NCBI GenBank assembly: GCA_022072445.1
Contig: JAJVHV010000025.1
Location: forward strand, 1 to 57,188
Direction of reading: 5' to 3'
From: Phycisphaerae bacterium
Lineage (GTDB): Bacteria > Planctomycetota > Phycisphaerae > UBA1845 > Fen-1342
DNA: 57,188 nt
Shown here piece after piece: positions 1-57,188 of the stretch. The position numbers and the translations under genes were made by a program. Position 1 is the first letter of the stretch. Each line of letters starts with the position of its first letter. The notes beneath the pieces are model-generated. The model saw nothing but the letters and a program-made list of their open reading frames with translations, was not told the DNA's origin and did not search any database.

Positions 1-683
1 GCCGGCCGCCCCGTAACCCGCCGGAATGACGCTTACCTTCGCCGATTTGTAGTGCAGACCTTTGGGCTGAAAACGGCCCTGGCGCGGGCGCCAGGGCCGT
101 TCGCACTGGCGAACTGCGAAGGTTGGGTTAGGCAAACCGGTAGTGATTGAGGAGACCTTCCCCCTGCGGTGCTCGCTGGACGAGATGCGATCCTTTCTGC
201 GGGCCGCCCGGCGCAATGCCGCCGGTTGCCTGAGCTTCTACTGGGGCCATACCCCCGCCGAGGGCCGGCGCTCCGGCACGCTTCAGGGCGGGGTCGAAGC
301 CGACTGGCTGGAACTCTTCTGCGCGGAAGGGCGGGCGGTTCAGGCACTGCCTTCCACCACAACGGCGCCTGAGAGCTCGACACCCATGCCATAGTCGGCG
401 TGAGCATCGCCACTTTCGCGCGTAGCAGGATCAGCTTTCCACCGCGGCTCGCGCTTGGGCCCGGCGGCGGCGGCGCAGCCAGAACCGGATCCGCCAGCGA
501 TCGGCACGCCGAGTCGATGACCGCGCACACCGCGAGCACAATCACCATGCGGCCGGCGTCAATGTGGTCAGTCCGCCTACGATCACCCTTCAAGCCGAAC
601 GACGCGCCCTGCCAGCCGGGTACGCGCCCGGGGGCAACTCGCGAGAGCTTCAAATGCCCCGTCAACATTTACGCATTCAGTTC
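1..683. other. left-edge region without a supported gene
   Basis: No convincing gene is visible here. A 211-codon minus frame and an 83-codon plus frame (GTG start at 143) are open, but both are arginine/alanine-rich, lack a Shine-Dalgarno sequence and match no family I know. The only clear structure is the hairpin at 72-101. The region lies downstream of the minus-strand efflux operon and may hold its 3' untranslated part or decayed sequence. Confidence 0.4.
72..101 (-). terminator. strong hairpin, possible terminator of leftward transcription
   Basis: A perfect 14-bp inverted repeat (arm AACGGCCCTGGCGC) is separated by only two bases. Read on the minus strand the hairpin is followed by TTTTCAG, a short T run, which suits a rho-independent terminator for transcripts arriving from the efflux operon. 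The T tract is short and the last gene ends about 580 bp away, so a structural repeat is also possible. Confidence 0.4.
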
Positions 684-1559
684 TTATGCGCCGTTAAGAG
701 GTCTCCCGCACTCCGGACAACTGCCACTGACGTTGCCGGTGAGGTTGTAACCGCAGCGGGCACAGGTCGGCGTGCCGACCGGAAGATCTTGGAAGCCGGC
801 TCCTTCCACCTGAAGGTACTTTTCCAGCGGAGCAGAGGATGCGGTCATCGCCCGCTTTAATCTCAGGAGATGCGCGGTTCCCTTTGCGGCGAGAGCCTGA
901 GTAATGGCGAGCGCATCTGGTTCGTGCGAGTTGGGCTTGGTTATGCGATGAATAAGACCCAACTCGTGCGCACGGTGTACCGGGAGATTGTCCGATTCCA
1001 GTAGAACATCGAGAGCCAGACTGGCGCCGATGGTTCGCACAAGAAACCAAGGCACAGCCGTAGCTGGGCTCACGCCGAGCGGATGCCCACGATTGACGAT
1101 CACAGTGCTCTCGGCGGCAATCCGGAAGTCACACGCAAGCAGCAAGCCCAAGAAGTGGATGTCGATCTCACCTTGGTACGACCCTACCACGAAGAGGCGG
1201 CTGTCGCGGAGGTATCTGATATACCGCTGCATCGCAATGTCTTCGCGGGCCAATTCCGTGCGCGCCCGGGAGTCGCACGCAGAAGCTGAATCATCGTCGG
1301 CGCTCACGCTTCGAAAGTATTCGGCGAGGCGAACCAGTGTTTCATGGCTCAGTTCGCTCGACGCAAAGCTGATATGGAGCACCCGGTGCGGGCCGGCGAC
1401 AAGCTCATCAAAGAACTCCCAAAGCGTCGCGACGCGCTGTAAGTCAATCCCGGCACAGATTGAGCCAGGGTTAAAGCGCAGAATGGTGACCGAACCAGCC
1501 ACCTCTGTTGACCAGAATCGAGGGTCGCCGGCCGGGCGGCCAGTATGCACACCGCCCAT
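684..1559 (-). CDS. crotonase-fold protein with C-terminal zinc ribbon
   Basis: 291 residues. The body looks like an enoyl-CoA hydratase/isomerase (crotonase) fold: the stretch around residues 140-175 (FLGLLLACDFRIAAESTVIV) is the usual crotonase core helix, followed by an AVPWFLVRTIG segment and LGLIHRI. The C-terminus carries CARCGYNL and CPECGRPL, a four-cysteine zinc ribbon of a form frequent in planctomycete proteins. I chose the ATG at 1559 because AGGAGG lies 8 bases upstream; an ATG three codons earlier is in frame. The gene starts 18 bases after the RND pump stop, so it is probably the last gene of the efflux operon. Substrate unknown. The typical catalytic glutamates are not obvious, so enzymatic activity is uncertain. 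Confidence 0.75.
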   Translation of the reverse strand: MGGVHTGRPAGDPRFWSTEVAGSVTILRFNPGSICAGIDLQRVATLWEFFDELVAGPHRVLHISFASSELSHETLVRLAEYFRSVSADDDSASACDSRARTELAREDIAMQRYIRYLRDSRLFVVGSYQGEIDIHFLGLLLACDFRIAAESTVIVNRGHPLGVSPATAVPWFLVRTIGASLALDVLLESDNLPVHRAHELGLIHRITKPNSHEPDALAITQALAAKGTAHLLRLKRAMTASSAPLEKYLQVEGAGFQDLPVGTPTCARCGYNLTGNVSGSCPECGRPLNGA

Positions 1560-1577
1560 GGTCCCCACCTCCTGCGG

Positions 1578-4500
1578 TCAGGTAGTTCCGCTCACGGCCA
1601 GTTGGGGCTCCGCAGCGCGCCGGGGTATTCGGCCAAATGCCCGGTACACAGCCACGAAGAAGAGCGGTACGAAAACAGTTGCCAAGAACGTCGCCGTAAC
1701 CACGCCGCCCAGGACGCCGGTCCCGATGGCCACCTGCGCGCCGGCGCCGGCGCCCGCGGCGGTAGCGAGCGGCAGTACGCCGAAACCGAAGGCCAGTGAA
1801 GTCATGACGATCGGACGCAGTCGCAATCGTGAACCCTCCAGCGTGGCTTCGATCAGGCCCATTCCCTCGTGCACTTTCGCCAGGGCGAACTGGACGATCA
1901 GAATGGCGTTCTTGGTTGTCAAGCCGAGAACGGTGAGCAGTCCGATCTGAAAGTAAACGTCGTTGGGCAACCCCTGTAGCGAGGAACCCAGGACGCCGCC
2001 GACGACGCCGAGCGGCAATGCCAGCAGAATCGTGATGGGAACGATCCAGCTCTCGTACAGCGCCGCAAGACAAAGAAAGATCACAATGATCGAGAAAGCG
2101 TAGAGGGTCGGTCCCTGGGCCGTGGCCAAGCGCTCCTGGTAGGAGATCCCGGTCCAGTCGAAACCGATCCCGCGCGGCAGTTGATCGACAAACGCTTCCA
2201 TGGTGTCCATGGCTTCACCGGAGCTGCGTCCGGGGGCGGGTTCCCCCCAGATATTGATCGATGGAAATGCGTTGTACCGCTCCAGCCGCGGAGACCCGAA
2301 GCTCCATCGCCCGGACGCCAGCGTGTCAAACGGGGTCATGAGACTCTGGTCATTGCGCACGTACAACCGGTCCAGATCGCCCGGCAGCATGCGATAGGGC
2401 GCGTCGAGCTGGACGTATACCCGCTTGACTCGTCCGCCCTGAATGAAGTCGTTCACGTAGGCGCTGCCGAATGCTGCTGAAACGGTGTTGTGGATGGCGT
2501 CGATCGGCACACCCATCGCCCCGGCCTTCTCCCAGTCCACGTCGATGCGGTACTCGGATACGTCCTCCAGCCCGTTCGGGCGGACGCGCGTCAGACCGGG
2601 ATCGGCGGCGGCAAGCTGAAGCAACTGGTTGCGGGCCGCCATTAGCGCGTCGTGTCCTAGCCCACCGCGATCCTGTAACTGGAAGTCGAATCCCCCGGCT
2701 TGCCCCAACTCAAGAACGGCTGGAGGCGGGAACGCGAACACCCGCGCCTCGCGGATCCTCGAGAACTCGGCCATGGCGCGACCGACAATCGCATTCACCT
2801 TCAGTTCCGGGCGATCCCGGATCTCCCAGTCCTTGAGCTTGACGAAGGCCATGCCGGCATTTTGTGCGACGCCGGAAAAACTCCGGCCCGAGAGGGTGAG
2901 GCAGGAGGCGACCGCCTCTTTTTCTTCGATCAGGAAGTAGTCGCGGACCTTGCTCATCACCTCGTCGGTCTGCTCCAGGGTCGCTCCCTCCGGCAGCCGC
3001 GCCTGGACGAACATAATTCCCTGATCCTCTTCCGGGAGGTATGCCGTGGGCATGCGCATGAACAAATAGCCCATCGCCGCGACGATCAGCAGATAGGCGA
3101 CGGCGAAACGCAGCTTGCGAGACAGCGCGTAGCCCACGACCTTCAGGTACAGGTCTCTGCACCAGAAGAAGATCCGGTCGAACCAGTGGAAAAAGGGCCG
3201 CAGGAAGCGCGCGCCTGTCTCGGCCGCTTCGTGCCCCTTGGGCACGGGCTTGAGCAGTGAGGCGCAAAGAACCGGCGTCAGGATAAGAGCGACGACGACG
3301 GACAGCAGCATGGCGGCAATGAGGGTTACGGAGAACTGGCGGTAGATGACCCCGGTCGAGCCGCTGAAGAAGGCCATCGGCCCGAACACCGCCGACAACA
3401 CCACGCCGATTCCGATTAGCGCGCTGGTGATCTCGCCCATGGACTTCCGCGTCGCCTCGCGGGGCGGAAGCCCTTCCTCGCTCATGACCCGTTCCACGTT
3501 TTCGACGACCACGATGGCGTCATCGACGAGCAGGCCGATCGCCAACACCATCGCGAACATGGTCAGCATGTTGATCGAGAAGCCGAACAGCCCCAGGGCT
3601 GCGAATGTCCCCAGGACGACGACCGGCACGGCGATCGTCGGAATCAGGGTGGCCCGCATGTTGCCGAGGAAAAGATACATCACCAGAAAGACTAGCACGA
3701 TGGCTTCGAGCAGCGTCTTGACCACCTCTTCGATGGCGACCTTCACAAATGGGGTCGTGTCGTAGGGATAGATCTCTTTCATGCCCGGCGGAAAGTAGCG
3801 GGCCAGCTCGCCCATCTTGGCCTTGACCGCATCCGCGGTCTCGAGGGAGTTCGCTCCGGGCACCTGCCGAACCGCCAGGGCTGCTGAAGGACGCCCGTTG
3901 AAACGCGTCCGGCTGCCGTAGCGCTCGGTGCCCAACTCGGTTCGCCCCACGTCCTGGACGCGCACGATCGAACCATCCGGATTGGTGCGCAGCGGAATCG
4001 CCGCGAACTCCTCCGGAGTCTCAAGCAGGTTCTGGACGACGATCGAGGCGTTCAGCCTCTGACCCTCCATGGCCGGTGCTCCGCCGAACTGGCCGGCGGA
4101 GACTTCCACGTTGTAATTCCGCAACGCCGCGATCACGTCCTCGATCACCAGGCCGTAGGCCGTCAGCTTGTCTGGATCGAGCCAGATCCGCATGGCATAT
4201 TGCGTGCTGAAGACCTGCACCTCTCCTACGCCCGGCACCCGGGCGAGCACGTTCTCCACATTGGCCTGGGCATAGTCCGCCAGGTCGATGTCGTCCATGC
4301 TTCCGTCTTCCGAAACCAGCCCGACGATGATCAGCCAGTTCCGCGTGGATTTGCTGACCGTGATGCCCTGGCGCTGCACCACGTCGGGTAGACTCGCCAT
4401 GGCAAGCTGAAGCTTGTTCTGGACCTCGGCCCAGGCTAGGTCCGGATCGGTGCCCGCTTCGAACGTGAGTTCCAGCCGGCCTGACCCGGAAGAGTCGCTC

Positions 4501-4748
4501 GTGGCGGACATGTACAGCAGCCGGTTCAGGCCGGTCATCTTCTGTTCAATGATCTGGACCACGCTGTTTTCGACGGTCTCAGCCGAAGCGCCGGGGTAGA
4601 AGGCATCGATGGCGATCGAAGGCGGGGCGATGGGCGGGTACTGCGATATCGGCAAGCTGTAGATCGCCAAGACCCCGGCGAGCATGATGACAATGGCGAT
4701 CACCCAGGCGAAAACCGGGCGCTCTAGAAAGAAGTTGGATAACATCAC
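1578..4748 (-). CDS. RND efflux transporter, HAE1 (AcrB/MexB) type
   Basis: 1056 residues, the usual size of a hydrophobe/amphiphile RND pump. It is an inner-membrane homotrimer that uses the proton gradient to push drugs or lipophiles through an outer-membrane channel. The N-terminus (NFFLERPVFAWVIAIVIM) is the typical first membrane helix. The proton-relay aspartates appear as LLVDDAIVVVEN (Asp409-Asp410) and the partner lysine as LTTKNAILIV (Lys946). It overlaps the adaptor gene by four bases (ATGA). With the TetR, outer-membrane factor and adaptor upstream it forms a complete tripartite system. Substrates cannot be read from sequence. Confidence 0.97.
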   Translation of the reverse strand: MMLSNFFLERPVFAWVIAIVIMLAGVLAIYSLPISQYPPIAPPSIAIDAFYPGASAETVENSVVQIIEQKMTGLNRLLYMSATSDSSGSGRLELTFEAGTDPDLAWAEVQNKLQLAMASLPDVVQRQGITVSKSTRNWLIIVGLVSEDGSMDDIDLADYAQANVENVLARVPGVGEVQVFSTQYAMRIWLDPDKLTAYGLVIEDVIAALRNYNVEVSAGQFGGAPAMEGQRLNASIVVQNLLETPEEFAAIPLRTNPDGSIVRVQDVGRTELGTERYGSRTRFNGRPSAALAVRQVPGANSLETADAVKAKMGELARYFPPGMKEIYPYDTTPFVKVAIEEVVKTLLEAIVLVFLVMYLFLGNMRATLIPTIAVPVVVLGTFAALGLFGFSINMLTMFAMVLAIGLLVDDAIVVVENVERVMSEEGLPPREATRKSMGEITSALIGIGVVLSAVFGPMAFFSGSTGVIYRQFSVTLIAAMLLSVVVALILTPVLCASLLKPVPKGHEAAETGARFLRPFFHWFDRIFFWCRDLYLKVVGYALSRKLRFAVAYLLIVAAMGYLFMRMPTAYLPEEDQGIMFVQARLPEGATLEQTDEVMSKVRDYFLIEEKEAVASCLTLSGRSFSGVAQNAGMAFVKLKDWEIRDRPELKVNAIVGRAMAEFSRIREARVFAFPPPAVLELGQAGGFDFQLQDRGGLGHDALMAARNQLLQLAAADPGLTRVRPNGLEDVSEYRIDVDWEKAGAMGVPIDAIHNTVSAAFGSAYVNDFIQGGRVKRVYVQLDAPYRMLPGDLDRLYVRNDQSLMTPFDTLASGRWSFGSPRLERYNAFPSINIWGEPAPGRSSGEAMDTMEAFVDQLPRGIGFDWTGISYQERLATAQGPTLYAFSIIVIFLCLAALYESWIVPITILLALPLGVVGGVLGSSLQGLPNDVYFQIGLLTVLGLTTKNAILIVQFALAKVHEGMGLIEATLEGSRLRLRPIVMTSLAFGFGVLPLATAAGAGAGAQVAIGTGVLGGVVTATFLATVFVPLFFVAVYRAFGRIPRRAAEPQLAVSGTT

Positions 4749-5956
4749 GGCGTTCCTTGATTCGACCTCGCCACGACTTCCTGCGCCCGATCGCCCTGCG
4801 CGCCGGGCGTCCGACTCTCCGCCGAAACGACTTTGACATCGGCGCCCGGCCGCACATTCTGCAAGCCTTCAACAATCAGCCGATCCCCCACCGCCAGGCC
4901 CGAATCGACCAGCCACCTGCGGCCCAGGGCTCGATTCAGCACGAGCATCCGCTGCTCGACCTTGCCGCCGTCGTCGACCACCAGCGCAATCGCCTCTCCC
5001 TTGGGGTTGCGGCTGACGCCCTCCTGCGGAACCAGGATCGCCTCCTCAACGACCCCCTCCTGGACGACAGCTCGCACGAACATGCCCGGCAAGAGAACAT
5101 GATCCGGATTCGGCACGGTGATGCGCAGGCCGAACGACCCGGTGGTGGGATCCACCTGTACGTCGCGGAACTGGAGCGTTCCCTCCAAGGGATAGGCCGT
5201 CCCTTCTTCGAGGACGACCCGCACGGCACGGCCGCCCTCCGCCTTGAGTCGCCCGGTTTCCAAGCTGCGGCTCAGTTGAAGAAGCTGCTTGGACGACTGG
5301 GGCACATCGACGTAAACAGGGTCGAACTGGTGTATCGTCGCGAGCGCGGCGGGCTGGTCGGCCGTTACCAGGGCGCCGGCCGTCACCTTGGACTTGCCGA
5401 TGCGCCCGGATATGGGGGCTGTTATCCGCGTATAGGACAGGTCGATACGGGCACTTTCCACCTCCGCCCTGCGCAAAGCGATCGTTGCCTCGGCCTGCTG
5501 TACGCCGGCCAACGCGTCATCGTAGTCCTGCTGGCTCACCGCGTTTTCGGCCAGAGCGCTGCGGTAGCGTTCCAGCCGGGACCGGATTGCGGGCAGTTCA
5601 GCCTCCGCCACGGCGAGTGCCGCCTTGGCGCGATCGTACGTCGCCTGGTAGCGGGCCGGGTCGATCTGGTAAAGCGCGTCGCCCGCCACGACATCCTGCC
5701 CCTCCTCGAACAGCCGCGACTGGATGATGCCGCTGACCTGCGGCCGTACGTCCGCTTCGAGGAATGCAGCGACGCGGCCGGGCAGTTCAGTGGTCAGCGT
5801 CACCGGCTCCGACGATAGGGTGACTACGGCAACCTCGGGCACCGGTTTCCGCGGAGGACCGGCAGCCTGCCCTCGTCCGCAGCCGCCCAGGTTCAGCGCG
5901 ACGGCGGACAGTCCCACGATGGTAATCACGGTGAATGGAGTTCTCTTGTTCTTCAT
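4745..5956 (-). CDS. RND periplasmic adaptor (membrane fusion protein, AcrA/MexA type)
   Basis: 403 residues. A lipoprotein signal (hydrophobic core, lipobox LGGC near residue 26) anchors it to the inner membrane. The order is that of the family: barrel-sandwich half (VAVVTLSSEPV, GRVAAFLEADVRPQVSGII), a coiled-coil hairpin around residues 105-165 (RAKAALAVAEAELPAIRSRL), the second half (DLSYTRITAPISGRIGKSKV), then beta-barrel and membrane-proximal domains. It bridges the pump and the outer-membrane channel. Start and stop both overlap the neighbouring genes by four bases, so translation is coupled. Confidence 0.96.
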   Translation of the reverse strand: MKNKRTPFTVITIVGLSAVALNLGGCGRGQAAGPPRKPVPEVAVVTLSSEPVTLTTELPGRVAAFLEADVRPQVSGIIQSRLFEEGQDVVAGDALYQIDPARYQATYDRAKAALAVAEAELPAIRSRLERYRSALAENAVSQQDYDDALAGVQQAEATIALRRAEVESARIDLSYTRITAPISGRIGKSKVTAGALVTADQPAALATIHQFDPVYVDVPQSSKQLLQLSRSLETGRLKAEGGRAVRVVLEEGTAYPLEGTLQFRDVQVDPTTGSFGLRITVPNPDHVLLPGMFVRAVVQEGVVEEAILVPQEGVSRNPKGEAIALVVDDGGKVEQRMLVLNRALGRRWLVDSGLAVGDRLIVEGLQNVRPGADVKVVSAESRTPGAQGDRAQEVVARSNQGTP

Positions 5957-7830
5957 CCAGGGTTACTCCCAGGTTCTTTTTCTGTCGTCGGTTCGACACC
6001 GGCCGGAGGCGCGTCCGGTTTCTCGGCGTCCGACGGTTCCTCCCTGTCACCTTCCGGCGCTCCTTCCCATGGCGGGGATTCCCTGCCGCCGGAAAAGAAA
6101 TAGCCAACCGGGTTTGAAAGCGCGCCGGACGGCCTGTCCAGGTATTCCGCCTGCGGCATGGCCTCCGGGGACCAACCGCCGCCGAGCGCCTTGTAGACGG
6201 CCACAAGGTTGACCACGACCTGGCCACGGCTCTGGGCGAGAGCGTCTTCCAGGACCACCAGCGACCGTTGGGCGTCGAGCACGCGCTGGAAATCGGTCAG
6301 ACCATCCCGGTAGCGCCGCTCGGCGACTTGCGTCGAGCGGCGGGCTGCCTCCACAGCCCGAGCCAGCGCCTCGTCGCGATCCTGTTCGCGCTTGTAGCGG
6401 ACCATGGCCCCTTCGACCTCTTCCAGCGCGAGCAGCACCGTTTGTTCGTACGCGACATAAGCTTGCTGCGCGGCCGCCTCTTCGGCGGCGATCCGGTTCA
6501 GATTCCGCAATCCGTCGAAGATATTCCAGCGCACGGCCGGGCCGAAGCCGTAGGCGATGCTCCGCCCGTCGAACCAGTGATTGAAGTCCGTCGCCTCAAA
6601 CGCGAACGTCCCGGACAGCGTGAATCTCGGATAGAGATCGGCTGTGGCGACGCCAATCTGGGCGAACTGGGCGGCCAGACGCCGTTCTGCGGCGCGGATG
6701 TCCGGTCGCCTGCGCAGAAGCTCGATGGGGGCGCCCACCAAAACCTCCGCAGGCGGCCTCGGGATCGCCCGTTCCGCGGTCAACTCGTTCCACACCGCCG
6801 CTGGCTCCTGGCCGATCAGCACCCCCATGCGGTAGATCGCGAGGGCCAAGGCTGTTTGCAGCACGGGGAGCTCGGCTTCCGTGGTTGCAAGGTTGGTCTC
6901 GGCCTGACGGACGTCGAGTTCGGAGGTCAAGCCGAGATCAAAGCGCGACTGCGTGAGAGACAGCGTCTGTCTCTGAAGCCCTATGTTCCGGACCGTTGCG
7001 TCGACCTGCGCCTGAAGCCTGCGCACGTCGACAAACGTCGTAGCTACCTCAGCCAGCAACGACACGAGGACGCTCCGGTACTCCTCCACGGTCGCAAGCA
7101 AAGCGGCATCGGCCGACTCCACGTTGCGGCGAATGCCGCCGAACACGTCGATTTCCCAGGAGGCGTCAAAGCCGGCTGCGAAAAGGTCCTGCTCGTCGGT
7201 TTGGGGAAGCGTGCTCCGCCCGGGAACCAGGCCGATGAGGCTGTTGGCCAACGTATTGCTCACGCCGGTCGCGCCTGGCAGTGCGGAACTCAAGCCCTGA
7301 TTCAGGGCGCTGCCCGCGAGCCCGCGTGTCACCGAGTCAGCAAAACGCGCCCCCGGACTCGTCGAGCCTGCCGCTGCGCTGCCGAGCGGGCCGTTGGCGC
7401 TCGCTTTCGAGCGCTGATAGCTGCCTCGCCCGGACAGCGTCGGGAGCAGCTCGCCGGCGGCGATACCGCGCATCGCGCGGGCTTCCCGAACGCGCAGGAT
7501 TGCCAGACGCAGATCGCGGTTGTTGTCCGCCGCCCGGCGGATCAGGTCGGAGAGCAACGCATCGTCAAAGACCTGCCACCACGCCTCGACATTCGCTTCT
7601 CCGGCTGCCAGCCCGTCCGTTGTTGACTGATGCCATTCGCGGGAAAGCTCGATTTGCGGTGCACGATAGTTTGGTCCGACCGCACATCCCGACAGGAGCA
7701 GAGCCAATGCCAGAGACCCGACGCCGAGCCAGTGCGGCATGTTCCGTCCGCCCCCCTGAGATTTCGGGGCATGAGGAAAGGGGAGGCGCGCCGGGCCTCC
7801 AACCCGCGCTACGGCCAGCGAAACGCTCAT
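5953..7830 (-). CDS. outer-membrane factor lipoprotein (OprM/NodT family)
   Basis: 625 residues from the ATG at 7830, longer than the usual 460-500. The TolC-type outer-membrane efflux repeats are clear (e.g. AGFDASWEIDVFGGIRRNV, LQTALALAIYRMGVLIGQEP, RYRDGLTDFQRVLDAQRSL). The start at 7830 overlaps the tetR stop (ATGA) and has GGAGGTG close upstream; a later ATG at 7740 begins the lipoprotein signal proper (MPHWLGVGSLALALLLSGC), leaving 30 extra residues before it. Either the longer start gives an extended n-region, or translation re-initiates at 7740. The C-terminal ~80 residues after the conserved domain are proline- and acid-rich and absent from typical members. Confidence 0.94.
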   Translation of the reverse strand: MSVSLAVARVGGPARLPFPHAPKSQGGGRNMPHWLGVGSLALALLLSGCAVGPNYRAPQIELSREWHQSTTDGLAAGEANVEAWWQVFDDALLSDLIRRAADNNRDLRLAILRVREARAMRGIAAGELLPTLSGRGSYQRSKASANGPLGSAAAGSTSPGARFADSVTRGLAGSALNQGLSSALPGATGVSNTLANSLIGLVPGRSTLPQTDEQDLFAAGFDASWEIDVFGGIRRNVESADAALLATVEEYRSVLVSLLAEVATTFVDVRRLQAQVDATVRNIGLQRQTLSLTQSRFDLGLTSELDVRQAETNLATTEAELPVLQTALALAIYRMGVLIGQEPAAVWNELTAERAIPRPPAEVLVGAPIELLRRRPDIRAAERRLAAQFAQIGVATADLYPRFTLSGTFAFEATDFNHWFDGRSIAYGFGPAVRWNIFDGLRNLNRIAAEEAAAQQAYVAYEQTVLLALEEVEGAMVRYKREQDRDEALARAVEAARRSTQVAERRYRDGLTDFQRVLDAQRSLVVLEDALAQSRGQVVVNLVAVYKALGGGWSPEAMPQAEYLDRPSGALSNPVGYFFSGGRESPPWEGAPEGDREEPSDAEKPDAPPAGVEPTTEKEPGSNPG

Positions 7831-8504
7831 GAGGTGCACCTCCGACCTGCGGCGCGCGAGTATCTCGCCCGTTCGGGCTCGCTGAGCATCCCGAGAAAAA
7901 GCGTTTTCAGAATGCGGTGTGCCTGGAGTTCCATCGGCTCCCGCCGCCCGGCGAAGTGATTTGTGAAAATCGTGCCGTACAGGAGGTCGCTGATCGTCTC
8001 GGTGAACTCCTCGACCGGTGCCTCGCGCACACGGCCGGTAGCGACCAGGCCGCGGAACAGCTCATGCCAGCGCCCGACGTTCGCGTCGCGATGCTCGAAG
8101 TAGGTGGGCTTCTTGCGGTCCTTGAACGCGGCCCGCTCCAGGATCAGCAGCTCGACGCACTCGGGGTGGGCGTCGAAGTATGCCAAGTACGCATGAACCG
8201 CAGCGGCAATCTGCTCCAGCGGGTCCGCCTGTTCGTCGACGACGGCGTGTACGGCCTCGCGGAGCCTGTGCATGGCCTGATCCGCCGCTGCCAGAAACAA
8301 GGCTTCCTTCGTCTCGAAGTAGCGATACACGGTTCCCTTGCCGACGCCCAGCTCGTCGGCGACCGCCTGCACGTCCGTGCGGGCAAAGCCGTCGGCCGCG
8401 AACAGCCGGGTAGCCGCCTCCAGGATTTCCTCGCGGCGGCGGGCAATCAGTTCGTCATCCCTCGGTCGCCCGCGGGGGCATTTCCGGGCAGCAGGCACTG
8501 GCAA
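7827..8504 (-). CDS. TetR-family repressor of the efflux operon
   Basis: 225 residues. The N-terminal helix-turn-helix (about residues 25-65: AATRLFAADGFARTDVQAVA then LGVGKGTVYRYFETKEALF) is diagnostic of TetR regulators; the C-terminal ligand domain is divergent. The start is TTG at 8504 with GGAG 5-6 bases upstream. It is the first gene of the operon and its stop overlaps the next start, so pump components and repressor are made together, which implies autoregulation. The likely operator is the perfect palindrome at 8525-8542. The ligand is probably a pump substrate (inference from similar tetR-led RND operons). Confidence 0.93.
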   Translation of the reverse strand: MPVPAARKCPRGRPRDDELIARRREEILEAATRLFAADGFARTDVQAVADELGVGKGTVYRYFETKEALFLAAADQAMHRLREAVHAVVDEQADPLEQIAAAVHAYLAYFDAHPECVELLILERAAFKDRKKPTYFEHRDANVGRWHELFRGLVATGRVREAPVEEFTETISDLLYGTIFTNHFAGRREPMELQAHRILKTLFLGMLSEPERARYSRAAGRRCTS

Positions 8505-8524
8505 GAATCTCCGATAGGTTTAAT

Positions 8525-8542
8525 TGACGGACCGGTCCGTCA
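8525..8542. promoter_or_regulatory. perfect 18-bp palindrome, likely TetR operator
   Basis: TGACGGACCGGTCCGTCA is a perfect 18-bp palindrome 20 bases upstream of the tetR start codon and just downstream of the -10 box at 8548-8553, so a bound dimer would cover the transcription start. Size, symmetry and position fit a TetR dimer site. Binding by this TetR is inference. Confidence 0.75.
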
Positions 8543-8547
8543 CGGAT

Positions 8548-8575
8548 ATCCTATCAGCTTTCCGGGCGGCGTCAA
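8548..8575 (-). promoter_or_regulatory. promoter of the tetR-efflux operon
   Basis: On the minus strand TTGACG (8575-8570) is followed after 16 bases by TAGGAT (8553-8548). The predicted start falls at about 8541, inside the palindrome, with the tetR Shine-Dalgarno and TTG start further downstream. The -35 is strong; the -10 matches 4 of 6 consensus bases. Confidence 0.6.
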
Positions 8576-8645
8576 GGTCGCCAATTGTCGCGTGCGGACG
8601 CAGGTGACGCGTGCTATTCGGGTCTAAGCGTGAGGCTGGATCGTT

Positions 8646-9374
8646 ATGAGTCGAGCTGCCGCCAACCGCACCGGCCTAGTTCGCGAGTTGATCGATGCGC
8701 TTGCCGCGTCGGCTGAGATCCGGCGCGATCTGTGCCTCCTATACTCGGAGATTCTCGGCTGGCAGGTCCAGTTCGGGCTTAGCACCGAAGACCGACACTA
8801 CCTTGCCGGCGTTCAACGTTGTGCCAGTGAGGTCAAGCGGATTCTGGAGATGAGGGCCACGCCGACACTCCTACGGGGCACAGAGCGCCGGCGCCAGCTC
8901 CTGCTGCGGGAATTCGCCGAGTGCGATCAGAGCGCGCAGGATGGTTGGCTGAGCGCCACCCGGATCGCTGCCGAACTGGAGCAGATGGATTCGCGCGAGA
9001 GCCGCGACTTGGAGAAGCTCCTCGGCGAACTGGTCGTGGACGGACGAGGGAGCAAGCAGGACGTGCCGAGTGGCGAGAGGAAGACCGCCGCGCGCACGGA
9101 GTTCCTCGCGCTTGTCCGCAAGGACGCGGATGGATCGTTTGCCGCGTATCGAGTCTCGGCGACCAGCGGCACCGTCGGCTGCCAGTGCTTGGAGCGTGAG
9201 CTGCGCGGGCTCGTCGTTGCCACCTTTCCGAATCGCCAGGAGGCCGCACGCTCCGGCTTCAACTTCGATGCGGCCCCGTGGTTCACCGTGGCTGAGTTTG
9301 AGTCGGGCTCTGATCGCAATGAGAAAAGCCATGCGTTCGGCGGATTGCGACTTGGAACGGTTCCTCAAACGTGA
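8646..9374 (+). CDS. hypothetical protein
   Basis: 242 codons; I do not recognise a family. The first ~150 residues read as a plausible soluble helical protein (VRELIDALAASAEIRR, LLREFAECDQSAQDGWLSAT, LGELVVDGRG) that could include a winged-helix-like segment. The last ~90 residues are less convincing, and an opposite-strand frame (8871-9380) is also open. There is no strong Shine-Dalgarno before the ATG. It stands alone between the efflux operon and the AttH-like gene. Confidence 0.45.
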   Translation: MSRAAANRTGLVRELIDALAASAEIRRDLCLLYSEILGWQVQFGLSTEDRHYLAGVQRCASEVKRILEMRATPTLLRGTERRRQLLLREFAECDQSAQDGWLSATRIAAELEQMDSRESRDLEKLLGELVVDGRGSKQDVPSGERKTAARTEFLALVRKDADGSFAAYRVSATSGTVGCQCLERELRGLVVATFPNRQEAARSGFNFDAAPWFTVAEFESGSDRNEKSHAFGGLRLGTVPQT

Positions 9375-9506
9375 TGGCATCGGCGTTGATCACTTGCCGC
9401 GGCGCGCCCACAGAGATGCGCCGGCGTCGGAGGGGTGTTGAAAACTCCGTAGCCGCACACAACGGAGACTCGGAGTGACGAACCCGTTGCCGCCGGCGAG
9501 GCACGC

Positions 9507-10586
9507 TCACGGTAAGTTGAGATTCGTCATCTCGACGTAGGCGTGGCCGCTGACGGGCTCGGCGTCTCGCGTCCCTGCGACCCAGCAGAGACCTTCCCAA
9601 TACACGTTCAAGGTGCTCGCGCGCGTATCAAGCTCCTGATCATCCAGCGCGCGGTTGACATTCAGCGCAAGGCCGATTGACGGGATCTCCACCTCCCAGC
9701 GGACGGGATAGGTCGCGCCGCTGTCCGGGCTGGTCCAGAACTCGGCGTTGATGATCGTGAAGTCGTCCGGCTCCAAGACCGCCGTGGTGCCGTCGGGCTC
9801 GCTCAGCGTTCCCTGGTCGAGCGTTGTATCGTCGTCGAGGAAGCGGTAGATCATGATCGCTGTCCCGTCGTCGAGCCGGAGGCTGAACCAGACCCACTTG
9901 AGGAAGGGATTCCGCACGTCGCGGCCCCATTGCCGGTCGAACCACACCTTGCCACTGACCGGCAAGATCTCCTGGCCGTCGCGGAGGTAGCCGGACGCAA
10001 TCATCCGCGGCCGCGAATAGTAGAACGAGCTGCCGACCGTACCGTAATGCACGTAGCCATTCTCACCGTGCAGAACCGGGTCGCCGCCTGGTCCGAGGAC
10101 CAGGTCAAGCTCGTAACTGCCGTCGGGCATGACGCCGCTAATGTGGTCGCGCCCCTCGCCGCCGAGCAGCGTCAGCAGCGGGGTGGTCAGGTGGAACCCC
10201 TGGCTGACCACGGGCTGCGGCAGAATCGTGCGCACCTGGTCGTAGGTGAATGACTGGTCAGCCACGTCGGTGATCGCGAAGTGCGCCACGTGCCCGTCGA
10301 TCGGCGCGACGATTGGCAAGCCCTCGGGCGTGCCGACGAAAACGCCCGGTGCGGCATGGAAGATGACCGCCTCGAAGCCGTACTCGCGCCCGTCCTCAGC
10401 AGCCAGCAGCCCGGTGTAGTACCACCACTCCGCGCTGTAGCACTGCCGCGATTCGTCCTCCGGGAGGAGGACGGCGGGCGACTCGGTCAGCCATTCGTAG
10501 CAGGCGTCGGGACACGGACAGCCGCCCAGTATGCCAGCCAGCACTCCGTACACGACGACCGCCCCCACCCTCGCCGAGCCCGCCAT
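9507..10586 (-). CDS. AttH/CrtC-like lipocalin-fold lipoprotein
   Basis: 359 residues. The N-terminal signal has a lipobox (ILGGC, Cys near residue 23). The body matches the 'predicted secreted hydrolase' AttH/CrtC-like family: YSAEWWYYTG near residue 50, FHLTTPLLTLLGG, a central WFDRQWG motif, and the closing pattern YWEGLCWVAG...GHAYVEMTN. These two-domain lipocalin-like proteins handle lipids or carotenoid-like substrates; the exact reaction here is unknown. It follows the TetR gene after two bases with GGAG upstream of its ATG, so the pair is an operon and the lipoprotein is a likely TetR target. Confidence 0.85.
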   Translation of the reverse strand: MAGSARVGAVVVYGVLAGILGGCPCPDACYEWLTESPAVLLPEDESRQCYSAEWWYYTGLLAAEDGREYGFEAVIFHAAPGVFVGTPEGLPIVAPIDGHVAHFAITDVADQSFTYDQVRTILPQPVVSQGFHLTTPLLTLLGGEGRDHISGVMPDGSYELDLVLGPGGDPVLHGENGYVHYGTVGSSFYYSRPRMIASGYLRDGQEILPVSGKVWFDRQWGRDVRNPFLKWVWFSLRLDDGTAIMIYRFLDDDTTLDQGTLSEPDGTTAVLEPDDFTIINAEFWTSPDSGATYPVRWEVEIPSIGLALNVNRALDDQELDTRASTLNVYWEGLCWVAGTRDAEPVSGHAYVEMTNLNLP

Positions 10587-10588
10587 AA

Positions 10589-11209
10589 CTACTCCGCCTT
10601 CAGGCTGACCCGCCCGAAGAATATCTTCTTGGTCAACGCCGCCATCTCGTCGGCCGAAAAATCGTCCGGCCGCTCGACCAGGGCGGGCAGGAACGCGTTG
10701 CTAATCCCTTCCAGTCCCAGCGCGAGCATCTTCGGCTCGACCTCCACGAACAGCATCCTGCGTATGCCGGCGCGGAAGAGAGATTCCAGCCGGTCGAGCA
10801 CCTTTTCGTAAAGAGCGCGCGCAGCGCGATCCAGTCCGACCGTCGGCGCGCACTGCGCCGCGGCGGTCTGGCCGAAGTACAGCCGTGCCGTCGGGATGTG
10901 CCGGACGAACAGGTCCGCCTTGGTCTCGATGTAGCGCTCCAGTTTCTCGATCTCCGAACCGCGCGCGTTGAGGGCCGCCGACAGCGCCGCCTCAAACTCC
11001 CGCACCGTGTCGAGGATCAGGGCACGGTATAGCGCCTGCTTGTCCTCGAAGAGCTTGTAGAGCGTGCCGACGGCGAACTCCGCCCGGTCGGCAATCTCCG
11101 CCATGCTCGTTCGATCGAACCCTTTGCGCGAGAAGAGGTCTTGCGCCGCCGCAAGGATTTCACGGCGGTGCCGCTGCCGCTCCCGCTCCCTGCGAGTCAC
11201 TTTCCCCAT
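10589..11209 (-). CDS. TetR-family regulator
   Basis: 206 residues from the ATG at 11209, chosen because GGAGGTG lies six bases upstream; a start nine codons earlier is in frame. The helix-turn-helix is clear: EILAAAQDLFSRKGFDRTSM then ADRAEFAVGTLYKLFEDKQA. It is transcribed away from the lipoprotein and peptide genes at 11397 and 11700. Between them lies a promoter whose spacer contains a 14-bp palindrome, and a related palindrome occurs at 13278. It therefore probably controls the whole 9.5-14.8 kb cluster (inference). Confidence 0.92.
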   Translation of the reverse strand: MGKVTRRERERQRHRREILAAAQDLFSRKGFDRTSMAEIADRAEFAVGTLYKLFEDKQALYRALILDTVREFEAALSAALNARGSEIEKLERYIETKADLFVRHIPTARLYFGQTAAAQCAPTVGLDRAARALYEKVLDRLESLFRAGIRRMLFVEVEPKMLALGLEGISNAFLPALVERPDDFSADEMAALTKKIFFGRVSLKAE

Positions 11210-11255
11210 CGAGACACCTCCATCACAAGCCAACATGAGCCCGTTGCCGATCCGC

Positions 11256-11285
11256 TTGACAGCCGTGAACCATCATTCATATTAT
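11256..11285 (+). promoter_or_regulatory. near-consensus promoter with operator-like palindrome in its spacer
   Basis: TTGACA (11256-11261), 18 bases, TATTAT (11280-11285): the strongest sigma-70-type promoter seen in the window, firing rightward towards the lipoprotein gene at 11397. Its spacer contains TGAACCATCATTCA (11266-11279), an interrupted palindrome (arms TGAA/TTCA) that shares 11 of 14 bases with the reverse complement of the site at 13278-13291. A bound TetR dimer would block this promoter. Confidence 0.65.
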
Positions 11286-11396
11286 GTATCGGAAGTTCGC
11301 GGCCGTCAAACACTCTCGGCGGCGGAGATGTCGCCGGATGCGGTGGCGATCGCGACGGCGACAAACGACTGCGGGTTGTGCAAGGAGCAGACGGCC

Positions 11397-11627
11397 ATGA
11401 GCATGCGACGGTTTCGTGCTGCGGCGTTGACCATGATGCTCGGCTTCGGTTCGCTTATCTTCCAGAGCTGCCCGTTGACCGGGCTCCTGGACGACTGCTT
11501 CGGCGAAGACACGATATCTAGCTCGGAGTACGACGACCTGAACGCCGTCGAGCGCCTTCTCTACGAAGAGAACTGGTGCGGCCGATACACACGCCGCTCG
11601 GACTTCTTCGGCGACCTGTTCGACTGA
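11397..11627 (+). CDS. small lipoprotein
   Basis: 76 residues. AAGGAG lies 12 bases upstream of the ATG; the frame is open further upstream but no better start is seen. A charged n-region and hydrophobic core end in a lipobox-like FQSC near residue 25, then an acidic mature part (LLDDCFGED, SSSEYDDLNAVERLLYEENW). No family recognised. It is the first gene after the strong promoter at 11256 and lies in the same direction as the 39-residue peptide gene. Confidence 0.65.
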   Translation: MSMRRFRAAALTMMLGFGSLIFQSCPLTGLLDDCFGEDTISSSEYDDLNAVERLLYEENWCGRYTRRSDFFGDLFD

Positions 11628-11699
11628 TGTCGCAGCAGCGACAGCCGTGTGCAGCAGGAATGCGCGTGCGAGCCGAGCCTTTGCCAAAGGAGGATTGTC

Positions 11700-11819
11700 A
11701 TGCTGTTCACCGACTTTTTGAATCAGGTTTTCGGTCTGTTCTCGCAGTTGGCCCAACTGTGGCTGAGCCTCGTCCAGCAGTTCTTCGGCCTGGACCTCAG
11801 CGCTTTCATGACCGGGTGA
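11700..11819 (+). CDS. 39-residue amphipathic peptide
   Basis: The sequence begins MLFTDFLNQVFGLFSQLAQL and has a near-perfect Shine-Dalgarno (AAAGGAGG) at a good distance, which argues strongly for translation. It is one long amphipathic helix rich in Leu, Phe, Gln and Trp with almost no charge, so it probably binds membrane or lipid. It lies 72 bases after the small lipoprotein gene and before the acyltransferase homologue. No family recognised. Confidence 0.6.
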   Translation: MLFTDFLNQVFGLFSQLAQLWLSLVQQFFGLDLSAFMTG

Positions 11820-12035
11820 CTCCCTGCGCCCGCAGGTGGCCGAGTCCGGGGTTGAGCGCGACCGGAAACGGAACCAGGTACGCCGTTCTCCAGGCGGCTA
11901 CGACTCTTGCCGTGGGAGCCTGGTACGGAGGTAGGCGACGGACATTCTTGCGCAAATGCTAGCCTAATTGACGCGGGCGGCTTCTCACTGCCTTGAGAGG
12001 TTTCGCCCGCCCGGCGCTTCGCAAACAAAGCCCTT

Positions 12036-12986
12036 GTGGGCAAACGCGCCATGGGCGTCTCAGCAACCGGTGCCCTGGTCCGCTTCGGCAACGCCTACCG
12101 GCGAGTACTGGCGGCCGTTCTGTGTGCGATCGGCCCGCGTGCGGCGTATTCGCTTTTGGGCGTCCTGGCGCGGCTGCTTTATCGACTGCTCGACCCGCTA
12201 CGCGAACGTAGCGAGGCCCAGTGCCGAGCGGCGTTGGGCGACGAATACGCCGAGCGTGACATCGCCCGCATTGCTGAGCGAGCCTTCGTTCACCGCGCCT
12301 GGAATCTGGCCGACCTGATGCTCGCCGACCGGCTGATTCGCCGCAGCACGTACCACCGCTACGGCGGCCGCATCACCGAGCCCCACCTCGGCATGCTGCG
12401 AGATGCCCAGCGCAGCCGGCGGTCGGTCATCCTCGTGACGGCCTATTACGGTCCATTCGACCTGCTACCGCTGTTCCTCGGCTACAACGGGTTTCGTGTG
12501 GGGGTTGTCTACCGGCCGCATGCCAATCCGGACTTCGATGCGTATCGCCGGAAAATCCGCGCTCGCAGCGGCTGCGAGATGATCCCCGACAGGCAGGCGG
12601 TCAGCCGCCTGCCCCAGATATTAGAGGATGGCGGCATGGTGGCGATTCTCTCCGACCACCATGCCGCCCGGCGCGGTATTCCGGTGACCTTCCTGCGCCT
12701 GGGAACCGCCGCCTCGCGCTCCGTCGGGATACTGGCGACGCGTTACGAGGCGGTGGTTGCCGTAGCGGGCATCCGCCGGTTACATGACGCGTTCCGCTTC
12801 GAGGTTGTCGTAGCCGATCTGTTTGGGCCGAGTGCATGGTACGGCGAAGACGATCCGGCCGTTTATATTACCCAGCGCTACATCAGCGCGCTGGAGAAAA
12901 TTGTTCTCGACGACCCTACGCAATACCTCTGGGCCCATGCCCGCTGGGGCGAGGCTGTCGCTCGCCAGCTCGTGCGCAAGGCCTAG
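12036..12986 (+). CDS. LpxL/HtrB-family lysophospholipid acyltransferase homologue, catalytic His replaced
   Basis: 316 residues from GTG at 12036 (ATG at 12051 also possible). The architecture is that of lipid A late acyltransferases: N-terminal hydrophobic helix, then an acyltransferase domain with YRPHANPDFD and SDHHAARRGIPVTFL corresponding to the substrate-binding motifs, and a closing WAHARW like the family's WxHxRW. The catalytic HX4D motif reads TAYYGPFD here: the His position is Tyr137 and Asp142 is kept. Either the enzyme is inactive or uses another mechanism. Its setting among lipoproteins and TetR points to an envelope lipid function. Confidence 0.85.
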   Translation: MGKRAMGVSATGALVRFGNAYRRVLAAVLCAIGPRAAYSLLGVLARLLYRLLDPLRERSEAQCRAALGDEYAERDIARIAERAFVHRAWNLADLMLADRLIRRSTYHRYGGRITEPHLGMLRDAQRSRRSVILVTAYYGPFDLLPLFLGYNGFRVGVVYRPHANPDFDAYRRKIRARSGCEMIPDRQAVSRLPQILEDGGMVAILSDHHAARRGIPVTFLRLGTAASRSVGILATRYEAVVAVAGIRRLHDAFRFEVVVADLFGPSAWYGEDDPAVYITQRYISALEKIVLDDPTQYLWAHARWGEAVARQLVRKA

Positions 12987-13003
12987 CCCGTGCGTGCCGG
13001 GGG

Positions 13004-13168
13004 TTAGCTGTCGCCTGCAATGTCGATGATCGACAGCGTGAGGCCGATCGCCGCTTCGATGATGTTGCCGGCACTGCCGTCATCGGCCGGCGCCTGCTCT
13101 GCCATGGGAATCCCCATCAGGAACGCGAGCAAACCGGCTGTGCGCCACCGCAAGTTCTTGAACGTCAT
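13004..13168 (-). CDS. small secreted or membrane-anchored protein
   Basis: 54 residues. GAAAGGGG precedes the ATG at a suitable distance. Residues 4-25 (KNLRWRTAGLLAFLMGIPMA) look like a signal peptide or single helix, followed by a short acidic part and a hydrophobic tail (NIIEAAIGLTLSIIDIAG). That tail resembles the C-terminal part of the 56-residue lipoprotein at 14633. The gene is oriented against its neighbours, with the palindromic site at 13278 in its upstream region. No family recognised. Confidence 0.5.
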   Translation of the reverse strand: MTFKNLRWRTAGLLAFLMGIPMAEQAPADDGSAGNIIEAAIGLTLSIIDIAGDS

Positions 13169-13247
13169 TCTCGGCCCCTTTCATCGCTGATCCGAGCTAT
13201 CCTTGAATGCGTACCGCGGCCGCAAGGGGGTTCCCCTTCATGGCCGC

Positions 13248-13291
13248 TTGACCAACGCGAACGCTCAGTCCATACTATGAACGTCGGTTCA
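13248..13291 (+). promoter_or_regulatory. promoter with TGAACGTCGGTTCA palindrome
   Basis: TTGACC (13248-13253) and TACTAT (13273-13278) are 19 bases apart and would drive the zinc-ribbon/hydrolase genes from 13370. Overlapping the -10 is TGAACGTCGGTTCA (13278-13291), an inverted repeat with 5-bp arms around GTCG. Its reverse complement matches the 11266 site at 11 of 14 positions, suggesting one regulator acts at both. The minus-strand peptide gene at 13168 may share it. Confidence 0.5.
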
Positions 13292-13369
13292 CAAGCTGTC
13301 AAGGCCGTTGCCGACTCTCGCGACTGGCCGTGGCGGGATCGACTTATTGCCCGAGCAGGTGGAGGTTAG

Positions 13370-13726
13370 ATGCGCAACCACGCCCCCAAGCGACCGGGCG
13401 CGTCGAACGCAGCGGCGGATACGGACCGTCAGCCCGTCGAGGACAGAAATGAAGCGCTGACCACCGAGCTGGTCGCCGCGGCACTGGAATGCCCGTGGTG
13501 TCACCGCCGATCGACCGGGGCGGTTCTCGAACGCCATTGGCATGACCACCAATTCTGGCAGGTGCGCGCTTGCTCCGAGTGCAGCCGGCTCCTGGTCGCA
13601 ATCACGGAAATGGACGGCGAGAGGATTGTCCATACACACGGCGCCACGCTCAGGCTGTGTCTCTCCGAGCCGCCGTTTCCGCGTGTTTGGCGGCAAGCGC
13701 CACAGCTCGGCAAGGACGGGAAGTGA
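13370..13726 (+). CDS. zinc-ribbon protein
   Basis: 118 residues. GGAGG lies just upstream of the ATG. A four-cysteine ribbon is formed by CPWCH (about residues 43-47) and CSEC (about 69-72); the N-terminal 40 residues are hydrophilic and probably disordered. Its stop overlaps the next ATG (TGATG), so it is translationally coupled to the hydrolase lipoprotein. Function unknown; no DNA-binding domain beyond the ribbon is visible. Confidence 0.7.
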   Translation: MRNHAPKRPGASNAAADTDRQPVEDRNEALTTELVAAALECPWCHRRSTGAVLERHWHDHQFWQVRACSECSRLLVAITEMDGERIVHTHGATLRLCLSEPPFPRVWRQAPQLGKDGK

Positions 13727-14628
13727 TGAGGGCACCTCGAATACGGTTCTGTTGCGCGCTGCTGCCCGCGCTGCTGGTGGTGGGATGCGGGCCGGAGACA
13801 GTGCTGGACGGCCTTTTCCCGCCACCGGCGCAGAACACGATCCTCTTCACGCCGGACGTGCTCGGACTGACGTTCGAGCACGTGGAGTTGCAAGTGGACT
13901 CGCCCGCGCCGCACAACGTCTACGCCTGGTTCATTCCGGCGGAGGGCGCTCCGGGAACTGTGCTTATCCACCACGGCAGCCTCTTCAACCGCAGCGCACT
14001 GTTCGACTACTACATGCTGCTCCACGAGCTGGGCTGGAACGTCTTCGTGTACGATTACCAGGGATTCGGCGAAAGCCGCGAACTACCCGGCCTGGAGTCA
14101 TTGCTCCCGGATTCAGACGTGGCTCTTGCGTACGTGCAGCAGCGGCCGGGCGGAGCCGGACGGCCGATCGTCCTGTTTGGCATCTCGGTTGGAACGTTGC
14201 CGACGCTGGCCCAGGCGGCGCGCAACCCCGAAGGCGTCGTCGGTGTGATCCTCCAGGGCAGCTTCGTCCCCGACCTGTTACCGCGCAAATCGTTCTTGCT
14301 GGCCGGCGTCGTGCCGTTGCCCGAGGTAATCGCCCGGTTACCGCAGGAGCTCGACCCGTACGGAAACATCGGGCTGATCACGCTGCCGAAGCTTTTCCTC
14401 CAGTCGCCACAGGACCTGACGACGCCGATCGAAGGCGCCCACCGGTTATTCGAGCTGGCGAGCGAGCCCAAGCGGTTCGTGGAGATTTTCGGCGGCCACG
14501 CGCTGCCCCCCGTGCTCGACCCGAGATACCGCCAACATGTAGCGGATTTTCTGGACGAGGTGAAGGCTGGCTGGACCTTCGCGGAGACATCGGTTCATTT
14601 GTTGGTGAGCGATCTGAACGAGGAGTGA
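13726..14628 (+). CDS. alpha/beta-hydrolase lipoprotein
   Basis: 300 residues. A signal peptide ends in the lipobox VVGC (Cys21). The serine-hydrolase fold is clear: oxyanion strand VLIHHGS, YDYQGFGESR, nucleophile elbow GISVGT (Ser154), acid in SPQDLTTP (Asp230) and base in GGHALPP (His258). The signal places it facing the periplasm at a membrane. It probably acts on a lipid, ester or peptide; the substrate is not predictable. It is coupled to the upstream zinc-ribbon gene and followed four bases later by a small lipoprotein. Confidence 0.88.
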   Translation: MRAPRIRFCCALLPALLVVGCGPETVLDGLFPPPAQNTILFTPDVLGLTFEHVELQVDSPAPHNVYAWFIPAEGAPGTVLIHHGSLFNRSALFDYYMLLHELGWNVFVYDYQGFGESRELPGLESLLPDSDVALAYVQQRPGGAGRPIVLFGISVGTLPTLAQAARNPEGVVGVILQGSFVPDLLPRKSFLLAGVVPLPEVIARLPQELDPYGNIGLITLPKLFLQSPQDLTTPIEGAHRLFELASEPKRFVEIFGGHALPPVLDPRYRQHVADFLDEVKAGWTFAETSVHLLVSDLNEE

Positions 14629-14632
14629 GTCC

Positions 14633-14803
14633 ATGCGTGTACGTAAATGGCGGCGCCACGTTGCGCTCCTGACAAGCGGTGCCCTGCTGCTGCAAGCGCA
14701 GGGCTGCTTGGTAGACACCAATGTCCTGATCGCCGACCTGACCCAGGCGGTGCTGACTGTGTTGCTGGACACGCTGGTTGGCGCGCTGTCGCAGGGGATC
14801 TGA
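14633..14803 (+). CDS. small lipoprotein
   Basis: 56 residues. GAGGAG precedes the ATG. Basic n-region (RVRKWRRH), hydrophobic core and lipobox-like AQGC (Cys25) are followed by a 31-residue hydrophobic/amphipathic tail (LIADLTQAVLTVLLDTLVGA). It is the last gene of the 13370 operon and of the cluster; the prophage begins just beyond. No family recognised. Confidence 0.6.
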   Translation: MRVRKWRRHVALLTSGALLLQAQGCLVDTNVLIADLTQAVLTVLLDTLVGALSQGI

Positions 14804-14913
14804 TCGCGGTCGAACGACCTCAGCTTTCTGCACCTGGCGCGGCTCCTCGGTGGCCGCGTCAAGCGCCCGGATTTCCAGCAGGGTGGCTTTGCATAGCAGG
14901 ATCGCGGTGTCGG

Positions 14914-15099
14914 CTATCCGGCCAGGCGGTGCGCGCGGGTCAGGCCGCCGAAGCGGCTGCGATAGGCCGAGCTCGACAGCACGCCTTCGGTTTCGTCGAT
15001 CAGCAGCCCTGAAGGGGTCGTCGAATCCGTTCCGCGAGCATACAAGCGCGTGTTATTTCCGCGCGAAGCTCCCTTGACCGCAGAGGCGGCGGCGGTCAC
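14914..15099 (-). CDS. short C-terminal-like ORF at the prophage left edge
   Basis: 61 codons starting at GTG, which overlaps the stop of the upstream membrane-protein gene (GTGA). Its end (AYRSRFGGLTRAHRLAG) weakly resembles the RFGxLxxAYxxxGY tail seen in some recombinase or homing-type proteins (from memory). It may be a genuine small last gene of the late operon or the residue of a longer gene cut at the attachment site. Low support. Confidence 0.35.
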   Translation of the reverse strand: MTAAASAVKGASRGNNTRLYARGTDSTTPSGLLIDETEGVLSSSAYRSRFGGLTRAHRLAG

Positions 15100-15629
15100 C
15101 CGTTGCAGTTCTTGCAGCCGGGCTGTGACAGTGTCGCGCTAGGCGATGGCGCGCCGCGAACTCGGTTCAATAGCGGTACCGCGGCACCGGAGCACGCGGC
15201 CGACGTGAAGAGCCATGCGGCGAGATCGCTGACCCCGCGGGTGACCGCGAACACGGCGGCGGCGGTCCAGAAGGCCTGGCACGCGAAGCAGCCCATGAAG
15301 TAGGTGAAGGCTCGCCAGCCGAGGGAGGTGCGGGCAAGCTGCTGGAGCTCGCGGCGCTTCGTCTCGATCTCGGCGTCCGTGAGCGGCTGCCTGGCCGCGT
15401 GCGGGGAGCGGCGGGCGACATCCTCGTCCCACTTTGCGCGGTTGTTGATCTCCCAATTCAGCCGGTTCATACGCTGGCGGCGCGGGGCGTCGCGCAGCGA
15501 TAGGCGGTACTGGAGCTCGGCCGCCGGCAGCGAGCCGAACAGCGCCTTGGCGATGGCGCAGACGGCCAGTGTCCAGATGAAGAACGACGCCACGTGCGAC
15601 CAGTCGGTGATTTCGAAGATACTCGTCAT
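15096..15629 (-). CDS. phage membrane protein with a CxxC segment
   Basis: 177 residues, GGAGG upstream of the ATG. There is an N-terminal membrane helix (ASFFIWTLAVCAIAKALFG), a basic, helical middle (about residues 45-95), then two membrane helices, the first opening with MGCFACQAFWT. The C-terminus ends in CKNCNG. The arrangement of a CxxCxxFW motif at a membrane helix resembles small DUF1360-type proteins, but I cannot assign a function. Last but one gene of the phage late region. Confidence 0.65.
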   Translation of the reverse strand: MTSIFEITDWSHVASFFIWTLAVCAIAKALFGSLPAAELQYRLSLRDAPRRQRMNRLNWEINNRAKWDEDVARRSPHAARQPLTDAEIETKRRELQQLARTSLGWRAFTYFMGCFACQAFWTAAAVFAVTRGVSDLAAWLFTSAACSGAAVPLLNRVRGAPSPSATLSQPGCKNCNG

Positions 15630-15632
15630 GAT

Positions 15633-16136
15633 TCACGCCTCCTTGCGTTCGTTGCCGCGCCGTTCCGTGTCGGCGGGCTTGTCCTTGTTCTTGCAACATC
15701 CTGAATCGCAGTGGTCGAGAGCCGCGATCGGCGCCGCGATCTCAGCCGGCAACGTCATGACCGGTCCGCGGGGCGCGACGATCGGGCCGGCCGAGTTCAT
15801 CGAGAGCTCGTGAGCCGGGCGGCCGGCGCACTGCTCCAGCCGTTCGCGCAGTAGATGGCGGATGATCCTCGCCTCCGGCGGAGCATTGCTCGGGTCCACC
15901 GTGAAGTTGCCGGTCTTCGGCAGCTTCCAGCCGGCGTCGAGCTTGGAGAACAGGTTCACGATCGCCGGGTCGCGCTCGATCAGCCAGCGGCGCAGCTCGG
16001 TCTCGCTCGTGCCGTCGAGCAGCTCGACCGCGCGGGCGAGCACGTAGTCGCATGCCAGCAGACCCAGCTCGTCGTCCGGGCAGTAAGCCGTCAGGTGGAC
16101 CCGCTTCGGGCCGACGTTGATTGATACGACCGGCAT
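15633..16136 (-). CDS. hypothetical phage protein
   Basis: 167 residues from the ATG at 16136, which has GGGAG nine bases upstream (a GTG three codons earlier is possible). No family recognised. The first ~110 residues look globular (VVSINVGPKRVHLTAYCPDD, ETELRRWLIERDPAIVNLFS); the tail has CDSGCCKNK and is highly charged, possibly metal binding. It sits between the Toprim gene and the membrane protein. Confidence 0.65.
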   Translation of the reverse strand: MPVVSINVGPKRVHLTAYCPDDELGLLACDYVLARAVELLDGTSETELRRWLIERDPAIVNLFSKLDAGWKLPKTGNFTVDPSNAPPEARIIRHLLRERLEQCAGRPAHELSMNSAGPIVAPRGPVMTLPAEIAAPIAALDHCDSGCCKNKDKPADTERRGNERKEA

Positions 16137-16194
16137 TCCATGCACTCCCTTGCGGCGCCATCAACGCAGGCGGCTGCCTCGTGCTTCCTGCGCG

Positions 16195-16893
16195 TTACTG
16201 GTCTCCGGCACCGGCGAACACCAGCCGCCGCTCCCACATCCAGCGAATCTCCGTCTGCCACGACGCAGAGGCGAACGCGACCAGGGCTTCCAGTTCCTCG
16301 AACCGCGTCGCGCCCGGGTCGCGGTTCTCGCCGCCGATGTGGACCGAGCCGACGTTGGGCGCGCCCGTCGCCTTCGCCAGGTCCTGCGCCAGCCGGCGGC
16401 AGCGGCCGTAGACGTTCGCGTCGAGCATGATGTAGACCATGCGGTAGAGCGGGATCGCGTTCGTGACGTACGCAAGCTGCTCGCTCGTCGGCAGCGAACC
16501 GAAGAACGCTGTCGCGACTGACGCGTTGCCCGGCTGCATGGCGGCGGTGACCATCAACGCGTCGAACGGGCCCTCGACTACGAACAGCGTGTCGCCGCCG
16601 GCGAGCACGCGGTCGGGCTCGTAGATCACGACCTTGTGCCCGCCCTCGACCGGGTGACTGAGCCAGCGCTTGCGCTGCTTCGCGTCGATCGCCCGGGCCG
16701 TGTAGCCCAGGTCGAGGCCGGACTCGCGGACCGGGAACACGACGCGCCGCTCCTGCTCGTCGTAGCGCAGGTCGAATAGAGGGATGAGCGCATCCAGGCG
16801 ATCGGACGGCACGCCGCGGCTGAGCAGATAGTCGTAGCCGTCGGCGGTGACGCCGCTCGGCGCGAGCACGGGCAGTTCCTTCAGATCACGCAT
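16195..16893 (-). CDS. Toprim-domain protein (DnaG-primase-like)
   Basis: 232 residues. The Toprim signature is visible as LFVVEGPFDALMVTAAM (about residues 103-119, the glutamate motif) and VYIMLDANVYGR (about 153-164), where the usual second D of DxD is Asn. The N-terminal part (YDYLLSRGVPSDRLDALIPL, RRVVFPVRE) resembles the domain linking zinc finger and Toprim in phage primases; no zinc finger is present. It overlaps the end of the cysteine-rich protein gene. A primase-like gene downstream of the tail genes is unusual; a nucleotide-binding accessory role is possible. Confidence 0.75.
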   Translation of the reverse strand: MRDLKELPVLAPSGVTADGYDYLLSRGVPSDRLDALIPLFDLRYDEQERRVVFPVRESGLDLGYTARAIDAKQRKRWLSHPVEGGHKVVIYEPDRVLAGGDTLFVVEGPFDALMVTAAMQPGNASVATAFFGSLPTSEQLAYVTNAIPLYRMVYIMLDANVYGRCRRLAQDLAKATGAPNVGSVHIGGENRDPGATRFEELEALVAFASASWQTEIRWMWERRLVFAGAGDQ

Positions 16894-19790
16894 TGGCCGG
16901 CCCCAGTCCAGGTTTCGCAGGGGCAATCGTGCATCCACGTCGCCGGGTCTTTCGTCAGGTCGTAGTTCCGCAGGCGCGGCACGCCGCGGCCGTCGTACGG
17001 CGGCAGATTGCCGTTGCGGCCGGTGAAGTTGCGGTACGGCCGGCCGCTGCCGTCGAGGTTGAGGTCGACCGCGACCCACGCCGCGTCACCCTTGCACACC
17101 GGGAAGTCGCCCAGGGAGCACTGGCAGATGTGACCCGTGCAGCACGCGCTGCCGTTCCAGGCCGAGAAGCAGCCGCTCAGCGCATCGACGAACTGCGCGC
17201 ACAGCGGGTCGCCGTTGAGGTCGTGATAGCCGTAGCCCGGGATTTCCGGCGGCAGCGCCAGCGTGTCGCCGAAGGAGCAGTCCGAGCTGCAACCCGGCAT
17301 ACCCGAGCAGCCCGGATACCAGCTCGGCACGAGGCCTTCCCAGTAGATGCCCGTGACCTCGCTGAACCAGAGACCGTGGTCAGGCCCGCCTGGAAAAGTG
17401 TCGCCGCAGCCGTACATGTCCCCGAGGCAGTTGCCGCTGAACTCGTTGCCCGGCGGCCCGGTCGCCTTGCCCCACAGGCCCGAGCAGTCCATGCCGTGAC
17501 ACCACTCGTGGTCGAGGCGGTTCTTCTTGTACTGCCCGCCGTGGTCGTCGTCCCAGCCGGCATTGCACTCGCCCGGCGTGCAGGCGAAGTACGAGTAGCC
17601 CTCGACGCGCCGCACGCAGTGGTAGCCCTTGTGCGGGTCGGTCACGCACTGCTGCGTCTGCCAGTCCCAGCTCCTGCAGCCCTTCTCGTCACGGTGGTAA
17701 CCGCAGCCGGGCGAGCCTTCGCCGCCGAACGGGCCGAACGGGTCGTAGCCGTCGCAGACGGTGTCCTCCCAGTAGCCGCGATCGCACGGGCAGTCGGGGT
17801 TGCCCTCGGGCGAGTACTGCGAGTAGCCGCTCTTGCGGCTCATCATGTGGCACTTGGCCTGTGAGCAGTTCTGCATGCACTCCTGCCACGTCGGCGTCGG
17901 CCAGGTCTCGCACGTGTCGGGGTACTCGGTCCACTGGTCGTCGTAGCCCGGCCCCCACTGGTGATACCAGTAGCCCAGCACGTGGTTGTACGGCCAGCAG
18001 GCCTCGGCGTTGGCGCAGCACTTCTCGCAGCCGATGCGCCACTCCGCCCCGCTCGTGCCGTAGCAGTCGGTGTAGTTCAGCGCGTAGTGGTAGCCGCAGT
18101 CCTTGCCCATGAACTGGCCGGGCGTGCGCTTGCGCGTGCAGGTGCCGATCGAGGTCCACACGCCGTTGTCGATCAGGTAATCGACCGCGTCGATGATCTC
18201 CCGGATGTGGACCGCCTCGATCACGTCACCGGCGCGCAGGCCCCAGGACGGGTACTTGGCCCACACCCGCGCGTTCTCGTCCCAGTTTTGCTTGTACATC
18301 AGCACGAACGTGCCAGGCGCCGTGCCCCACGAGTAGCCGCCGCCGTAATACGGGTTGTCGAAGTGCAGGTCGTCGGTGTAGAGCATGTTGATGCCGCGCC
18401 AGGTCTTGCGGGCGGCCTGGCTGCCGGCCTGGTCGTCGCGGTTGTGCAGCGGGCGGCTGTCGAGCGGGCCGGCCTTGCCGCCGGTCATGTAGTGCGGGTG
18501 GACGCTGCTGCCCGACCAGCGGAACTTGATCGGCATCGGCACGCAGCACAGGCCGTGGTCGCCGCCGCGGAAGCGCGGGTTGTGGTGGAACACGTCGCTG
18601 CGGTCGTCGGTCTCGGCGCAGGTGTCGTACTCGCCGGTGCAGCAGTCGCCGCCGAACCAGCTCAGCACGAAGCGGGCCATGTTGACCAGCTCGGGCTGGA
18701 TTCGTTCCGAGCCGTCGAACTGGTAGTAGTCCGTGCCGCGCCGCACATCGACGCCGCCGTAGCTGTCGAGCATCTCCGGCAGGCCGTAGATGTACGGGTT
18801 GAAGTGCGTGTACCACTGGAGGTAGTAGGCATCGGCATCTGACGGCGGCGATTCATCGCCGGGGTCGAACCTGGTGATGTCCGGGTTCTGCGGATTGGGG
18901 TCGTCGTAGAAGTAGCGGAGGTACCAGCGGAACTCGGTCCCGTGCGGCTGGGCCTCGAACGTCGCGCTGTACGTGTCGCCTGCGGGCGTCATCGTCATCG
19001 CGTCCCAACCCGACCACGAGCTGCCCGGCAGCCGGCGCTTCCACCAGAGTTGCACGTTTGTGGGCGTCTGCACGCCGCCGGGCTTGGTCCAGCGGAACGT
19101 AACGGCCTGGCCGTCCTTCTCCTCATACCCGACGCCATCCGTGCGGCCCGGCTGCGTTGCACCGAACCAGCCGTAACCCTCAGGGTCGAACGGCTCGCTG
19201 GCGAAGTCGCGGCTGACACTCCCGATTGGGAAGTACGTGCGGTCGTGCATGCCGTTGACGAATTGGTACGCCGGGTCGCCCGAGCGCGAGCGGATCGGCA
19301 CTTCGGGCCGCGGCATCGGGCAGCACGGCGGCGACTCGCCCAGCGCGGCGTACTCCTTGCCGCTCTCCTGGTAGTCCCAGCACTGGCCCTCGGGTCCGCA
19401 GCCGTAGACGCCGCCGAAGTCAAGCAACCGGCGTTCCCAGGTCTCCGGCCCCCACAGGCAGCGCGGGTGCTGCCGGTCGTACCACTGGCGCTTGACCCAA
19501 CTGTTGCCGTTCCAGTGGGCGTGCGGGCGCGAGCCGAAGACGGCGTAAAGCAGGCCTTCGAGCTTCTCCAGCGCCAGCGCGAATTTCCCGCCCAGCGTGT
19601 CCTCCCAGTTGATCTCGCCCGGGCCGGCCGGCGGTGAGCCTTTCGGTAGCACTTTCACTCCCGGCGGATGCAGGTCGGACCATTTGAGCTGCGCCGGGTA
19701 CTGCCCGCCGGGCGAGGCAAAACCCTCCTCGCCGTGCGAGTGCGTGCCGTACAGGGCGTGCTGGTCGCTGGTGATGTCGACGAACGGCAT
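16881..19790 (-). CDS. giant cysteine-rich phage protein, probable tail-tip/receptor protein
   Basis: 969 residues from the ATG that overlaps the previous stop (ATGA at 19790). I count about 47 cysteines, roughly 37 of them in the last ~420 residues, together with much Trp, Tyr and Gly. An Ig/fibronectin-like segment lies near residues 215-300 (VTFRWTKPGGVQTPTNVQLW). The phrase VIEAVHIREIIDAVDYLIDN near residue 530 is like the helix found in many phage tail-fibre proteins. The C-terminal half has repeated CxxC, CC and CxC patterns suggestive of disulphides or metal sites. No signal peptide. Position after tail genes suggests a surface-exposed host-contact protein; no family recognised for the cysteine-rich part. 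Confidence 0.75.
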   Translation of the reverse strand: MPFVDITSDQHALYGTHSHGEEGFASPGGQYPAQLKWSDLHPPGVKVLPKGSPPAGPGEINWEDTLGGKFALALEKLEGLLYAVFGSRPHAHWNGNSWVKRQWYDRQHPRCLWGPETWERRLLDFGGVYGCGPEGQCWDYQESGKEYAALGESPPCCPMPRPEVPIRSRSGDPAYQFVNGMHDRTYFPIGSVSRDFASEPFDPEGYGWFGATQPGRTDGVGYEEKDGQAVTFRWTKPGGVQTPTNVQLWWKRRLPGSSWSGWDAMTMTPAGDTYSATFEAQPHGTEFRWYLRYFYDDPNPQNPDITRFDPGDESPPSDADAYYLQWYTHFNPYIYGLPEMLDSYGGVDVRRGTDYYQFDGSERIQPELVNMARFVLSWFGGDCCTGEYDTCAETDDRSDVFHHNPRFRGGDHGLCCVPMPIKFRWSGSSVHPHYMTGGKAGPLDSRPLHNRDDQAGSQAARKTWRGINMLYTDDLHFDNPYYGGGYSWGTAPGTFVLMYKQNWDENARVWAKYPSWGLRAGDVIEAVHIREIIDAVDYLIDNGVWTSIGTCTRKRTPGQFMGKDCGYHYALNYTDCYGTSGAEWRIGCEKCCANAEACWPYNHVLGYWYHQWGPGYDDQWTEYPDTCETWPTPTWQECMQNCSQAKCHMMSRKSGYSQYSPEGNPDCPCDRGYWEDTVCDGYDPFGPFGGEGSPGCGYHRDEKGCRSWDWQTQQCVTDPHKGYHCVRRVEGYSYFACTPGECNAGWDDDHGGQYKKNRLDHEWCHGMDCSGLWGKATGPPGNEFSGNCLGDMYGCGDTFPGGPDHGLWFSEVTGIYWEGLVPSWYPGCSGMPGCSSDCSFGDTLALPPEIPGYGYHDLNGDPLCAQFVDALSGCFSAWNGSACCTGHICQCSLGDFPVCKGDAAWVAVDLNLDGSGRPYRNFTGRNGNLPPYDGRGVPRLRNYDLTKDPATWMHDCPCETWTGAGQCVI

Positions 19791-20983
19791 CAGACGCCCT
19801 CCAGCTCGAAGCGCACCTTCGCCGGCACGCGCAGCGTGTCCCCGTTCGGCACGTTGACCGGCGGCGTGATCGGCGTGACCCACATCAGCTCTTCGGCGCC
19901 GCCGACGGTGCCGTAGATCGCAAGGCCGCCGAACGGCCCAACCGCGCCGCCGGTCGAGTTGAGCCACTGCGGCGTGTTGCTCGACTCGACGCGCGGCGGC
20001 GGGCCGGCGACGTAGGACCAAGACGAGAGCGCGACCGCGCCCAAGTCGGCGTGGAAGTGCGGCTCGATCTCGGCGTACGTCGTGCGGCGGGTGATCCTCG
20101 GCGCGCTGCTCAGCAGCGGCCGGCAGCAGATCACGTCGTAGCGGCTGCCGGTCTTCTGGAACGCATACTTTGCAAAGCGCAGCGCGAAGTCGCGCGTCAC
20201 GCGCGTTCCGAAGATGCGCGCCTGGTAGCGCACGTGCAGGCTCGTGCCCGGACGCAGCAGCACCGGCGCGCGGAACCCGGCCGCCGCGACCAGCTTGCTG
20301 CGGCTCGAATCCGCCAGGAACGCCAGCGTGATCGGGAAGCCCCCGATCTTGCGGAAGTCGCACAGCCAGTCGAGCTCACCCGAGGCGTCCCACTGGTGCA
20401 TGTAGGGGTAGATGCAGACGTTCGGGTTGTACGGGTCGCAGTCGGTGCCGCAGCGCTTCCGCGGCCGCTGCCAGGGGTAGCCGAGCACCGGCTCCCACGA
20501 CTCCTTCGGCGTCCACTCCGGCGGCGGCTGCTCGATCTCCTCCGGCGTCCACGGGAAGTCCCAGGCCGACCCGGCCTGCGGGCTCCACGAGTGGTTGTTC
20601 GGGAACGCGACCTCGGGCGAGACCAGTGCGCCGCCGTCGGCTTCGAGCGACGCGGTGAACGCCACGGCCTGGCGCGAATAGCCGAACGACGTGCGCATCG
20701 GGCCGGTGTAGCAGCCGCCCTCGTTGGCGTTGGCGTCGGTGCACTGTGCGAACGTCAGGTTCGGGCCGAACGATGCGCCACCGGCCGGGTTCGGCGAGCT
20801 GTTCGGGTAGCCGACGGTCGCGCCGCACACGCCGACCTGGAACGTCATTGCCGCCTGGTACGGCGGGAAGATCTGGCGCAGGACGTACTGGATGCCCTCG
20901 TATGCGAGGATGTTCGGCACGGCGAAGCGGCCGAGCTCGGCTCCGCTGTCGTGGTCCGTCAATCGCACGAGGAACGCGCCCAT
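19790..20983 (-). CDS. phage tail-associated protein
   Basis: 397 residues from the ATG overlapping the upstream stop (ATGA). It starts MGAFLVRLTDHDSGAELGRF, followed by a region that looks like a large beta-structured structural protein (PNILAYEGIQYVLRQIFPPY, FTASLEADGGALVSPEVAFP). Several cysteines and a Pro/Trp-rich middle. Translationally coupled to the cysteine-rich protein, so the two probably form one tail-tip complex. No family recognised. Confidence 0.7.
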   Translation of the reverse strand: MGAFLVRLTDHDSGAELGRFAVPNILAYEGIQYVLRQIFPPYQAAMTFQVGVCGATVGYPNSSPNPAGGASFGPNLTFAQCTDANANEGGCYTGPMRTSFGYSRQAVAFTASLEADGGALVSPEVAFPNNHSWSPQAGSAWDFPWTPEEIEQPPPEWTPKESWEPVLGYPWQRPRKRCGTDCDPYNPNVCIYPYMHQWDASGELDWLCDFRKIGGFPITLAFLADSSRSKLVAAAGFRAPVLLRPGTSLHVRYQARIFGTRVTRDFALRFAKYAFQKTGSRYDVICCRPLLSSAPRITRRTTYAEIEPHFHADLGAVALSSWSYVAGPPPRVESSNTPQWLNSTGGAVGPFGGLAIYGTVGGAEELMWVTPITPPVNVPNGDTLRVPAKVRFELEGV

Positions 20984-21816
20984 CAGTACGTCCCTCGATA
21001 ATGCGAGCGCGTGCAGACGAACGCGTCGATGCCGGGGTCCGGCGCGGCGAAGATCAGCACGACGTCGCCGACCACCAGCGGGTTGACCCACTGCCCGCCG
21101 GCGCCCTGCTCCTCGATGTTGAAGACGTTGTTGTACGCCGCGCCGCCGCCGACCTGCGTCCAGGCGCCGTCGGCGTCCATCGTGGCCTGCACGGCCGCGT
21201 AGCGGAACGGCGGCGCCGTGCCGGACTTCGACGTGATCATCGCGAACGCGGCGGTGACGCTGCCGCCGCCTCCGCCGCCGATGCGGGCGACCGTCCAGGC
21301 GATCTCCGGGTCCTGGCGGTCCTCGACCGGCTCGACCCAGAGCAACCGGGCCGTGCCAGAATCGCCGCTATCCAGGCGCGACGCGACGCCGACCGCAATG
21401 TCGGCCGAGGTGTGGGCCTCGTCCACCATCCGCACACGGACGACGCAGACGCCATCGACGCAGGCCCGCACGATCGCCTGGTCTTTGGCGGGTTCGAGCA
21501 GGATCGCGAACTTGCCGGGGTGCGGGCTGGACGGAACGACGCCGCGCAGCGCCACGCGCTGCTTGAACTCGTCCTCGTTGTCGACGCGCTCGATGATCGG
21601 GCCTTCGATCCCGAGCACGTCGAAGCGCTCGCGGTCGGCCCCGCTCTCGTTGCGGACCAGCACGATGCCGGTGTCGCGCTGCTCGCGCACCGCATCGCGC
21701 CGGGCGCTGCGCTGGCGCTGTTGGAAGTCGCGCGCGGCGTCGATGAATGTGTTGAATGTCGCCGCCGGGATGACCAGCGGGTCGCCGCGCTTCACCTTTT
21801 GCATCGGGCCCGCCAT
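20983..21816 (-). CDS. phage structural protein (tail region)
   Basis: 277 residues. N-terminal helix (FNTFIDAARDFQQRQR) then beta-rich sequence (DTGIVLVRNESGADRERFDV) with a glycine linker (ARIGGGGGGSV). The pattern of an N-terminal helix, a 'QRQRS' basic stretch and a long beta domain is what I recall for structural proteins between tape measure and fibres in planctomycete prophages; exact function unknown. Overlaps the next gene by four bases. Confidence 0.7.
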   Translation of the reverse strand: MAGPMQKVKRGDPLVIPAATFNTFIDAARDFQQRQRSARRDAVREQRDTGIVLVRNESGADRERFDVLGIEGPIIERVDNEDEFKQRVALRGVVPSSPHPGKFAILLEPAKDQAIVRACVDGVCVVRVRMVDEAHTSADIAVGVASRLDSGDSGTARLLWVEPVEDRQDPEIAWTVARIGGGGGGSVTAAFAMITSKSGTAPPFRYAAVQATMDADGAWTQVGGGAAYNNVFNIEEQGAGGQWVNPLVVGDVVLIFAAPDPGIDAFVCTRSHYRGTY

Positions 21817-21819
21817 CGC

Positions 21820-22626
21820 TCAAATCCCCAGCAGGCTGAAGTCGCCCTCGGCGTAAACCTTCTCGATGTAGACCGCGATCGGCTTCTTCACGAGTGCCTT
21901 GGCGGCCGCGTCCTCCGCGTCGGCGTACCGCACCCACAAATACTCCCAGCCCTTCTTCGCGATGCCGGTGATGTCGCCGATCGTCAGGCCGGTCACGTTC
22001 GGGCTGGCCGCGAAGCGGAACGTGATCTCCCAGTCGCCCTGGCCGCGCTTCGTGCCGGCCGCGCCGAGGAACAGGCACTCGCCGGCGGCCAGGCCCTTGA
22101 ACGCGCCGCTGTTGACGCGGCCGGTCAGCGCGAAGAGCGTCGCCTTGTACGGCTCGGTGACCAGTGTGGCGTCGAGGTAGTGCGTCTCGGAGAAGTGGTA
22201 GACGGGAACCGTGATGTCCACGCCCTCGACGCTGTCGGCCGTGACGCCGATCGCGCCCTTGAAGTTCGGCGCGGTCTGGCCCGCCGGCGCGTAGCGGGCC
22301 ACGTTCTGGAGGCTCTGCGTGATGTGCTGCGTGCCGCCGCCGGTATCGAAGGAAAAGACGCTTTCGCTGGTCGCGGGGATCGTGCCGTAGCGGACGATGC
22401 CTTCCCAGAGCATCTCGCCCACCGGCTGCACGCTGACCGTGTCGCGCGGCAGGAAGAGCAGCCCGCCGCCCCAGGGGTCGTAGAGCGCTGGCGAGTTGGC
22501 GACCAGTGCGTTGCGGGCCTCGACGTCGTCGTCCGTGCCCCGAATCGTGTAGCGCAGCTCGACCGACGGGTTGGTGCCCGTGGTGACGAGCCGGCTCTCA
22601 AACTTCTCCACGACCTCAACGGGCAC
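21820..22626 (-). CDS. phage structural protein (distal-tail-like position)
   Basis: 268 residues, encoded directly downstream of the tape measure gene, where siphoviruses keep distal tail or baseplate hub genes. Sequence features: VVEKFESRLVTTGTNPSVEL at the start, RDTVSVQPVGEMLWEGIVRY, a central YHFSETHYLDATLV and C-terminal WEITFRFAASPNVTGLTIGD followed by KKGWEYLWVRYAD. Beta-rich, no signal or membrane segment. I cannot place it in a named family. Confidence 0.7.
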   Translation of the reverse strand: MPVEVVEKFESRLVTTGTNPSVELRYTIRGTDDDVEARNALVANSPALYDPWGGGLLFLPRDTVSVQPVGEMLWEGIVRYGTIPATSESVFSFDTGGGTQHITQSLQNVARYAPAGQTAPNFKGAIGVTADSVEGVDITVPVYHFSETHYLDATLVTEPYKATLFALTGRVNSGAFKGLAAGECLFLGAAGTKRGQGDWEITFRFAASPNVTGLTIGDITGIAKKGWEYLWVRYADAEDAAAKALVKKPIAVYIEKVYAEGDFSLLGI

Positions 22627-22682
22627 TCACAGCCCTCCGCGGCTTCATGCTTCCGACACCGGCCAGAGGCCGATGCTCCCCG

Positions 22683-24674
22683 TCACGCGAACGTCAGTCC
22701 GCCCGTAACCGCCGCATCGGCCAGGCGCTTCGTGTGCTTGGCGATCTGCTCGGTGTTCCGCGCGGTGCGCTCCTCGGCGTCGCCGCCGAGGCCGAGCAGC
22801 GCGGCCGGGTTGAACGTGCCCGTGACGCTGATTTTTCCGGCCAGGACGTCGGCGATGCCGGCGAGCTGGTCCTTCAGGTCGCCGGGCAGCTTGGGCTTGC
22901 CGGGTGGGGCTTTCTCGGTCTCGGCCTGCTCGCGCTTGCGCTTCGCTTCCGCCAGCGCTTCGTCCAGCGCCTTGCGGGCCTCGGCGAGCTGGCGCTTCGT
23001 CTCGGCGATCTTCGCGTCGGTGTCGGAGTCCAGCGCCCGCTGCGCTTCCTCGAACTGCCGGCCGATCTCGGCGAGTGTGGCCTCGTTCACGGCGGCCGAC
23101 TGCTCGCGCTCGCTCTGCCGTCTCTGCTCGCGCTCCGTCAGCGCGCCGGTGCGGCGGCGCTCGATCTCGGCCGCGCCCTCGGCGAACTCCTGGTCGGTCA
23201 TCTGCTTGGCCGCCGCGGCCTGCTCATCGGTGAGCTGGCCGAAGAGGTTCATCAGGTCGAGCCAGCGCTTCGTCAGCCAGTTCTGGATGATGCCCCACGC
23301 CTGGCGCAGGTCAGATGTGAAGTTCGTCCAGGTCTTCGAGAGGAACGCGGTGGTCTCGATCCAGGCGACCTCGAGCGCGTGGAAGACCTGCTGCGCGGCC
23401 GCCAGCGCGCCGAACCACATGGCCTGGGCCGTGCCGATGAAGAAGCGCTTGGCCTCCAGCCACGCCCGATTCAGCGCATCGACGCCCTGCTGCCACGCTA
23501 ACTTCAGTGCCAGCCAGAGGATCTGTGCCGCGAGGGTGATGTCGCCGGCCGCCAGCGCGTCGGAGATGCCGCCTACTACCTTATATATGGCGTCGCGCAG
23601 CCAGCGGAACTGTTCGCCCAGCCAAGCCAAGGCGTCGCCGCCGGCGCCGGTGTAGACCACGATCGCCGCGCCCAGGCCGGCCACGGCGGTAATCGCCAGG
23701 CCGATCGGCGAGACCAGCGCGGCGATGGCGCTGCCGATGATGCCCAGCGCGGTGCCGACGCCGGACACGATCGTGGCCAGTCCGCCCAGCGCCGCGCCGA
23801 GCGCGGATGCGGCCACGCCGAGCGTAATGAGCGCTGCCCCCGCGGCCGCCACGCCCGCGGCGACCTGGAACACCGTGACAACCAGCGCCTTGTTCTCCTT
23901 GACCCAGGTCATGAACGCCACGACCGCGCGCGTGACCTTGTTGGCCAGCTCGGTAACCGTCGGCGCCAGCGCCGAGCCGATCGTGAAGACCGCCTGCTTG
24001 AGGACGCGCCAAACGGTGTCGAGCGCATCCGCGAGCACGGCGGCGTCCTTGGCCGCCTGCGTGGAGACCGTCAGCCCCAGTGCGCGGGCCTGCTCCTGGA
24101 ACTTGGCGAGCCCCTTCGCGCCGTCCTGGATCAGCGGCAGCAGACGTGTGCCCGACTTGCCGAAGACCTCCATCGCCAGTGCGGCGCGCAGCGTCGGGTC
24201 GGTGATCCGGCTGATACGGTCGGCAATGAGCTTGAACTGCTGCTCGGGATTGAGGCCCTTCAGGTCGGCGATGGAGAGACCAAGCTGAGTAAGCGCATCC
24301 GCGGCGCTCTTCGATCCGCCGATCGCCTCGGAGATGGTCTTCTGCATCTTGCGGATGCCGGTTTCGAGCGTCTCCATGTCGGCGCCGGCCAGCTCCGCCG
24401 CGAACCCCAGCTCCGAAAGTGTCTCGACGCTTACGCCGGTGCGGGCGGACATCTCGTCCAGGCTGTCGCCCATGTCGGCGAGCGTCTTCGCCGTGCCGAA
24501 CAGCGCCGTCAGCGCCGAAGCGCCGATCGCGCCGAGGCGCGTGCCGATCGAGCGCAGCCCCTCGCCGAAGGCCTGCAAGCGTTTCTGGGCAGCACGCAGG
24601 CCCTTGGTGAGCTTGTCGCTCACGCCCAGTTCGACGAACGCTCGACCTGCGCGGATGCCCTGTGCGGCAGCCAT
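22683..24674 (-). CDS. tail tape measure protein
   Basis: 663 residues. N-terminal coiled-coil start (KLTKGLRAAQKRLQAFGEGL), a TP901-type core (DMGDSLDEMSARTGVSVETL, FGKSGTRLLPLIQDG), a hydrophobic central region around residues 255-350 with several membrane-like helices, and a long charged coiled coil near 540-620. It sets tail length; at the usual ~1.5 angstrom per residue this predicts a tail near 100 nm. It lies between the joining/decoration genes and the tail-tip genes. Confidence 0.93.
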   Translation of the reverse strand: MAAAQGIRAGRAFVELGVSDKLTKGLRAAQKRLQAFGEGLRSIGTRLGAIGASALTALFGTAKTLADMGDSLDEMSARTGVSVETLSELGFAAELAGADMETLETGIRKMQKTISEAIGGSKSAADALTQLGLSIADLKGLNPEQQFKLIADRISRITDPTLRAALAMEVFGKSGTRLLPLIQDGAKGLAKFQEQARALGLTVSTQAAKDAAVLADALDTVWRVLKQAVFTIGSALAPTVTELANKVTRAVVAFMTWVKENKALVVTVFQVAAGVAAAGAALITLGVAASALGAALGGLATIVSGVGTALGIIGSAIAALVSPIGLAITAVAGLGAAIVVYTGAGGDALAWLGEQFRWLRDAIYKVVGGISDALAAGDITLAAQILWLALKLAWQQGVDALNRAWLEAKRFFIGTAQAMWFGALAAAQQVFHALEVAWIETTAFLSKTWTNFTSDLRQAWGIIQNWLTKRWLDLMNLFGQLTDEQAAAAKQMTDQEFAEGAAEIERRRTGALTEREQRRQSEREQSAAVNEATLAEIGRQFEEAQRALDSDTDAKIAETKRQLAEARKALDEALAEAKRKREQAETEKAPPGKPKLPGDLKDQLAGIADVLAGKISVTGTFNPAALLGLGGDAEERTARNTEQIAKHTKRLADAAVTGGLTFA

Positions 24675-24677
24675 GCG

Positions 24678-25178
24678 TCAGCCTCCCCGCACGCTGTTGG
24701 CCCAGGTCTTCGGCAGGTTCGGGCGCTCCTTCTCCAGCGCGGGCCCCATGAACGGGCGTGGCTCGTATCTCAGGCGCGTGCCGGCGGGAATGCGCTTGAG
24801 CCGGCGAGCGGTGGATCGCCCCTTCCTGTCGCGGCCCGTGTTGCCGATGGGCACAAGCACCGGCTTCTTCGCGACAACGCCGCCGCCGAACTCAAGGATG
24901 TGCGGCGCGCCGGTCGAGCGGCTGATCCTGGCCGGACCGACGACGACCGACTCGGTGCTCGGGTCATAGCCGAAGAAGATGAAGCGTTTGAGCAGGCCGG
25001 TGTGTGAATGCGGCGGCCGACCCGGGGGCGCAGCGCCCTTGCGCTTGCGGATGCTGTGCTTGGCCGTCGTGCGGATGAACGCGCCGGCGCGCGAGAGCGC
25101 CTGCCGCTTCGCCTTGTCCACGGCGTGCACGACCGTCTGCCGGTCGAAGAACAGGTGCTTGATCCGCATGTCGATCAC
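24678..25178 (-). CDS. phage head-tail joining / HK97-gp10-like protein
   Basis: 166 residues from a GTG at 25178 that overlaps the upstream stop (GTGA); an ATG at 25169 is also possible. Basic, helical N-terminus (DRQTVVHAVDKAKRQALSRA, FIRTTAKHSIRKRKGAAPPG), then HTGLLKRFIFFGYD and PHILEFGGG, a pattern typical of gp10-like minor structural proteins (LEFGT-type motif). Probably a virion joining component. Confidence 0.7.
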   Translation of the reverse strand: MIDMRIKHLFFDRQTVVHAVDKAKRQALSRAGAFIRTTAKHSIRKRKGAAPPGRPPHSHTGLLKRFIFFGYDPSTESVVVGPARISRSTGAPHILEFGGGVVAKKPVLVPIGNTGRDRKGRSTARRLKRIPAGTRLRYEPRPFMGPALEKERPNLPKTWANSVRGG

Positions 25179-25594
25179 GGGTTGAGCGCCCTCTGGATGC
25201 CGCTGTGGGCCAGGTTGACCTTGAGTTTGTTCGCCGCCGTCGACCAGCCGATGACGGTCACGTACTGCGTGTCGACCAGATCGCCGACGTCCATGCACTT
25301 TCCGGCGGTCGGCGAGAGCACGAGCAGCAGGCCGGTGCTGAGAAACGCCGTCGCATCGACGGTCACTTCGCCGCTGGCGACATAGCTGAGCGGCTGGCCG
25401 GCGACGGCCGAGTTCACCGCGATGCCGGCGACCTTGGCCTTGTCGACCGTCGCGTCGCATTCGGCCTTGCGCGCCTTGCCGTCCGACGGATCGAGGTAGA
25501 CCAACTCGCCGGCGTTGACCGCCTCACCGGCCAAAGCACCCTGTGTCGCGCCGCTCTGAAGCACGCTGCCGCTGGTGAACGTGTAGGTCGCCAT
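25175..25594 (-). CDS. phage DUF2190-like decoration/structural protein
   Basis: 139 residues, beta-rich: begins with alternating short strands (TFTSGSVLQSGATQGALAGE), then AGELVYLDPSDGKARKAECD and VAGIAVNSAVAGQPLSYVAS. It is similar in overall style to the DUF2190 protein at 29563, which suggests a capsid decoration or tail-surface role. Coupled to the next gene by a four-base overlap. Confidence 0.6.
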   Translation of the reverse strand: MATYTFTSGSVLQSGATQGALAGEAVNAGELVYLDPSDGKARKAECDATVDKAKVAGIAVNSAVAGQPLSYVASGEVTVDATAFLSTGLLLVLSPTAGKCMDVGDLVDTQYVTVIGWSTAANKLKVNLAHSGIQRALNP

Positions 25595-25609
25595 GATGAA
25601 CCTCCGGCC

Positions 25610-26023
25610 TCAAGCGGCCTGCTTTCCGTTGCGGTTGATGCGCAGTACCTCGCGCCGGTGGCTCAGCACGACAACGAGGATCAGCGTCAGCGTCACAACC
25701 AGCGTCGCGCCGACGCCGAACTCGCTGTGGTATCCCGTTACGTCGCGCCCGACGCCGGTCGCCTCCACGCGCGCGGCCAGCGTCGTGTTGAACGCCGTCT
25801 CGATCTGGCTGGACAGCTCCGCCTTCACGCCGGCGACGATCTGGCCACTGAGCTGCTGCACATCGATCGCGTCGGCGTTGGCGGCCGGCTGCGTCGTCGG
25901 TGACGCCGAGGGCAGCGCGCCGGCGCCTGCGGGCGCCAGGTCGAGCTGCTGCCGGGATGTGCTCGCGGCACATCCCAGCAGCGCTCCGGAAAGCAAGACG
26001 GCGACGATCAGGCGCGCGGGCAT
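25610..26023 (-). CDS. phage lipoprotein with C-terminal membrane helix
   Basis: 137 residues from the ATG at 26023. Signal peptide with lipobox LLGC (Cys18), a Pro/Ala-rich linker, an amphipathic stretch (QIVAGVKAELSSQIETAFNT) and a C-terminal transmembrane helix (VGATLVVTLTLILVVVLSHR). Lipid anchor plus a second membrane helix could span the periplasm, as spanins do, but no spanin family motif is recognised. Paired with a second lipoprotein gene just upstream. Confidence 0.6.
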   Translation of the reverse strand: MPARLIVAVLLSGALLGCAASTSRQQLDLAPAGAGALPSASPTTQPAANADAIDVQQLSGQIVAGVKAELSSQIETAFNTTLAARVEATGVGRDVTGYHSEFGVGATLVVTLTLILVVVLSHRREVLRINRNGKQAA

Positions 26024-26024
26024 G

Positions 26025-26699
26025 TCAGTTTCCGTCCGGCACGCGCGCCGTAATGAGGCGGCCCCCGCGCGTAGCCGCCACGGCCGTGACATCCGCGGTC
26101 ACCGTCTGGCCGAGCTTGTTCGCCGCGCCGAGCACGACGACGAGCGTCCCGTCGTCGAGTCGGCCGAAGCCCTTGTTCTCGTCCGCGTCCACGTCGGTGA
26201 TCGTCACGGTGACCGACGACGGCGGCGCAGTCGAAACCGCCGATGCCGACGCCGGCGAGCCCGAACCCGCGGTAGGGGCCGAGTCTTTCCTTTCGTCGCT
26301 TTGCGGCTGCGTGGCATCGTTGCTGTCTCTGGCATGCGGGCTGGTCTCCGTCTCCTCCGTGCTCGTGCTGGAGATCTGGAGCTGGCCGGCGACGCCCTCG
26401 ACGCCCACCGTCGCGCGGCCCTCGACGCCGACCACCCACTTGCCTTCGAAGTTCACCGCGTACGTGGGATTGATGCCCTGCGCGCCGGCCTGGATGGTCA
26501 GATGCTCAACGCCCTGCGCGAGACCCTCGCGCACCGCGGGGATGATGGCCTCGTCGGCCAGCTTATTGGCGAAGGCCTCGATCGGCGGCTGCGGATTCAG
26601 GCTCGCGCAGCCGAGCAGGCATCCGCCGGACAGCAGCGTCAGCAGGTAGCCGATCCAGCGGTACGCCGACAGCGACGGGACCAGTGATGCAAGCAACAT
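26025..26699 (-). CDS. phage lipoprotein with TRAM-like domain
   Basis: 224 residues from the ATG at 26699 behind a perfect AAGGAGG. An N-terminal helix and signal end in lipobox LLGC (Cys31). After a Ser/Thr/Glu-rich linker, the C-terminal ~60 residues (ENKGFGRLDDGTLVVVLGAA, LGQTVTADVTAV, RGGRLITARV) look like a TRAM beta-barrel of the kind found at the end of PIN-TRAM proteins. TRAM domains normally bind RNA, so its presence on an exported lipoprotein is odd. A spanin-like or superinfection-exclusion role is possible (inference). Confidence 0.6.
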   Translation of the reverse strand: MLLASLVPSLSAYRWIGYLLTLLSGGCLLGCASLNPQPPIEAFANKLADEAIIPAVREGLAQGVEHLTIQAGAQGINPTYAVNFEGKWVVGVEGRATVGVEGVAGQLQISSTSTEETETSPHARDSNDATQPQSDERKDSAPTAGSGSPASASAVSTAPPSSVTVTITDVDADENKGFGRLDDGTLVVVLGAANKLGQTVTADVTAVAATRGGRLITARVPDGN

Positions 26700-26700
26700 G

Positions 26701-26997
26701 TCAACCTCCTTGTTGAGACTGCGAAACTCGTCCATGAATGAACACGTCCTTCGGTACGTCCACGCCGACCCTCAGCGGCGGGATCGACCGCGCGAACGGG
26801 TCGAAATCCTTCGGCTTCAGCGCCCGCGACCGCTTCGGGTCGCGATGACAGTTGGCGGTCAGCGCCATCAGCGCGCTCATGCGGCTCCACTCGTCGCGCG
26901 ATCGGCCGTCGGCCATCGCCAGCAGCTCGCGCAGCGTCAGTCTGCCGGGCTCGATGCCAACGATTCCGGCGCAGCGCCAGATGAGCTGCCAGCATTC
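26701..26997 (-). CDS. tail assembly chaperone, second frame (likely -1 frameshift product)
   Basis: The frame from about ECWQLIWRCAG onward (LTLRELLAMADGRSRDEWSR, LMALTANCHRDPKR) resembles the small protein that follows the chaperone in many tailed phages. It has no start codon of its own near the conserved part and lies in the -1 frame relative to the 26937-27422 gene, which it overlaps. That is the arrangement of G/GT-type tail chaperones made by programmed -1 frameshifting. I see no canonical XXXYYYZ heptamer, so an unusual slip site or rare start must be used. Start given is where the conserved part begins. Confidence 0.55.
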   Translation of the reverse strand, partial: ECWQLIWRCAGIVGIEPGRLTLRELLAMADGRSRDEWSRMSALMALTANCHRDPKRSRALKPKDFDPFARSIPPLRVGVDVPKDVFIHGRVSQSQQGG

Positions 26998-27422
26998 GCG
27001 AGCGCTCGTTCGACGACCTTCTCGAGCTCGCCGCTTTCGATCCGCCGCTCGATCAGGTCGCGGGCGCGATCCATCACGTTCCACGTCGTCGCGAGCACAC
27101 GCTGGAGGTTCGCCCGATCCCTCGGGCTCGGGGAAAAACCCACGAGGTCCTCCAGCAGGGCCTTGGTCGCATGCTCGATCGCGTCGCCGGCCATCGCGCG
27201 GCCGAACTCCTCGTCGCTCACGCCCTTCGCGTCGGCCTCGGGCTTGCAGACGGCGTAGACCACGTCGCACAGCAGCACCGGGTCGCGGATGAGCTTCTCG
27301 ATCAGCTTGCCCTCGACGATCTCCAGCAAGTCGACTTCGAGCAGCGAGCGGACGCGTTTGATTGCGTCCACGTTGATCGCGATCGTCCAGGTGCGGCCGG
27401 CGTTGTCGTTGAAAGTCTTCAT
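26937..27422 (-). CDS. tail assembly chaperone (G-like)
   Basis: 161 residues: begins MKTFNDNAGRTWTIAINVDA, then KLIEKLIRDPVLLCDVVYAV and DEEFGRAMAGDAIEHATKAL, a helical protein in the position (between tail tube and tape measure) and of the style of phage tail chaperones. Its 3' end overlaps the -1 frame of 26701-26997. It would bind the tape measure protein during tail assembly and not be part of the mature virion. Confidence 0.75.
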   Translation of the reverse strand: MKTFNDNAGRTWTIAINVDAIKRVRSLLEVDLLEIVEGKLIEKLIRDPVLLCDVVYAVCKPEADAKGVSDEEFGRAMAGDAIEHATKALLEDLVGFSPSPRDRANLQRVLATTWNVMDRARDLIERRIESGELEKVVERALANAGSSSGAAPESLASSPAD

Positions 27423-27426
27423 TGGC

Positions 27427-27834
27427 TTACGTCCATGCTCGGAACACCGCCAGCTTGGCGGTCACGCTGACCGTGATCGCCTCTTCGAGCGGCTGGCTCT
27501 GCGTGAAACTCGTAATGCTGAAGTCCGCGTCCACACCCGTTCCGCCGGCCTGATCCAGCGCCTTGAAGGCGATCAGCTCGCTGTTCAGGTAGGCGGTCTT
27601 GACGGCGGCGAAGCCGGCATCGGCCGGGTCCCAGACCATCTCGAACTCGATGGAGCACTCGCGTAGCGTGGCGACGGTGGCGCGCCAGCCGCTGTTGGCG
27701 CGGGTGGTGACGTCGGCCTCGCCGGCCTCTGCCGAGACCGTGACGTCCCGCACGTTGGTCATCTCGTTCGTCGCAGAGGATCCGGCGTTGCCGTAATACA
27801 GCTTCGCATCCATGCCCAGAATGACGTTCGGCAT
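27427..27834 (-). CDS. major tail tube protein
   Basis: 135 residues. The pattern GMDAKLYYG, TNVRDVTVSAEAGEADVTTR and WRATVATLRECSIEFEMVWD is typical of siphovirus tail tube proteins that polymerise around the tape measure. It lies directly before the chaperone genes. Short for the family, but complete from start to stop. Confidence 0.8.
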   Translation of the reverse strand: MPNVILGMDAKLYYGNAGSSATNEMTNVRDVTVSAEAGEADVTTRANSGWRATVATLRECSIEFEMVWDPADAGFAAVKTAYLNSELIAFKALDQAGGTGVDADFSITSFTQSQPLEEAITVSVTAKLAVFRAWT

Positions 27835-27846
27835 GCCATCGACCTC

Positions 27847-28104
27847 CTATCGCGTGTAGCCGACCACGAGCAGCAGGTGCCCGGACGCGCCCTGGACCTC
27901 GAACTCCGAGAGATCAACGCCTTCGAGCAGCGCCGCAGCGCCGGGCGGCCACGACGCGGGCGTACCGCCACGGAAACGCACGTTCACCGGATTCGTGTTC
28001 TTGACGCTGGCGATGATCGTGGCGTTCATCACGGTCGAGACATCCGCCAGCTTGACGTACTGGCCCGAGCCGAGGCTGAACGACTTCAGGTATACGTTGA
28101 CCAT
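27847..28104 (-). CDS. phage structural protein, paralogue of the next gene
   Basis: 85 residues from the ATG at 28104 (GGAGG 11 bases upstream). It shares the pattern VRFRGG...WPPGAAA...VDLSEFEV with the protein at 28109-28495, so the two arose by tandem duplication. Probably a small beta-rich tail or collar protein. No named family. Confidence 0.65.
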   Translation of the reverse strand: MVNVYLKSFSLGSGQYVKLADVSTVMNATIIASVKNTNPVNVRFRGGTPASWPPGAAALLEGVDLSEFEVQGASGHLLLVVGYTR

Positions 28105-28108
28105 CGCG

Positions 28109-28495
28109 CTACACGCCTCCACCGGGCAATTCGCCGCCGGTCTCGCCGGTCTCGCCGCCGGTTGGGATTGCTTCAGCCTGTTCCACGACGTATTTCGTGC
28201 CCAGCCGCAATGCGCCGCGTCCTCGAGGCCGCGCCCCAGGTGCGTAGGCGGCTACCAGGACCTTGTGGTTCGTCGTCCCGCGAACCTCGATTTCCGACAG
28301 GTCTACCGAAACGAACGCCACCGCCGCTCCCGGCGGCCACTGCGTCGAGTTGCCGCCGCGGAAGCGCACGCTGACGTTGCCGGGGTTCGTCGGGTCGGCG
28401 ATGACCGTCGCTTGCACCACAGTCGGGACGCTGGCCAGCTTGGTCCACGTCGGCAGGCCCAGCGACACCGATGTCAGGATCGCGTTCGCCGGCAC
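28109..28495 (-). CDS. phage structural protein, paralogue of 27847
   Basis: 128 residues. The N-terminal ~85 residues parallel the whole of the neighbour (ATVIADPTNPGNVSVRFRGG, WPPGAAVAFVSVDLSEIEVR); the C-terminal 40 residues are a glycine/glutamate-rich extension (GGETGETGGELPGGG) absent from the shorter copy. Between the tail terminator-like gene and tail tube gene, so likely a tail or neck component. Confidence 0.65.
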   Translation of the reverse strand: MPANAILTSVSLGLPTWTKLASVPTVVQATVIADPTNPGNVSVRFRGGNSTQWPPGAAVAFVSVDLSEIEVRGTTNHKVLVAAYAPGARPRGRGALRLGTKYVVEQAEAIPTGGETGETGGELPGGGV

Positions 28496-28498
28496 TGG

Positions 28499-28927
28499 TC
28501 ACCTCCGCACCCGATACGTCACCGTCAGAACGCTCGTGAACTGCCGCCACTGCTCCAGGTGCTCGGGGGCGAACACGGGCTCATTGGCGATGCTCAGCCA
28601 CGCCGCGTTCGGCGCGTCGTCCAGCCGCTTCATCCGCAAGTGGTCGGCGATCTGCTCGATCAAGCTCATCAGCGCGTCAAGCTCGGCCGACTCGTCGGCG
28701 TTCACCTTCTTCTGCACGCCGATGTCGATGGCGCAGTCGAAGAACCCGCTGTCGCGGGCCGCCGTCGTGATCGCCAGCGACTTCGGCACGACGCTGACGT
28801 GCAGCGTCTGCATGTCCTGGAGCTCGAAGACCGGCTGGTACTTCCGCTCGGCCTCGAACTCCAGCGCGAACGAGCCGGCGTTCAGGCTGGCGACGACCGC
28901 GTCGGCGATGTCGAGAATTACGCTCAT
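28499..28927 (-). CDS. tail terminator-like minor tail protein
   Basis: 142 residues: IADAVVASLNAGSFALEFEA, VFELQDMQTLHVSVVPKSLA, FDCAIDIGVQKKVNADESAE and a closing FTSVLTVTYRVR. Size, beta/alpha mixture and location (between joining protein and tail tube) fit the tail terminator / minor tail protein class. Overlaps the next gene by four bases. Confidence 0.65.
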   Translation of the reverse strand: MSVILDIADAVVASLNAGSFALEFEAERKYQPVFELQDMQTLHVSVVPKSLAITTAARDSGFFDCAIDIGVQKKVNADESAELDALMSLIEQIADHLRMKRLDDAPNAAWLSIANEPVFAPEHLEQWRQFTSVLTVTYRVRR

Positions 28928-29148
28928 GGCTGTCGCTCCAGCAACCGGTCCAGCTTCGCCTCGATGCGCCCCAGCGACTTCTCGATGGTCTCGATGCGTG
29001 TGTCGTGGACCGCGATCTGCGAGTCGTGGCGCAGAAGGCGGGCGCCGCCGGCCAGCATCAGGACCGTCAGCAGCGTCAGCACGACGCCGGCGAGCCAGGC
29101 CAGCTTCTGGCGGGCGTTTCCGTTGATGGGCGGTGCATCGACCTTCAC
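28924..29148 (-). CDS. small membrane protein with coiled coil (XhlA/holin-like)
   Basis: 74 residues from GTG at 29148 with GGAG nearby. One transmembrane helix (LAWLAGVVLTLLTVLMLAGG) followed by a coiled coil (RIETIEKSLGRIEAKLDRLL). This is the plan, in reverse order, of XhlA-type phage haemolysin/holin accessory proteins. In the absence of any recognised lysin, a lysis role is only a possibility. Confidence 0.55.
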   Translation of the reverse strand: MKVDAPPINGNARQKLAWLAGVVLTLLTVLMLAGGARLLRHDSQIAVHDTRIETIEKSLGRIEAKLDRLLERQP

Positions 29149-29152
29149 GATA

Positions 29153-29530
29153 TCACTCCGTCGCCACGTGCTTCGTGTGAATCCGCAGCGCCTTGCGGTA
29201 CGGATCGCTGTAGCGCCACGGCGGCTCGTTGCCCGGGGCCATGACCTCGTACACGAACGTCTGCGTGTCGGCCGTCTCGCGGATGCGGTCGCCGGCCTTC
29301 GGCAGCGTCGGCGCGCCGGCCAGCACCAGGTCCGCCGCCCGCACCAGGAAGTCGCGCGACTGGAGGCGCTGCACGGCGCCGAACTCGTCGACCTGCTCGA
29401 ACTCGGTACGGCCGATCGTCGCGGCGATCTCCACCGCGTCGGCGCCGCGCTGGTAGACAACCGTGCGCGTCATGTGGGCATGGCGCTGGTCGTCCAGCCA
29501 CGCGAGACCTTTTTCGAGCACGTCCGGCAT
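29153..29530 (-). CDS. head-tail joining protein
   Basis: 125 residues: ALEKGLAWLDDQRHAHM-like start, VVYQRGADAVEIAATIGRTE, a core VQRLQSRDFLVRAADLVLAG and RIRETADTQTFVYEVMAPGN, ending RKALRIHTKHV. This matches the general plan of head-tail connector/stopper proteins of lambda-like morphogenesis modules. It lies between the decoration protein and tail genes, as expected. Confidence 0.7.
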   Translation of the reverse strand: MPDVLEKGLAWLDDQRHAHMTRTVVYQRGADAVEIAATIGRTEFEQVDEFGAVQRLQSRDFLVRAADLVLAGAPTLPKAGDRIRETADTQTFVYEVMAPGNEPPWRYSDPYRKALRIHTKHVATE

Positions 29531-29562
29531 TGCTTACCCTTCGTCGCTGCGCCGCGTCATCG

Positions 29563-29904
29563 CTACTGCGACATCCGCACGCGCACCGTCGCATCGGCGT
29601 CGGCCGCGGCCTTGATGCACTTGCCGATCAGCTTGTTCGCGCCGGCGCCGTCCGTGGTCACGGCGAGATTGTTGGTGTCATCCCAGTAGGCCAATGCCCC
29701 AACGGCGAACGTCACCCCGCCGCCGGCTGCCTTGGCGAAATCGAACACGCCCGCGACCGCGAGCGAGCCGAGTGCGTTCGCCGCGATGGGCGTTTTCGCC
29801 ACGCCGACCAACTCGCCCCGCACGACCACGTCGCCCGCGGCGACGTCGGCGCCGGGCGTGTAGTCGATCGACGCGCCTTCATGCACGAATGTTGCCTGTG
29901 CCAT
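29563..29904 (-). CDS. DUF2190-family capsid decoration protein
   Basis: 113 residues, all beta: ATFVHEGASIDYTPGADVAA, GDVVVRGELVGVAKTPIAAN, LAYWDDTNNLAVT, closing VRVRMSQ. The pattern is that of DUF2190 proteins located after the major capsid gene, thought to decorate or stabilise capsids. Transcribed just downstream of the capsid fusion. Confidence 0.8.
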   Translation of the reverse strand: MAQATFVHEGASIDYTPGADVAAGDVVVRGELVGVAKTPIAANALGSLAVAGVFDFAKAAGGGVTFAVGALAYWDDTNNLAVTTDGAGANKLIGKCIKAAADADATVRVRMSQ

Positions 29905-29939
29905 CGTGAATCACTCCTTCGTCGTTACGTCGCTTCCGT

Positions 29940-31973
29940 CTACGCCTCGCCCTTGCTCTTCACGCCGCCACGCGGCTCCTGCAAATTCACGCCGAAGTCG
30001 TGGTAGCCGCGCATCTGGATGCCGAGCACGGCGAAGTCGGCATCGGCCGTTTCGATCGTGGGCGACTCCTGGCCGTTCAGGAACGCGACCTCAGTCACCG
30101 GCAGGTCGGTCGGATCGGCCAGCAGATACCACGCCTTCTCGCTGTTGCCGGTGTACTGCGCGTTCGAGAGGTAGCGGCTGACCTCGACGCGGAACTTGCC
30201 CGCGTGCGGGTTGGCGATCGGGTACTTGGTCGACGCGGTCGTGTCGCGAATCTCGACCGACTTGAACAGCATCGTGCCCATGGCGCTGAGCGCGGTCGGC
30301 ACGAGGATCACCGCCGGCATGATGCCGATTGGCTTACCGTCCGGATCGACCTGATTGAGGAACGCGACTTCGGCCTTCGTCAGGCCGTCGATACCGAGCG
30401 CCGTGTCGGCGCCGGTCAGGTAGTTGTTGTTGCCGGCGCTGAAAAACGCGGCGTTATTCATGAAGATCGACCAGAACACGTCGTTGATCTTCAGGCCACT
30501 GCCGCGGCCGAGCTTGCGGGGAACCGTCGTGATCGCACCGAGGTCGTCGTTGATGATGTCGCGGCGGTCGATGCTCAGGATCAGGCCGTACGTCTCGGCC
30601 TTGTTCGTGTAGCTCTGCTCCCCCAGCGTGCCGTGCTTCAGCTCGCCGCCCGGGGCGACCTTCTCGTACTGGTCCTTGCCCACGAGGCGGTAGCTGGTGA
30701 CGGTCTTGAAGTCCGACACGTTGCGGACGGCGGTGATGTTCCGCCAGGTCCGTTCGACGCTGAAGAAGCCCTCCAGCAGGAACTTGTTCGCGACGTTGCT
30801 GAGAATGCCGCCGATGTCGATGGTCGAGAACCCGGCCTGCAGGCTCTGACCGAATGCGCAGCGCAGCACCTCGCGGCTGTCGCGGAAGTTCCAGCCGGTG
30901 TAACCGTTGGCCCGGGCTGCCTCGAGCAGCAGCTCCTGAAACCCGATCCCGCCCCGGAAACGCCGCGCGGCGGCGTCGAGCGTCTTCTCGTCGTACAGGT
31001 CCTCGATCTTGGTGACCTTGCCGGTCAGCATGCAGGCCGCTTCGAGCACCTGGCCGCTCATCGCGTCGCTGGAGACGTGCACGGCCGGCGCCTTGGGGCG
31101 CGACGCGCGCAGCTTCTCCAGCTCGGTCTTCTCCTCCGTCCAGCCCTCGGCGATCGCCTGCTCCTCGATCTGGGGGAACTTGCTGCCGCAGATGCGACGG
31201 ATCGCGGCGATGCGCTTCGATTCGGCGAGCGCCTGCGCGCGGACTTCGGTGACCGGGTTGACGGACGGGGCGGCCTCCTTGCCGTTCCCGTCCGTCTGAC
31301 CCGCGCGCGTGGGCTCCGGCGTCGACGTGGGCTTGCCCTCTTCGGTCTGCGTGACCTGCGTTTCGGTGTTGTCGTCCATGACGTCGTTCTCCTGCTGCTG
31401 GGCCGCGATGGTCGCGGCGGTGCCGCCGTCGGCGCCGAGGTCCACAAAGCTGATCTCGCCCAGCACGGTCCGGCGGGCGACGTAGAGCGGGCCTTCGAAC
31501 GTGCGGCCGTTGACAGTGACGCTCTTGCCGCCGCGGACGAATTCGGCCTGCGCCACCTGGGCGCCGATCGACGCCTGCCAGGGGAAGCCGCGCTTTCCAC
31601 TCGCTACGACTTCCTTTGCCGCGGCCGTCTCGCGGCTGACGACGCCCTCGGCGATCAGCCGGCCGGCCTCGACGGCGATGCGCTCGGTGTGCCCGACGCC
31701 GGCGTACATGCTGTGGCCGAAGCGGACGGGCCGGCGCTGCGAGGGAATCGAGAGGCCTTCGAGGTCCACGACCACCGGGAACCGCCAGCCCTCGACGAGC
31801 ATCGGCTCGCCGGTGTAGGCCAGCATCGTGAAGCGCGGGATGGCCGGCGCGTCGCCCTCGGTCGCGAGCGCTTCGAGCGTGATGCGCTCGGCCTTGCAGG
31901 CCAGCGTCAGCCGGTCGGGAACCTGGTCCGCGTCTTCACGCGGCCGCTCGGGCGTCTTCGTCTTCCGTGACAT
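29940..31973 (-). CDS. prohead protease fused to major capsid protein
   Basis: 677 residues from the ATG at 31973 (CGGAGG nine bases upstream; an ATG at 31982 is in frame). The N-terminal ~170 residues are a prohead protease (HSMYAGVGHTERIAVEAGRL, FPWQASIGAQVAQAEFV, LGEISFVDLGADGG); residues ~175-240 are a charged, disordered scaffold-like linker; the rest is the capsid protein (ETYGLILSIDRRDIINDDLG, IMPAVILVPTALSAMG, RGYHDFGVNLQEPRGG). Fusion implies self-processing during head assembly. It overlaps the portal gene by 38 bases. Confidence 0.88.
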   Translation of the reverse strand: MSRKTKTPERPREDADQVPDRLTLACKAERITLEALATEGDAPAIPRFTMLAYTGEPMLVEGWRFPVVVDLEGLSIPSQRRPVRFGHSMYAGVGHTERIAVEAGRLIAEGVVSRETAAAKEVVASGKRGFPWQASIGAQVAQAEFVRGGKSVTVNGRTFEGPLYVARRTVLGEISFVDLGADGGTAATIAAQQQENDVMDDNTETQVTQTEEGKPTSTPEPTRAGQTDGNGKEAAPSVNPVTEVRAQALAESKRIAAIRRICGSKFPQIEEQAIAEGWTEEKTELEKLRASRPKAPAVHVSSDAMSGQVLEAACMLTGKVTKIEDLYDEKTLDAAARRFRGGIGFQELLLEAARANGYTGWNFRDSREVLRCAFGQSLQAGFSTIDIGGILSNVANKFLLEGFFSVERTWRNITAVRNVSDFKTVTSYRLVGKDQYEKVAPGGELKHGTLGEQSYTNKAETYGLILSIDRRDIINDDLGAITTVPRKLGRGSGLKINDVFWSIFMNNAAFFSAGNNNYLTGADTALGIDGLTKAEVAFLNQVDPDGKPIGIMPAVILVPTALSAMGTMLFKSVEIRDTTASTKYPIANPHAGKFRVEVSRYLSNAQYTGNSEKAWYLLADPTDLPVTEVAFLNGQESPTIETADADFAVLGIQMRGYHDFGVNLQEPRGGVKSKGEA

Positions 31974-33444
31974 CGCCCTCATCCTCCGTGTCGTCGTTGC
32001 GCGCCGCGGCCGGCGCGACCTGTTCTGCCGTCAATCCCAGCTCGCGCAGCAGCGCAAGCTCACGCCCGCGCTGGCGCAGCTCGCTCTCCCAGTCGAGCCC
32101 CTGCTTGGCGTACTCGAGGGCCAGCGTCGTCGTGTTGCTGGCCAGCCGCATCGCCTGGGCGTTGGCTTCCTTGGCGGGGTCAACGTGCTCGAAACCGTCC
32201 CAGAACCACTGGTGCGGGAACTCGGCGTCGCGCGTCCGCAGCGACTGCGGCAGGTAGCCCTCAATGAGCACGGCTTCGTTCAGCCACGCGCTGAACACGC
32301 GGTCGAGCACGACGTCGCCCAGGTACGCCTGGTCGATGCGGATCTTCTTGAAGAACGCCTGGTGATCGAGCCGGCCGGATGCGTAGTTCATCTGGGCCGA
32401 GTTGCCGAGCGCCACGTTGAGCGGGATCTCCAGGCAGCGGGCGATCTCGTTGATCACTTCGTGCTTGAAGTCGCCGTAGACGGTCGTCGGCTGCTCGGCC
32501 CGGACCTGGTTGATCTTCCAGCCGTACGGCATGGTCAGCCACGTACCGCGGTCCATCTCGACCGTGTCCATCGGCTCGACACCGGCTGCCTCGGCGTCGG
32601 CCGGCGCGTCCGTGTAGATGACGCCGCTCGGCAGCGCCGCCTGCTCGGCGGCCCCCAGTACCGCCAGTGTGTAGCGCCGCAGCATCGCAAACAGCGGCAG
32701 CGCCGGCGTGATCTCCGGGATGCCGCGGCTCTGGCCGGGACGCTCCGCGCGATACAGGTGAATCACCGACTCGATCGGCATGACGTCGAAGTCGGTGCTG
32801 CCGTTGCGAAACGCCGTGTTGTCGCCAGGATGCCGGCGGAGGATCGTGTACGCGACCGGGTTGCCGAACTCGTCGAAGACGATGCCGTCAACAACGTTGG
32901 CGTCGCTGCGCGGCATGGGCCACGGTGAGGCGACCTGGTCGGCTTCGATCAGCCGCAGGTCGAGCTGCACGGGCGCAGTGATTCGCGGGTTGCTGGTGAG
33001 CAGGCCGAAGCACTCGCCGCTTTCGCACTGCCCGACGCGCATCGTGCGAAGTTTGTGGGCCAGGCCGATCGCCTTCGCCCAGCGTGAGAACTCCTTCTCG
33101 ACGAGGCGGTTCGCTTCGGGATCGTCGGTGAGCATCTGGAGCCGCGGGCCAGTGCCGACGATGTAGTTCGCGAGGGTTGCGACAATCCCTCGCGCGTAGC
33201 TGTTGTTCGCGACCTCGTACCGCGCCCGGCTGCGCAGGATGCGCCGCACGTCGACGTTAGCCGCGGCGTTCGCCGAAAGATGGTCAGCGTTGGCCCAGTG
33301 CCGGCGGTTCTCGTGCGTGGTCTGCGCGGCGTCGTACTTGCCGCGCACGACGGCGAAGCGCGGGCGGAGCACGCGCGTGCCGCCATCACGCCCGCCAGCG
33401 TCACCGGCCTTCCGCGTTCCGAGCTGTCGCAGCCACTTCAGCAC
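31936..33444 (-). CDS. portal protein (lambda gpB type)
   Basis: 502 residues, GTG start with GGAGCGG upstream. Portal hallmarks of the lambda family: ANVDVRRILRSRARYEVANN and YARGIVATLANYIVGTGPRL near the start, IEADQVASPWP, PYGWKINQVRAEQPTTVYGD, EIPLNVALGNSAQMNYASGR and FFKKIRIDQAYLGDVVLDRV. The dodecameric portal is the DNA entry channel and docking site of the terminase. The acidic C-terminus overlaps the capsid gene start. Confidence 0.93.
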   Translation of the reverse strand: MLKWLRQLGTRKAGDAGGRDGGTRVLRPRFAVVRGKYDAAQTTHENRRHWANADHLSANAAANVDVRRILRSRARYEVANNSYARGIVATLANYIVGTGPRLQMLTDDPEANRLVEKEFSRWAKAIGLAHKLRTMRVGQCESGECFGLLTSNPRITAPVQLDLRLIEADQVASPWPMPRSDANVVDGIVFDEFGNPVAYTILRRHPGDNTAFRNGSTDFDVMPIESVIHLYRAERPGQSRGIPEITPALPLFAMLRRYTLAVLGAAEQAALPSGVIYTDAPADAEAAGVEPMDTVEMDRGTWLTMPYGWKINQVRAEQPTTVYGDFKHEVINEIARCLEIPLNVALGNSAQMNYASGRLDHQAFFKKIRIDQAYLGDVVLDRVFSAWLNEAVLIEGYLPQSLRTRDAEFPHQWFWDGFEHVDPAKEANAQAMRLASNTTTLALEYAKQGLDWESELRQRGRELALLRELGLTAEQVAPAAARNDDTEDEGDVTEDEDARAAA

Positions 33445-33445
33445 G

Positions 33446-33640
33446 TCACACCGCTCCGGGCGGGACCACCTTGGTCATCTTCACGCCGAGGCCCTTCTTC
33501 GCTGCCTCTTTCGAGGCCGTGTAGCGGTCCACCTCGATCTGGTCGGGAAGCGGATGTTGCTCCACACTCCCGGCATCGCCCTGGGCGCGTTTCGGCCCCT
33601 TGGCGTTCTCGGTGATCGTCGTGGTCAGGTCCTCGGCCAT
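33446..33640 (-). CDS. small phage head protein
   Basis: 64 residues; conserved-looking end VDRYTASKEAAKKGLGVKMT then KVVPPGAV. It lies one base upstream of the portal gene, where lambda keeps the head completion protein gpW, but sequence similarity to gpW is not evident. A small conserved morphogenesis protein is the safe description. Confidence 0.65.
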   Translation of the reverse strand: MAEDLTTTITENAKGPKRAQGDAGSVEQHPLPDQIEVDRYTASKEAAKKGLGVKMTKVVPPGAV

Positions 33641-33644
33641 CGCG

Positions 33645-33776
33645 TCATCCTTCGATCCGCGTCACCAATCCATCCGCCTGGTCGCGCAGCCAGCGCGCCC
33701 AGGCGATCAGCCACCACGCCCACCACGGCCGGCGGCGCGTGGTGAGCGTGATGATGCTGGGGGGGCCGCTACTCAC
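33645..33776 (-). CDS. tryptophan-rich small protein
   Basis: 43 residues beginning at GTG 33776, which overlaps the upstream stop region. Middle part RRRPWWAWWLIAWARWL has six Trp in sixteen residues and is strongly amphipathic/basic, then an acidic helix (DQADGLVTRIEG). Stop lies just before the Shine-Dalgarno of the next gene. Small and unassigned; possibly a membrane-active or scaffold-like phage peptide. Confidence 0.45.
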   Translation of the reverse strand: MSSGPPSIITLTTRRRPWWAWWLIAWARWLRDQADGLVTRIEG

Positions 33777-34137
33777 GGACATGGTCCGCCACGCGCGCCA
33801 GGATCGAGTACGGCCGGCCCGGCTCGGCGATCACGAACTCGCGCGTCACCGGCTCGCCCTCGACCAGGTCGAGCTCGAACACCTGCGCGCCGTTGAACTG
33901 GATCGCTGCGTCAAAGTCGTTGCGGTACAGCTCCGCCGTCGCGGCGTCGGCCTGGATCACGACCGCCTGGCCGAACGTCAGCCCGGACAGCGGCGAGCCG
34001 TCCGCGTCCGTGGTGGGCGGCGTGAGCGTGAACTCGCCGGCGTGATTGGAAATCTGCTGCGCCGAGAGACCGGGCGCGCCGGGGGCCTGAATGTCCATCG
34101 TGTCGAGCGTCGCAATCGTGACCGGGCCAAACGACAT
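33769..34137 (-). CDS. hypothetical phage protein (head region)
   Basis: 122 residues from the ATG at 34137 (GAGGAG upstream). Beta-rich: VTIATLDTMDIQAPGAPGLS, FTLTPPTTDADGSPLSGLTF, GAQVFELDLVEGEPVTREFV. No family recognised. It sits between the phage tRNA and the portal block. Confidence 0.65.
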   Translation of the reverse strand: MSFGPVTIATLDTMDIQAPGAPGLSAQQISNHAGEFTLTPPTTDADGSPLSGLTFGQAVVIQADAATAELYRNDFDAAIQFNGAQVFELDLVEGEPVTREFVIAEPGRPYSILARVADHVRE

Positions 34138-34191
34138 CCTGTTCTCCTCGTGAGTGCGTACCAACCGGCGAAGCGACCATCGCGTCGCCAC

Positions 34192-34262
34192 TTGCGGGAG
34201 CGGGATTCGAACCCGCGGCTCCGGCGAATGAGGCCGGCATGTTGCCGTTACACCATCCCGCC
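34192..34262 (-). tRNA. phage tRNA, predicted anticodon CAT
   Basis: Read on the minus strand: acceptor GGCGGGA / TCCCGCA (six pairs, first pair G-A), D arm GTGT-AACGGCA-ACAT, anticodon stem CCGGC/GCCGG with loop CTCATTC, variable AGCC, T arm GCGGG-TTCGAAT-CCCGC, discriminator A, CCA not encoded. Loop position 34-36 reads CAT (Met or, if C34 is modified, Ile). T at position 37, where nearly all tRNAs have a purine, is anomalous, so it may be a specialised or decaying tRNA. Confidence 0.75.
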
Positions 34263-34467
34263 AAGGGACCGTGCGGCGTCCGCTGTTACTTTCGCCACGG
34301 AGGCAGCGCGCGCGACGTCCCTGGTGGGCTGTCGCTGATTTGGTTACGCATATGTACCTGGCGCCGGCAGACTCCCGGTTGCCGAGGCGTGTAGCCGGTG
34401 TGAAACGCAGCAAAGAAGCGCAGCACCAAGCGGGAAGGCCGAGCCCAGGCGTGGCTCGTGGGGGCTA

Positions 34468-34653
34468 CTACGCGGCCCGCTCGTAGGTTGTGATTCGCCG
34501 CCCGCAATGCCGGCACTCGCGCCGGCGAATGATCCGCGCTCCCCACCCCCGGCGCGTGTAAACCACGCGGAAGTGCTGGCAGCCGCAGCGAGGGCAGACC
34601 AGCCCCCGTGCATCGGCCGGCTTCAGAACGGGCTGCGGCGTTTGCTGGTTCAT
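34468..34653 (-). CDS. small zinc-ribbon protein
   Basis: 61 residues from the ATG overlapping the terminase stop (ATGA). CPRCGCQ and CRHCGRR, with RRRECRHCGRRITTYE, form a ribbon much like the N-terminal domain of NrdR and of small Ogr-like phage proteins. Probably nucleic acid or nucleotide binding. The 204 bp between its stop and the tRNA hold no supported gene. Confidence 0.7.
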   Translation of the reverse strand: MNQQTPQPVLKPADARGLVCPRCGCQHFRVVYTRRGWGARIIRRRECRHCGRRITTYERAA

Positions 34654-36953
34654 CGCCGCGTCCCCTGGAGCGCCGATAGCCGCATCGTGGGCCGCGGCTT
34701 TGGCGCATCGCCGACCAGCCCCGGCGGCGCAGCGCCCCCCATCGACGCGGCCACGGCGCAACCGACCAGGCAATCGAGCCAGTGGTTGTCCAGGCCGTCA
34801 ACGCGCAGCTTCCACTCGTCGACGGTACGGCCGCGCCCCTCGGTCTTCACCCGGTACTCGCTGGTGAGATGCTCCGCGAGCAAACGGTGCTGCTCAGGCT
34901 TGCGGCCGAACAGCGAGACGCAGCCCGGGTCGCCCATCGGCACCGCCAGGCGCGCGTGGACGAACGACTTCCAGTAGTTCGTGTCGAAGACGACGTGGCG
35001 CACGGTGCGCCGCCCGGTGATCACCGGGATGCGCCAGTTCAACCCCACGCGGTCGCCGCGCTTGCGCTTGTATTCGGCGAACGGGATTGATGATGCGCCG
35101 ACGTAGCGGCCGTGGCTTGGCAGCAGCGCCCCCGCGAACGGGCTTTGCCGGCAGAACTGGTACACGACGTCGCTCGACTGGCCCCAGTTCGCGTCGATCA
35201 GGCAGCGGTCGATGCGCACCTTCGCGCCGTCGTCTCGATGCCACTCGCGCCCGAGCGTGCGTTCCGTCAGCCGTTCCAGCCCGGCGTAAATGGCGCCCTC
35301 GATCCCGGCGCGCGGCGCCGCTATCGCCAGCGTGCGGCGCACGTCCCGCAGCGTGAAATACTCCGCCTTCTGATCCGGCTCGGTGCCGTAGTCCAGCACG
35401 TACCCCGTGAAGTCGTCCTCCCACGCCGCCACGATCCAGAACAGCGCCTTACCCTGAACGTCGACGAACATCGTCAAATGCGTCGCGGCCGATGGCACCT
35501 CACCGCGGCGATGGCCATTCTGTTTCGCCATGATCTGGTCGGCGGTAAGCAGCTCGTCGTCAACCTGCTCTTCGGGGAGAGGTTCGTTCTGATACTCCGC
35601 CCAGAATGCCGCCTCGCCGCGGTCGAGCTTGAGGTTCACGGCATGCTGGACGGCGGAGAGCTCATCGGGATGGTGCCGCTCCGGCCAAGCGATAACGGCG
35701 CCGGCGTCCATCTGCTCGCGGTGTTCGCGGTAGAACTCCGTCGCGTCCGCGATGCCGCGATCGGTCTGCATGCCGAGCCGCCACAGTTCCGCATAGCGCG
35801 CCCACAGCGCCTCGTTGCTCGGGAACGCATAGACCATCTTCGTCCGCTCACCCTGCCACTGCGGGTGCTTCTCGCGGTCGAGGATGCGGTCGGCCAAGTC
35901 ATCGGGTCGCACGACCGTGAGCGTCATCAGCCCGGCGATCTTCCGCCCGGGACCGGCCAGGCCGAGAATGGCGCCGGAGAGGATGCGCTCGCGCGTCATG
36001 CACTGGGACGGCGACCGCGCCGACTCGTCGGTCTGCGGATCGTCGATCAGGACGAGGGACGGCCGCACCGACGAACCGTCCGCGCGCTTGTGCTTCATGC
36101 CGCGGATGCGACCCGTGATGCCCGCGACCTTGATGATGGCGCCGTTGGACTTCGGCGAGTGGTTGCCAAGCCACTCCAGCGGCGGCAGCGTCGGCAGCAC
36201 GATCTCGCGTGCGGTCCAACCGATGTGCGTCTGCTTGCCTTCATAGAGCTGCCCGGCCGAGCGCTGGTGAATGCCCTCCAGCGCGCGCACGGGACCGACC
36301 ACCTCCGAGAAGTCGTCCTCGAGCAGGTCGTTCGTCTCCAGCTCGACCTTGATCGAATCGAGCATGCCGGCGGCATGCTCCTCATCGCTGCCGATCAGCG
36401 CCACGAACTCCCGGTGCCCGCATACAAGCGCCCAGAGACACGCGACCTCGCAGAGGCTGGTCTTTCCCGACCCGCGCGGCATGGCCATCGCGAACAGCCC
36501 GCCTTCGAGGACCGCCTGCTCGATCTTCGCGATGACCTTCAGATGATCCGGCGACCACGGCAGGTGGAACGTCTGGGGGAAGTATGCCTCGCAGAAGAAC
36601 CGGAAGTCGCGCTCGGCGCGGGCGCGCTGCTCAGGATTTCGCGGCGGATGGACCCATTCACCCGTCGCGATGTCTCGCCCGAGCAGCGCCATTTCGCGGT
36701 TGCGCTGCGCGACGCGCTCCTTGTGAGCGTCATAGCCAGTGAGCCCTTCAGGCTCCGGACGCGGGCGGTGCCGCTCGATGACGAGCCACGCCACGTAGCG
36801 CAGCAGGTCGACCGTCCTGCCGTCGCCGATGCGGAACCCCGCGCGCGAGCGATGCCGGTGGAGCTGCCGCTCGGAGATGACCTCGCCGAGCGGCGTGCTG
36901 TTGAGTAGCCGCACAAGCTCGGTCGGCTTCAATTTGCGCGGGTCAATCGGCAC
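34650..36953 (-). CDS. terminase large subunit (GpA-like)
   Basis: 767 residues from GTG at 36953, next to the end of the small-subunit gene. Walker A MAMPRGSGKTSL (about residues 156-167) and Walker B SLVLIDDPQTDE mark the packaging ATPase; the nuclease half follows (LTMFVDVQGKALFWIVAAWE, CLIDANWGQSSDVVYQFC). The first ~60 residues are an extra helix-turn-helix-like domain that parallels the upstream small protein (GRTVDLLRYVAWLV versus GTINLVQYAAWLV). Confidence 0.92.
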   Translation of the reverse strand: MPIDPRKLKPTELVRLLNSTPLGEVISERQLHRHRSRAGFRIGDGRTVDLLRYVAWLVIERHRPRPEPEGLTGYDAHKERVAQRNREMALLGRDIATGEWVHPPRNPEQRARAERDFRFFCEAYFPQTFHLPWSPDHLKVIAKIEQAVLEGGLFAMAMPRGSGKTSLCEVACLWALVCGHREFVALIGSDEEHAAGMLDSIKVELETNDLLEDDFSEVVGPVRALEGIHQRSAGQLYEGKQTHIGWTAREIVLPTLPPLEWLGNHSPKSNGAIIKVAGITGRIRGMKHKRADGSSVRPSLVLIDDPQTDESARSPSQCMTRERILSGAILGLAGPGRKIAGLMTLTVVRPDDLADRILDREKHPQWQGERTKMVYAFPSNEALWARYAELWRLGMQTDRGIADATEFYREHREQMDAGAVIAWPERHHPDELSAVQHAVNLKLDRGEAAFWAEYQNEPLPEEQVDDELLTADQIMAKQNGHRRGEVPSAATHLTMFVDVQGKALFWIVAAWEDDFTGYVLDYGTEPDQKAEYFTLRDVRRTLAIAAPRAGIEGAIYAGLERLTERTLGREWHRDDGAKVRIDRCLIDANWGQSSDVVYQFCRQSPFAGALLPSHGRYVGASSIPFAEYKRKRGDRVGLNWRIPVITGRRTVRHVVFDTNYWKSFVHARLAVPMGDPGCVSLFGRKPEQHRLLAEHLTSEYRVKTEGRGRTVDEWKLRVDGLDNHWLDCLVGCAVAASMGGAAPPGLVGDAPKPRPTMRLSALQGTRR

Positions 36954-37152
36954 GGTTGGACATCTCCCGCACGAGCCAGGCGGCATACTGGACTAGGTTG
37001 ATCGTCCCATCCGCGTTGGCGGGCGCGCCCACGGCGATGTCGGCGCGCAGCATCTCGACCGTGACCACCTGGCCGCCGACGGCCGAAAGCATCCGCGCCG
37101 CGTCCACCACGGACAGCGCCGTCGGGTTCAGCTTGTTCTCCTGACCGTTCAC
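36943..37152 (-). CDS. small terminase-like DNA-binding protein
   Basis: 69 residues from GTG at 37152 with GGGAGG upstream. It is a compact helical protein (ALSVVDAARMLSAVGGQVVT, VEMLRADIAVGAP, INLVQYAAWLVREM) of the size and place of a small terminase subunit DNA-binding domain, directly upstream of the large subunit. The GGCCGCC repeats lie just before it and could be its target. Confidence 0.7.
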   Translation of the reverse strand: MNGQENKLNPTALSVVDAARMLSAVGGQVVTVEMLRADIAVGAPANADGTINLVQYAAWLVREMSNRAD

Positions 37153-37202
37153 TACGCCGCCTCCCGCCCTGCGGGCCAGACGTGGCGCCACGGGCCGCGT
37201 GG

Positions 37203-37283
37203 GGCCGCCCCTTGGCCGCCGTAGCGCGTCCGGGCCGCCCGCCGGCCGCCCAGGGCCGCCCGGGCGCGAATGAGAGCGCTCTC
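37203..37283. promoter_or_regulatory. GGCCGCC repeats and palindrome between divergent operons
   Basis: GGCCGCC occurs at 37203, 37214, 37233, 37244 and 37254: spacing 11, 19, 11 and 10 bases, close to whole helical turns. A perfect 12-bp palindrome GAGAGCGCTCTC follows at 37272-37283, and ATTCTCG is repeated at 37342 and 37351. The block lies between the leftward small terminase gene and a rightward gene. It could be a terminase recognition (cos/pac-like) site or an operator; nothing coding is visible in 37153-37442. Confidence 0.45.
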
Positions 37284-37442
37284 GCCCCGCATGTCGCCCG
37301 CCGGGTCGCAGACTCGGACCTTGCGCGGAGACATGCAAGGGATTCTCGGAATTCTCGCGAAGTCGCCTTGCTTTCCGGGCGCGCGGCTGGACTCATGTGG
37401 CTGTACGCACGGGGCGTACGAAGCAACGCCAAGGAGAGAACG

Positions 37443-37685
37443 ATGACGATGAACCACGCGAAACGAAACGCCGCCCAGACCTACGCCGATCGTCGCGCGG
37501 ACGTGAACGCGCTGATCGGCCGGCTCTGCGACGAGCTGGTCAAGTTCGACCGCCGCGCCGACGCCGCACCGAAGGACTGGGGTTTTCCGGGAACACTCGA
37601 CTACGTGCGTACCACGCTGATCGACCTGGTCGAGGGCCTGTCGGGAACCGACCGAGCCGAGATCGAACGCGGCTTGAACCGCTAG
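37443..37685 (+). CDS. small hypothetical phage protein
   Basis: 80 residues behind AAGGAG. Helical: AQTYADRRADVNALIGRLCD, ELVKFDRRADAAPKDWGFPG, TTLIDLVEGLSGTDRAEIER. First gene of a short rightward block (37443-39221) inside the otherwise leftward phage. No family recognised. Confidence 0.65.
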   Translation: MTMNHAKRNAAQTYADRRADVNALIGRLCDELVKFDRRADAAPKDWGFPGTLDYVRTTLIDLVEGLSGTDRAEIERGLNR

Positions 37686-37760
37686 CGACCCGAACGCGAG
37701 CGCCCCGCGGGGCGCCAGCGCCCGGGCCGCGATGGGGCGGCCGGAACCAGGAGCACGAGC

Positions 37761-38267
37761 ATGACGAACACCACGAGCAGATTCGACGGAGCCGTACACG
37801 ACGAGGCCAGCGCCGACATCGGCAGCAACCGCCAGGACGAGCGGGTGGTCCGGCTGGACCTGACGTACACGCGCGGAACCGCGCCGAGCAGCACGACGAT
37901 GATCCTGACGCTCGACGCGGCCATCGCGCTGCGCAACCAGCTCGACGGCCTGTTCAACGCCGCCGGCGTCGACGACAGCAGCGGGCTGGTCGACGAGGAC
38001 GACGCCTGCCCGCGCTGTGGCGAACGCGACCAGGACAGCCTGGTTTGGCAGGACGACGCGACGATCCACTGCACGAACTGCGGCACGCGGTACGACCCCG
38101 ACGCCAAGAGAACGCCGCCGAAGCCCGTGGACCAGGAGTTGCTCGAAGCGGCGGCCGCGACGCTGGCGTTGTGGAACAAGCACGGGCTGGGCGATGACGA
38201 CGCCGAGAGCGAGCCGGTCCACCAGGCCCTGGTGAACGCGATCGCCAAGGCCAAGGGCCTGATCTGA
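37761..38267 (+). CDS. zinc-ribbon phage protein
   Basis: 168 residues behind AGGAG. The N-terminal half is beta-rich (VVRLDLTYTRGTAPSSTTMI, LTLDAAIALRNQLDGLFN); the middle has a ribbon CPRCGERD...CTNCGTRYDPD; the end is helical. Probably a single-stranded nucleic acid or protein-binding ribbon. Middle gene of the rightward block. Confidence 0.65.
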   Translation: MTNTTSRFDGAVHDEASADIGSNRQDERVVRLDLTYTRGTAPSSTTMILTLDAAIALRNQLDGLFNAAGVDDSSGLVDEDDACPRCGERDQDSLVWQDDATIHCTNCGTRYDPDAKRTPPKPVDQELLEAAAATLALWNKHGLGDDDAESEPVHQALVNAIAKAKGLI

Positions 38268-38351
38268 CGCCGCCGAAAGTCGCCAAACCGCTGGCGACTC
38301 GCCCGGGCGCGTGAGACCCGGGCCTGACGAGGCAACGCGAAGGAGACGTGC

Positions 38352-39221
38352 ATGAAGAAGAACAACGTCGATATTGGCGCGACGTACGCCGCCAAGGTGT
38401 CTGGCAAGCTGGCCCGCGTGCGCATCGAGCGCGAGAGCCCGTACGGCGGCTGGGATGCGACGAACGTCGACACCGGCCGGCGCGTGCGGATCAAGAGCGC
38501 ACAGCGCTTGCGACGCGCGGTGAGCGACGCGAAGCGCGCCAAGGCGATCGCGGCGGCCGACCAGGAAAACGCCCGGCTGCGCGACCAACGCGAGCGATCG
38601 CCCGACGGCATGACCAACAGCGAACGCGCGATGGCGCAGAGCGCCGCGGCGGGCACCGTCGACGCGGGCGGCACGACGCCGCTGGAGGACCTGCCGGACG
38701 GCGAGGCCCGCGACGCCGCCTACGACCCCGATGTGTGCGCGACGGTCGGCTGTGACCGCCCGGCCGCGCTGACGTACCTGGGCCGCCCGCGGTGCCAGGA
38801 GTGTTACGAGGACGAAGTCGCCGACGGCGACGAGAGCAGTGAAACCCCCAACCACGAGGAGATCGAGATGGCAAAGGCCAAGAAAACGACGAAGAAGACC
38901 TCGACCAAGACCACCAAGGCCCCGAAGTCGGCCAAGCAGCCCAAGGCCGCGAAGCCGAAGGCCGCCAAGCCCGCCGGCGAGGCGAAACCGAAGCGCATCA
39001 GCGCCCTGGACGCGGCGGCCGAGGTCCTGCGCAAGGCCGGCAAGCCGATGCGCAGCCAGGAGATGATCGCCGCGATGGCCGAGCAGGGCCTGTGGACCAG
39101 CCCGGCGGGCAAGACGCCGCACGCCACGCTCTACGCCGCGATCCTGCGCGAGATCGGCGCGAAGGGCGGCGAGGCCCGCTTCCGCAAGACCGACCGCGGG
39201 CAGTTCGAGTACGCCGGCTGA
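38352..39221 (+). CDS. HARE-HTH protein with lysine/alanine-rich linker
   Basis: 289 residues behind GAAGGAG. Residues 1-60 form a small basic domain (KLARVRIERESPYGGWDATN, GRRVRIKSAQRLRRAV). A Cys cluster (CATVGCDRPA...CQECYED) follows, then about 45 residues of Lys/Ala/Pro/Thr repeats (TTKKTSTKTTKAPKSAKQPK) like histone H1 tails, and a C-terminal HARE-HTH winged helix (ISALDAAAEVLRKAGKPMRS, QGLWTSPAGKTPHATLYAAI). HARE-HTH domains link chromatin, sigma and restriction proteins. Likely a phage nucleoid or transcription factor. Confidence 0.8.
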   Translation: MKKNNVDIGATYAAKVSGKLARVRIERESPYGGWDATNVDTGRRVRIKSAQRLRRAVSDAKRAKAIAAADQENARLRDQRERSPDGMTNSERAMAQSAAAGTVDAGGTTPLEDLPDGEARDAAYDPDVCATVGCDRPAALTYLGRPRCQECYEDEVADGDESSETPNHEEIEMAKAKKTTKKTSTKTTKAPKSAKQPKAAKPKAAKPAGEAKPKRISALDAAAEVLRKAGKPMRSQEMIAAMAEQGLWTSPAGKTPHATLYAAILREIGAKGGEARFRKTDRGQFEYAG

Positions 39222-39232
39222 AGCGCCGCACA

Positions 39233-39445
39233 TCACGCTCCCCCTTCCGACGCCTCGGCACCCGCCGGGGCGTTGCTTCGGCCGGAGTTCAAGAGCGGAA
39301 GCGGGTACCCGACTGACGGCGCGACGGCCGCGGCGAACCGCAGCACGGCCTCGTCGATGTCTCTCACTATCGTGTGCGGGCAGACATCGCAATTCCCGTC
39401 ACACGTCCGCGCAATGTGGTAGCCTGGACAAAAGCGCATCTTCAT
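39233..39445 (-). CDS. small cysteine-containing protein
   Basis: 70 residues, ATG overlapping the methyltransferase stop (ATGA). N-terminal cysteine cluster (RFCPGYHIARTCDGNCDVCP) could hold zinc; the rest is helical then disordered. Last gene of the leftward early operon, convergent with the rightward block. No family recognised. Confidence 0.55.
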   Translation of the reverse strand: MKMRFCPGYHIARTCDGNCDVCPHTIVRDIDEAVLRFAAAVAPSVGYPLPLLNSGRSNAPAGAEASEGGA

Positions 39446-40794
39446 TTCGTCGTCTCCGCAGTTTCGGTGCGTTCCGCCTTTCGCCCGGTGAACTTCTCCC
39501 AGCGCTGGACGATCACGTCCGCATACAACGGGTCGAGCTCCATCAGGAACGCACGCCGCCCAGTCTGTTCCGCCGCGATCAGCGTCGAACCCGACCCACC
39601 GAACAGATCGAGCACGTTCTCACCGGAACGAGACGAGTACTGCATGGCGCGCAAGGCCAGCTCGACCGGTTTCTCGGTCAGGTGAACCATCGATTGCGGG
39701 TTGACCTTCTTGATCGACCACACATCCACCGCGTTGTTCGGGCCGAGAAAGACGTGCGCGGCGCCCTCACGCCAGCCGTAGAAACACCACTCGTGGTTGC
39801 CCATGAAGTCCTTGCGGGTCAGGACGGGGTGCTCCTTGACCCAGATGACCGCCTGCGAGAAGTACAACCCGCAGGCCTTCAACACCGGCGGGTAGTTGCC
39901 GCAGTTCGCATAACCTCCCCAGATGTAGAACCCGCGCCCCGGCAGCAGCACGCGGGCGATGTTGCCGAACCACGCATGGAGCATGCGCTCGAACGCTTCG
40001 TCGCTGACAAAATCGTTCGCCAGCGGGCGGTCCTTCGGGCGCATCTTTCGGTGAGTGGGATGGGCGACCTCGGGCCGACGGGAGAGATCGAAACCTTGGT
40101 GATGCGTCAGCTTGCCGTCGCGCCGCGCGTCGGGCGCCGAAAACGATGACAGCCCGGCCGCGATGGCGTTGTTGCTGCGAGGTTCGACGCGGACATTGTA
40201 GGGTGGATCGCAGCAGCAGAGATGCACAGGCTGCCCATTGAGCAATCGATCGACATCGGCCGCCGACCCGCTGTCGCCGCAAAGCAGCCGGTGCTCGACG
40301 CCCTCCGCGTTGCGCAGAATCCACAGGTCGCCGCGCTGCGTGACCGCTTCGTCCGGCGGCTCCGGCACCTCGTCGGGATCGGTGAGGCCGTGCTTGACGC
40401 CGGGGTCGAGCAGCTTCGCGAGCTCGTCCTGGTCGAAACCGAGCAGCGACCAGTCGATGCCGGCGCCCTGCAACTCTGCCATCTCCAGCGGCAGCAGTTC
40501 CAGGTTCCACTCGGCCAGCTCCGCAGTTTTGTTATCCGCAATCCTATACGCGCGAATCTGCTCGGCCGTCAGGTCGCGCGCGACATGCACCGGCACCGTC
40601 GCGAGCCCGAGCTTCTGCGCCGCCTTCCAGCGTGTGTGGCCGCAGACGATCACTCCGGCTTCGTCCACCACGATCGGCTGCCTGAAGCCGAACCGCCGAA
40701 TCGACTCGGCGACCGCATCGACCGCGGCGTCGTTTACACGCGGGTTCTTCTCGTACGGTTTGATCTCGGCCAGCGGCCGCGACTCGATATTCAT
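39442..40794 (-). CDS. ParB-domain DNA methyltransferase
   Basis: 450 residues. N-terminal ParB/Srx-like nuclease domain (residues 1-90: IESRPLAEIKPYEKNPRVND, VVDEAGVIVCGHTRWKAAQK) fused to an N4/N6 DNA methyltransferase with motif IV CCDPPYN, motif I DLFGGSGST near the end (beta-class order) and a typical VHLTEKPVELALRAM. Such ParB-MTase fusions are common in phages and probably modify phage DNA against host restriction. Overlaps both neighbours by four bases. Confidence 0.92.
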   Translation of the reverse strand: MNIESRPLAEIKPYEKNPRVNDAAVDAVAESIRRFGFRQPIVVDEAGVIVCGHTRWKAAQKLGLATVPVHVARDLTAEQIRAYRIADNKTAELAEWNLELLPLEMAELQGAGIDWSLLGFDQDELAKLLDPGVKHGLTDPDEVPEPPDEAVTQRGDLWILRNAEGVEHRLLCGDSGSAADVDRLLNGQPVHLCCCDPPYNVRVEPRSNNAIAAGLSSFSAPDARRDGKLTHHQGFDLSRRPEVAHPTHRKMRPKDRPLANDFVSDEAFERMLHAWFGNIARVLLPGRGFYIWGGYANCGNYPPVLKACGLYFSQAVIWVKEHPVLTRKDFMGNHEWCFYGWREGAAHVFLGPNNAVDVWSIKKVNPQSMVHLTEKPVELALRAMQYSSRSGENVLDLFGGSGSTLIAAEQTGRRAFLMELDPLYADVIVQRWEKFTGRKAERTETAETTK

Positions 40795-41147
40795 GCCACA
40801 CCCTCGCTGCCTGCGCAGGCCATCAGGTAGGCCCGCTTGGTGATGTCGATGAGCTGGTCGTCGGAGAGCCGGAGTTTCTTGGCGAGCAACACGCCGCGGG
40901 CCATCGCCATGAGGACGTCGGTCTCGGTGGCCATGCCGCTCTGCGGCGGCGACCGAGGAGTTTCGAACGGCCCCAGCGTTTCACGGATGTTTGCCAGCGT
41001 CTTTCTTCCCAGGGTCCGTTGCCGCAACAGCACACGATCGTGGGTCCGCCGTGCTTCGCCCACGGTGTTGAGACCAAGTGCTTCCAAGCACCGCAGCGCG
41101 CGATTATTCAGATCGGGAACGTGGGAGAGCGGCGTGTCGTCATTCAT
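40791..41147 (-). CDS. RNA polymerase alpha-CTD-like protein
   Basis: 118 residues from the ATG at 41147 (AAGGATGG upstream). Residues about 8-60 (LNNRALRCLEALGLNTVGEA, LRQRTLGRKTLANIRETLG) follow the helix-hairpin-helix pattern of the RpoA C-terminal domain, including the LGRKSLxEI-type end. Residues 70-118 are helical. The same frame is open back to an ATG at 41615 that overlaps the prim-pol stop, which would add 156 low-complexity residues; I prefer the short form. Possible promoter-DNA or sigma-binding decoy. Confidence 0.7.
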   Translation of the reverse strand: MNDDTPLSHVPDLNNRALRCLEALGLNTVGEARRTHDRVLLRQRTLGRKTLANIRETLGPFETPRSPPQSGMATETDVLMAMARGVLLAKKLRLSDDQLIDITKRAYLMACAGSEGVA

Positions 41148-41404
41148 CGAGCACCATCCTTGGCATGTGAAAACTCGCCGGCCCGGCCGCGCGGCCAGGC
41201 TCGCGGCACGCGACCCGTCGCCAACGGGCGTGCCGGGTAGTAGGCCGGTACGACCCTCCACACCCGCGTCGCCCACGTTGGCCCCAAACGCGCCACGTCG
41301 CGGCCCAGGGGGCGGGTCGGACAGGGGAAAGAAACTCTGTCGGGATTGCGAGCTGTTCCCGCGGGCGTCGGCAGCCGTTGTCGGCCCGGAAGGAACCATG
41401 CCGC

Positions 41405-41608
41405 CCGAACCTCGAGCGCGAACTCGAAGCGCGCGCGCTTCCACTTCCCGCGGCGAAGCGTGAGCGCTCGCCGCGGGGGGGTATGGGGGGGTGCGCGCGC
41501 TTCGGGTTTGACGGTCAAACCTCGAGCGCGCCGGGCCGAACCTCGAGCGCTGCCCGAACCTTGAGCGCAAACCCGGAGCGCTCCAACTTCGCTCGCGCTT
41601 CGAGTTCG
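41405..41608. repeat. repeat-rich 460-bp gap, candidate phage replication origin or control region
   Basis: Four copies of CCGAACCTCGAGCGC-like 15-mers lie at 41405, 41515, 41536 and 41554 (13-15 of 15 identical). A perfect 15-bp inverted repeat CGAACTCGAAGCGCG / CGCGCTTCGAGTTCG (41419-41433 and 41594-41608) brackets them. Two G7 runs separated by TAT (41475-41491) form a G-quadruplex motif. The block follows the prim-pol/helicase gene. Nothing else coding is well supported in 41148-41611. Confidence 0.55.
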
Positions 41609-41611
41609 GTT

Positions 41612-43462
41612 TCATTCGGACACCTCCTGCTGACGCCGCGCGTAGCCCACCGGCCCGCCTTGACCCGGCAGCTTCGCGCGATCGATCAGCCCGTTGCGTT
41701 CGCCGATTTCGAGGAAGTCGCTGACGCGGCGCCACGAGAGGCCGGGCACGTCGGTCGCACGCTCGCGAATCTCCGCCTTCGTCGCGGGCTGCTCCGACAG
41801 GAACGCTTCGACGAACCGCTCGACGCTCCACGCAGGTGGCTGGGGCGGTTCCTTGGAGCTCGCCTTCGCCCGCTTCGGCTTCTCGCTCCTGAGCAGCGCC
41901 GGATCGAGTTCTGGGTCGGGCTTCCACAGCGGGAACAACCAGCGCAGCGTCATCGGCTCGACCGGCGGCCACGACCGCACGGCGGCTTCGAGCACGACCG
42001 CGCCGGGTTCTTCATGCGGTCGGAGCACGAGATGCGTGTCGGTCGCGCGGCTCTGACTGCCAGCGCCCGCGCCGACGTCCGTGACCGCCTTTGCGGACTG
42101 ACTGCCCTTCGTGGCGTGGTGGATCAGGACGAATGAGCAGCCCAACCGTTCGGCCAGCGCATCGACGTGGTTGTAGATGTTCGCCATCGTGCCGTTGTCG
42201 TTCTCGTCCATGTCGCGCGGCATGAAGCGGTAGAACGCATCCAGCACGACCAGCGCGTAGCGGCCTGGTTCGATCGACTCGAAAAACTGCCGCATCGAGA
42301 AGATGTCGCGCAGTTGGCCGCGCAAGCTCTGCACGTACACGGTCTCGGCAATGTCGTTCATGCCGATGTGCAGGCACTCGGCGACCTGCGGGATGCGGTG
42401 CGCCAGCGTCTCGGCGTGCAGCTCGTTGTCGATGATCAACACGTCGCCGGCGACAGTGTCGAACGTGTCGAGCCACTTGCGACCTGTGGCGACCGCCATC
42501 GCCAGCGCGAGCACGAGCCAACTCTTACCCGTCTTGCTCGGGGCGATCACGTTCATCGTCTCGCCGCGGCGCAGCAGGCCCTGAATAACCGCTGGGCGCA
42601 GCGTCCGATGCACAGCCATCAGCTCGCGTACGCTGAGCGGCGTGGGTTGAGCGGGTGGGCCACGGTCCTGCGCCCAGTGGTTCTCGACGACGGCGACCGA
42701 AACGGCGTCGGGTTCGTAGCGGGCAATACTGGCAGCCGTGCGCTCAACTTCGCGCAGCGGCAAGGGCGGCGCACAGCGGTCGGCGTTGGCCTGCTGGAGC
42801 GCGGCAAAGATCTCGGCCTGCGACATGCCGACCCGGCGCATCGCGCCACCAAGGCGCGCCAGCGTTTCGTTGCGCTGTCCCTCGGGGATCGCGTTCGCGG
42901 GTGTGCCGTTGCTGGCCACGCCGTTCGTCGCCGCCAGCGCGTCGAGTTGCTCGACCAACCACGTCGGCGGCTCCGGTAGCCGTTGCTGCGGCACGCTGAG
43001 CTCACGCTCGTCCTGCCAGTGATACGGCTTGCCCTCGACTGCGGACGGTGCCACGAGTACATAGCCGCCGTTGGCACGCGTATCGACGTGCGGAGCAAGC
43101 CGGCCGGCCGTGCTGCGCCACGCCCGACCACCGGGCTGCCGGAAGTAGCAATGCCGGCCGCCGCGCGGCGTGAGCGACAGCGGGGCGACGTTGAGTTCGG
43201 CCAGCTTCGCGGGGTCGTCAGCCAGCCAGGCGTTACCGTCTCCGTCAATGTCGATCACGACCAAGCCGTCGGTGCGGATCGCGATGTTCGCGTCCGGGTA
43301 TTGCGTCCACCACGCCGTGATCTGCTCGGCATCGGTGGTCGCTTCGAGCAGCCCGTGCTCGGTGAGCGGCGCCTTGCGTCCGAGCGCGCACGGGAACACC
43401 GGGTAGCTCAGTTCGGCGTACCACAGCGCCGCGTGCAGCATGGGGTGGTCCGCGCGCGTCAT
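41612..43462 (-). CDS. bifunctional primase-polymerase / RepA-type helicase
   Basis: 616 residues. N-terminal prim-pol domain (residues 5-165) with LVVIDIDGDGNAW (metal-binding DxD) and LTPRGGRHCYFRQP (substrate motif); a C-terminal RecA/RepA-like helicase with Walker A APSKTGKSWL (about residue 310) and Walker B ALVVLDAFYR, HHATKG sensor, and a C-terminal winged helix. Together they can start phage DNA replication. Its end overlaps an ATG (ATGA) and it is followed by the repeat region. Confidence 0.92.
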   Translation of the reverse strand: MTRADHPMLHAALWYAELSYPVFPCALGRKAPLTEHGLLEATTDAEQITAWWTQYPDANIAIRTDGLVVIDIDGDGNAWLADDPAKLAELNVAPLSLTPRGGRHCYFRQPGGRAWRSTAGRLAPHVDTRANGGYVLVAPSAVEGKPYHWQDERELSVPQQRLPEPPTWLVEQLDALAATNGVASNGTPANAIPEGQRNETLARLGGAMRRVGMSQAEIFAALQQANADRCAPPLPLREVERTAASIARYEPDAVSVAVVENHWAQDRGPPAQPTPLSVRELMAVHRTLRPAVIQGLLRRGETMNVIAPSKTGKSWLVLALAMAVATGRKWLDTFDTVAGDVLIIDNELHAETLAHRIPQVAECLHIGMNDIAETVYVQSLRGQLRDIFSMRQFFESIEPGRYALVVLDAFYRFMPRDMDENDNGTMANIYNHVDALAERLGCSFVLIHHATKGSQSAKAVTDVGAGAGSQSRATDTHLVLRPHEEPGAVVLEAAVRSWPPVEPMTLRWLFPLWKPDPELDPALLRSEKPKRAKASSKEPPQPPAWSVERFVEAFLSEQPATKAEIRERATDVPGLSWRRVSDFLEIGERNGLIDRAKLPGQGGPVGYARRQQEVSE

Positions 43463-44286
43463 GTGGGCGGCCCCCCGTTGATGATCAGCACTTCCGCGAT
43501 GGCGCCGTTGCGCTGATTGCGACCGGTCTGCTGCAGCCAGGTCCAGCGCGGCTCGGGGTAGAGCTCGCGGATCAGCGGATGATCACCGTAGCGCACAACG
43601 ACGCGCGCCCGATTGAATCTGGCGAGCGACTCCGCAAGTCGCACCTGCTGCTCGAGGGTGAAGGCGTGCCGGTATTCCTCGCCGGCATCCGGCCACGGCG
43701 CATCGACGTACAAACCGTGCCCGTCGGCGTCGCGCACGTTGTCGAGGAACTCGAAAGCGTCGAGACAGGTGAACGACCAATTGCGCAGTGCCCGATGCCA
43801 ATCGCGCAACGACTGAATCGCGCTGCGGAATCGCACGGCCGAGTCGCCGCCGCTCGATGTCCACCGCAACGAGAGCGATTGGTCGAACTCCCCCTGCTTG
43901 CCGGCGTGCCCACCCCGCCCCATCCAGCACGCTGTGAAGTAATCCGTCGCCCAGGCGACGTCCGGCGCGTCGCCGAACTGCCTGGACTGCTCCCGGTCGC
44001 GGCATCGCTCTTGCGCTTCAGCCGATTCGTCGGGGTGGAAGAGGAGGGAATCGAGCTGATGTACGAGCTGCTCAACCAGGGCGTCGTCCCTGACCACGCG
44101 CGCGAGGTTGATCACGTGGCGGTGCAGATCGTTGGCGACGCCGGCGGCAGTCTGGATATGCGGCAACTCCGGACATCCGCCGGCGAACGGCACGCCGCAC
44201 CAGCGCAGCCGCCCCAGTGCCTTGCCGGCGCTCTGGGCGAGCATGCGATTGCCGCCGAACCACTGCGCCAAGGTGTTGATCCGCAT
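43459..44286 (-). CDS. D12-class DNA adenine methylase, catalytic motif DAPW
   Basis: 275 residues from the ATG at 44286 overlapping the helicase stop (TGATG). D12/Dam family: N-terminal AQWFGGNRML (SAM-binding, like WxGGK), VPFAGG (motif I), and motif IV LYVDAPWPDAG near residue 195. In active members motif IV is DPP(Y/W); here the first Pro is Ala (codon GCG). Position in the early operon suggests DNA protection. Activity is uncertain. Confidence 0.85.
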   Translation of the reverse strand: MRINTLAQWFGGNRMLAQSAGKALGRLRWCGVPFAGGCPELPHIQTAAGVANDLHRHVINLARVVRDDALVEQLVHQLDSLLFHPDESAEAQERCRDREQSRQFGDAPDVAWATDYFTACWMGRGGHAGKQGEFDQSLSLRWTSSGGDSAVRFRSAIQSLRDWHRALRNWSFTCLDAFEFLDNVRDADGHGLYVDAPWPDAGEEYRHAFTLEQQVRLAESLARFNRARVVVRYGDHPLIRELYPEPRWTWLQQTGRNQRNGAIAEVLIINGGPPT

Positions 44287-46004
44287 CAAAACGGGACCTC
44301 GTTCTCATCGATTGGGGGTACGTACTCTGGCAGGTCTTCCGACGACTCCGGTCGCGCGGGCTTTTCACCCAGGCGGTACGCGACGATCCGGTCGTACTTG
44401 TCGCCCGGTTTGTGCATCACTGTGATGGCGAGCGTCGGCGCGAGCGCGCCCATGTCGGCCAGCTCGACCGCCTGCTCGATGTCGTCGGGGACCGGCTCGT
44501 TGCTGCGCTGCCTCCACCACGCCACGGCCTTCTGCCGTGCGTAGCCGTCGTGCTCGAAGCAGACCCATTCGGCGATATAGTGGTTGAAGCCGATGCGGTA
44601 ATCGACGCGCATGGTGCGTGGAGCATCCGGCGGCGCGTCGCGCTTCACGTGTACGGCGTAGAAGGTCTCCTCGACTTCGTACTCGGCGCGCGAAGGCTGA
44701 TCAGAGAGGATGCCCTCGCTGGTTGCCATGCCATCATGGGTGCGTCGCTCGGGCGGCGGAAAGACGTGACCGCAGGCGGGGCACTGTGCGTAGCCGGCCG
44801 CGATGATCTCGTGACACTGCGGGCACTCCTTCGCAGGCGCAGGCCCGGTGCCGTTCGAACCGACGCCGTCAACGCGGAGTTGATCGACGGGTCCGTGGCG
44901 CATGACGTTGCCGCCGAAGTCGAGCACGAGGCAGTCGGTCTTGCCCGGGTGCAGCCGAAAACCGCGACCGACCATCTGGTAGTACAGCCCGGGCGAGAGC
45001 GTGGGCCGGACCAGCGCGACGCAATCGATGTTCGGCGCGTCGAAGCCGGTGGTCAGGATGTTGACGTTGCACAGGTACTTCAACTCGCCGGCGCGGAAGC
45101 GCCGCAGCGTCTCGTCGCGCTCGAACGGCAGCGTTTCGCCGCACACGAAACCACATTCGGTCTTGTGCCGCGTGCGGAGCACTTCGGCCACATGTAACCC
45201 GTGCTTCACCCCCGAGGCGAAGATCAGTACCGACTTGCGGTCGGCGGTGTGCTGCACGATCTCACGGCAGGCCGAGAGAACGAGGTTATCAGTGTCCATC
45301 AACTCCTCGACCTCGACGGCGACGTACTCACCAGCGCGGACGTGGAGCTGGTCGGTGTCGGGCTTCACAGAGCCGGCCTTGGTGCGCAGCGGGCACAGAT
45401 AGCCTTGGACAATCAGCTCGCGCACGCCGACTTCGAAGCAGACCGCGTTGAGGATGTTCTCCGGCGAGCAGATGCTGCCCGACTTCATGCGGAACGGCGT
45501 GGCGGTCAGGCCGATGACGCGCACCAGCGGGTTGGTCTGCTTCATGTCCGCCAGGAACGTGCGGTACATTCCCTCGCCGTCGGGCGGAATCAGGTGGGCT
45601 TCGTCGACGATGATCAGGTCGACGGCGCCGACGTCGTCGGCCCGCTCGTAGACGCTCTGAATGCCGGCAATCGTGATCGCGTAGCCGAGGTCGCGGCGCT
45701 TCAGTCCGGCCGAGTAGATGCCGACCGGCAGGTCCGGCGCGACGAGGTGCAGCTTTTCGGCCGCCTGCTCCAGCAGCTCCTTCACGTGCGCGAGGATCAG
45801 CACGCGCCCGCCCCAGCGCTGGACCGCGTCGCGGCAGATCGTCGCCATCACGGGCGTCTTGCCGCCCGCGGTGGGGATGACGACACAAGGACTGTCGTCC
45901 CGCGAGCGCAAGTGGTCGTAAACGGCGGCGACTGCCTCGACCTGGTACGGCCGCAACTGGAGCGCCGGCGACGATCGGTGCGAGAACGGAAGCGCCTGCG
46001 TCAC
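44286..46004 (-). CDS. DEAH-box helicase with zinc ribbon
   Basis: 572 residues from GTG at 46004 overlapping the upstream stop (GTGA). Superfamily 2 motifs: Q-like LRPYQVEAVAAV, Walker A PTAGGKTPV, DEAH in LIIVDEAHLI, GLTATPFRM, and motif VI QMVGRGFRLHPGK. A four-Cys ribbon (CPQCHEII, CPACGHVFPPPER) follows near residue 395, and a DUF-type C-terminal region. This architecture is usual in phage replication/recombination modules. Confidence 0.92.
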   Translation of the reverse strand: MTQALPFSHRSSPALQLRPYQVEAVAAVYDHLRSRDDSPCVVIPTAGGKTPVMATICRDAVQRWGGRVLILAHVKELLEQAAEKLHLVAPDLPVGIYSAGLKRRDLGYAITIAGIQSVYERADDVGAVDLIIVDEAHLIPPDGEGMYRTFLADMKQTNPLVRVIGLTATPFRMKSGSICSPENILNAVCFEVGVRELIVQGYLCPLRTKAGSVKPDTDQLHVRAGEYVAVEVEELMDTDNLVLSACREIVQHTADRKSVLIFASGVKHGLHVAEVLRTRHKTECGFVCGETLPFERDETLRRFRAGELKYLCNVNILTTGFDAPNIDCVALVRPTLSPGLYYQMVGRGFRLHPGKTDCLVLDFGGNVMRHGPVDQLRVDGVGSNGTGPAPAKECPQCHEIIAAGYAQCPACGHVFPPPERRTHDGMATSEGILSDQPSRAEYEVEETFYAVHVKRDAPPDAPRTMRVDYRIGFNHYIAEWVCFEHDGYARQKAVAWWRQRSNEPVPDDIEQAVELADMGALAPTLAITVMHKPGDKYDRIVAYRLGEKPARPESSEDLPEYVPPIDENEVPF

Positions 46005-46771
46005 GCCGACACCTCCGTTCCATCCGGCAGGATGCAACGATCATCCATGATCGGAATCGTGTAGAGCGTGTCGCTGCGCCGGCCCAGGTAACCGAGGATG
46101 AACGCGTTCACCCACTCCACCGGCCGACCCGTGCCGTAGAGCGGGACCGGCTTGCACAAGCACCCGGCGCTGCGGGCCTGAATGACCGCACCGGGCGACC
46201 AGATGTTCTGAATGATGCAGGCGTCGGCTCGATGTGTGTGACCGTGAATGACGCTCTTGCCCTGGCTGATCTGGAGGTGGTTCTTCGTCGCGTGCCGGGC
46301 GTAGGACCAGCCATGCACCGCGATGATGCGCGAGTTGATCGCGTAGTGCGGATACCGGGCCGTGGCTGAGCCGTAAGGCACATAGGTGAACTTCGACCGA
46401 TCCCGCGACAGTTGCAGGCGCGGCGCGAGCATCGAGTACGCTCCGCGCCCCTCGGCCGTTGCCGCTGCCCAGCGGTCGAGCCGGTATTCGTGATTGCCTT
46501 CGATCATCACGAGTCGATCGCAACAGTCCTGCAAGAAGTCGAGCAGCACGTTGGCCATCTTGAGGTCGTCGCGATAGTTGGACTCGGGCACGCCGTACGT
46601 CGGTGGATGGGTGGAGAACTGGCCGCAGTCCAGGAGATCGCCCAGGCAGATGATCAAGTCAGGCTTGATCTGCTTGGCCACGCGGTAGAAGACCCGCACC
46701 GCCTTCTCGTTCTGGTGCGGGATATGCACGTCGCCGAAGGCCAGCATGGTTGTGCTGTGGCGCTTGGCCAT
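46001..46771 (-). CDS. calcineurin-like metallophosphoesterase
   Basis: 256 residues from the ATG at 46771 overlapping the upstream stop (TGATG). Metal-ligand motifs are complete: AFGDVHIPH, CLGDLLD, IEGNHEYR and VIHGHTHRAD. Phage members act as DNA exonuclease or phosphatase; substrate here unknown. A Cys pair (GCLCK) sits near residue 205. Confidence 0.88.
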   Translation of the reverse strand: MAKRHSTTMLAFGDVHIPHQNEKAVRVFYRVAKQIKPDLIICLGDLLDCGQFSTHPPTYGVPESNYRDDLKMANVLLDFLQDCCDRLVMIEGNHEYRLDRWAAATAEGRGAYSMLAPRLQLSRDRSKFTYVPYGSATARYPHYAINSRIIAVHGWSYARHATKNHLQISQGKSVIHGHTHRADACIIQNIWSPGAVIQARSAGCLCKPVPLYGTGRPVEWVNAFILGYLGRRSDTLYTIPIMDDRCILPDGTEVSA

Positions 46772-47427
46772 CACTCTTCCCCCGCGACCATCGCGGCCGT
46801 TCGTGCGTAGCCGGCGATATCGACCAGGTTGTCGCGCTTGTGGTGATGGCTCTGCCGCGCCAGCTTGATGGCGACCATGCACAGCGGGATGTCCATCGCG
46901 CTGATGGCCTGCCCCTCGCGCAGCTTGCTGGCGAGGATGCCGGTCCACATGTACGCCGCGCGCCCGAAGTCATCGGCGGGAGCGCCGTATTCGGCACGGC
47001 GTACTCCCTCGGTGATGCGCTTGGCTTCGTCGAGAATGGACTCGTCAGGCAGCGGCTCGACGACTCGCAGTCGATGCAACGCGACTGCTGCGGCGGGCGT
47101 ATTCTCCAGAGGTCGAAGCGTGAACGCGTCGATGATGGTGCAGCCGAGCTCACGGGCAACGAGGTACTCGAGCTTGGCGCCGCGCGAATCCTCCCAGCCC
47201 GGCAGCATCGCGATCGCGTCGCACTGGGCGAGCATGGACAAATCGAGGCGCAGGTACACCTCGCGCGGCAGGTCCTTCCGCCCGCCGAAGTTCTCTGCCG
47301 GGTTGAGCACCTTCCAGCCGGCTCGTGCCAGGCGCTCGGCCGCAGCGTGGAACGCCGCGAAGTTGCAGTCGGGATAGCCGGTCATCGGTCCGGCGATGTA
47401 GACGCGTTTCGGTTCGGCCTGCGTCAT
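46771..47427 (-). CDS. DUF4406-DUF6378 fusion protein
   Basis: 218 residues from the ATG at 47427 (GGAG nine bases upstream; ATG at 47442 in frame). N-terminal half (RVYIAGPMTGYPDCNFAAFH, LNPAENFGG, CDAIAMLPGWEDSRGAKLEY) is DUF4406, related to nucleoside 2-deoxyribosyltransferases. C-terminal half (ILDEAKRITEGVRRAEYGAP, FGRAAYMWTGILASKL, CMVAIKLARQ, KRDNLVDIAGYART) is the small all-helical DUF6378 domain of phages. Suggests nucleotide or modified-base metabolism. Confidence 0.8.
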   Translation of the reverse strand: MTQAEPKRVYIAGPMTGYPDCNFAAFHAAAERLARAGWKVLNPAENFGGRKDLPREVYLRLDLSMLAQCDAIAMLPGWEDSRGAKLEYLVARELGCTIIDAFTLRPLENTPAAAVALHRLRVVEPLPDESILDEAKRITEGVRRAEYGAPADDFGRAAYMWTGILASKLREGQAISAMDIPLCMVAIKLARQSHHHKRDNLVDIAGYARTAAMVAGEE

Positions 47428-47457
47428 GGCGCGGTTCTCCATGCTTTGCGCGCGGGA

Positions 47458-47850
47458 TCAGTTCAGATTGGGGCGCTCGCTCGTTGGGAACGGCAGCGGT
47501 TTGCAGGTCCTGTCCGCGATGCGCACGATGACTTTTCCGCCGGCGACGACTTCGGCTCTCTCCAGCAGCAGCCACACGATCTGGCTGTCGTCCTGGAACG
47601 CCCCACCGTGCTGGAGCGAATCGCCGATCGCCTTGAACGTGTTGTCGACATCGCGTTTGCGCCGATCAGGCGGATAGAGCTCGACGTGAACGGCCAGTGA
47701 GCCGGCCAACGGCGTGACGCCCGCGGCTTGGAGGATCGCGCCCACCTGCTCGCGGTAGGCGCGACCCTGACGGCTGATCAGCATCCGGCCACGCCACGTG
47801 CGCCAATAGTGGTTGACGCTCGGCGGCCAGGGCAGCGTGATGGTGGTCAT
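47458..47850 (-). CDS. RusA-family Holliday junction resolvase
   Basis: 130 residues. TLPWPPSVNHYWRTWRGRML at the start and PPDRRKRDVDNTFKAIGDSL, FQDDSQIVWLLLERAEV are the RusA signature, including the active-site Asp cluster. It would resolve recombination or replication junctions before packaging. Complete and typical in length. Confidence 0.9.
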   Translation of the reverse strand: MTTITLPWPPSVNHYWRTWRGRMLISRQGRAYREQVGAILQAAGVTPLAGSLAVHVELYPPDRRKRDVDNTFKAIGDSLQHGGAFQDDSQIVWLLLERAEVVAGGKVIVRIADRTCKPLPFPTSERPNLN

Positions 47851-47887
47851 CCGTGACCTCGCGAATCATCCATGTTTCCGTGCCCCA

Positions 47888-48238
47888 TCACGCTGCCCGA
47901 CCAGACGTGTGCCGAGCCGACTCACGAAGTGACTCAACGCTCCCGGCGCGGCGCGCCGTCGGCGCCCGCGTCGCGGCCGCGTCCTTCCTGGCTTTCTGAT
48001 CGCGTCGCCACTGCCAAATCCGTTTCCTTTCCTCTTGAGCTTCACGCCGGTTGGGGAACTCGGCACGATGCCGGCGGGAGCGCGTCCAGGCGTAGTAGCC
48101 GTCAAGGCGGTCAGTGCCGCGCCAGTAGTCGAGATAGACGTCGCGGATCGTGAAGAACACGCGCCTCGCGCCGTTCTTCAGGTGCTCGACCACCCTGACA
48201 ATCCGCTCGTTGGGGTTGACGATGTCGGTACTGGTCAT
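47888..48238 (-). CDS. hypothetical phage protein
   Basis: 116 residues from the ATG at 48238 (GAGGTG upstream). N-terminal globular part (NERIVRVVEHLKNGARRVFF, IRDVYLDYWRGTDRLDGYYA) then a strongly basic tail (RRDQKARKDAAATRAPTARR). The tail would bind nucleic acid. No family recognised. It lies between DUF669 and RusA genes. Confidence 0.6.
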   Translation of the reverse strand: MTSTDIVNPNERIVRVVEHLKNGARRVFFTIRDVYLDYWRGTDRLDGYYAWTRSRRHRAEFPNRREAQEERKRIWQWRRDQKARKDAAATRAPTARRAGSVESLRESARHTSGRAA

Positions 48239-48246
48239 GGCACACC

Positions 48247-48711
48247 TCAACGCTTCCACGGCGGAGTGCCGTTGTTGCCGGCGACCGCTTGCGGCCGCGG
48301 CGCGACGGCGTCCCTCTTGGCATATCCCTTGATGACGTTTCCCATCTCGCCCGTGTCGGCGCGCTTCTTCTGGCCGACTGTGATGACGAGCGGGATGTTG
48401 TGCAGCTCGACGCTGTCCTTGGGCGCCGGCACGCCGACCGCGCGGCAGATCGCCGACAGCTCGGCGCGGGCGATCTTCACGGTCATGGCGTTCGGGTTGT
48501 CGAGGTTGAGCCGCGACCAGACCAGGCGGTCCTTGTACTCGCCCTCGATGATTTGGAACGTGAACTGCACGAATTTGCCGGAGCCCGACTTCGTGGGCTT
48601 TTCCTCGCTTTCGGTGATCACGGCCAGGTATTTGCCAGCCGGAATGGCCTCGAACGCGAAGTTCGGGTCGACGTCGTTGGCGTTGAATCCGTTTAGTGTG
48701 GGCACGTTCAT
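48247..48711 (-). CDS. DUF669 single-strand-binding-like protein
   Basis: 154 residues: LNGFNANDVDPNFAFEAIPA, GKYLAVITESEEKPTKSGSG, FVQFTFQIIEGEYKDRLVWS, LNLDNPNAMTVKIARAELSA. This is the DUF669 pattern found next to phage recombination ATPases, with a role like SSB. Coupled to the ATPase gene by a four-base overlap. Confidence 0.88.
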   Translation of the reverse strand: MNVPTLNGFNANDVDPNFAFEAIPAGKYLAVITESEEKPTKSGSGKFVQFTFQIIEGEYKDRLVWSRLNLDNPNAMTVKIARAELSAICRAVGVPAPKDSVELHNIPLVITVGQKKRADTGEMGNVIKGYAKRDAVAPRPQAVAGNNGTPPWKR

Positions 48712-49490
48712 TCTCCTTGTTCAGCAGGCGTCTCGGTCATGGCCAGCGGGTTCTCGCCGCGCGCGAATGCGGCGTAGAGTCGATAGTCCAGGGGAAACTC
48801 GTCCGGCAGGCTCAGGCGGTTCTTCGCGACGTGCGCCGGACGCTCGGTCGTGCGGATGATGCGCTCGCCGGTGCCGATGCCCTGCACGCGCTTGCGATCG
48901 AACCCCTCGTTGGTGGTCTTCGTGTGGATGCGGTACGTGGCGAAGAAAACCTCGTCACACCATTCCTGCACGAGCGCCGAGGCAAGCTTCTGGAGGCGCG
49001 GCGAGTAGCGGTCGTACGTGTCCGTCTCGGGATTGGCGAAGCGCTCGATCTGGGCGTGGGCGATCAGGATGACGTTCATACCGCGCTCGTTGCGCAGAGC
49101 ATCGAGACCCTGGAGCACCTCGCGCCAGTTCGTGAGCGCGAAGACGTAGCCTTTGCCGTAGCCGATGTCCTCGATGCTCTCGACGCCGCGCTTCTGGCAG
49201 ACGTCGGCCCAGATCAGCCGCTCGAGCCAGTCGAGGCTGTCGACGACAACCGTTCGGTACTCATGCGGCTCGGTGTAGAGCTCGCCCAGCGCCGCGATCG
49301 CGTCGGCGTACTTGCTGGCGACGGGGAATCGCTCGCACTCGATGTTGCCGAGGCCGTCTTCGGTCTGGATGAATACCGGCCGGTCGGCCATCGAGCCGAA
49401 CGTGCTCTTGCCGACGCCGTGCACGCCGTACATCAGCGTGCGGCGTGGTGCGGCGACCCTGCCCCGCTGGACTTGTTCAAGCAGTTTCAT
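48708..49490 (-). CDS. Sak4-like recombination ATPase
   Basis: 260 residues. RecA-like core: Walker A YGVHGVGKST (about residue 25), VFIQTEDGLGNI, Walker B YRTVVVDSLDWLERLIW and an Ile/Leu-rich VILIAHAQIE strand. The combination with DUF669 and a RecE-like nuclease is the single-strand annealing/recombination module of many phages. GGAG precedes its start. Confidence 0.88.
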   Translation of the reverse strand: MKLLEQVQRGRVAAPRRTLMYGVHGVGKSTFGSMADRPVFIQTEDGLGNIECERFPVASKYADAIAALGELYTEPHEYRTVVVDSLDWLERLIWADVCQKRGVESIEDIGYGKGYVFALTNWREVLQGLDALRNERGMNVILIAHAQIERFANPETDTYDRYSPRLQKLASALVQEWCDEVFFATYRIHTKTTNEGFDRKRVQGIGTGERIIRTTERPAHVAKNRLSLPDEFPLDYRLYAAFARGENPLAMTETPAEQGE

Positions 49491-49627
49491 TCAGTTCTCC
49501 TTGGTACGCTTGCGTCGTGAATCCGGGTCCGGGGCCGGTGCAGGGAGTCCCGGCCGCGGCGGGCCAACGGGAGGAACGGGGAAGTGGGCTGCGGCCACAC
49601 CATCCGGCCCCGGGCCCGGACTCACGA

Positions 49628-49864
49628 TCAGTGGTTTCCGTTCAACATCGCGAAGCCCTCGGCCAGCCGCTGATCGAAGGAGCGGTGGTTGCCAGACTCC
49701 GGCGTTTCGGGGTCCTCTTGCCGCAGCGCGCGTGTGTTCGCGGCGTCCACGTAACGCGCCCCGCATCTGTCACAGAGGCGACGGCCGCGCCTGGGTACGC
49801 GCCCACACTGAACACACGCGCGACGCAGCCTCCCGTCGGGACCTTCGACCATCAGACTTGCCAT
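49628..49864 (-). CDS. small zinc-ribbon protein
   Basis: 78 residues from the ATG at 49864 behind GAGGA. CVQCGRV and CDRCGAR make a short ribbon; the rest is basic then helical (RSFDQRLAEGFAMLNG). Lies between the nuclease and ATPase genes. The 137 bp downstream (49491-49627) hold an imperfect inverted repeat (CCGGGGCCGG at 49529, CCGGCCCCGG at 49604) and no gene. Confidence 0.6.
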   Translation of the reverse strand: MASLMVEGPDGRLRRACVQCGRVPRRGRRLCDRCGARYVDAANTRALRQEDPETPESGNHRSFDQRLAEGFAMLNGNH

Positions 49865-49872
49865 TGGATTCC

Positions 49873-50685
49873 TCACAGTCGATCGATCACGCGCAGCGAC
49901 TCGAAGCGCGTGAACCAGGCGCCGCTGCTGCGGCAGCGCCGTAACTCGTGCATCGCTTCCTCGTTCTGGCGGGACGCTTCATCGAGGACCGCGGGGGCGA
50001 CCTGCCACACGCCGCAGCGGAACGGCTCGCGTTTCTCGACGGCGACGATGTGAACGGGCAGGACGTGGCCGGCGACGACGGCCACGAGCGCGCGATAGAA
50101 GGCGACTTGATGGAGATAACCGAAGGCGCGCATTGCCATTTCGAACGAGTCGAGCTCGTCGGCGGTCTTCAGGTCGACGATCCCGCGACCTTCGATGGGG
50201 TTGATCCAGTCGATGCGCGCCTGGCACTGGAATTGCGCGTACGCGCCGCGCACGACGCCCTCGGCCACTCCCTCAGCGAACAGCTCCCGGGCGAAGATGT
50301 GACCACTGACCGACGCCGCCATCTGCTCGACCAGCGCAGCGTGCGCGTCGCTGAGCACGGGCCTGTTCTGCTTCTCCGCCCATTCGGCGAACGCCTTCGT
50401 CTGCGAGCCGAATGGCTGGCCGGTCTTGGGATTGATCGGCCCGCCGACCGCGAACTCGCGCTGGTAGCGCTCGCGCCCCTCGAGGATCAGCATGTGCGCC
50501 GCCCGGCCGATGAGGTACGCGGTAGTGTCGCGCTCGGGCACCAGCCCGAGTTCCTTCTTGCGGTACAGCAAGGGGCACCGCCGGAACTCGGCCAGGCCAT
50601 GCGCCGTCAGGAAGTCCTTGCTCTTGGCGTGATAGACGTCCGCGGGCTCGCGGATGAGATGTCGAAGAACCTGCTCGAAGGCCAT
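49873..50685 (-). CDS. RecE/YqaJ-like PD-(D/E)XK exonuclease
   Basis: 270 residues from the ATG at 50685 (GTG/ATG starts up to 50733 also in frame). Nuclease core: EFRRCPLLYRKKELG near residue 35, YLIGRAAHMLILEGRERYQR, then CQARIDWINP and GIVDLKTADELDSF which carry the D...DxK catalytic residues, and FGYLHQVAFYRALV. With the ATPase and DUF669 it would form the recombination module. First gene of the leftward early operon. Confidence 0.88.
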   Translation of the reverse strand: MAFEQVLRHLIREPADVYHAKSKDFLTAHGLAEFRRCPLLYRKKELGLVPERDTTAYLIGRAAHMLILEGRERYQREFAVGGPINPKTGQPFGSQTKAFAEWAEKQNRPVLSDAHAALVEQMAASVSGHIFARELFAEGVAEGVVRGAYAQFQCQARIDWINPIEGRGIVDLKTADELDSFEMAMRAFGYLHQVAFYRALVAVVAGHVLPVHIVAVEKREPFRCGVWQVAPAVLDEASRQNEEAMHELRRCRSSGAWFTRFESLRVIDRL

Positions 50686-50777
50686 GCCGCCTGACTCCCG
50701 TGCGTTCGGCGTTGCCGCCCGCACGAGAAACATTCGTCACCGAGCCTTCGCGTTTGACCCTCTCGTCGAAAGTCATA

Positions 50778-50858
50778 TGTCGGACACATGTCGGACACGT
50801 GTCCGACACATCGCTGACATGTCCCCGCCAGACCCGGACACCGTGTCGGACACGTGAC
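50778..50858. promoter_or_regulatory. TGTCGGACAC operator array at the early divergence
   Basis: TGTCGGACAC occurs at 50778-50787, 50789-50798, inverted at 50799-50808 and direct at 50844-50853; the second and third copies form the perfect 20-bp palindrome TGTCGGACACGTGTCCGACA, and GACATGTC sits at 50816. The array lies between the leftward nuclease gene and the rightward sigma-like gene, exactly where a phage lysogeny/early operator belongs. Its protein is unknown; no cI-like repressor is recognised in the window. Confidence 0.75.
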
Positions 50859-50975
50859 TTTCTACAGACACATTCAAAGCTAGAGATATGTCCCCGGCGT
50901 TCGAAGCACGATCGCGATTGAAACGCCGAGAGCGTCTCGGCGACGAGACAACCCCGCTGAACGGGATCAATCGCG

Positions 50976-51488
50976 ATGAAGAGACGACCACAAAACCGCT
51001 ACGACGGAGCCCTGGAGAAATGGAAAGTCGACCTCGCCCTGGAGCGCATGCAGGCCTATCGCGTACCGCGTGACGAATGGCCGGACGTGCTCCAGCGCCT
51101 GGTCGTGGAGATGTTGCAGTTCCGCTTCGACCCCCAGCGCGGCGTTCAGGAGTCCACCGCGCTGACGCGGCTCATCAACTACCAGATCACGTCCCTGATC
51201 CGGTCGCGACAGCGCGAGCGCGACCGGATCGAGCGCTACTGGCACTGGACGAATCAGAAGCAGCGGATGGTTTGCCACGAGACGTTCGGCCTGCGGGCCG
51301 ACGTCCAGGATGCCCTCGCGCAACTGTCGGAACGCGAGCGCATCGTGGCCGCCCACCTGATGCAGGGTGAGTCACGGCGGCAGATTGCCGAGCGCCTAGG
51401 GTGCAGTTGGCGTGCTGTGGACCGCGTTGTCCGGCGCATTCGCGAGCGCTTCGAGGCGCTCGGGCTGCGTGGGTGGGTGCGCGAATGA
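50976..51488 (+). CDS. sigma-70 region 4-like regulator
   Basis: 170 residues. The C-terminal ~70 residues (ALAQLSERERIVAAHLMQGE, SRRQIAERLGCSWRAVDRVV, RRIRERFEALGL) are the region-4 helix-turn-helix of ECF-type sigma or related phage activators; the N-terminal part (LVVEMLQFRFDPQRGVQEST, RLINYQITSLIRSRQRER) is region-2-like but lacks clear -10 motifs. Immediately right of the operator array, so it is a prime candidate for controlling late or lysogenic genes. Confidence 0.8.
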   Translation: MKRRPQNRYDGALEKWKVDLALERMQAYRVPRDEWPDVLQRLVVEMLQFRFDPQRGVQESTALTRLINYQITSLIRSRQRERDRIERYWHWTNQKQRMVCHETFGLRADVQDALAQLSERERIVAAHLMQGESRRQIAERLGCSWRAVDRVVRRIRERFEALGLRGWVRE

Positions 51489-51741
51489 CGGCCCGCCGGC
51501 GGAACGCGGAATCTCGGCAGAATCGCGCTTGCCATCTTCGCGTCCACGAGGAAAGTGGACAGCCGGCGGGTCCGCGCCGGCGGCCGCTGTCGGCGGCGTG
51601 GATTACCGACGAGCTGCTCGCGGAAACCCGCCGCGTGTGGTCGCGACACCTGCGTCGGGACGTTCACGACGAGGAGGCGATCGAGATGCTGATCAACGTG
51701 CGGAACGCGGCGATGGCGATCCTGGGCATCGGAGTGGACGA

Positions 51742-51745
<4 letters not shown>
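51485..51745 (+). CDS. small protein coupled to the recombinase
   Basis: 86 residues, start overlapping the sigma-like stop (ATGA) and stop overlapping the recombinase start (ATGA). N-terminal basic, disordered; C-terminal helix AWITDELLAETRRVWSRHLR and DVHDEEAIEMLINVRNAAMA. Unassigned; the strict coupling on both sides suggests a recombination-directionality or partner role (inference). Confidence 0.6.
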
Positions 51746-53319
<1,574 letters not shown>

Positions 53320-53340
53320 TCAAACTGCAACGGACTCCGC

Positions 53341-53370
53341 ATCATAGCCCCCAACCCGCTGCGCGTCCAA
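53341..53370 (-). promoter_or_regulatory. promoter of tRNA-Pro
   Basis: On the minus strand TTGGAC (53370-53365) and TATGAT (53346-53341) are 18 bases apart, about 27 bases before the tRNA 5' end. The -10 matches 5 of 6 consensus bases; the -35 is weaker. 53320-53555 holds nothing else recognisable. Confidence 0.5.
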
Positions 53371-53555
53371 CCCCCGCGTCCGATGTCGCAAAGGGGCCCG
53401 CCGTGACCGGATGGCGCAGGAGCTCGGCATGGCGGAAGCCCGAGCGTTCCCTGCATTCAAGCAATGCGCCTGGGCACCGCATTTGAAGCAACGCGCGTGC
53501 GATCCGAATTTCACGCGATGCGCTTGCGCGTCGCGCTCAGGCATTCCGCGGCCCC

Positions 53556-53954
53556 TTACCGCCCGCGCAGACCCCGCAACACGCTGGCCTTACGCACGGC
53601 ACGCGTCCGAGCCTCCACAGCCGCATCGTCCGAGCCGGTCACCTTCAAAGCGGCTTCAGCGGCACTGGATGCCATTGCGTCGCTCACGTCTTCCGCCGGC
53701 ACGACGTCGCTGGTCAGCACGGTGACGCTATTATCGAGCACTTGGGCAAAGCCGCCGTCAATCGCCATTCGCGTGCCGCGGCCGTCGCGCTCGAAGCGCA
53801 GCATGCCGACGCCCAGCTCGCACATCAGCGGCGCACGCAGATTCAGCACGCCGACCTCGCCATCGTGCGCCGGAATGACGACCATGTCGGCGTCTTCGTC
53901 GAGCACGCTTCGCTCCGGCGTAATGACCAATAAGTGCAGCTTCTTGGCAGCCAT
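53556..53954 (-). CDS. F1Fo ATP synthase epsilon subunit
   Basis: 132 residues from the ATG at 53954 (a GTG nine codons earlier is in frame). The N-terminal beta sandwich is typical: LHLLVITPERSVLDEDADMV, PAHDGEVGVLNLRAPLMCEL, AIDGGFAQVLDNSVTVL; the C-terminal helices follow. The subunit regulates F1. Unusually, the upstream gene is pfkB, not atpD, so it is separated from the rest of an ATP synthase operon. Confidence 0.9.
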   Translation of the reverse strand: MAAKKLHLLVITPERSVLDEDADMVVIPAHDGEVGVLNLRAPLMCELGVGMLRFERDGRGTRMAIDGGFAQVLDNSVTVLTSDVVPAEDVSDAMASSAAEAALKVTGSDDAAVEARTRAVRKASVLRGLRGR

Positions 53955-54000
53955 GGGCGTAGTTCTTACGGCGGTATCCACGGGGCGTCAAGTGCGTGTC

Positions 54001-54060
54001 CAGGGGTCAGGGGTCAGGGTTCGGGGTTCGGGGTTCAGGGTTCGGGGTTCGGGGTCCAGG
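54001..54060 (+). repeat. heptamer array C(A/G)GGG(G/T)T
   Basis: Eight consecutive 7-mers (CAGGGGT x2, CAGGGTT, CGGGGTT x2, CAGGGTT, CGGGGTT, CGGGGTC) and a partial ninth. Reverse-complementary to the array at 54174-54243. Located in the 295-bp gap between pfkB and atpC. Confidence 0.8.
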
Positions 54061-54173
54061 ATTCTTTAATAATGGGTTCGGCCAACACTCTCCGCCGCTG
54101 TCCGGCGACATCACGTCCCCTGCAGCGTTCGTCGTTCAGCGTCGGTTTCCGACCGCTGAACTCTGCCCGCTAG

Positions 54174-54243
54174 ACCCCTGAACCCTGCCCGCTGACGCCT
54201 GAACCCTGGACCCTGAACCCCGAACCCTGACCCCTGACCTCTG
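54174..54243 (-). repeat. heptamer array, inverted partner
   Basis: Ten in-register 7-mers of the form ACCC(C/T)TG (e.g. AACCCTG, ACCCCTG) that complement the first array, so the two can fold into a long imperfect hairpin with a 113-base loop. It ends six bases before the pfkB stop codon, where a terminator would be expected. Such inverted heptamer arrays recur between genes in some planctomycete genomes (recollection). Confidence 0.8.
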
Positions 54244-54249
54244 GACGCT

Positions 54250-55158
54250 TCAACGCTCCACTCGCGCCAGCTCGATCAGCTCGTCCAGGCGCTGCTCGAC
54301 ATGGCGCGCCGTCGTCGCCGCCAGCGCCTCGACCGAGAACGACTCGAGCACAAACGACGCCACCACCGATCCGCGCGCCATCGCCGCCCGCAGCGCCGCC
54401 GGGTCGCTCCGCCCTGTCGCGGCCAGATACCCCATCATTCCGCCGGCGAAGCTGTCGCCGCAGCCGGTCGGGTCGACCAGGCGCGTCGTCGGATAGGCCG
54501 GCAGCGCGAAGACGCGCTCTTCGCTGAACAGCAGGCTGCCGTGCTCGCCCTTCTTGATGACGACGAAGCGCGGGCCGCGCTGCGCGATCTCGCGGCCGGC
54601 GCTGATCAAGTTCGACTCGCCCGTCAGCAGCCGCGCCTCGCCTTCGTTCAGCACGATGCCGTGCACGGCGCGCAGCGTGCGGGCCAGCTCGGTCGCCTCG
54701 TTCTCGATCCAGAGGTTCATCGTGTCGCAGACGATCAGCTCGGCCCGCCCGAGCTGCTGTGCGAACTCGCGTTGCAGCGCCGGATGCGTGTTCGCCAGAA
54801 ACACGTAACGGCTGTCGCGAAATTCAGGCGGGATCGTCGCGCCGCGCTCCGCCAGCACGTTCAGCTTCACGTCGACGGTGCGGGCCTCGTTCATCGCCCC
54901 GCTGTAGCTTCCGTGCCAGCGAAACGTCTGGCTGCCCTTCCGCACTTCGACGCCGCGCAGATCGACGTCGCGCCGTCGCAGCGGCTCCAGCGCCGCGAGG
55001 TCAAAATCCTCGCCGACGACCCCGACCAGCCGGACACGCGCGAAAATCGACGCCGCCAGCGAGAAATAGACCGCCGACCCACCCAGCACGTTCTCGGCCC
55101 GGCCGAGCGGCGTACTGACGGTGTCGATTCCGATCGAGCCGGTGACAAGCAGCGACAT
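54250..55158 (-). CDS. PfkB-family carbohydrate kinase
   Basis: 302 residues. Ribokinase-fold signature: start LLVTGSIGIDTVSTPLGRAE, VLGGSAVYFSLAASIFARVR, and the PfkB-2 motif DPTGCGDSFAGGMMGYLAAT near residue 236-255 with the catalytic Asp. Phosphorylates a sugar or nucleoside with ATP; the substrate is unknown. It precedes atpC on the same strand. Confidence 0.92.
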   Translation of the reverse strand: MSLLVTGSIGIDTVSTPLGRAENVLGGSAVYFSLAASIFARVRLVGVVGEDFDLAALEPLRRRDVDLRGVEVRKGSQTFRWHGSYSGAMNEARTVDVKLNVLAERGATIPPEFRDSRYVFLANTHPALQREFAQQLGRAELIVCDTMNLWIENEATELARTLRAVHGIVLNEGEARLLTGESNLISAGREIAQRGPRFVVIKKGEHGSLLFSEERVFALPAYPTTRLVDPTGCGDSFAGGMMGYLAATGRSDPAALRAAMARGSVVASFVLESFSVEALAATTARHVEQRLDELIELARVER

Positions 55159-55195
55159 CGCGCCTCCTTGAGCCAGACAACGCAGTGTTTAGACT

Positions 55196-57127
55196 CTACC
55201 GCGCCACCGGTTGCCGCGTCAGCGACCCCTCGACTGCGCGGCGCGCCGCCAGAAACTGCCGGGTCCCTTGTATTCTCACGAGTCGCCGGCCCGCGGCGGA
55301 TGCCACCCGCTCCAGCCCCGCCGCAGCGCCCCGGCTCACGATCAGGACGCCGCCGCCCTCCGCGGCCGCGCTGTCCGCGAAGAAAACCTCCCATGCATCG
55401 CTGCGTCGCCGAATCGTGCCGAACAGCGTCAGCGCCGCCGATTCCGTCGGCCGCTCGATGATCAGCTTGCCGTGCAGCGGCAGCACCATGAGACAGCGCT
55501 CGATGAGCCGCCCGTCGCGTTCGGCCGCCGCGTCGCAATCGAGCGCCCGTGCCGAGCACGGCACGCGAATCACGTCGTGCGCGGTCCCCGCCAGGTCGAT
55601 CTGCGCCAGTTGTCGCCACACGTCCGGCGGCCGCGCCTCGAGAAACATCGCGCGCGAGCGGGTATCCGCCAGCAACGCGTCGATCAGCCAGCCGCCGCCG
55701 GCCGGCGCGCCCGGGTCGGCATCATGCGCCCCGCGCGGCCAGACCATTCGCCCGACGTTCACCAGTGCCAGGGCCACCGTCGCCACCGTCGCAAAGCGCC
55801 GCACCGGCAGTCCCACGCCGCTGCGGCCGAGCAGGAGCGCCGTCAACGCCGCGATCACTCCGCCAACGGCCCCATCCGCGTGCGAGACTCCGCCGATCAG
55901 CGTCACGGCACTCGCGCCCCCCGCTCCGCACAGCACGGCGCTCGCTTCGAACGCCAGTGCCAGTTGGCGGCTGCCCAGCCGGGACCCCAGCCGCGCATCA
56001 GCCAGCGCCGCAACAACGGCCAGCGCCACACTGGCGGCCCCAAGCCGCAACAGGTGCGCAGCCGGAAACTCCGCCGCATTCAGCGGCAGCGAGGCGAGCA
56101 GCGCCGCCGCGACCAGCGCGACCAGCGTGGCGCGCCGCGTTCCGACGCCGCGCTCGAACACCACGCGCGCCAGCGCGGTTCCTCCGGCCGCTCCGGCGAG
56201 CAGCACGGCGAGCACGTGCTCCAGCCGCGCGCCGGCCGCCGCGCGCTGCAAAATGCCGCCGCTTGCCAGCGCTCCCCACGACGCGCCCGCGCCCAGCAAC
56301 AGCGCGACATACCTCCAGGGCGCCCCCCCACCGGCTGCCGCCGCCGGCCGCGGACCCCCGCCCCCCGCCGCGCCCGCCGGCCGAGACACCGCCGACAGCA
56401 TTCCGCCCGCGAACACCGGCACGAGAAACCCGGCGGCGATTGCGACGCTTTCGCTCCACAGCGCGGTCACCGCCGCGCCAATCGCCGCACTCGACACGAC
56501 CGTGACCCAGAACGGCCAGTCGCCGTAACGCGCACCCGAAGCCGCCTTGCGCCAGCCATACAGCGCCGTCAGCACCATCGCGCCCAGCGCGCCGCACAGC
56601 GTCAGCCCCGCGACAGCGCTGCACCATAACATCAGCAGCTTCACGCCGCCCGGCAGCGTCACGTCCGCCCCCAGCACCGCGCGCCACCGCTCCGCCTCGG
56701 CCGCGACCAATACTCCCCCGCCGAGAAACGCACCCAGCGCGAGCATCAGCACACCCACTACCAACGCCGCGAATTCCGTCGCGACGCCGACCCCGGCGGC
56801 GCCCACGCGCCCCAACAGCCGCCCGCTCGACACCGGAAGCCCCACGTTCCGCACGATAAGTCGCCGAGGAAGCCACAGCCCGCCGATGAACCCCGCCCCC
56901 AGCGCCGCCATCCCCGCCAGTGCGCCGCTGCCGGGAGTGGTGGCGTGCAGATCGAGCTCGTGCAGTGCCAGACACACCGCCGGTGCACTGCCCGCCCCGA
57001 ACAGGCTCGCCACCGCCAGCACAGCGTGTGGCGAAGTGCGTACCGCCGCGATCCGCGCCGCCAGCGCCCCGCCGGCGCCCAGCACCGCACCCGCGGCGCC
57101 GCCCCGCGGTGCCGGCGAACCCTTCAC
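55196..57127 (-). CDS. polytopic membrane protein (frame open to window edge)
   Basis: 643 residues from GTG at 57127, but the frame is open to the window end, so the true start may lie outside. About a dozen Ala/Gly/Leu-rich membrane helices (VLAVASLFGAGSAPAVCLAL, FAALVVGVLMLALGAFLGGG, VAALLASLPLNAA) are followed by a ~180-residue soluble C-terminal domain (GRLIERCLMVLPLHGKLIIE, RRRSDAWEVFFADSAAAEGG). I do not recognise the family; the layout resembles planctomycete membrane proteins of unknown function. Confidence 0.65.
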   Translation of the reverse strand: MKGSPAPRGGAAGAVLGAGGALAARIAAVRTSPHAVLAVASLFGAGSAPAVCLALHELDLHATTPGSGALAGMAALGAGFIGGLWLPRRLIVRNVGLPVSSGRLLGRVGAAGVGVATEFAALVVGVLMLALGAFLGGGVLVAAEAERWRAVLGADVTLPGGVKLLMLWCSAVAGLTLCGALGAMVLTALYGWRKAASGARYGDWPFWVTVVSSAAIGAAVTALWSESVAIAAGFLVPVFAGGMLSAVSRPAGAAGGGGPRPAAAAGGGAPWRYVALLLGAGASWGALASGGILQRAAAGARLEHVLAVLLAGAAGGTALARVVFERGVGTRRATLVALVAAALLASLPLNAAEFPAAHLLRLGAASVALAVVAALADARLGSRLGSRQLALAFEASAVLCGAGGASAVTLIGGVSHADGAVGGVIAALTALLLGRSGVGLPVRRFATVATVALALVNVGRMVWPRGAHDADPGAPAGGGWLIDALLADTRSRAMFLEARPPDVWRQLAQIDLAGTAHDVIRVPCSARALDCDAAAERDGRLIERCLMVLPLHGKLIIERPTESAALTLFGTIRRRSDAWEVFFADSAAAEGGGVLIVSRGAAAGLERVASAAGRRLVRIQGTRQFLAARRAVEGSLTRQPVAR

Positions 57128-57188
57128 CGCAACGCGCTGCGCGGCCTCCCGCGCTTTACGCCCCGTACCCGTGGGCGGCGCCGTCGCG

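Follow-up and report, generated by a model that had tools for sequence, protein, structure and literature searches.

An LpxL-family protein with tyrosine at the position of the catalytic histidine (Y-LpxL) and a predicted exported or membrane-anchored peptide of 54 amino acids (sec54) form, as judged from sequence, an order-wide co-inherited pair in a group of environmental Planctomycetota, mostly without the TetR regulator that lies beside them in the genome described here. The initial annotation of this DNA had overlooked the pairing. We propose that the locus may be a TetR regulon built on a repurposed Y-LpxL, with sec54 as its client, a reading to which we give a probability of about 0.4.

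The locus and its reading frames

The window analyzed here is a stretch of 57,188 nt from a Phycisphaerae bacterium (GTDB lineage Bacteria; Planctomycetota; Phycisphaerae; UBA1845; Fen-1342), positions 1-57,188 of the forward strand of contig JAJVHV010000025.1 in assembly GCA_022072445.1. A cluster of nine open reading frames (ORFs) had been described at 9507-14803, and all nine are present. Pfam matches over the cut-off were found in an AttH/CrtC-like lipoprotein (9507-10586, minus strand; CrtC, 5e-28; Lipocalin_9, 3e-33), the TetR-family regulator (10589-11236, minus strand, with an alternative ATG at 11209; TetR_N, 1.7e-15, 57 bits against a cut-off of 24), Y-LpxL (plus strand, from GTG at 12036 or ATG at 12051 to 12986; Lip_A_acyltrans, PF03279, 1.4e-20, 74.2 bits against a cut-off of 22.3), and an alpha/beta-hydrolase lipoprotein with a GISVG nucleophile motif (13726-14628, plus strand; Hydrolase_4, 2e-12). 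A zinc-ribbon-like protein with a CxxC ... CxxC pattern (13370-13726, plus strand) has sub-threshold matches only. The four small proteins have no Pfam match over the cut-off: a 76-residue lipoprotein, lipo76 (11397-11627, plus strand), a 39-residue amphipathic ORF, unproven, with a good Shine-Dalgarno sequence (11700-11819, plus strand), sec54 (13004-13168, minus strand), and a 56-residue lipoprotein, lipo56 (14633-14803, plus strand). Lipoprotein and signal-peptide assignments in the cluster were made by eye.

Y-LpxL and sec54 are inherited together

Among 114 genomes of the order, 33 carry both genes, 2 carry Y-LpxL only, 1 has a doubtful sec54 only, and 78 have neither. Thus, sec54 occurs in 33/35 genomes with Y-LpxL and in 1/79 of the others (Fisher p 3.9e-25, uncorrected for ancestry). 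The two genes are usually convergent, as they are in the window, with stop codons adjacent or interlocked. In four genomes (G019, G021, G042, and G054) the pair is retained even though its two genes are on different contigs. The pair is not confined to the order, since a genome of the same class outside it (G128) has both genes (locus L087). A draw across the phylum gave 1 positive among 392 genomes, the window's own; with at most 17 first-look candidates scored per genome among the matches listed, this is weak evidence of absence. Among the ORFs of 24 loci, no third conserved partner with a spread like that of sec54 was found. Further neighbors of the pair look diverse. Our literature searches found no paper on the pair.

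sec54 is a small peptide family

The family spans 51 to 55 amino acids (21 members aligned). Its dN/dS is 0.06-0.09 in six pairs and 0.14-0.43 in five others, with 0.83 in one close pair that has few changes; the window's sec54 gave about 0.25 and 0.4 against two relatives. These substitution patterns indicate that the 54-residue ORF is a real gene under purifying selection. Together with the near-constant length and the presence of sec54 away from lpxL, such selection rules out a chance ORF or an lpxL antisense frame. None of the 21 members matches Pfam-A, and in NCBIfam there are weak hits to seven families, one or two members each (best E 7e-4). By these comparisons, sec54 is a previously undescribed peptide family outside both collections.

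The N-terminus resembles a signal peptide or membrane anchor, followed by a short acidic tail with a net charge of -1 to -6. A basic start, a hydrophobic segment, and a small-x-small site can be made out by eye in most members. The hydrophobic N-terminus is better conserved than the tail, and the invariant residues A15, G19, and P21 sit in its helix rather than in the tail; glycine and proline conservation in the helix is not needed for an export signal. A structure model has two helices, at modest confidence. The last residue is serine in 32 of 33 genes, including that of the window. Interlocked stop codons are not sufficient to account for this, as serine also ends 21 of the 22 genes lying clear of the enzyme gene. 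The Ser codons in these non-overlapping genes are all AGC or AGT, a pattern that common ancestry by itself could produce. Two peptide-like second copies (L115 and L166) end in alanine.

Y-LpxL is a changed acyltransferase

Y-LpxL had been noted as an altered acyltransferase, and the alteration turned out to be stronger than claimed. In a tree, Y-LpxL forms a separate paralogous clade apart from housekeeping LpxL, the nine housekeeping sequences compared having been extracted by their His motif and so chosen for having His. The catalytic His of the HX4(D/E) motif is Tyr in all 38 distinct clade sequences that cover the site. The acidic residue of the motif and the equivalents of Arg 159 and Asp 192 (LpxM numbering) are D, R, and D in 38/38, the equivalence of catalytic positions being taken from a sequence alignment. 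Y132, D137, R170, D202, and also H157 are constant in the same 38 sequences, and this constancy argues for an enzyme that is changed, not decayed. The structure model (pLDDT 89.9) has a predicted LPLAT fold; its matches among solved structures are LpxM (5KN7, E 1.2e-11, TM 0.68; 5KNK, E 5.1e-12), followed by PatA. The window's genome also holds a housekeeping LpxL with the motif TGHFGNYE, and LpxB, so lipid A is probably made. Replacing the catalytic His of E. coli LpxL by Ala reportedly costs about 1000-fold in activity (accessible text of PMC6286764), and the His is described as essential in VexE (accessible text of PMC9597891). Since these homologs need the residue, Y-LpxL may, by analogy, be inactive.

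A TetR regulator and paired putative operators

The cluster had been described as having two promoters with a related operator. Indeed, both divergent promoter regions hold a quasi-palindromic element of 54-55 bp. Element 1 (11256-11309) lies in tetR's own divergent promoter, between tetR and lipo76, and is repeated as element 2 (13248-13302), between sec54 and the zinc-ribbon/hydrolase unit; the two bracket the Y-LpxL/sec54 pair. Reading both strands of the window, we found TTGAC-N43..45-RTCAA at exactly these two places, and 40 simulated windows (one strand each) gave 0 matches. The stricter TTGAC-N4..7-GAAC-N33..36-RTCAA fits only these two sites in the whole genome (5.25 Mb), and its reversed control fits none; both patterns were drawn up after the sites had been seen, and the telling point is therefore the lack of any further match in the genome. 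Element 2 contains two tandem GAAC..GTYC/GTTC repeats with 16/16 half-site letters, an arrangement absent from 20 simulated windows. In a loose half-site scan, element 1 reaches 13/16, and simulated windows give that value about nine times on each strand; therefore, the half-site scan alone backs one site only. A loose form of the element is present in 10 of 16 intergenic regions around homologous genes and missing in 6, two of the 16 being the window's own.

Orthologs of the regulator, 57-71% identical, lie beside lpxL or lipo76 in seven genomes (G005, G006, G007, G012, G016, G026, and G069); most genomes with the pair are without this TetR. Control of the cluster by one TetR, as first suggested, is well supported by the two divergent symmetrical elements, the genome-unique exact pattern, and the homologous regions, and the TetR, a proposed repressor, probably acts on the whole cluster through both putative operators. 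It might also sense a lipid, as had been proposed; no ligand evidence for such a role was found.

The cluster is not conserved as a whole

When the cluster was compared with other genomes, the nine genes did not hold together, and only subsets recur. In five relatives we found varying subsets of TetR, lipo76, Y-LpxL, sec54, and the hydrolase, with all five in G069 only. The AttH-like gene, the zinc-ribbon gene, the 39-residue ORF, and lipo56 are absent beside the core genes in these relatives, which excludes one ancestral nine-gene system. Relatives of the AttH/CrtC-like gene occur in 7 of the 114 order genomes, homologs of lipo76 in 10, and those of the zinc-ribbon protein in 3 (one of them weak), the window's genome being counted each time. 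The AttH/CrtC-like gene starts two bases past the tetR stop and is therefore probably in the tetR operon, and none was seen adjoining TetR orthologs in the loci compared. lipo76 adjoins TetR in G006, G007, and G069. lipo56 has a 71% homolog in G040, beside a zinc-ribbon homolog, and its other matches are weak. Hydrolase relatives are 55-59% identical in four genomes and 45% in G040 (61 genomes searched), with a further one in G069. The 39-residue ORF has no homolog in the relatives' neighborhoods compared. By their distribution, the AttH-like, zinc-ribbon, and lipo56 genes appear to be local additions. An RND efflux operon lies near the locus in the window, G026, and G007.

Discussion

We suggest a small TetR regulon around a two-part module, Y-LpxL and its dedicated exported peptide. 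Release of the TetR from its operators, perhaps triggered by a hydrophobic ligand, would switch on both convergent units and the neighboring lipoproteins together. At the inner membrane, Y-LpxL would use an acyl donor to modify sec54, its client, either ahead of export or while it proceeds; in this model, the hydrolase and AttH-like lipoprotein would be local additions at work in the same envelope compartment. Co-occurrence that holds in unlinked genes, the constant residues, the terminal Ser, and operators unique in the genome and found in relatives support this reading. Three cases (G005, G011, and L115) have more than one sec54 gene per enzyme, with differing tails and a common N-terminus, which fits a client relation. 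Against it, the tail of sec54 is probably exported, whereas known LpxL-family enzymes modify glycolipids on the cytoplasmic side. The Ala-ending second copies and the missing TetR in most genomes with the pair also count against it. We regard as unlikely the bolder version, in which Y-LpxL gave up lipid A and acylates a co-evolved sec54, perhaps at its C-terminal Ser, yielding an envelope lipopeptide switched as a unit by TetR through the paired symmetrical promoters in this genome.

With its N-terminus the better conserved part, sec54 fits the role of a membrane subunit no less well than that of a client. It is a tentative possibility that sec54 is a small subunit or regulator whose transmembrane helix lies against Y-LpxL, the acceptor being an envelope lipid; the invariant helix residues, the near-strict co-occurrence, and the two-helix model all agree with this. 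However, the genes are convergent rather than operonic and sit on separate contigs in four genomes, some genomes have several peptides per enzyme, and the near-constant terminal Ser would be left unexplained. We doubt more strongly that sec54 is a secreted membrane-active peptide, with Y-LpxL, the hydrolase, and the AttH-like protein adjusting the cell's own envelope for tolerance. This reading would fit the short hydrophobic and amphipathic tail that follows an AxA-like junction in most members, the paralogs with different tails, and the nearby efflux operon, but the tails are acidic, unlike most antimicrobial peptides, and among the ORFs of the 24 loci there is no conserved gene for a dedicated exporter or for processing. 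Least probable is that Y-LpxL is a standard late lipid A acyltransferase whose active-site change is tolerated, with passenger genes next to it. The family match, the LpxM-like predicted fold, the probable presence of lipid A, and the Tyr that VexE tolerates at another motif position (accessible text of PMC9597891) speak for it; yet a housekeeping LpxL is encoded separately in the same genome, the change falls on the His itself, and passengers would not co-occur when unlinked.

Y-LpxL resembles LpxL/LpxM (such as A. baumannii LpxM, 5KN7) in family, predicted fold, and the R and D residues, but it has D for E at the third catalytic position, Tyr for His, a clade of its own, a peptide partner, and a housekeeping LpxL besides. 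For PEP-CTERM and exosortase, matching genome profiles are said to have revealed a short sequence together with the enzyme dedicated to it. sec54 and Y-LpxL are alike in this respect; here, however, the shared motif is an N-terminal helix within a complete small protein, and the enzyme belongs to the acyltransferase family. Mycobacterial PatA and Salmonella VexE share the LPLAT fold and, unlike Y-LpxL, keep the catalytic His; a partner peptide is not among the features given for them in the accessible sources. VexE is described there as a repurposed LPLAT with a motif Tyr at the Asp/Glu position rather than at the His (PMC9597891). Bidirectional bacterial promoters likewise place a pseudo-symmetrical element between divergent genes (accessible text of PMC12825309), whereas the predicted promoters here carry overlaid repeat half-sites suited to TetR and occur twice around a convergent pair.

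If the reading holds, Y-LpxL would be a clear example of lipid A enzymes being repurposed with a fixed change at the catalytic residue, and linked to a family of very short exported proteins that is new to Pfam and NCBIfam. The two genes take up little space, occur in dozens of genomes, and could be tested in a laboratory strain. The pair could reveal how LPLAT enzymes switch acceptors or come to work with peptides, and it would add to the scant knowledge of planctomycete envelopes.

The cluster and its paired candidate operators

All nine ORFs that the initial annotation had grouped as a TetR-controlled envelope cluster (9507-14803) were present as listed when we read the window, which is the entire contig C29 (57,188 bp) of a 5.25-Mb genome in 50 contigs; four of the nine have a Pfam match over the cut-off. 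The gene for the AttH/CrtC-like lipoprotein, attH, starts two bases past the tetR stop codon, and the start of the alpha/beta-hydrolase lipoprotein gene (abh) overlaps the zinc-ribbon stop by 1 base. From this spacing we infer four likely transcription units: tetR-attH; lipo76 (a 76-residue lipoprotein), a 39-residue peptide and lpxL; sec54 (a putatively exported or membrane-anchored 54-residue peptide) alone; and zinc-ribbon, hydrolase and lipo56 (a 56-residue lipoprotein). Two divergent intergenic regions would hold the starts of all four.

Both regions share TTGAC ... RTCAA, in elements at 11256-11309 (tetR/lipo76) and 13248-13302 (sec54/zinc-ribbon). By eye, a -35-like TTGAC points each way, the AT-rich centre offers a candidate -10 for both directions, and GAAC/GTTC-like half-sites lie in between. 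The window has two copies of a loose form of the element, against none in 40 simulated windows scored on one strand each, and a stricter form matches only these two places in the whole genome and none in the reversed control; the patterns were written after the sites had been seen, and the evidence is that no other genomic place fits. The earlier proposal that two promoters share a related operator-like element was borne out. Among relatives and window together, 10 of 16 intergenic regions carry the loose element (two each in the window, G026, G016 and G006; one each in G007 and G069). It is missing from the sec54/abh region of G069, two regions on contig C3 of G012, two at locus L104 and the one upstream of the second tetR of G007. 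By eye, the G069 region is one base off, and the sec54 region of G012 keeps the right half.

Left of the cluster lies an RND efflux operon-like set (1578-8504; names by eye), comprising an inner-membrane pump (1578-4748), an adaptor (4745-5956), an outer-membrane factor (5953-7839) and its own TetR (7827-8504; TetR_N in Pfam). G026 (L032) and G007 (L033), too, have relatives of the pump and adaptor close to the cluster. Directly to the right, a long, mostly minus-strand run of ORFs (about 15096-53262) is prophage-like by eye, with tape-measure-like (22683-24674), portal-like (31936-33444) and terminase-like (34650-36986) members.

Cluster genes in relatives

The initial annotation had named co-occurrence in other genomes as a check on the cluster, and this held in part. 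TetR, lipo76, lpxL, sec54 and the hydrolase are found together in G069 only; attH is present in 7 and the zinc-ribbon gene in 3 (one weak) of the 114 genomes of the order; lipo76 is in 10, the window's genome being counted each time. TetR orthologues (57-71%) adjoin lpxL or lipo76 in G005, G006, G007, G012, G016, G026 and G069. Hydrolase relatives, in a set of 61 genomes, stand at 55-59% in G006 (with an in-frame stop), G007, G016 and G026 and at 45% in G040; G069 also has one (58%). G016 and G026 are without lipo76, and in G006 the five genes are split over two contigs. G007 keeps TetR, lipo76 and the hydrolase; its lpxL is shortened to about the first 75 codons and sec54 was looked for there and not found, two losses that could be a single deletion.

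Matches to lipo56 (E up to 0.1) occur in 58 of the 114 genomes, nearly all weak; the only strong one besides itself (71%, G040) adjoins a zinc-ribbon homologue and a TetR-family gene. Such small lipoproteins (L132-L139; window 14633-14803) are scattered through the order, with several, mostly weak, matches per genome in some, and are possibly a large unannotated class. Near the TetR orthologue of two relatives we also saw, by eye, patatin-like phospholipase ORFs (L032 4710-6110, L033 3805-4767). In G026, a second, partial lpxL 3' end directly precedes sec54 (L032 8780-9034), with other sequence between the copies.

An LpxL-like enzyme with a tyrosine for the catalytic histidine

An LpxL-like match was found in 281 of 298 genomes drawn from the class. 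Among the matches listed there are two identity bands, about 26-35%, which we take as housekeeping LpxL, and 49-75%. The latter is seen there in 21 genomes, the window's own included: 20 in its order and one, G128, within the class but not in that order. In a tree with nine housekeeping sequences, chosen by their His motif, this band falls on one side of a branch with support 100/100. Of 33 named loci that have the window's LpxL-like gene, whole or in part, 32 are labelled Phycisphaerae, Phycisphaerales, Phycisphaera or planctomycetes; L116, labelled Alphaproteobacteria, we take as mislabelled and place in the window's order.

In LpxM, H122, E127, R159 and D192 are described as having catalytic roles (PMC6286764). 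At the sites matched to these by alignment, Y, D, R and D are found in every one of the 38 distinct sequences of the protein, here Y-LpxL, that extend over them; a 39th is a fragment that stops short of them. The His of RPHAN is equally constant (38/38). The structure is predicted with confidence (pLDDT 89.9) and has LpxM and PatA as its best solved matches. The window's genome also has LpxB and a housekeeping LpxL with the motif TGHFGNYE. Because the Tyr is fixed and the other catalytic positions are kept, we argue for a changed enzyme rather than a decayed one; it may have a non-catalytic role.

The enzyme and the peptide co-occur

Relatives of sec54 (21 sequences) are 51-55 residues long. 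They open with a mostly basic stretch, followed by a hydrophobic helix in which A15, G19 and P21 are invariant; most then show an AxA-like junction. The tail is short and acidic, its net charge running from -1 to -6 when taken from a fixed cut. Of 33 genes, 32 encode a C-terminal Ser; second copies at L115 and L166 end in Ala. Two helices are predicted with modest confidence (pLDDT 67). Pfam matched 0 of the 21 members, and seven NCBIfam families each matched one or two weakly.

Y-LpxL (by our reading, matches of at least 48% identity) is in 35 and sec54 in 34 of the 114 genomes: both in 33, enzyme only in 2, peptide only in 1, neither in 78 (Fisher p = 3.9e-25, ignoring shared ancestry). Most genomes compared are MAGs, so absences are soft. 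The enzyme-only cases are a gene within 80 bases of a contig end (G063) and a truncated gene (G100); the peptide-only genome, G092, has a weak, lipoprotein-like match with an internal stop. The lipoprotein-like ORF there (L163 1127-1324) has a tail resembling that of sec54, which hints at lipoprotein versions of the helix.

A peptide gene lies nearby at 28 of the 33 named loci and was not found near L112, L114, L122, L128 and L129. Among 31 convergent pairs, some from closely related genomes, the stops overlap or are at most 200 bp apart in 30, and in nine of these they interlock by 4 bp; in the remaining pair they are 2,413 bp apart. Enzyme and peptide are on separate contigs in G019, G021, G042 and G054. 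In G005 (68% complete) we found one enzyme and two peptide genes, one unlinked, and in G001 two enzymes and three peptide-like genes. In 392 genomes drawn from the phylum, at reduced scoring depth, the window's own alone matched. No description of the pair was found in the literature covered, which leaves out most subscription journals and bioRxiv preprints.

Possible roles of the pair

Our readings of pair and cluster come from sequence comparison and prediction. That Y-LpxL and sec54 are inherited together even when unlinked argues for a functional link between them. The presence of more than one peptide per enzyme in some genomes and the near-constant terminal Ser lean toward sec54 being a client of the enzyme, a tentative reading to which we give a probability of about 0.4. 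The conserved hydrophobic helix leans instead toward a membrane subunit, which we consider somewhat less likely than the client reading. The TetR layer, the hydrolase, the AttH-like protein and the other small lipoproteins look like local elaboration.
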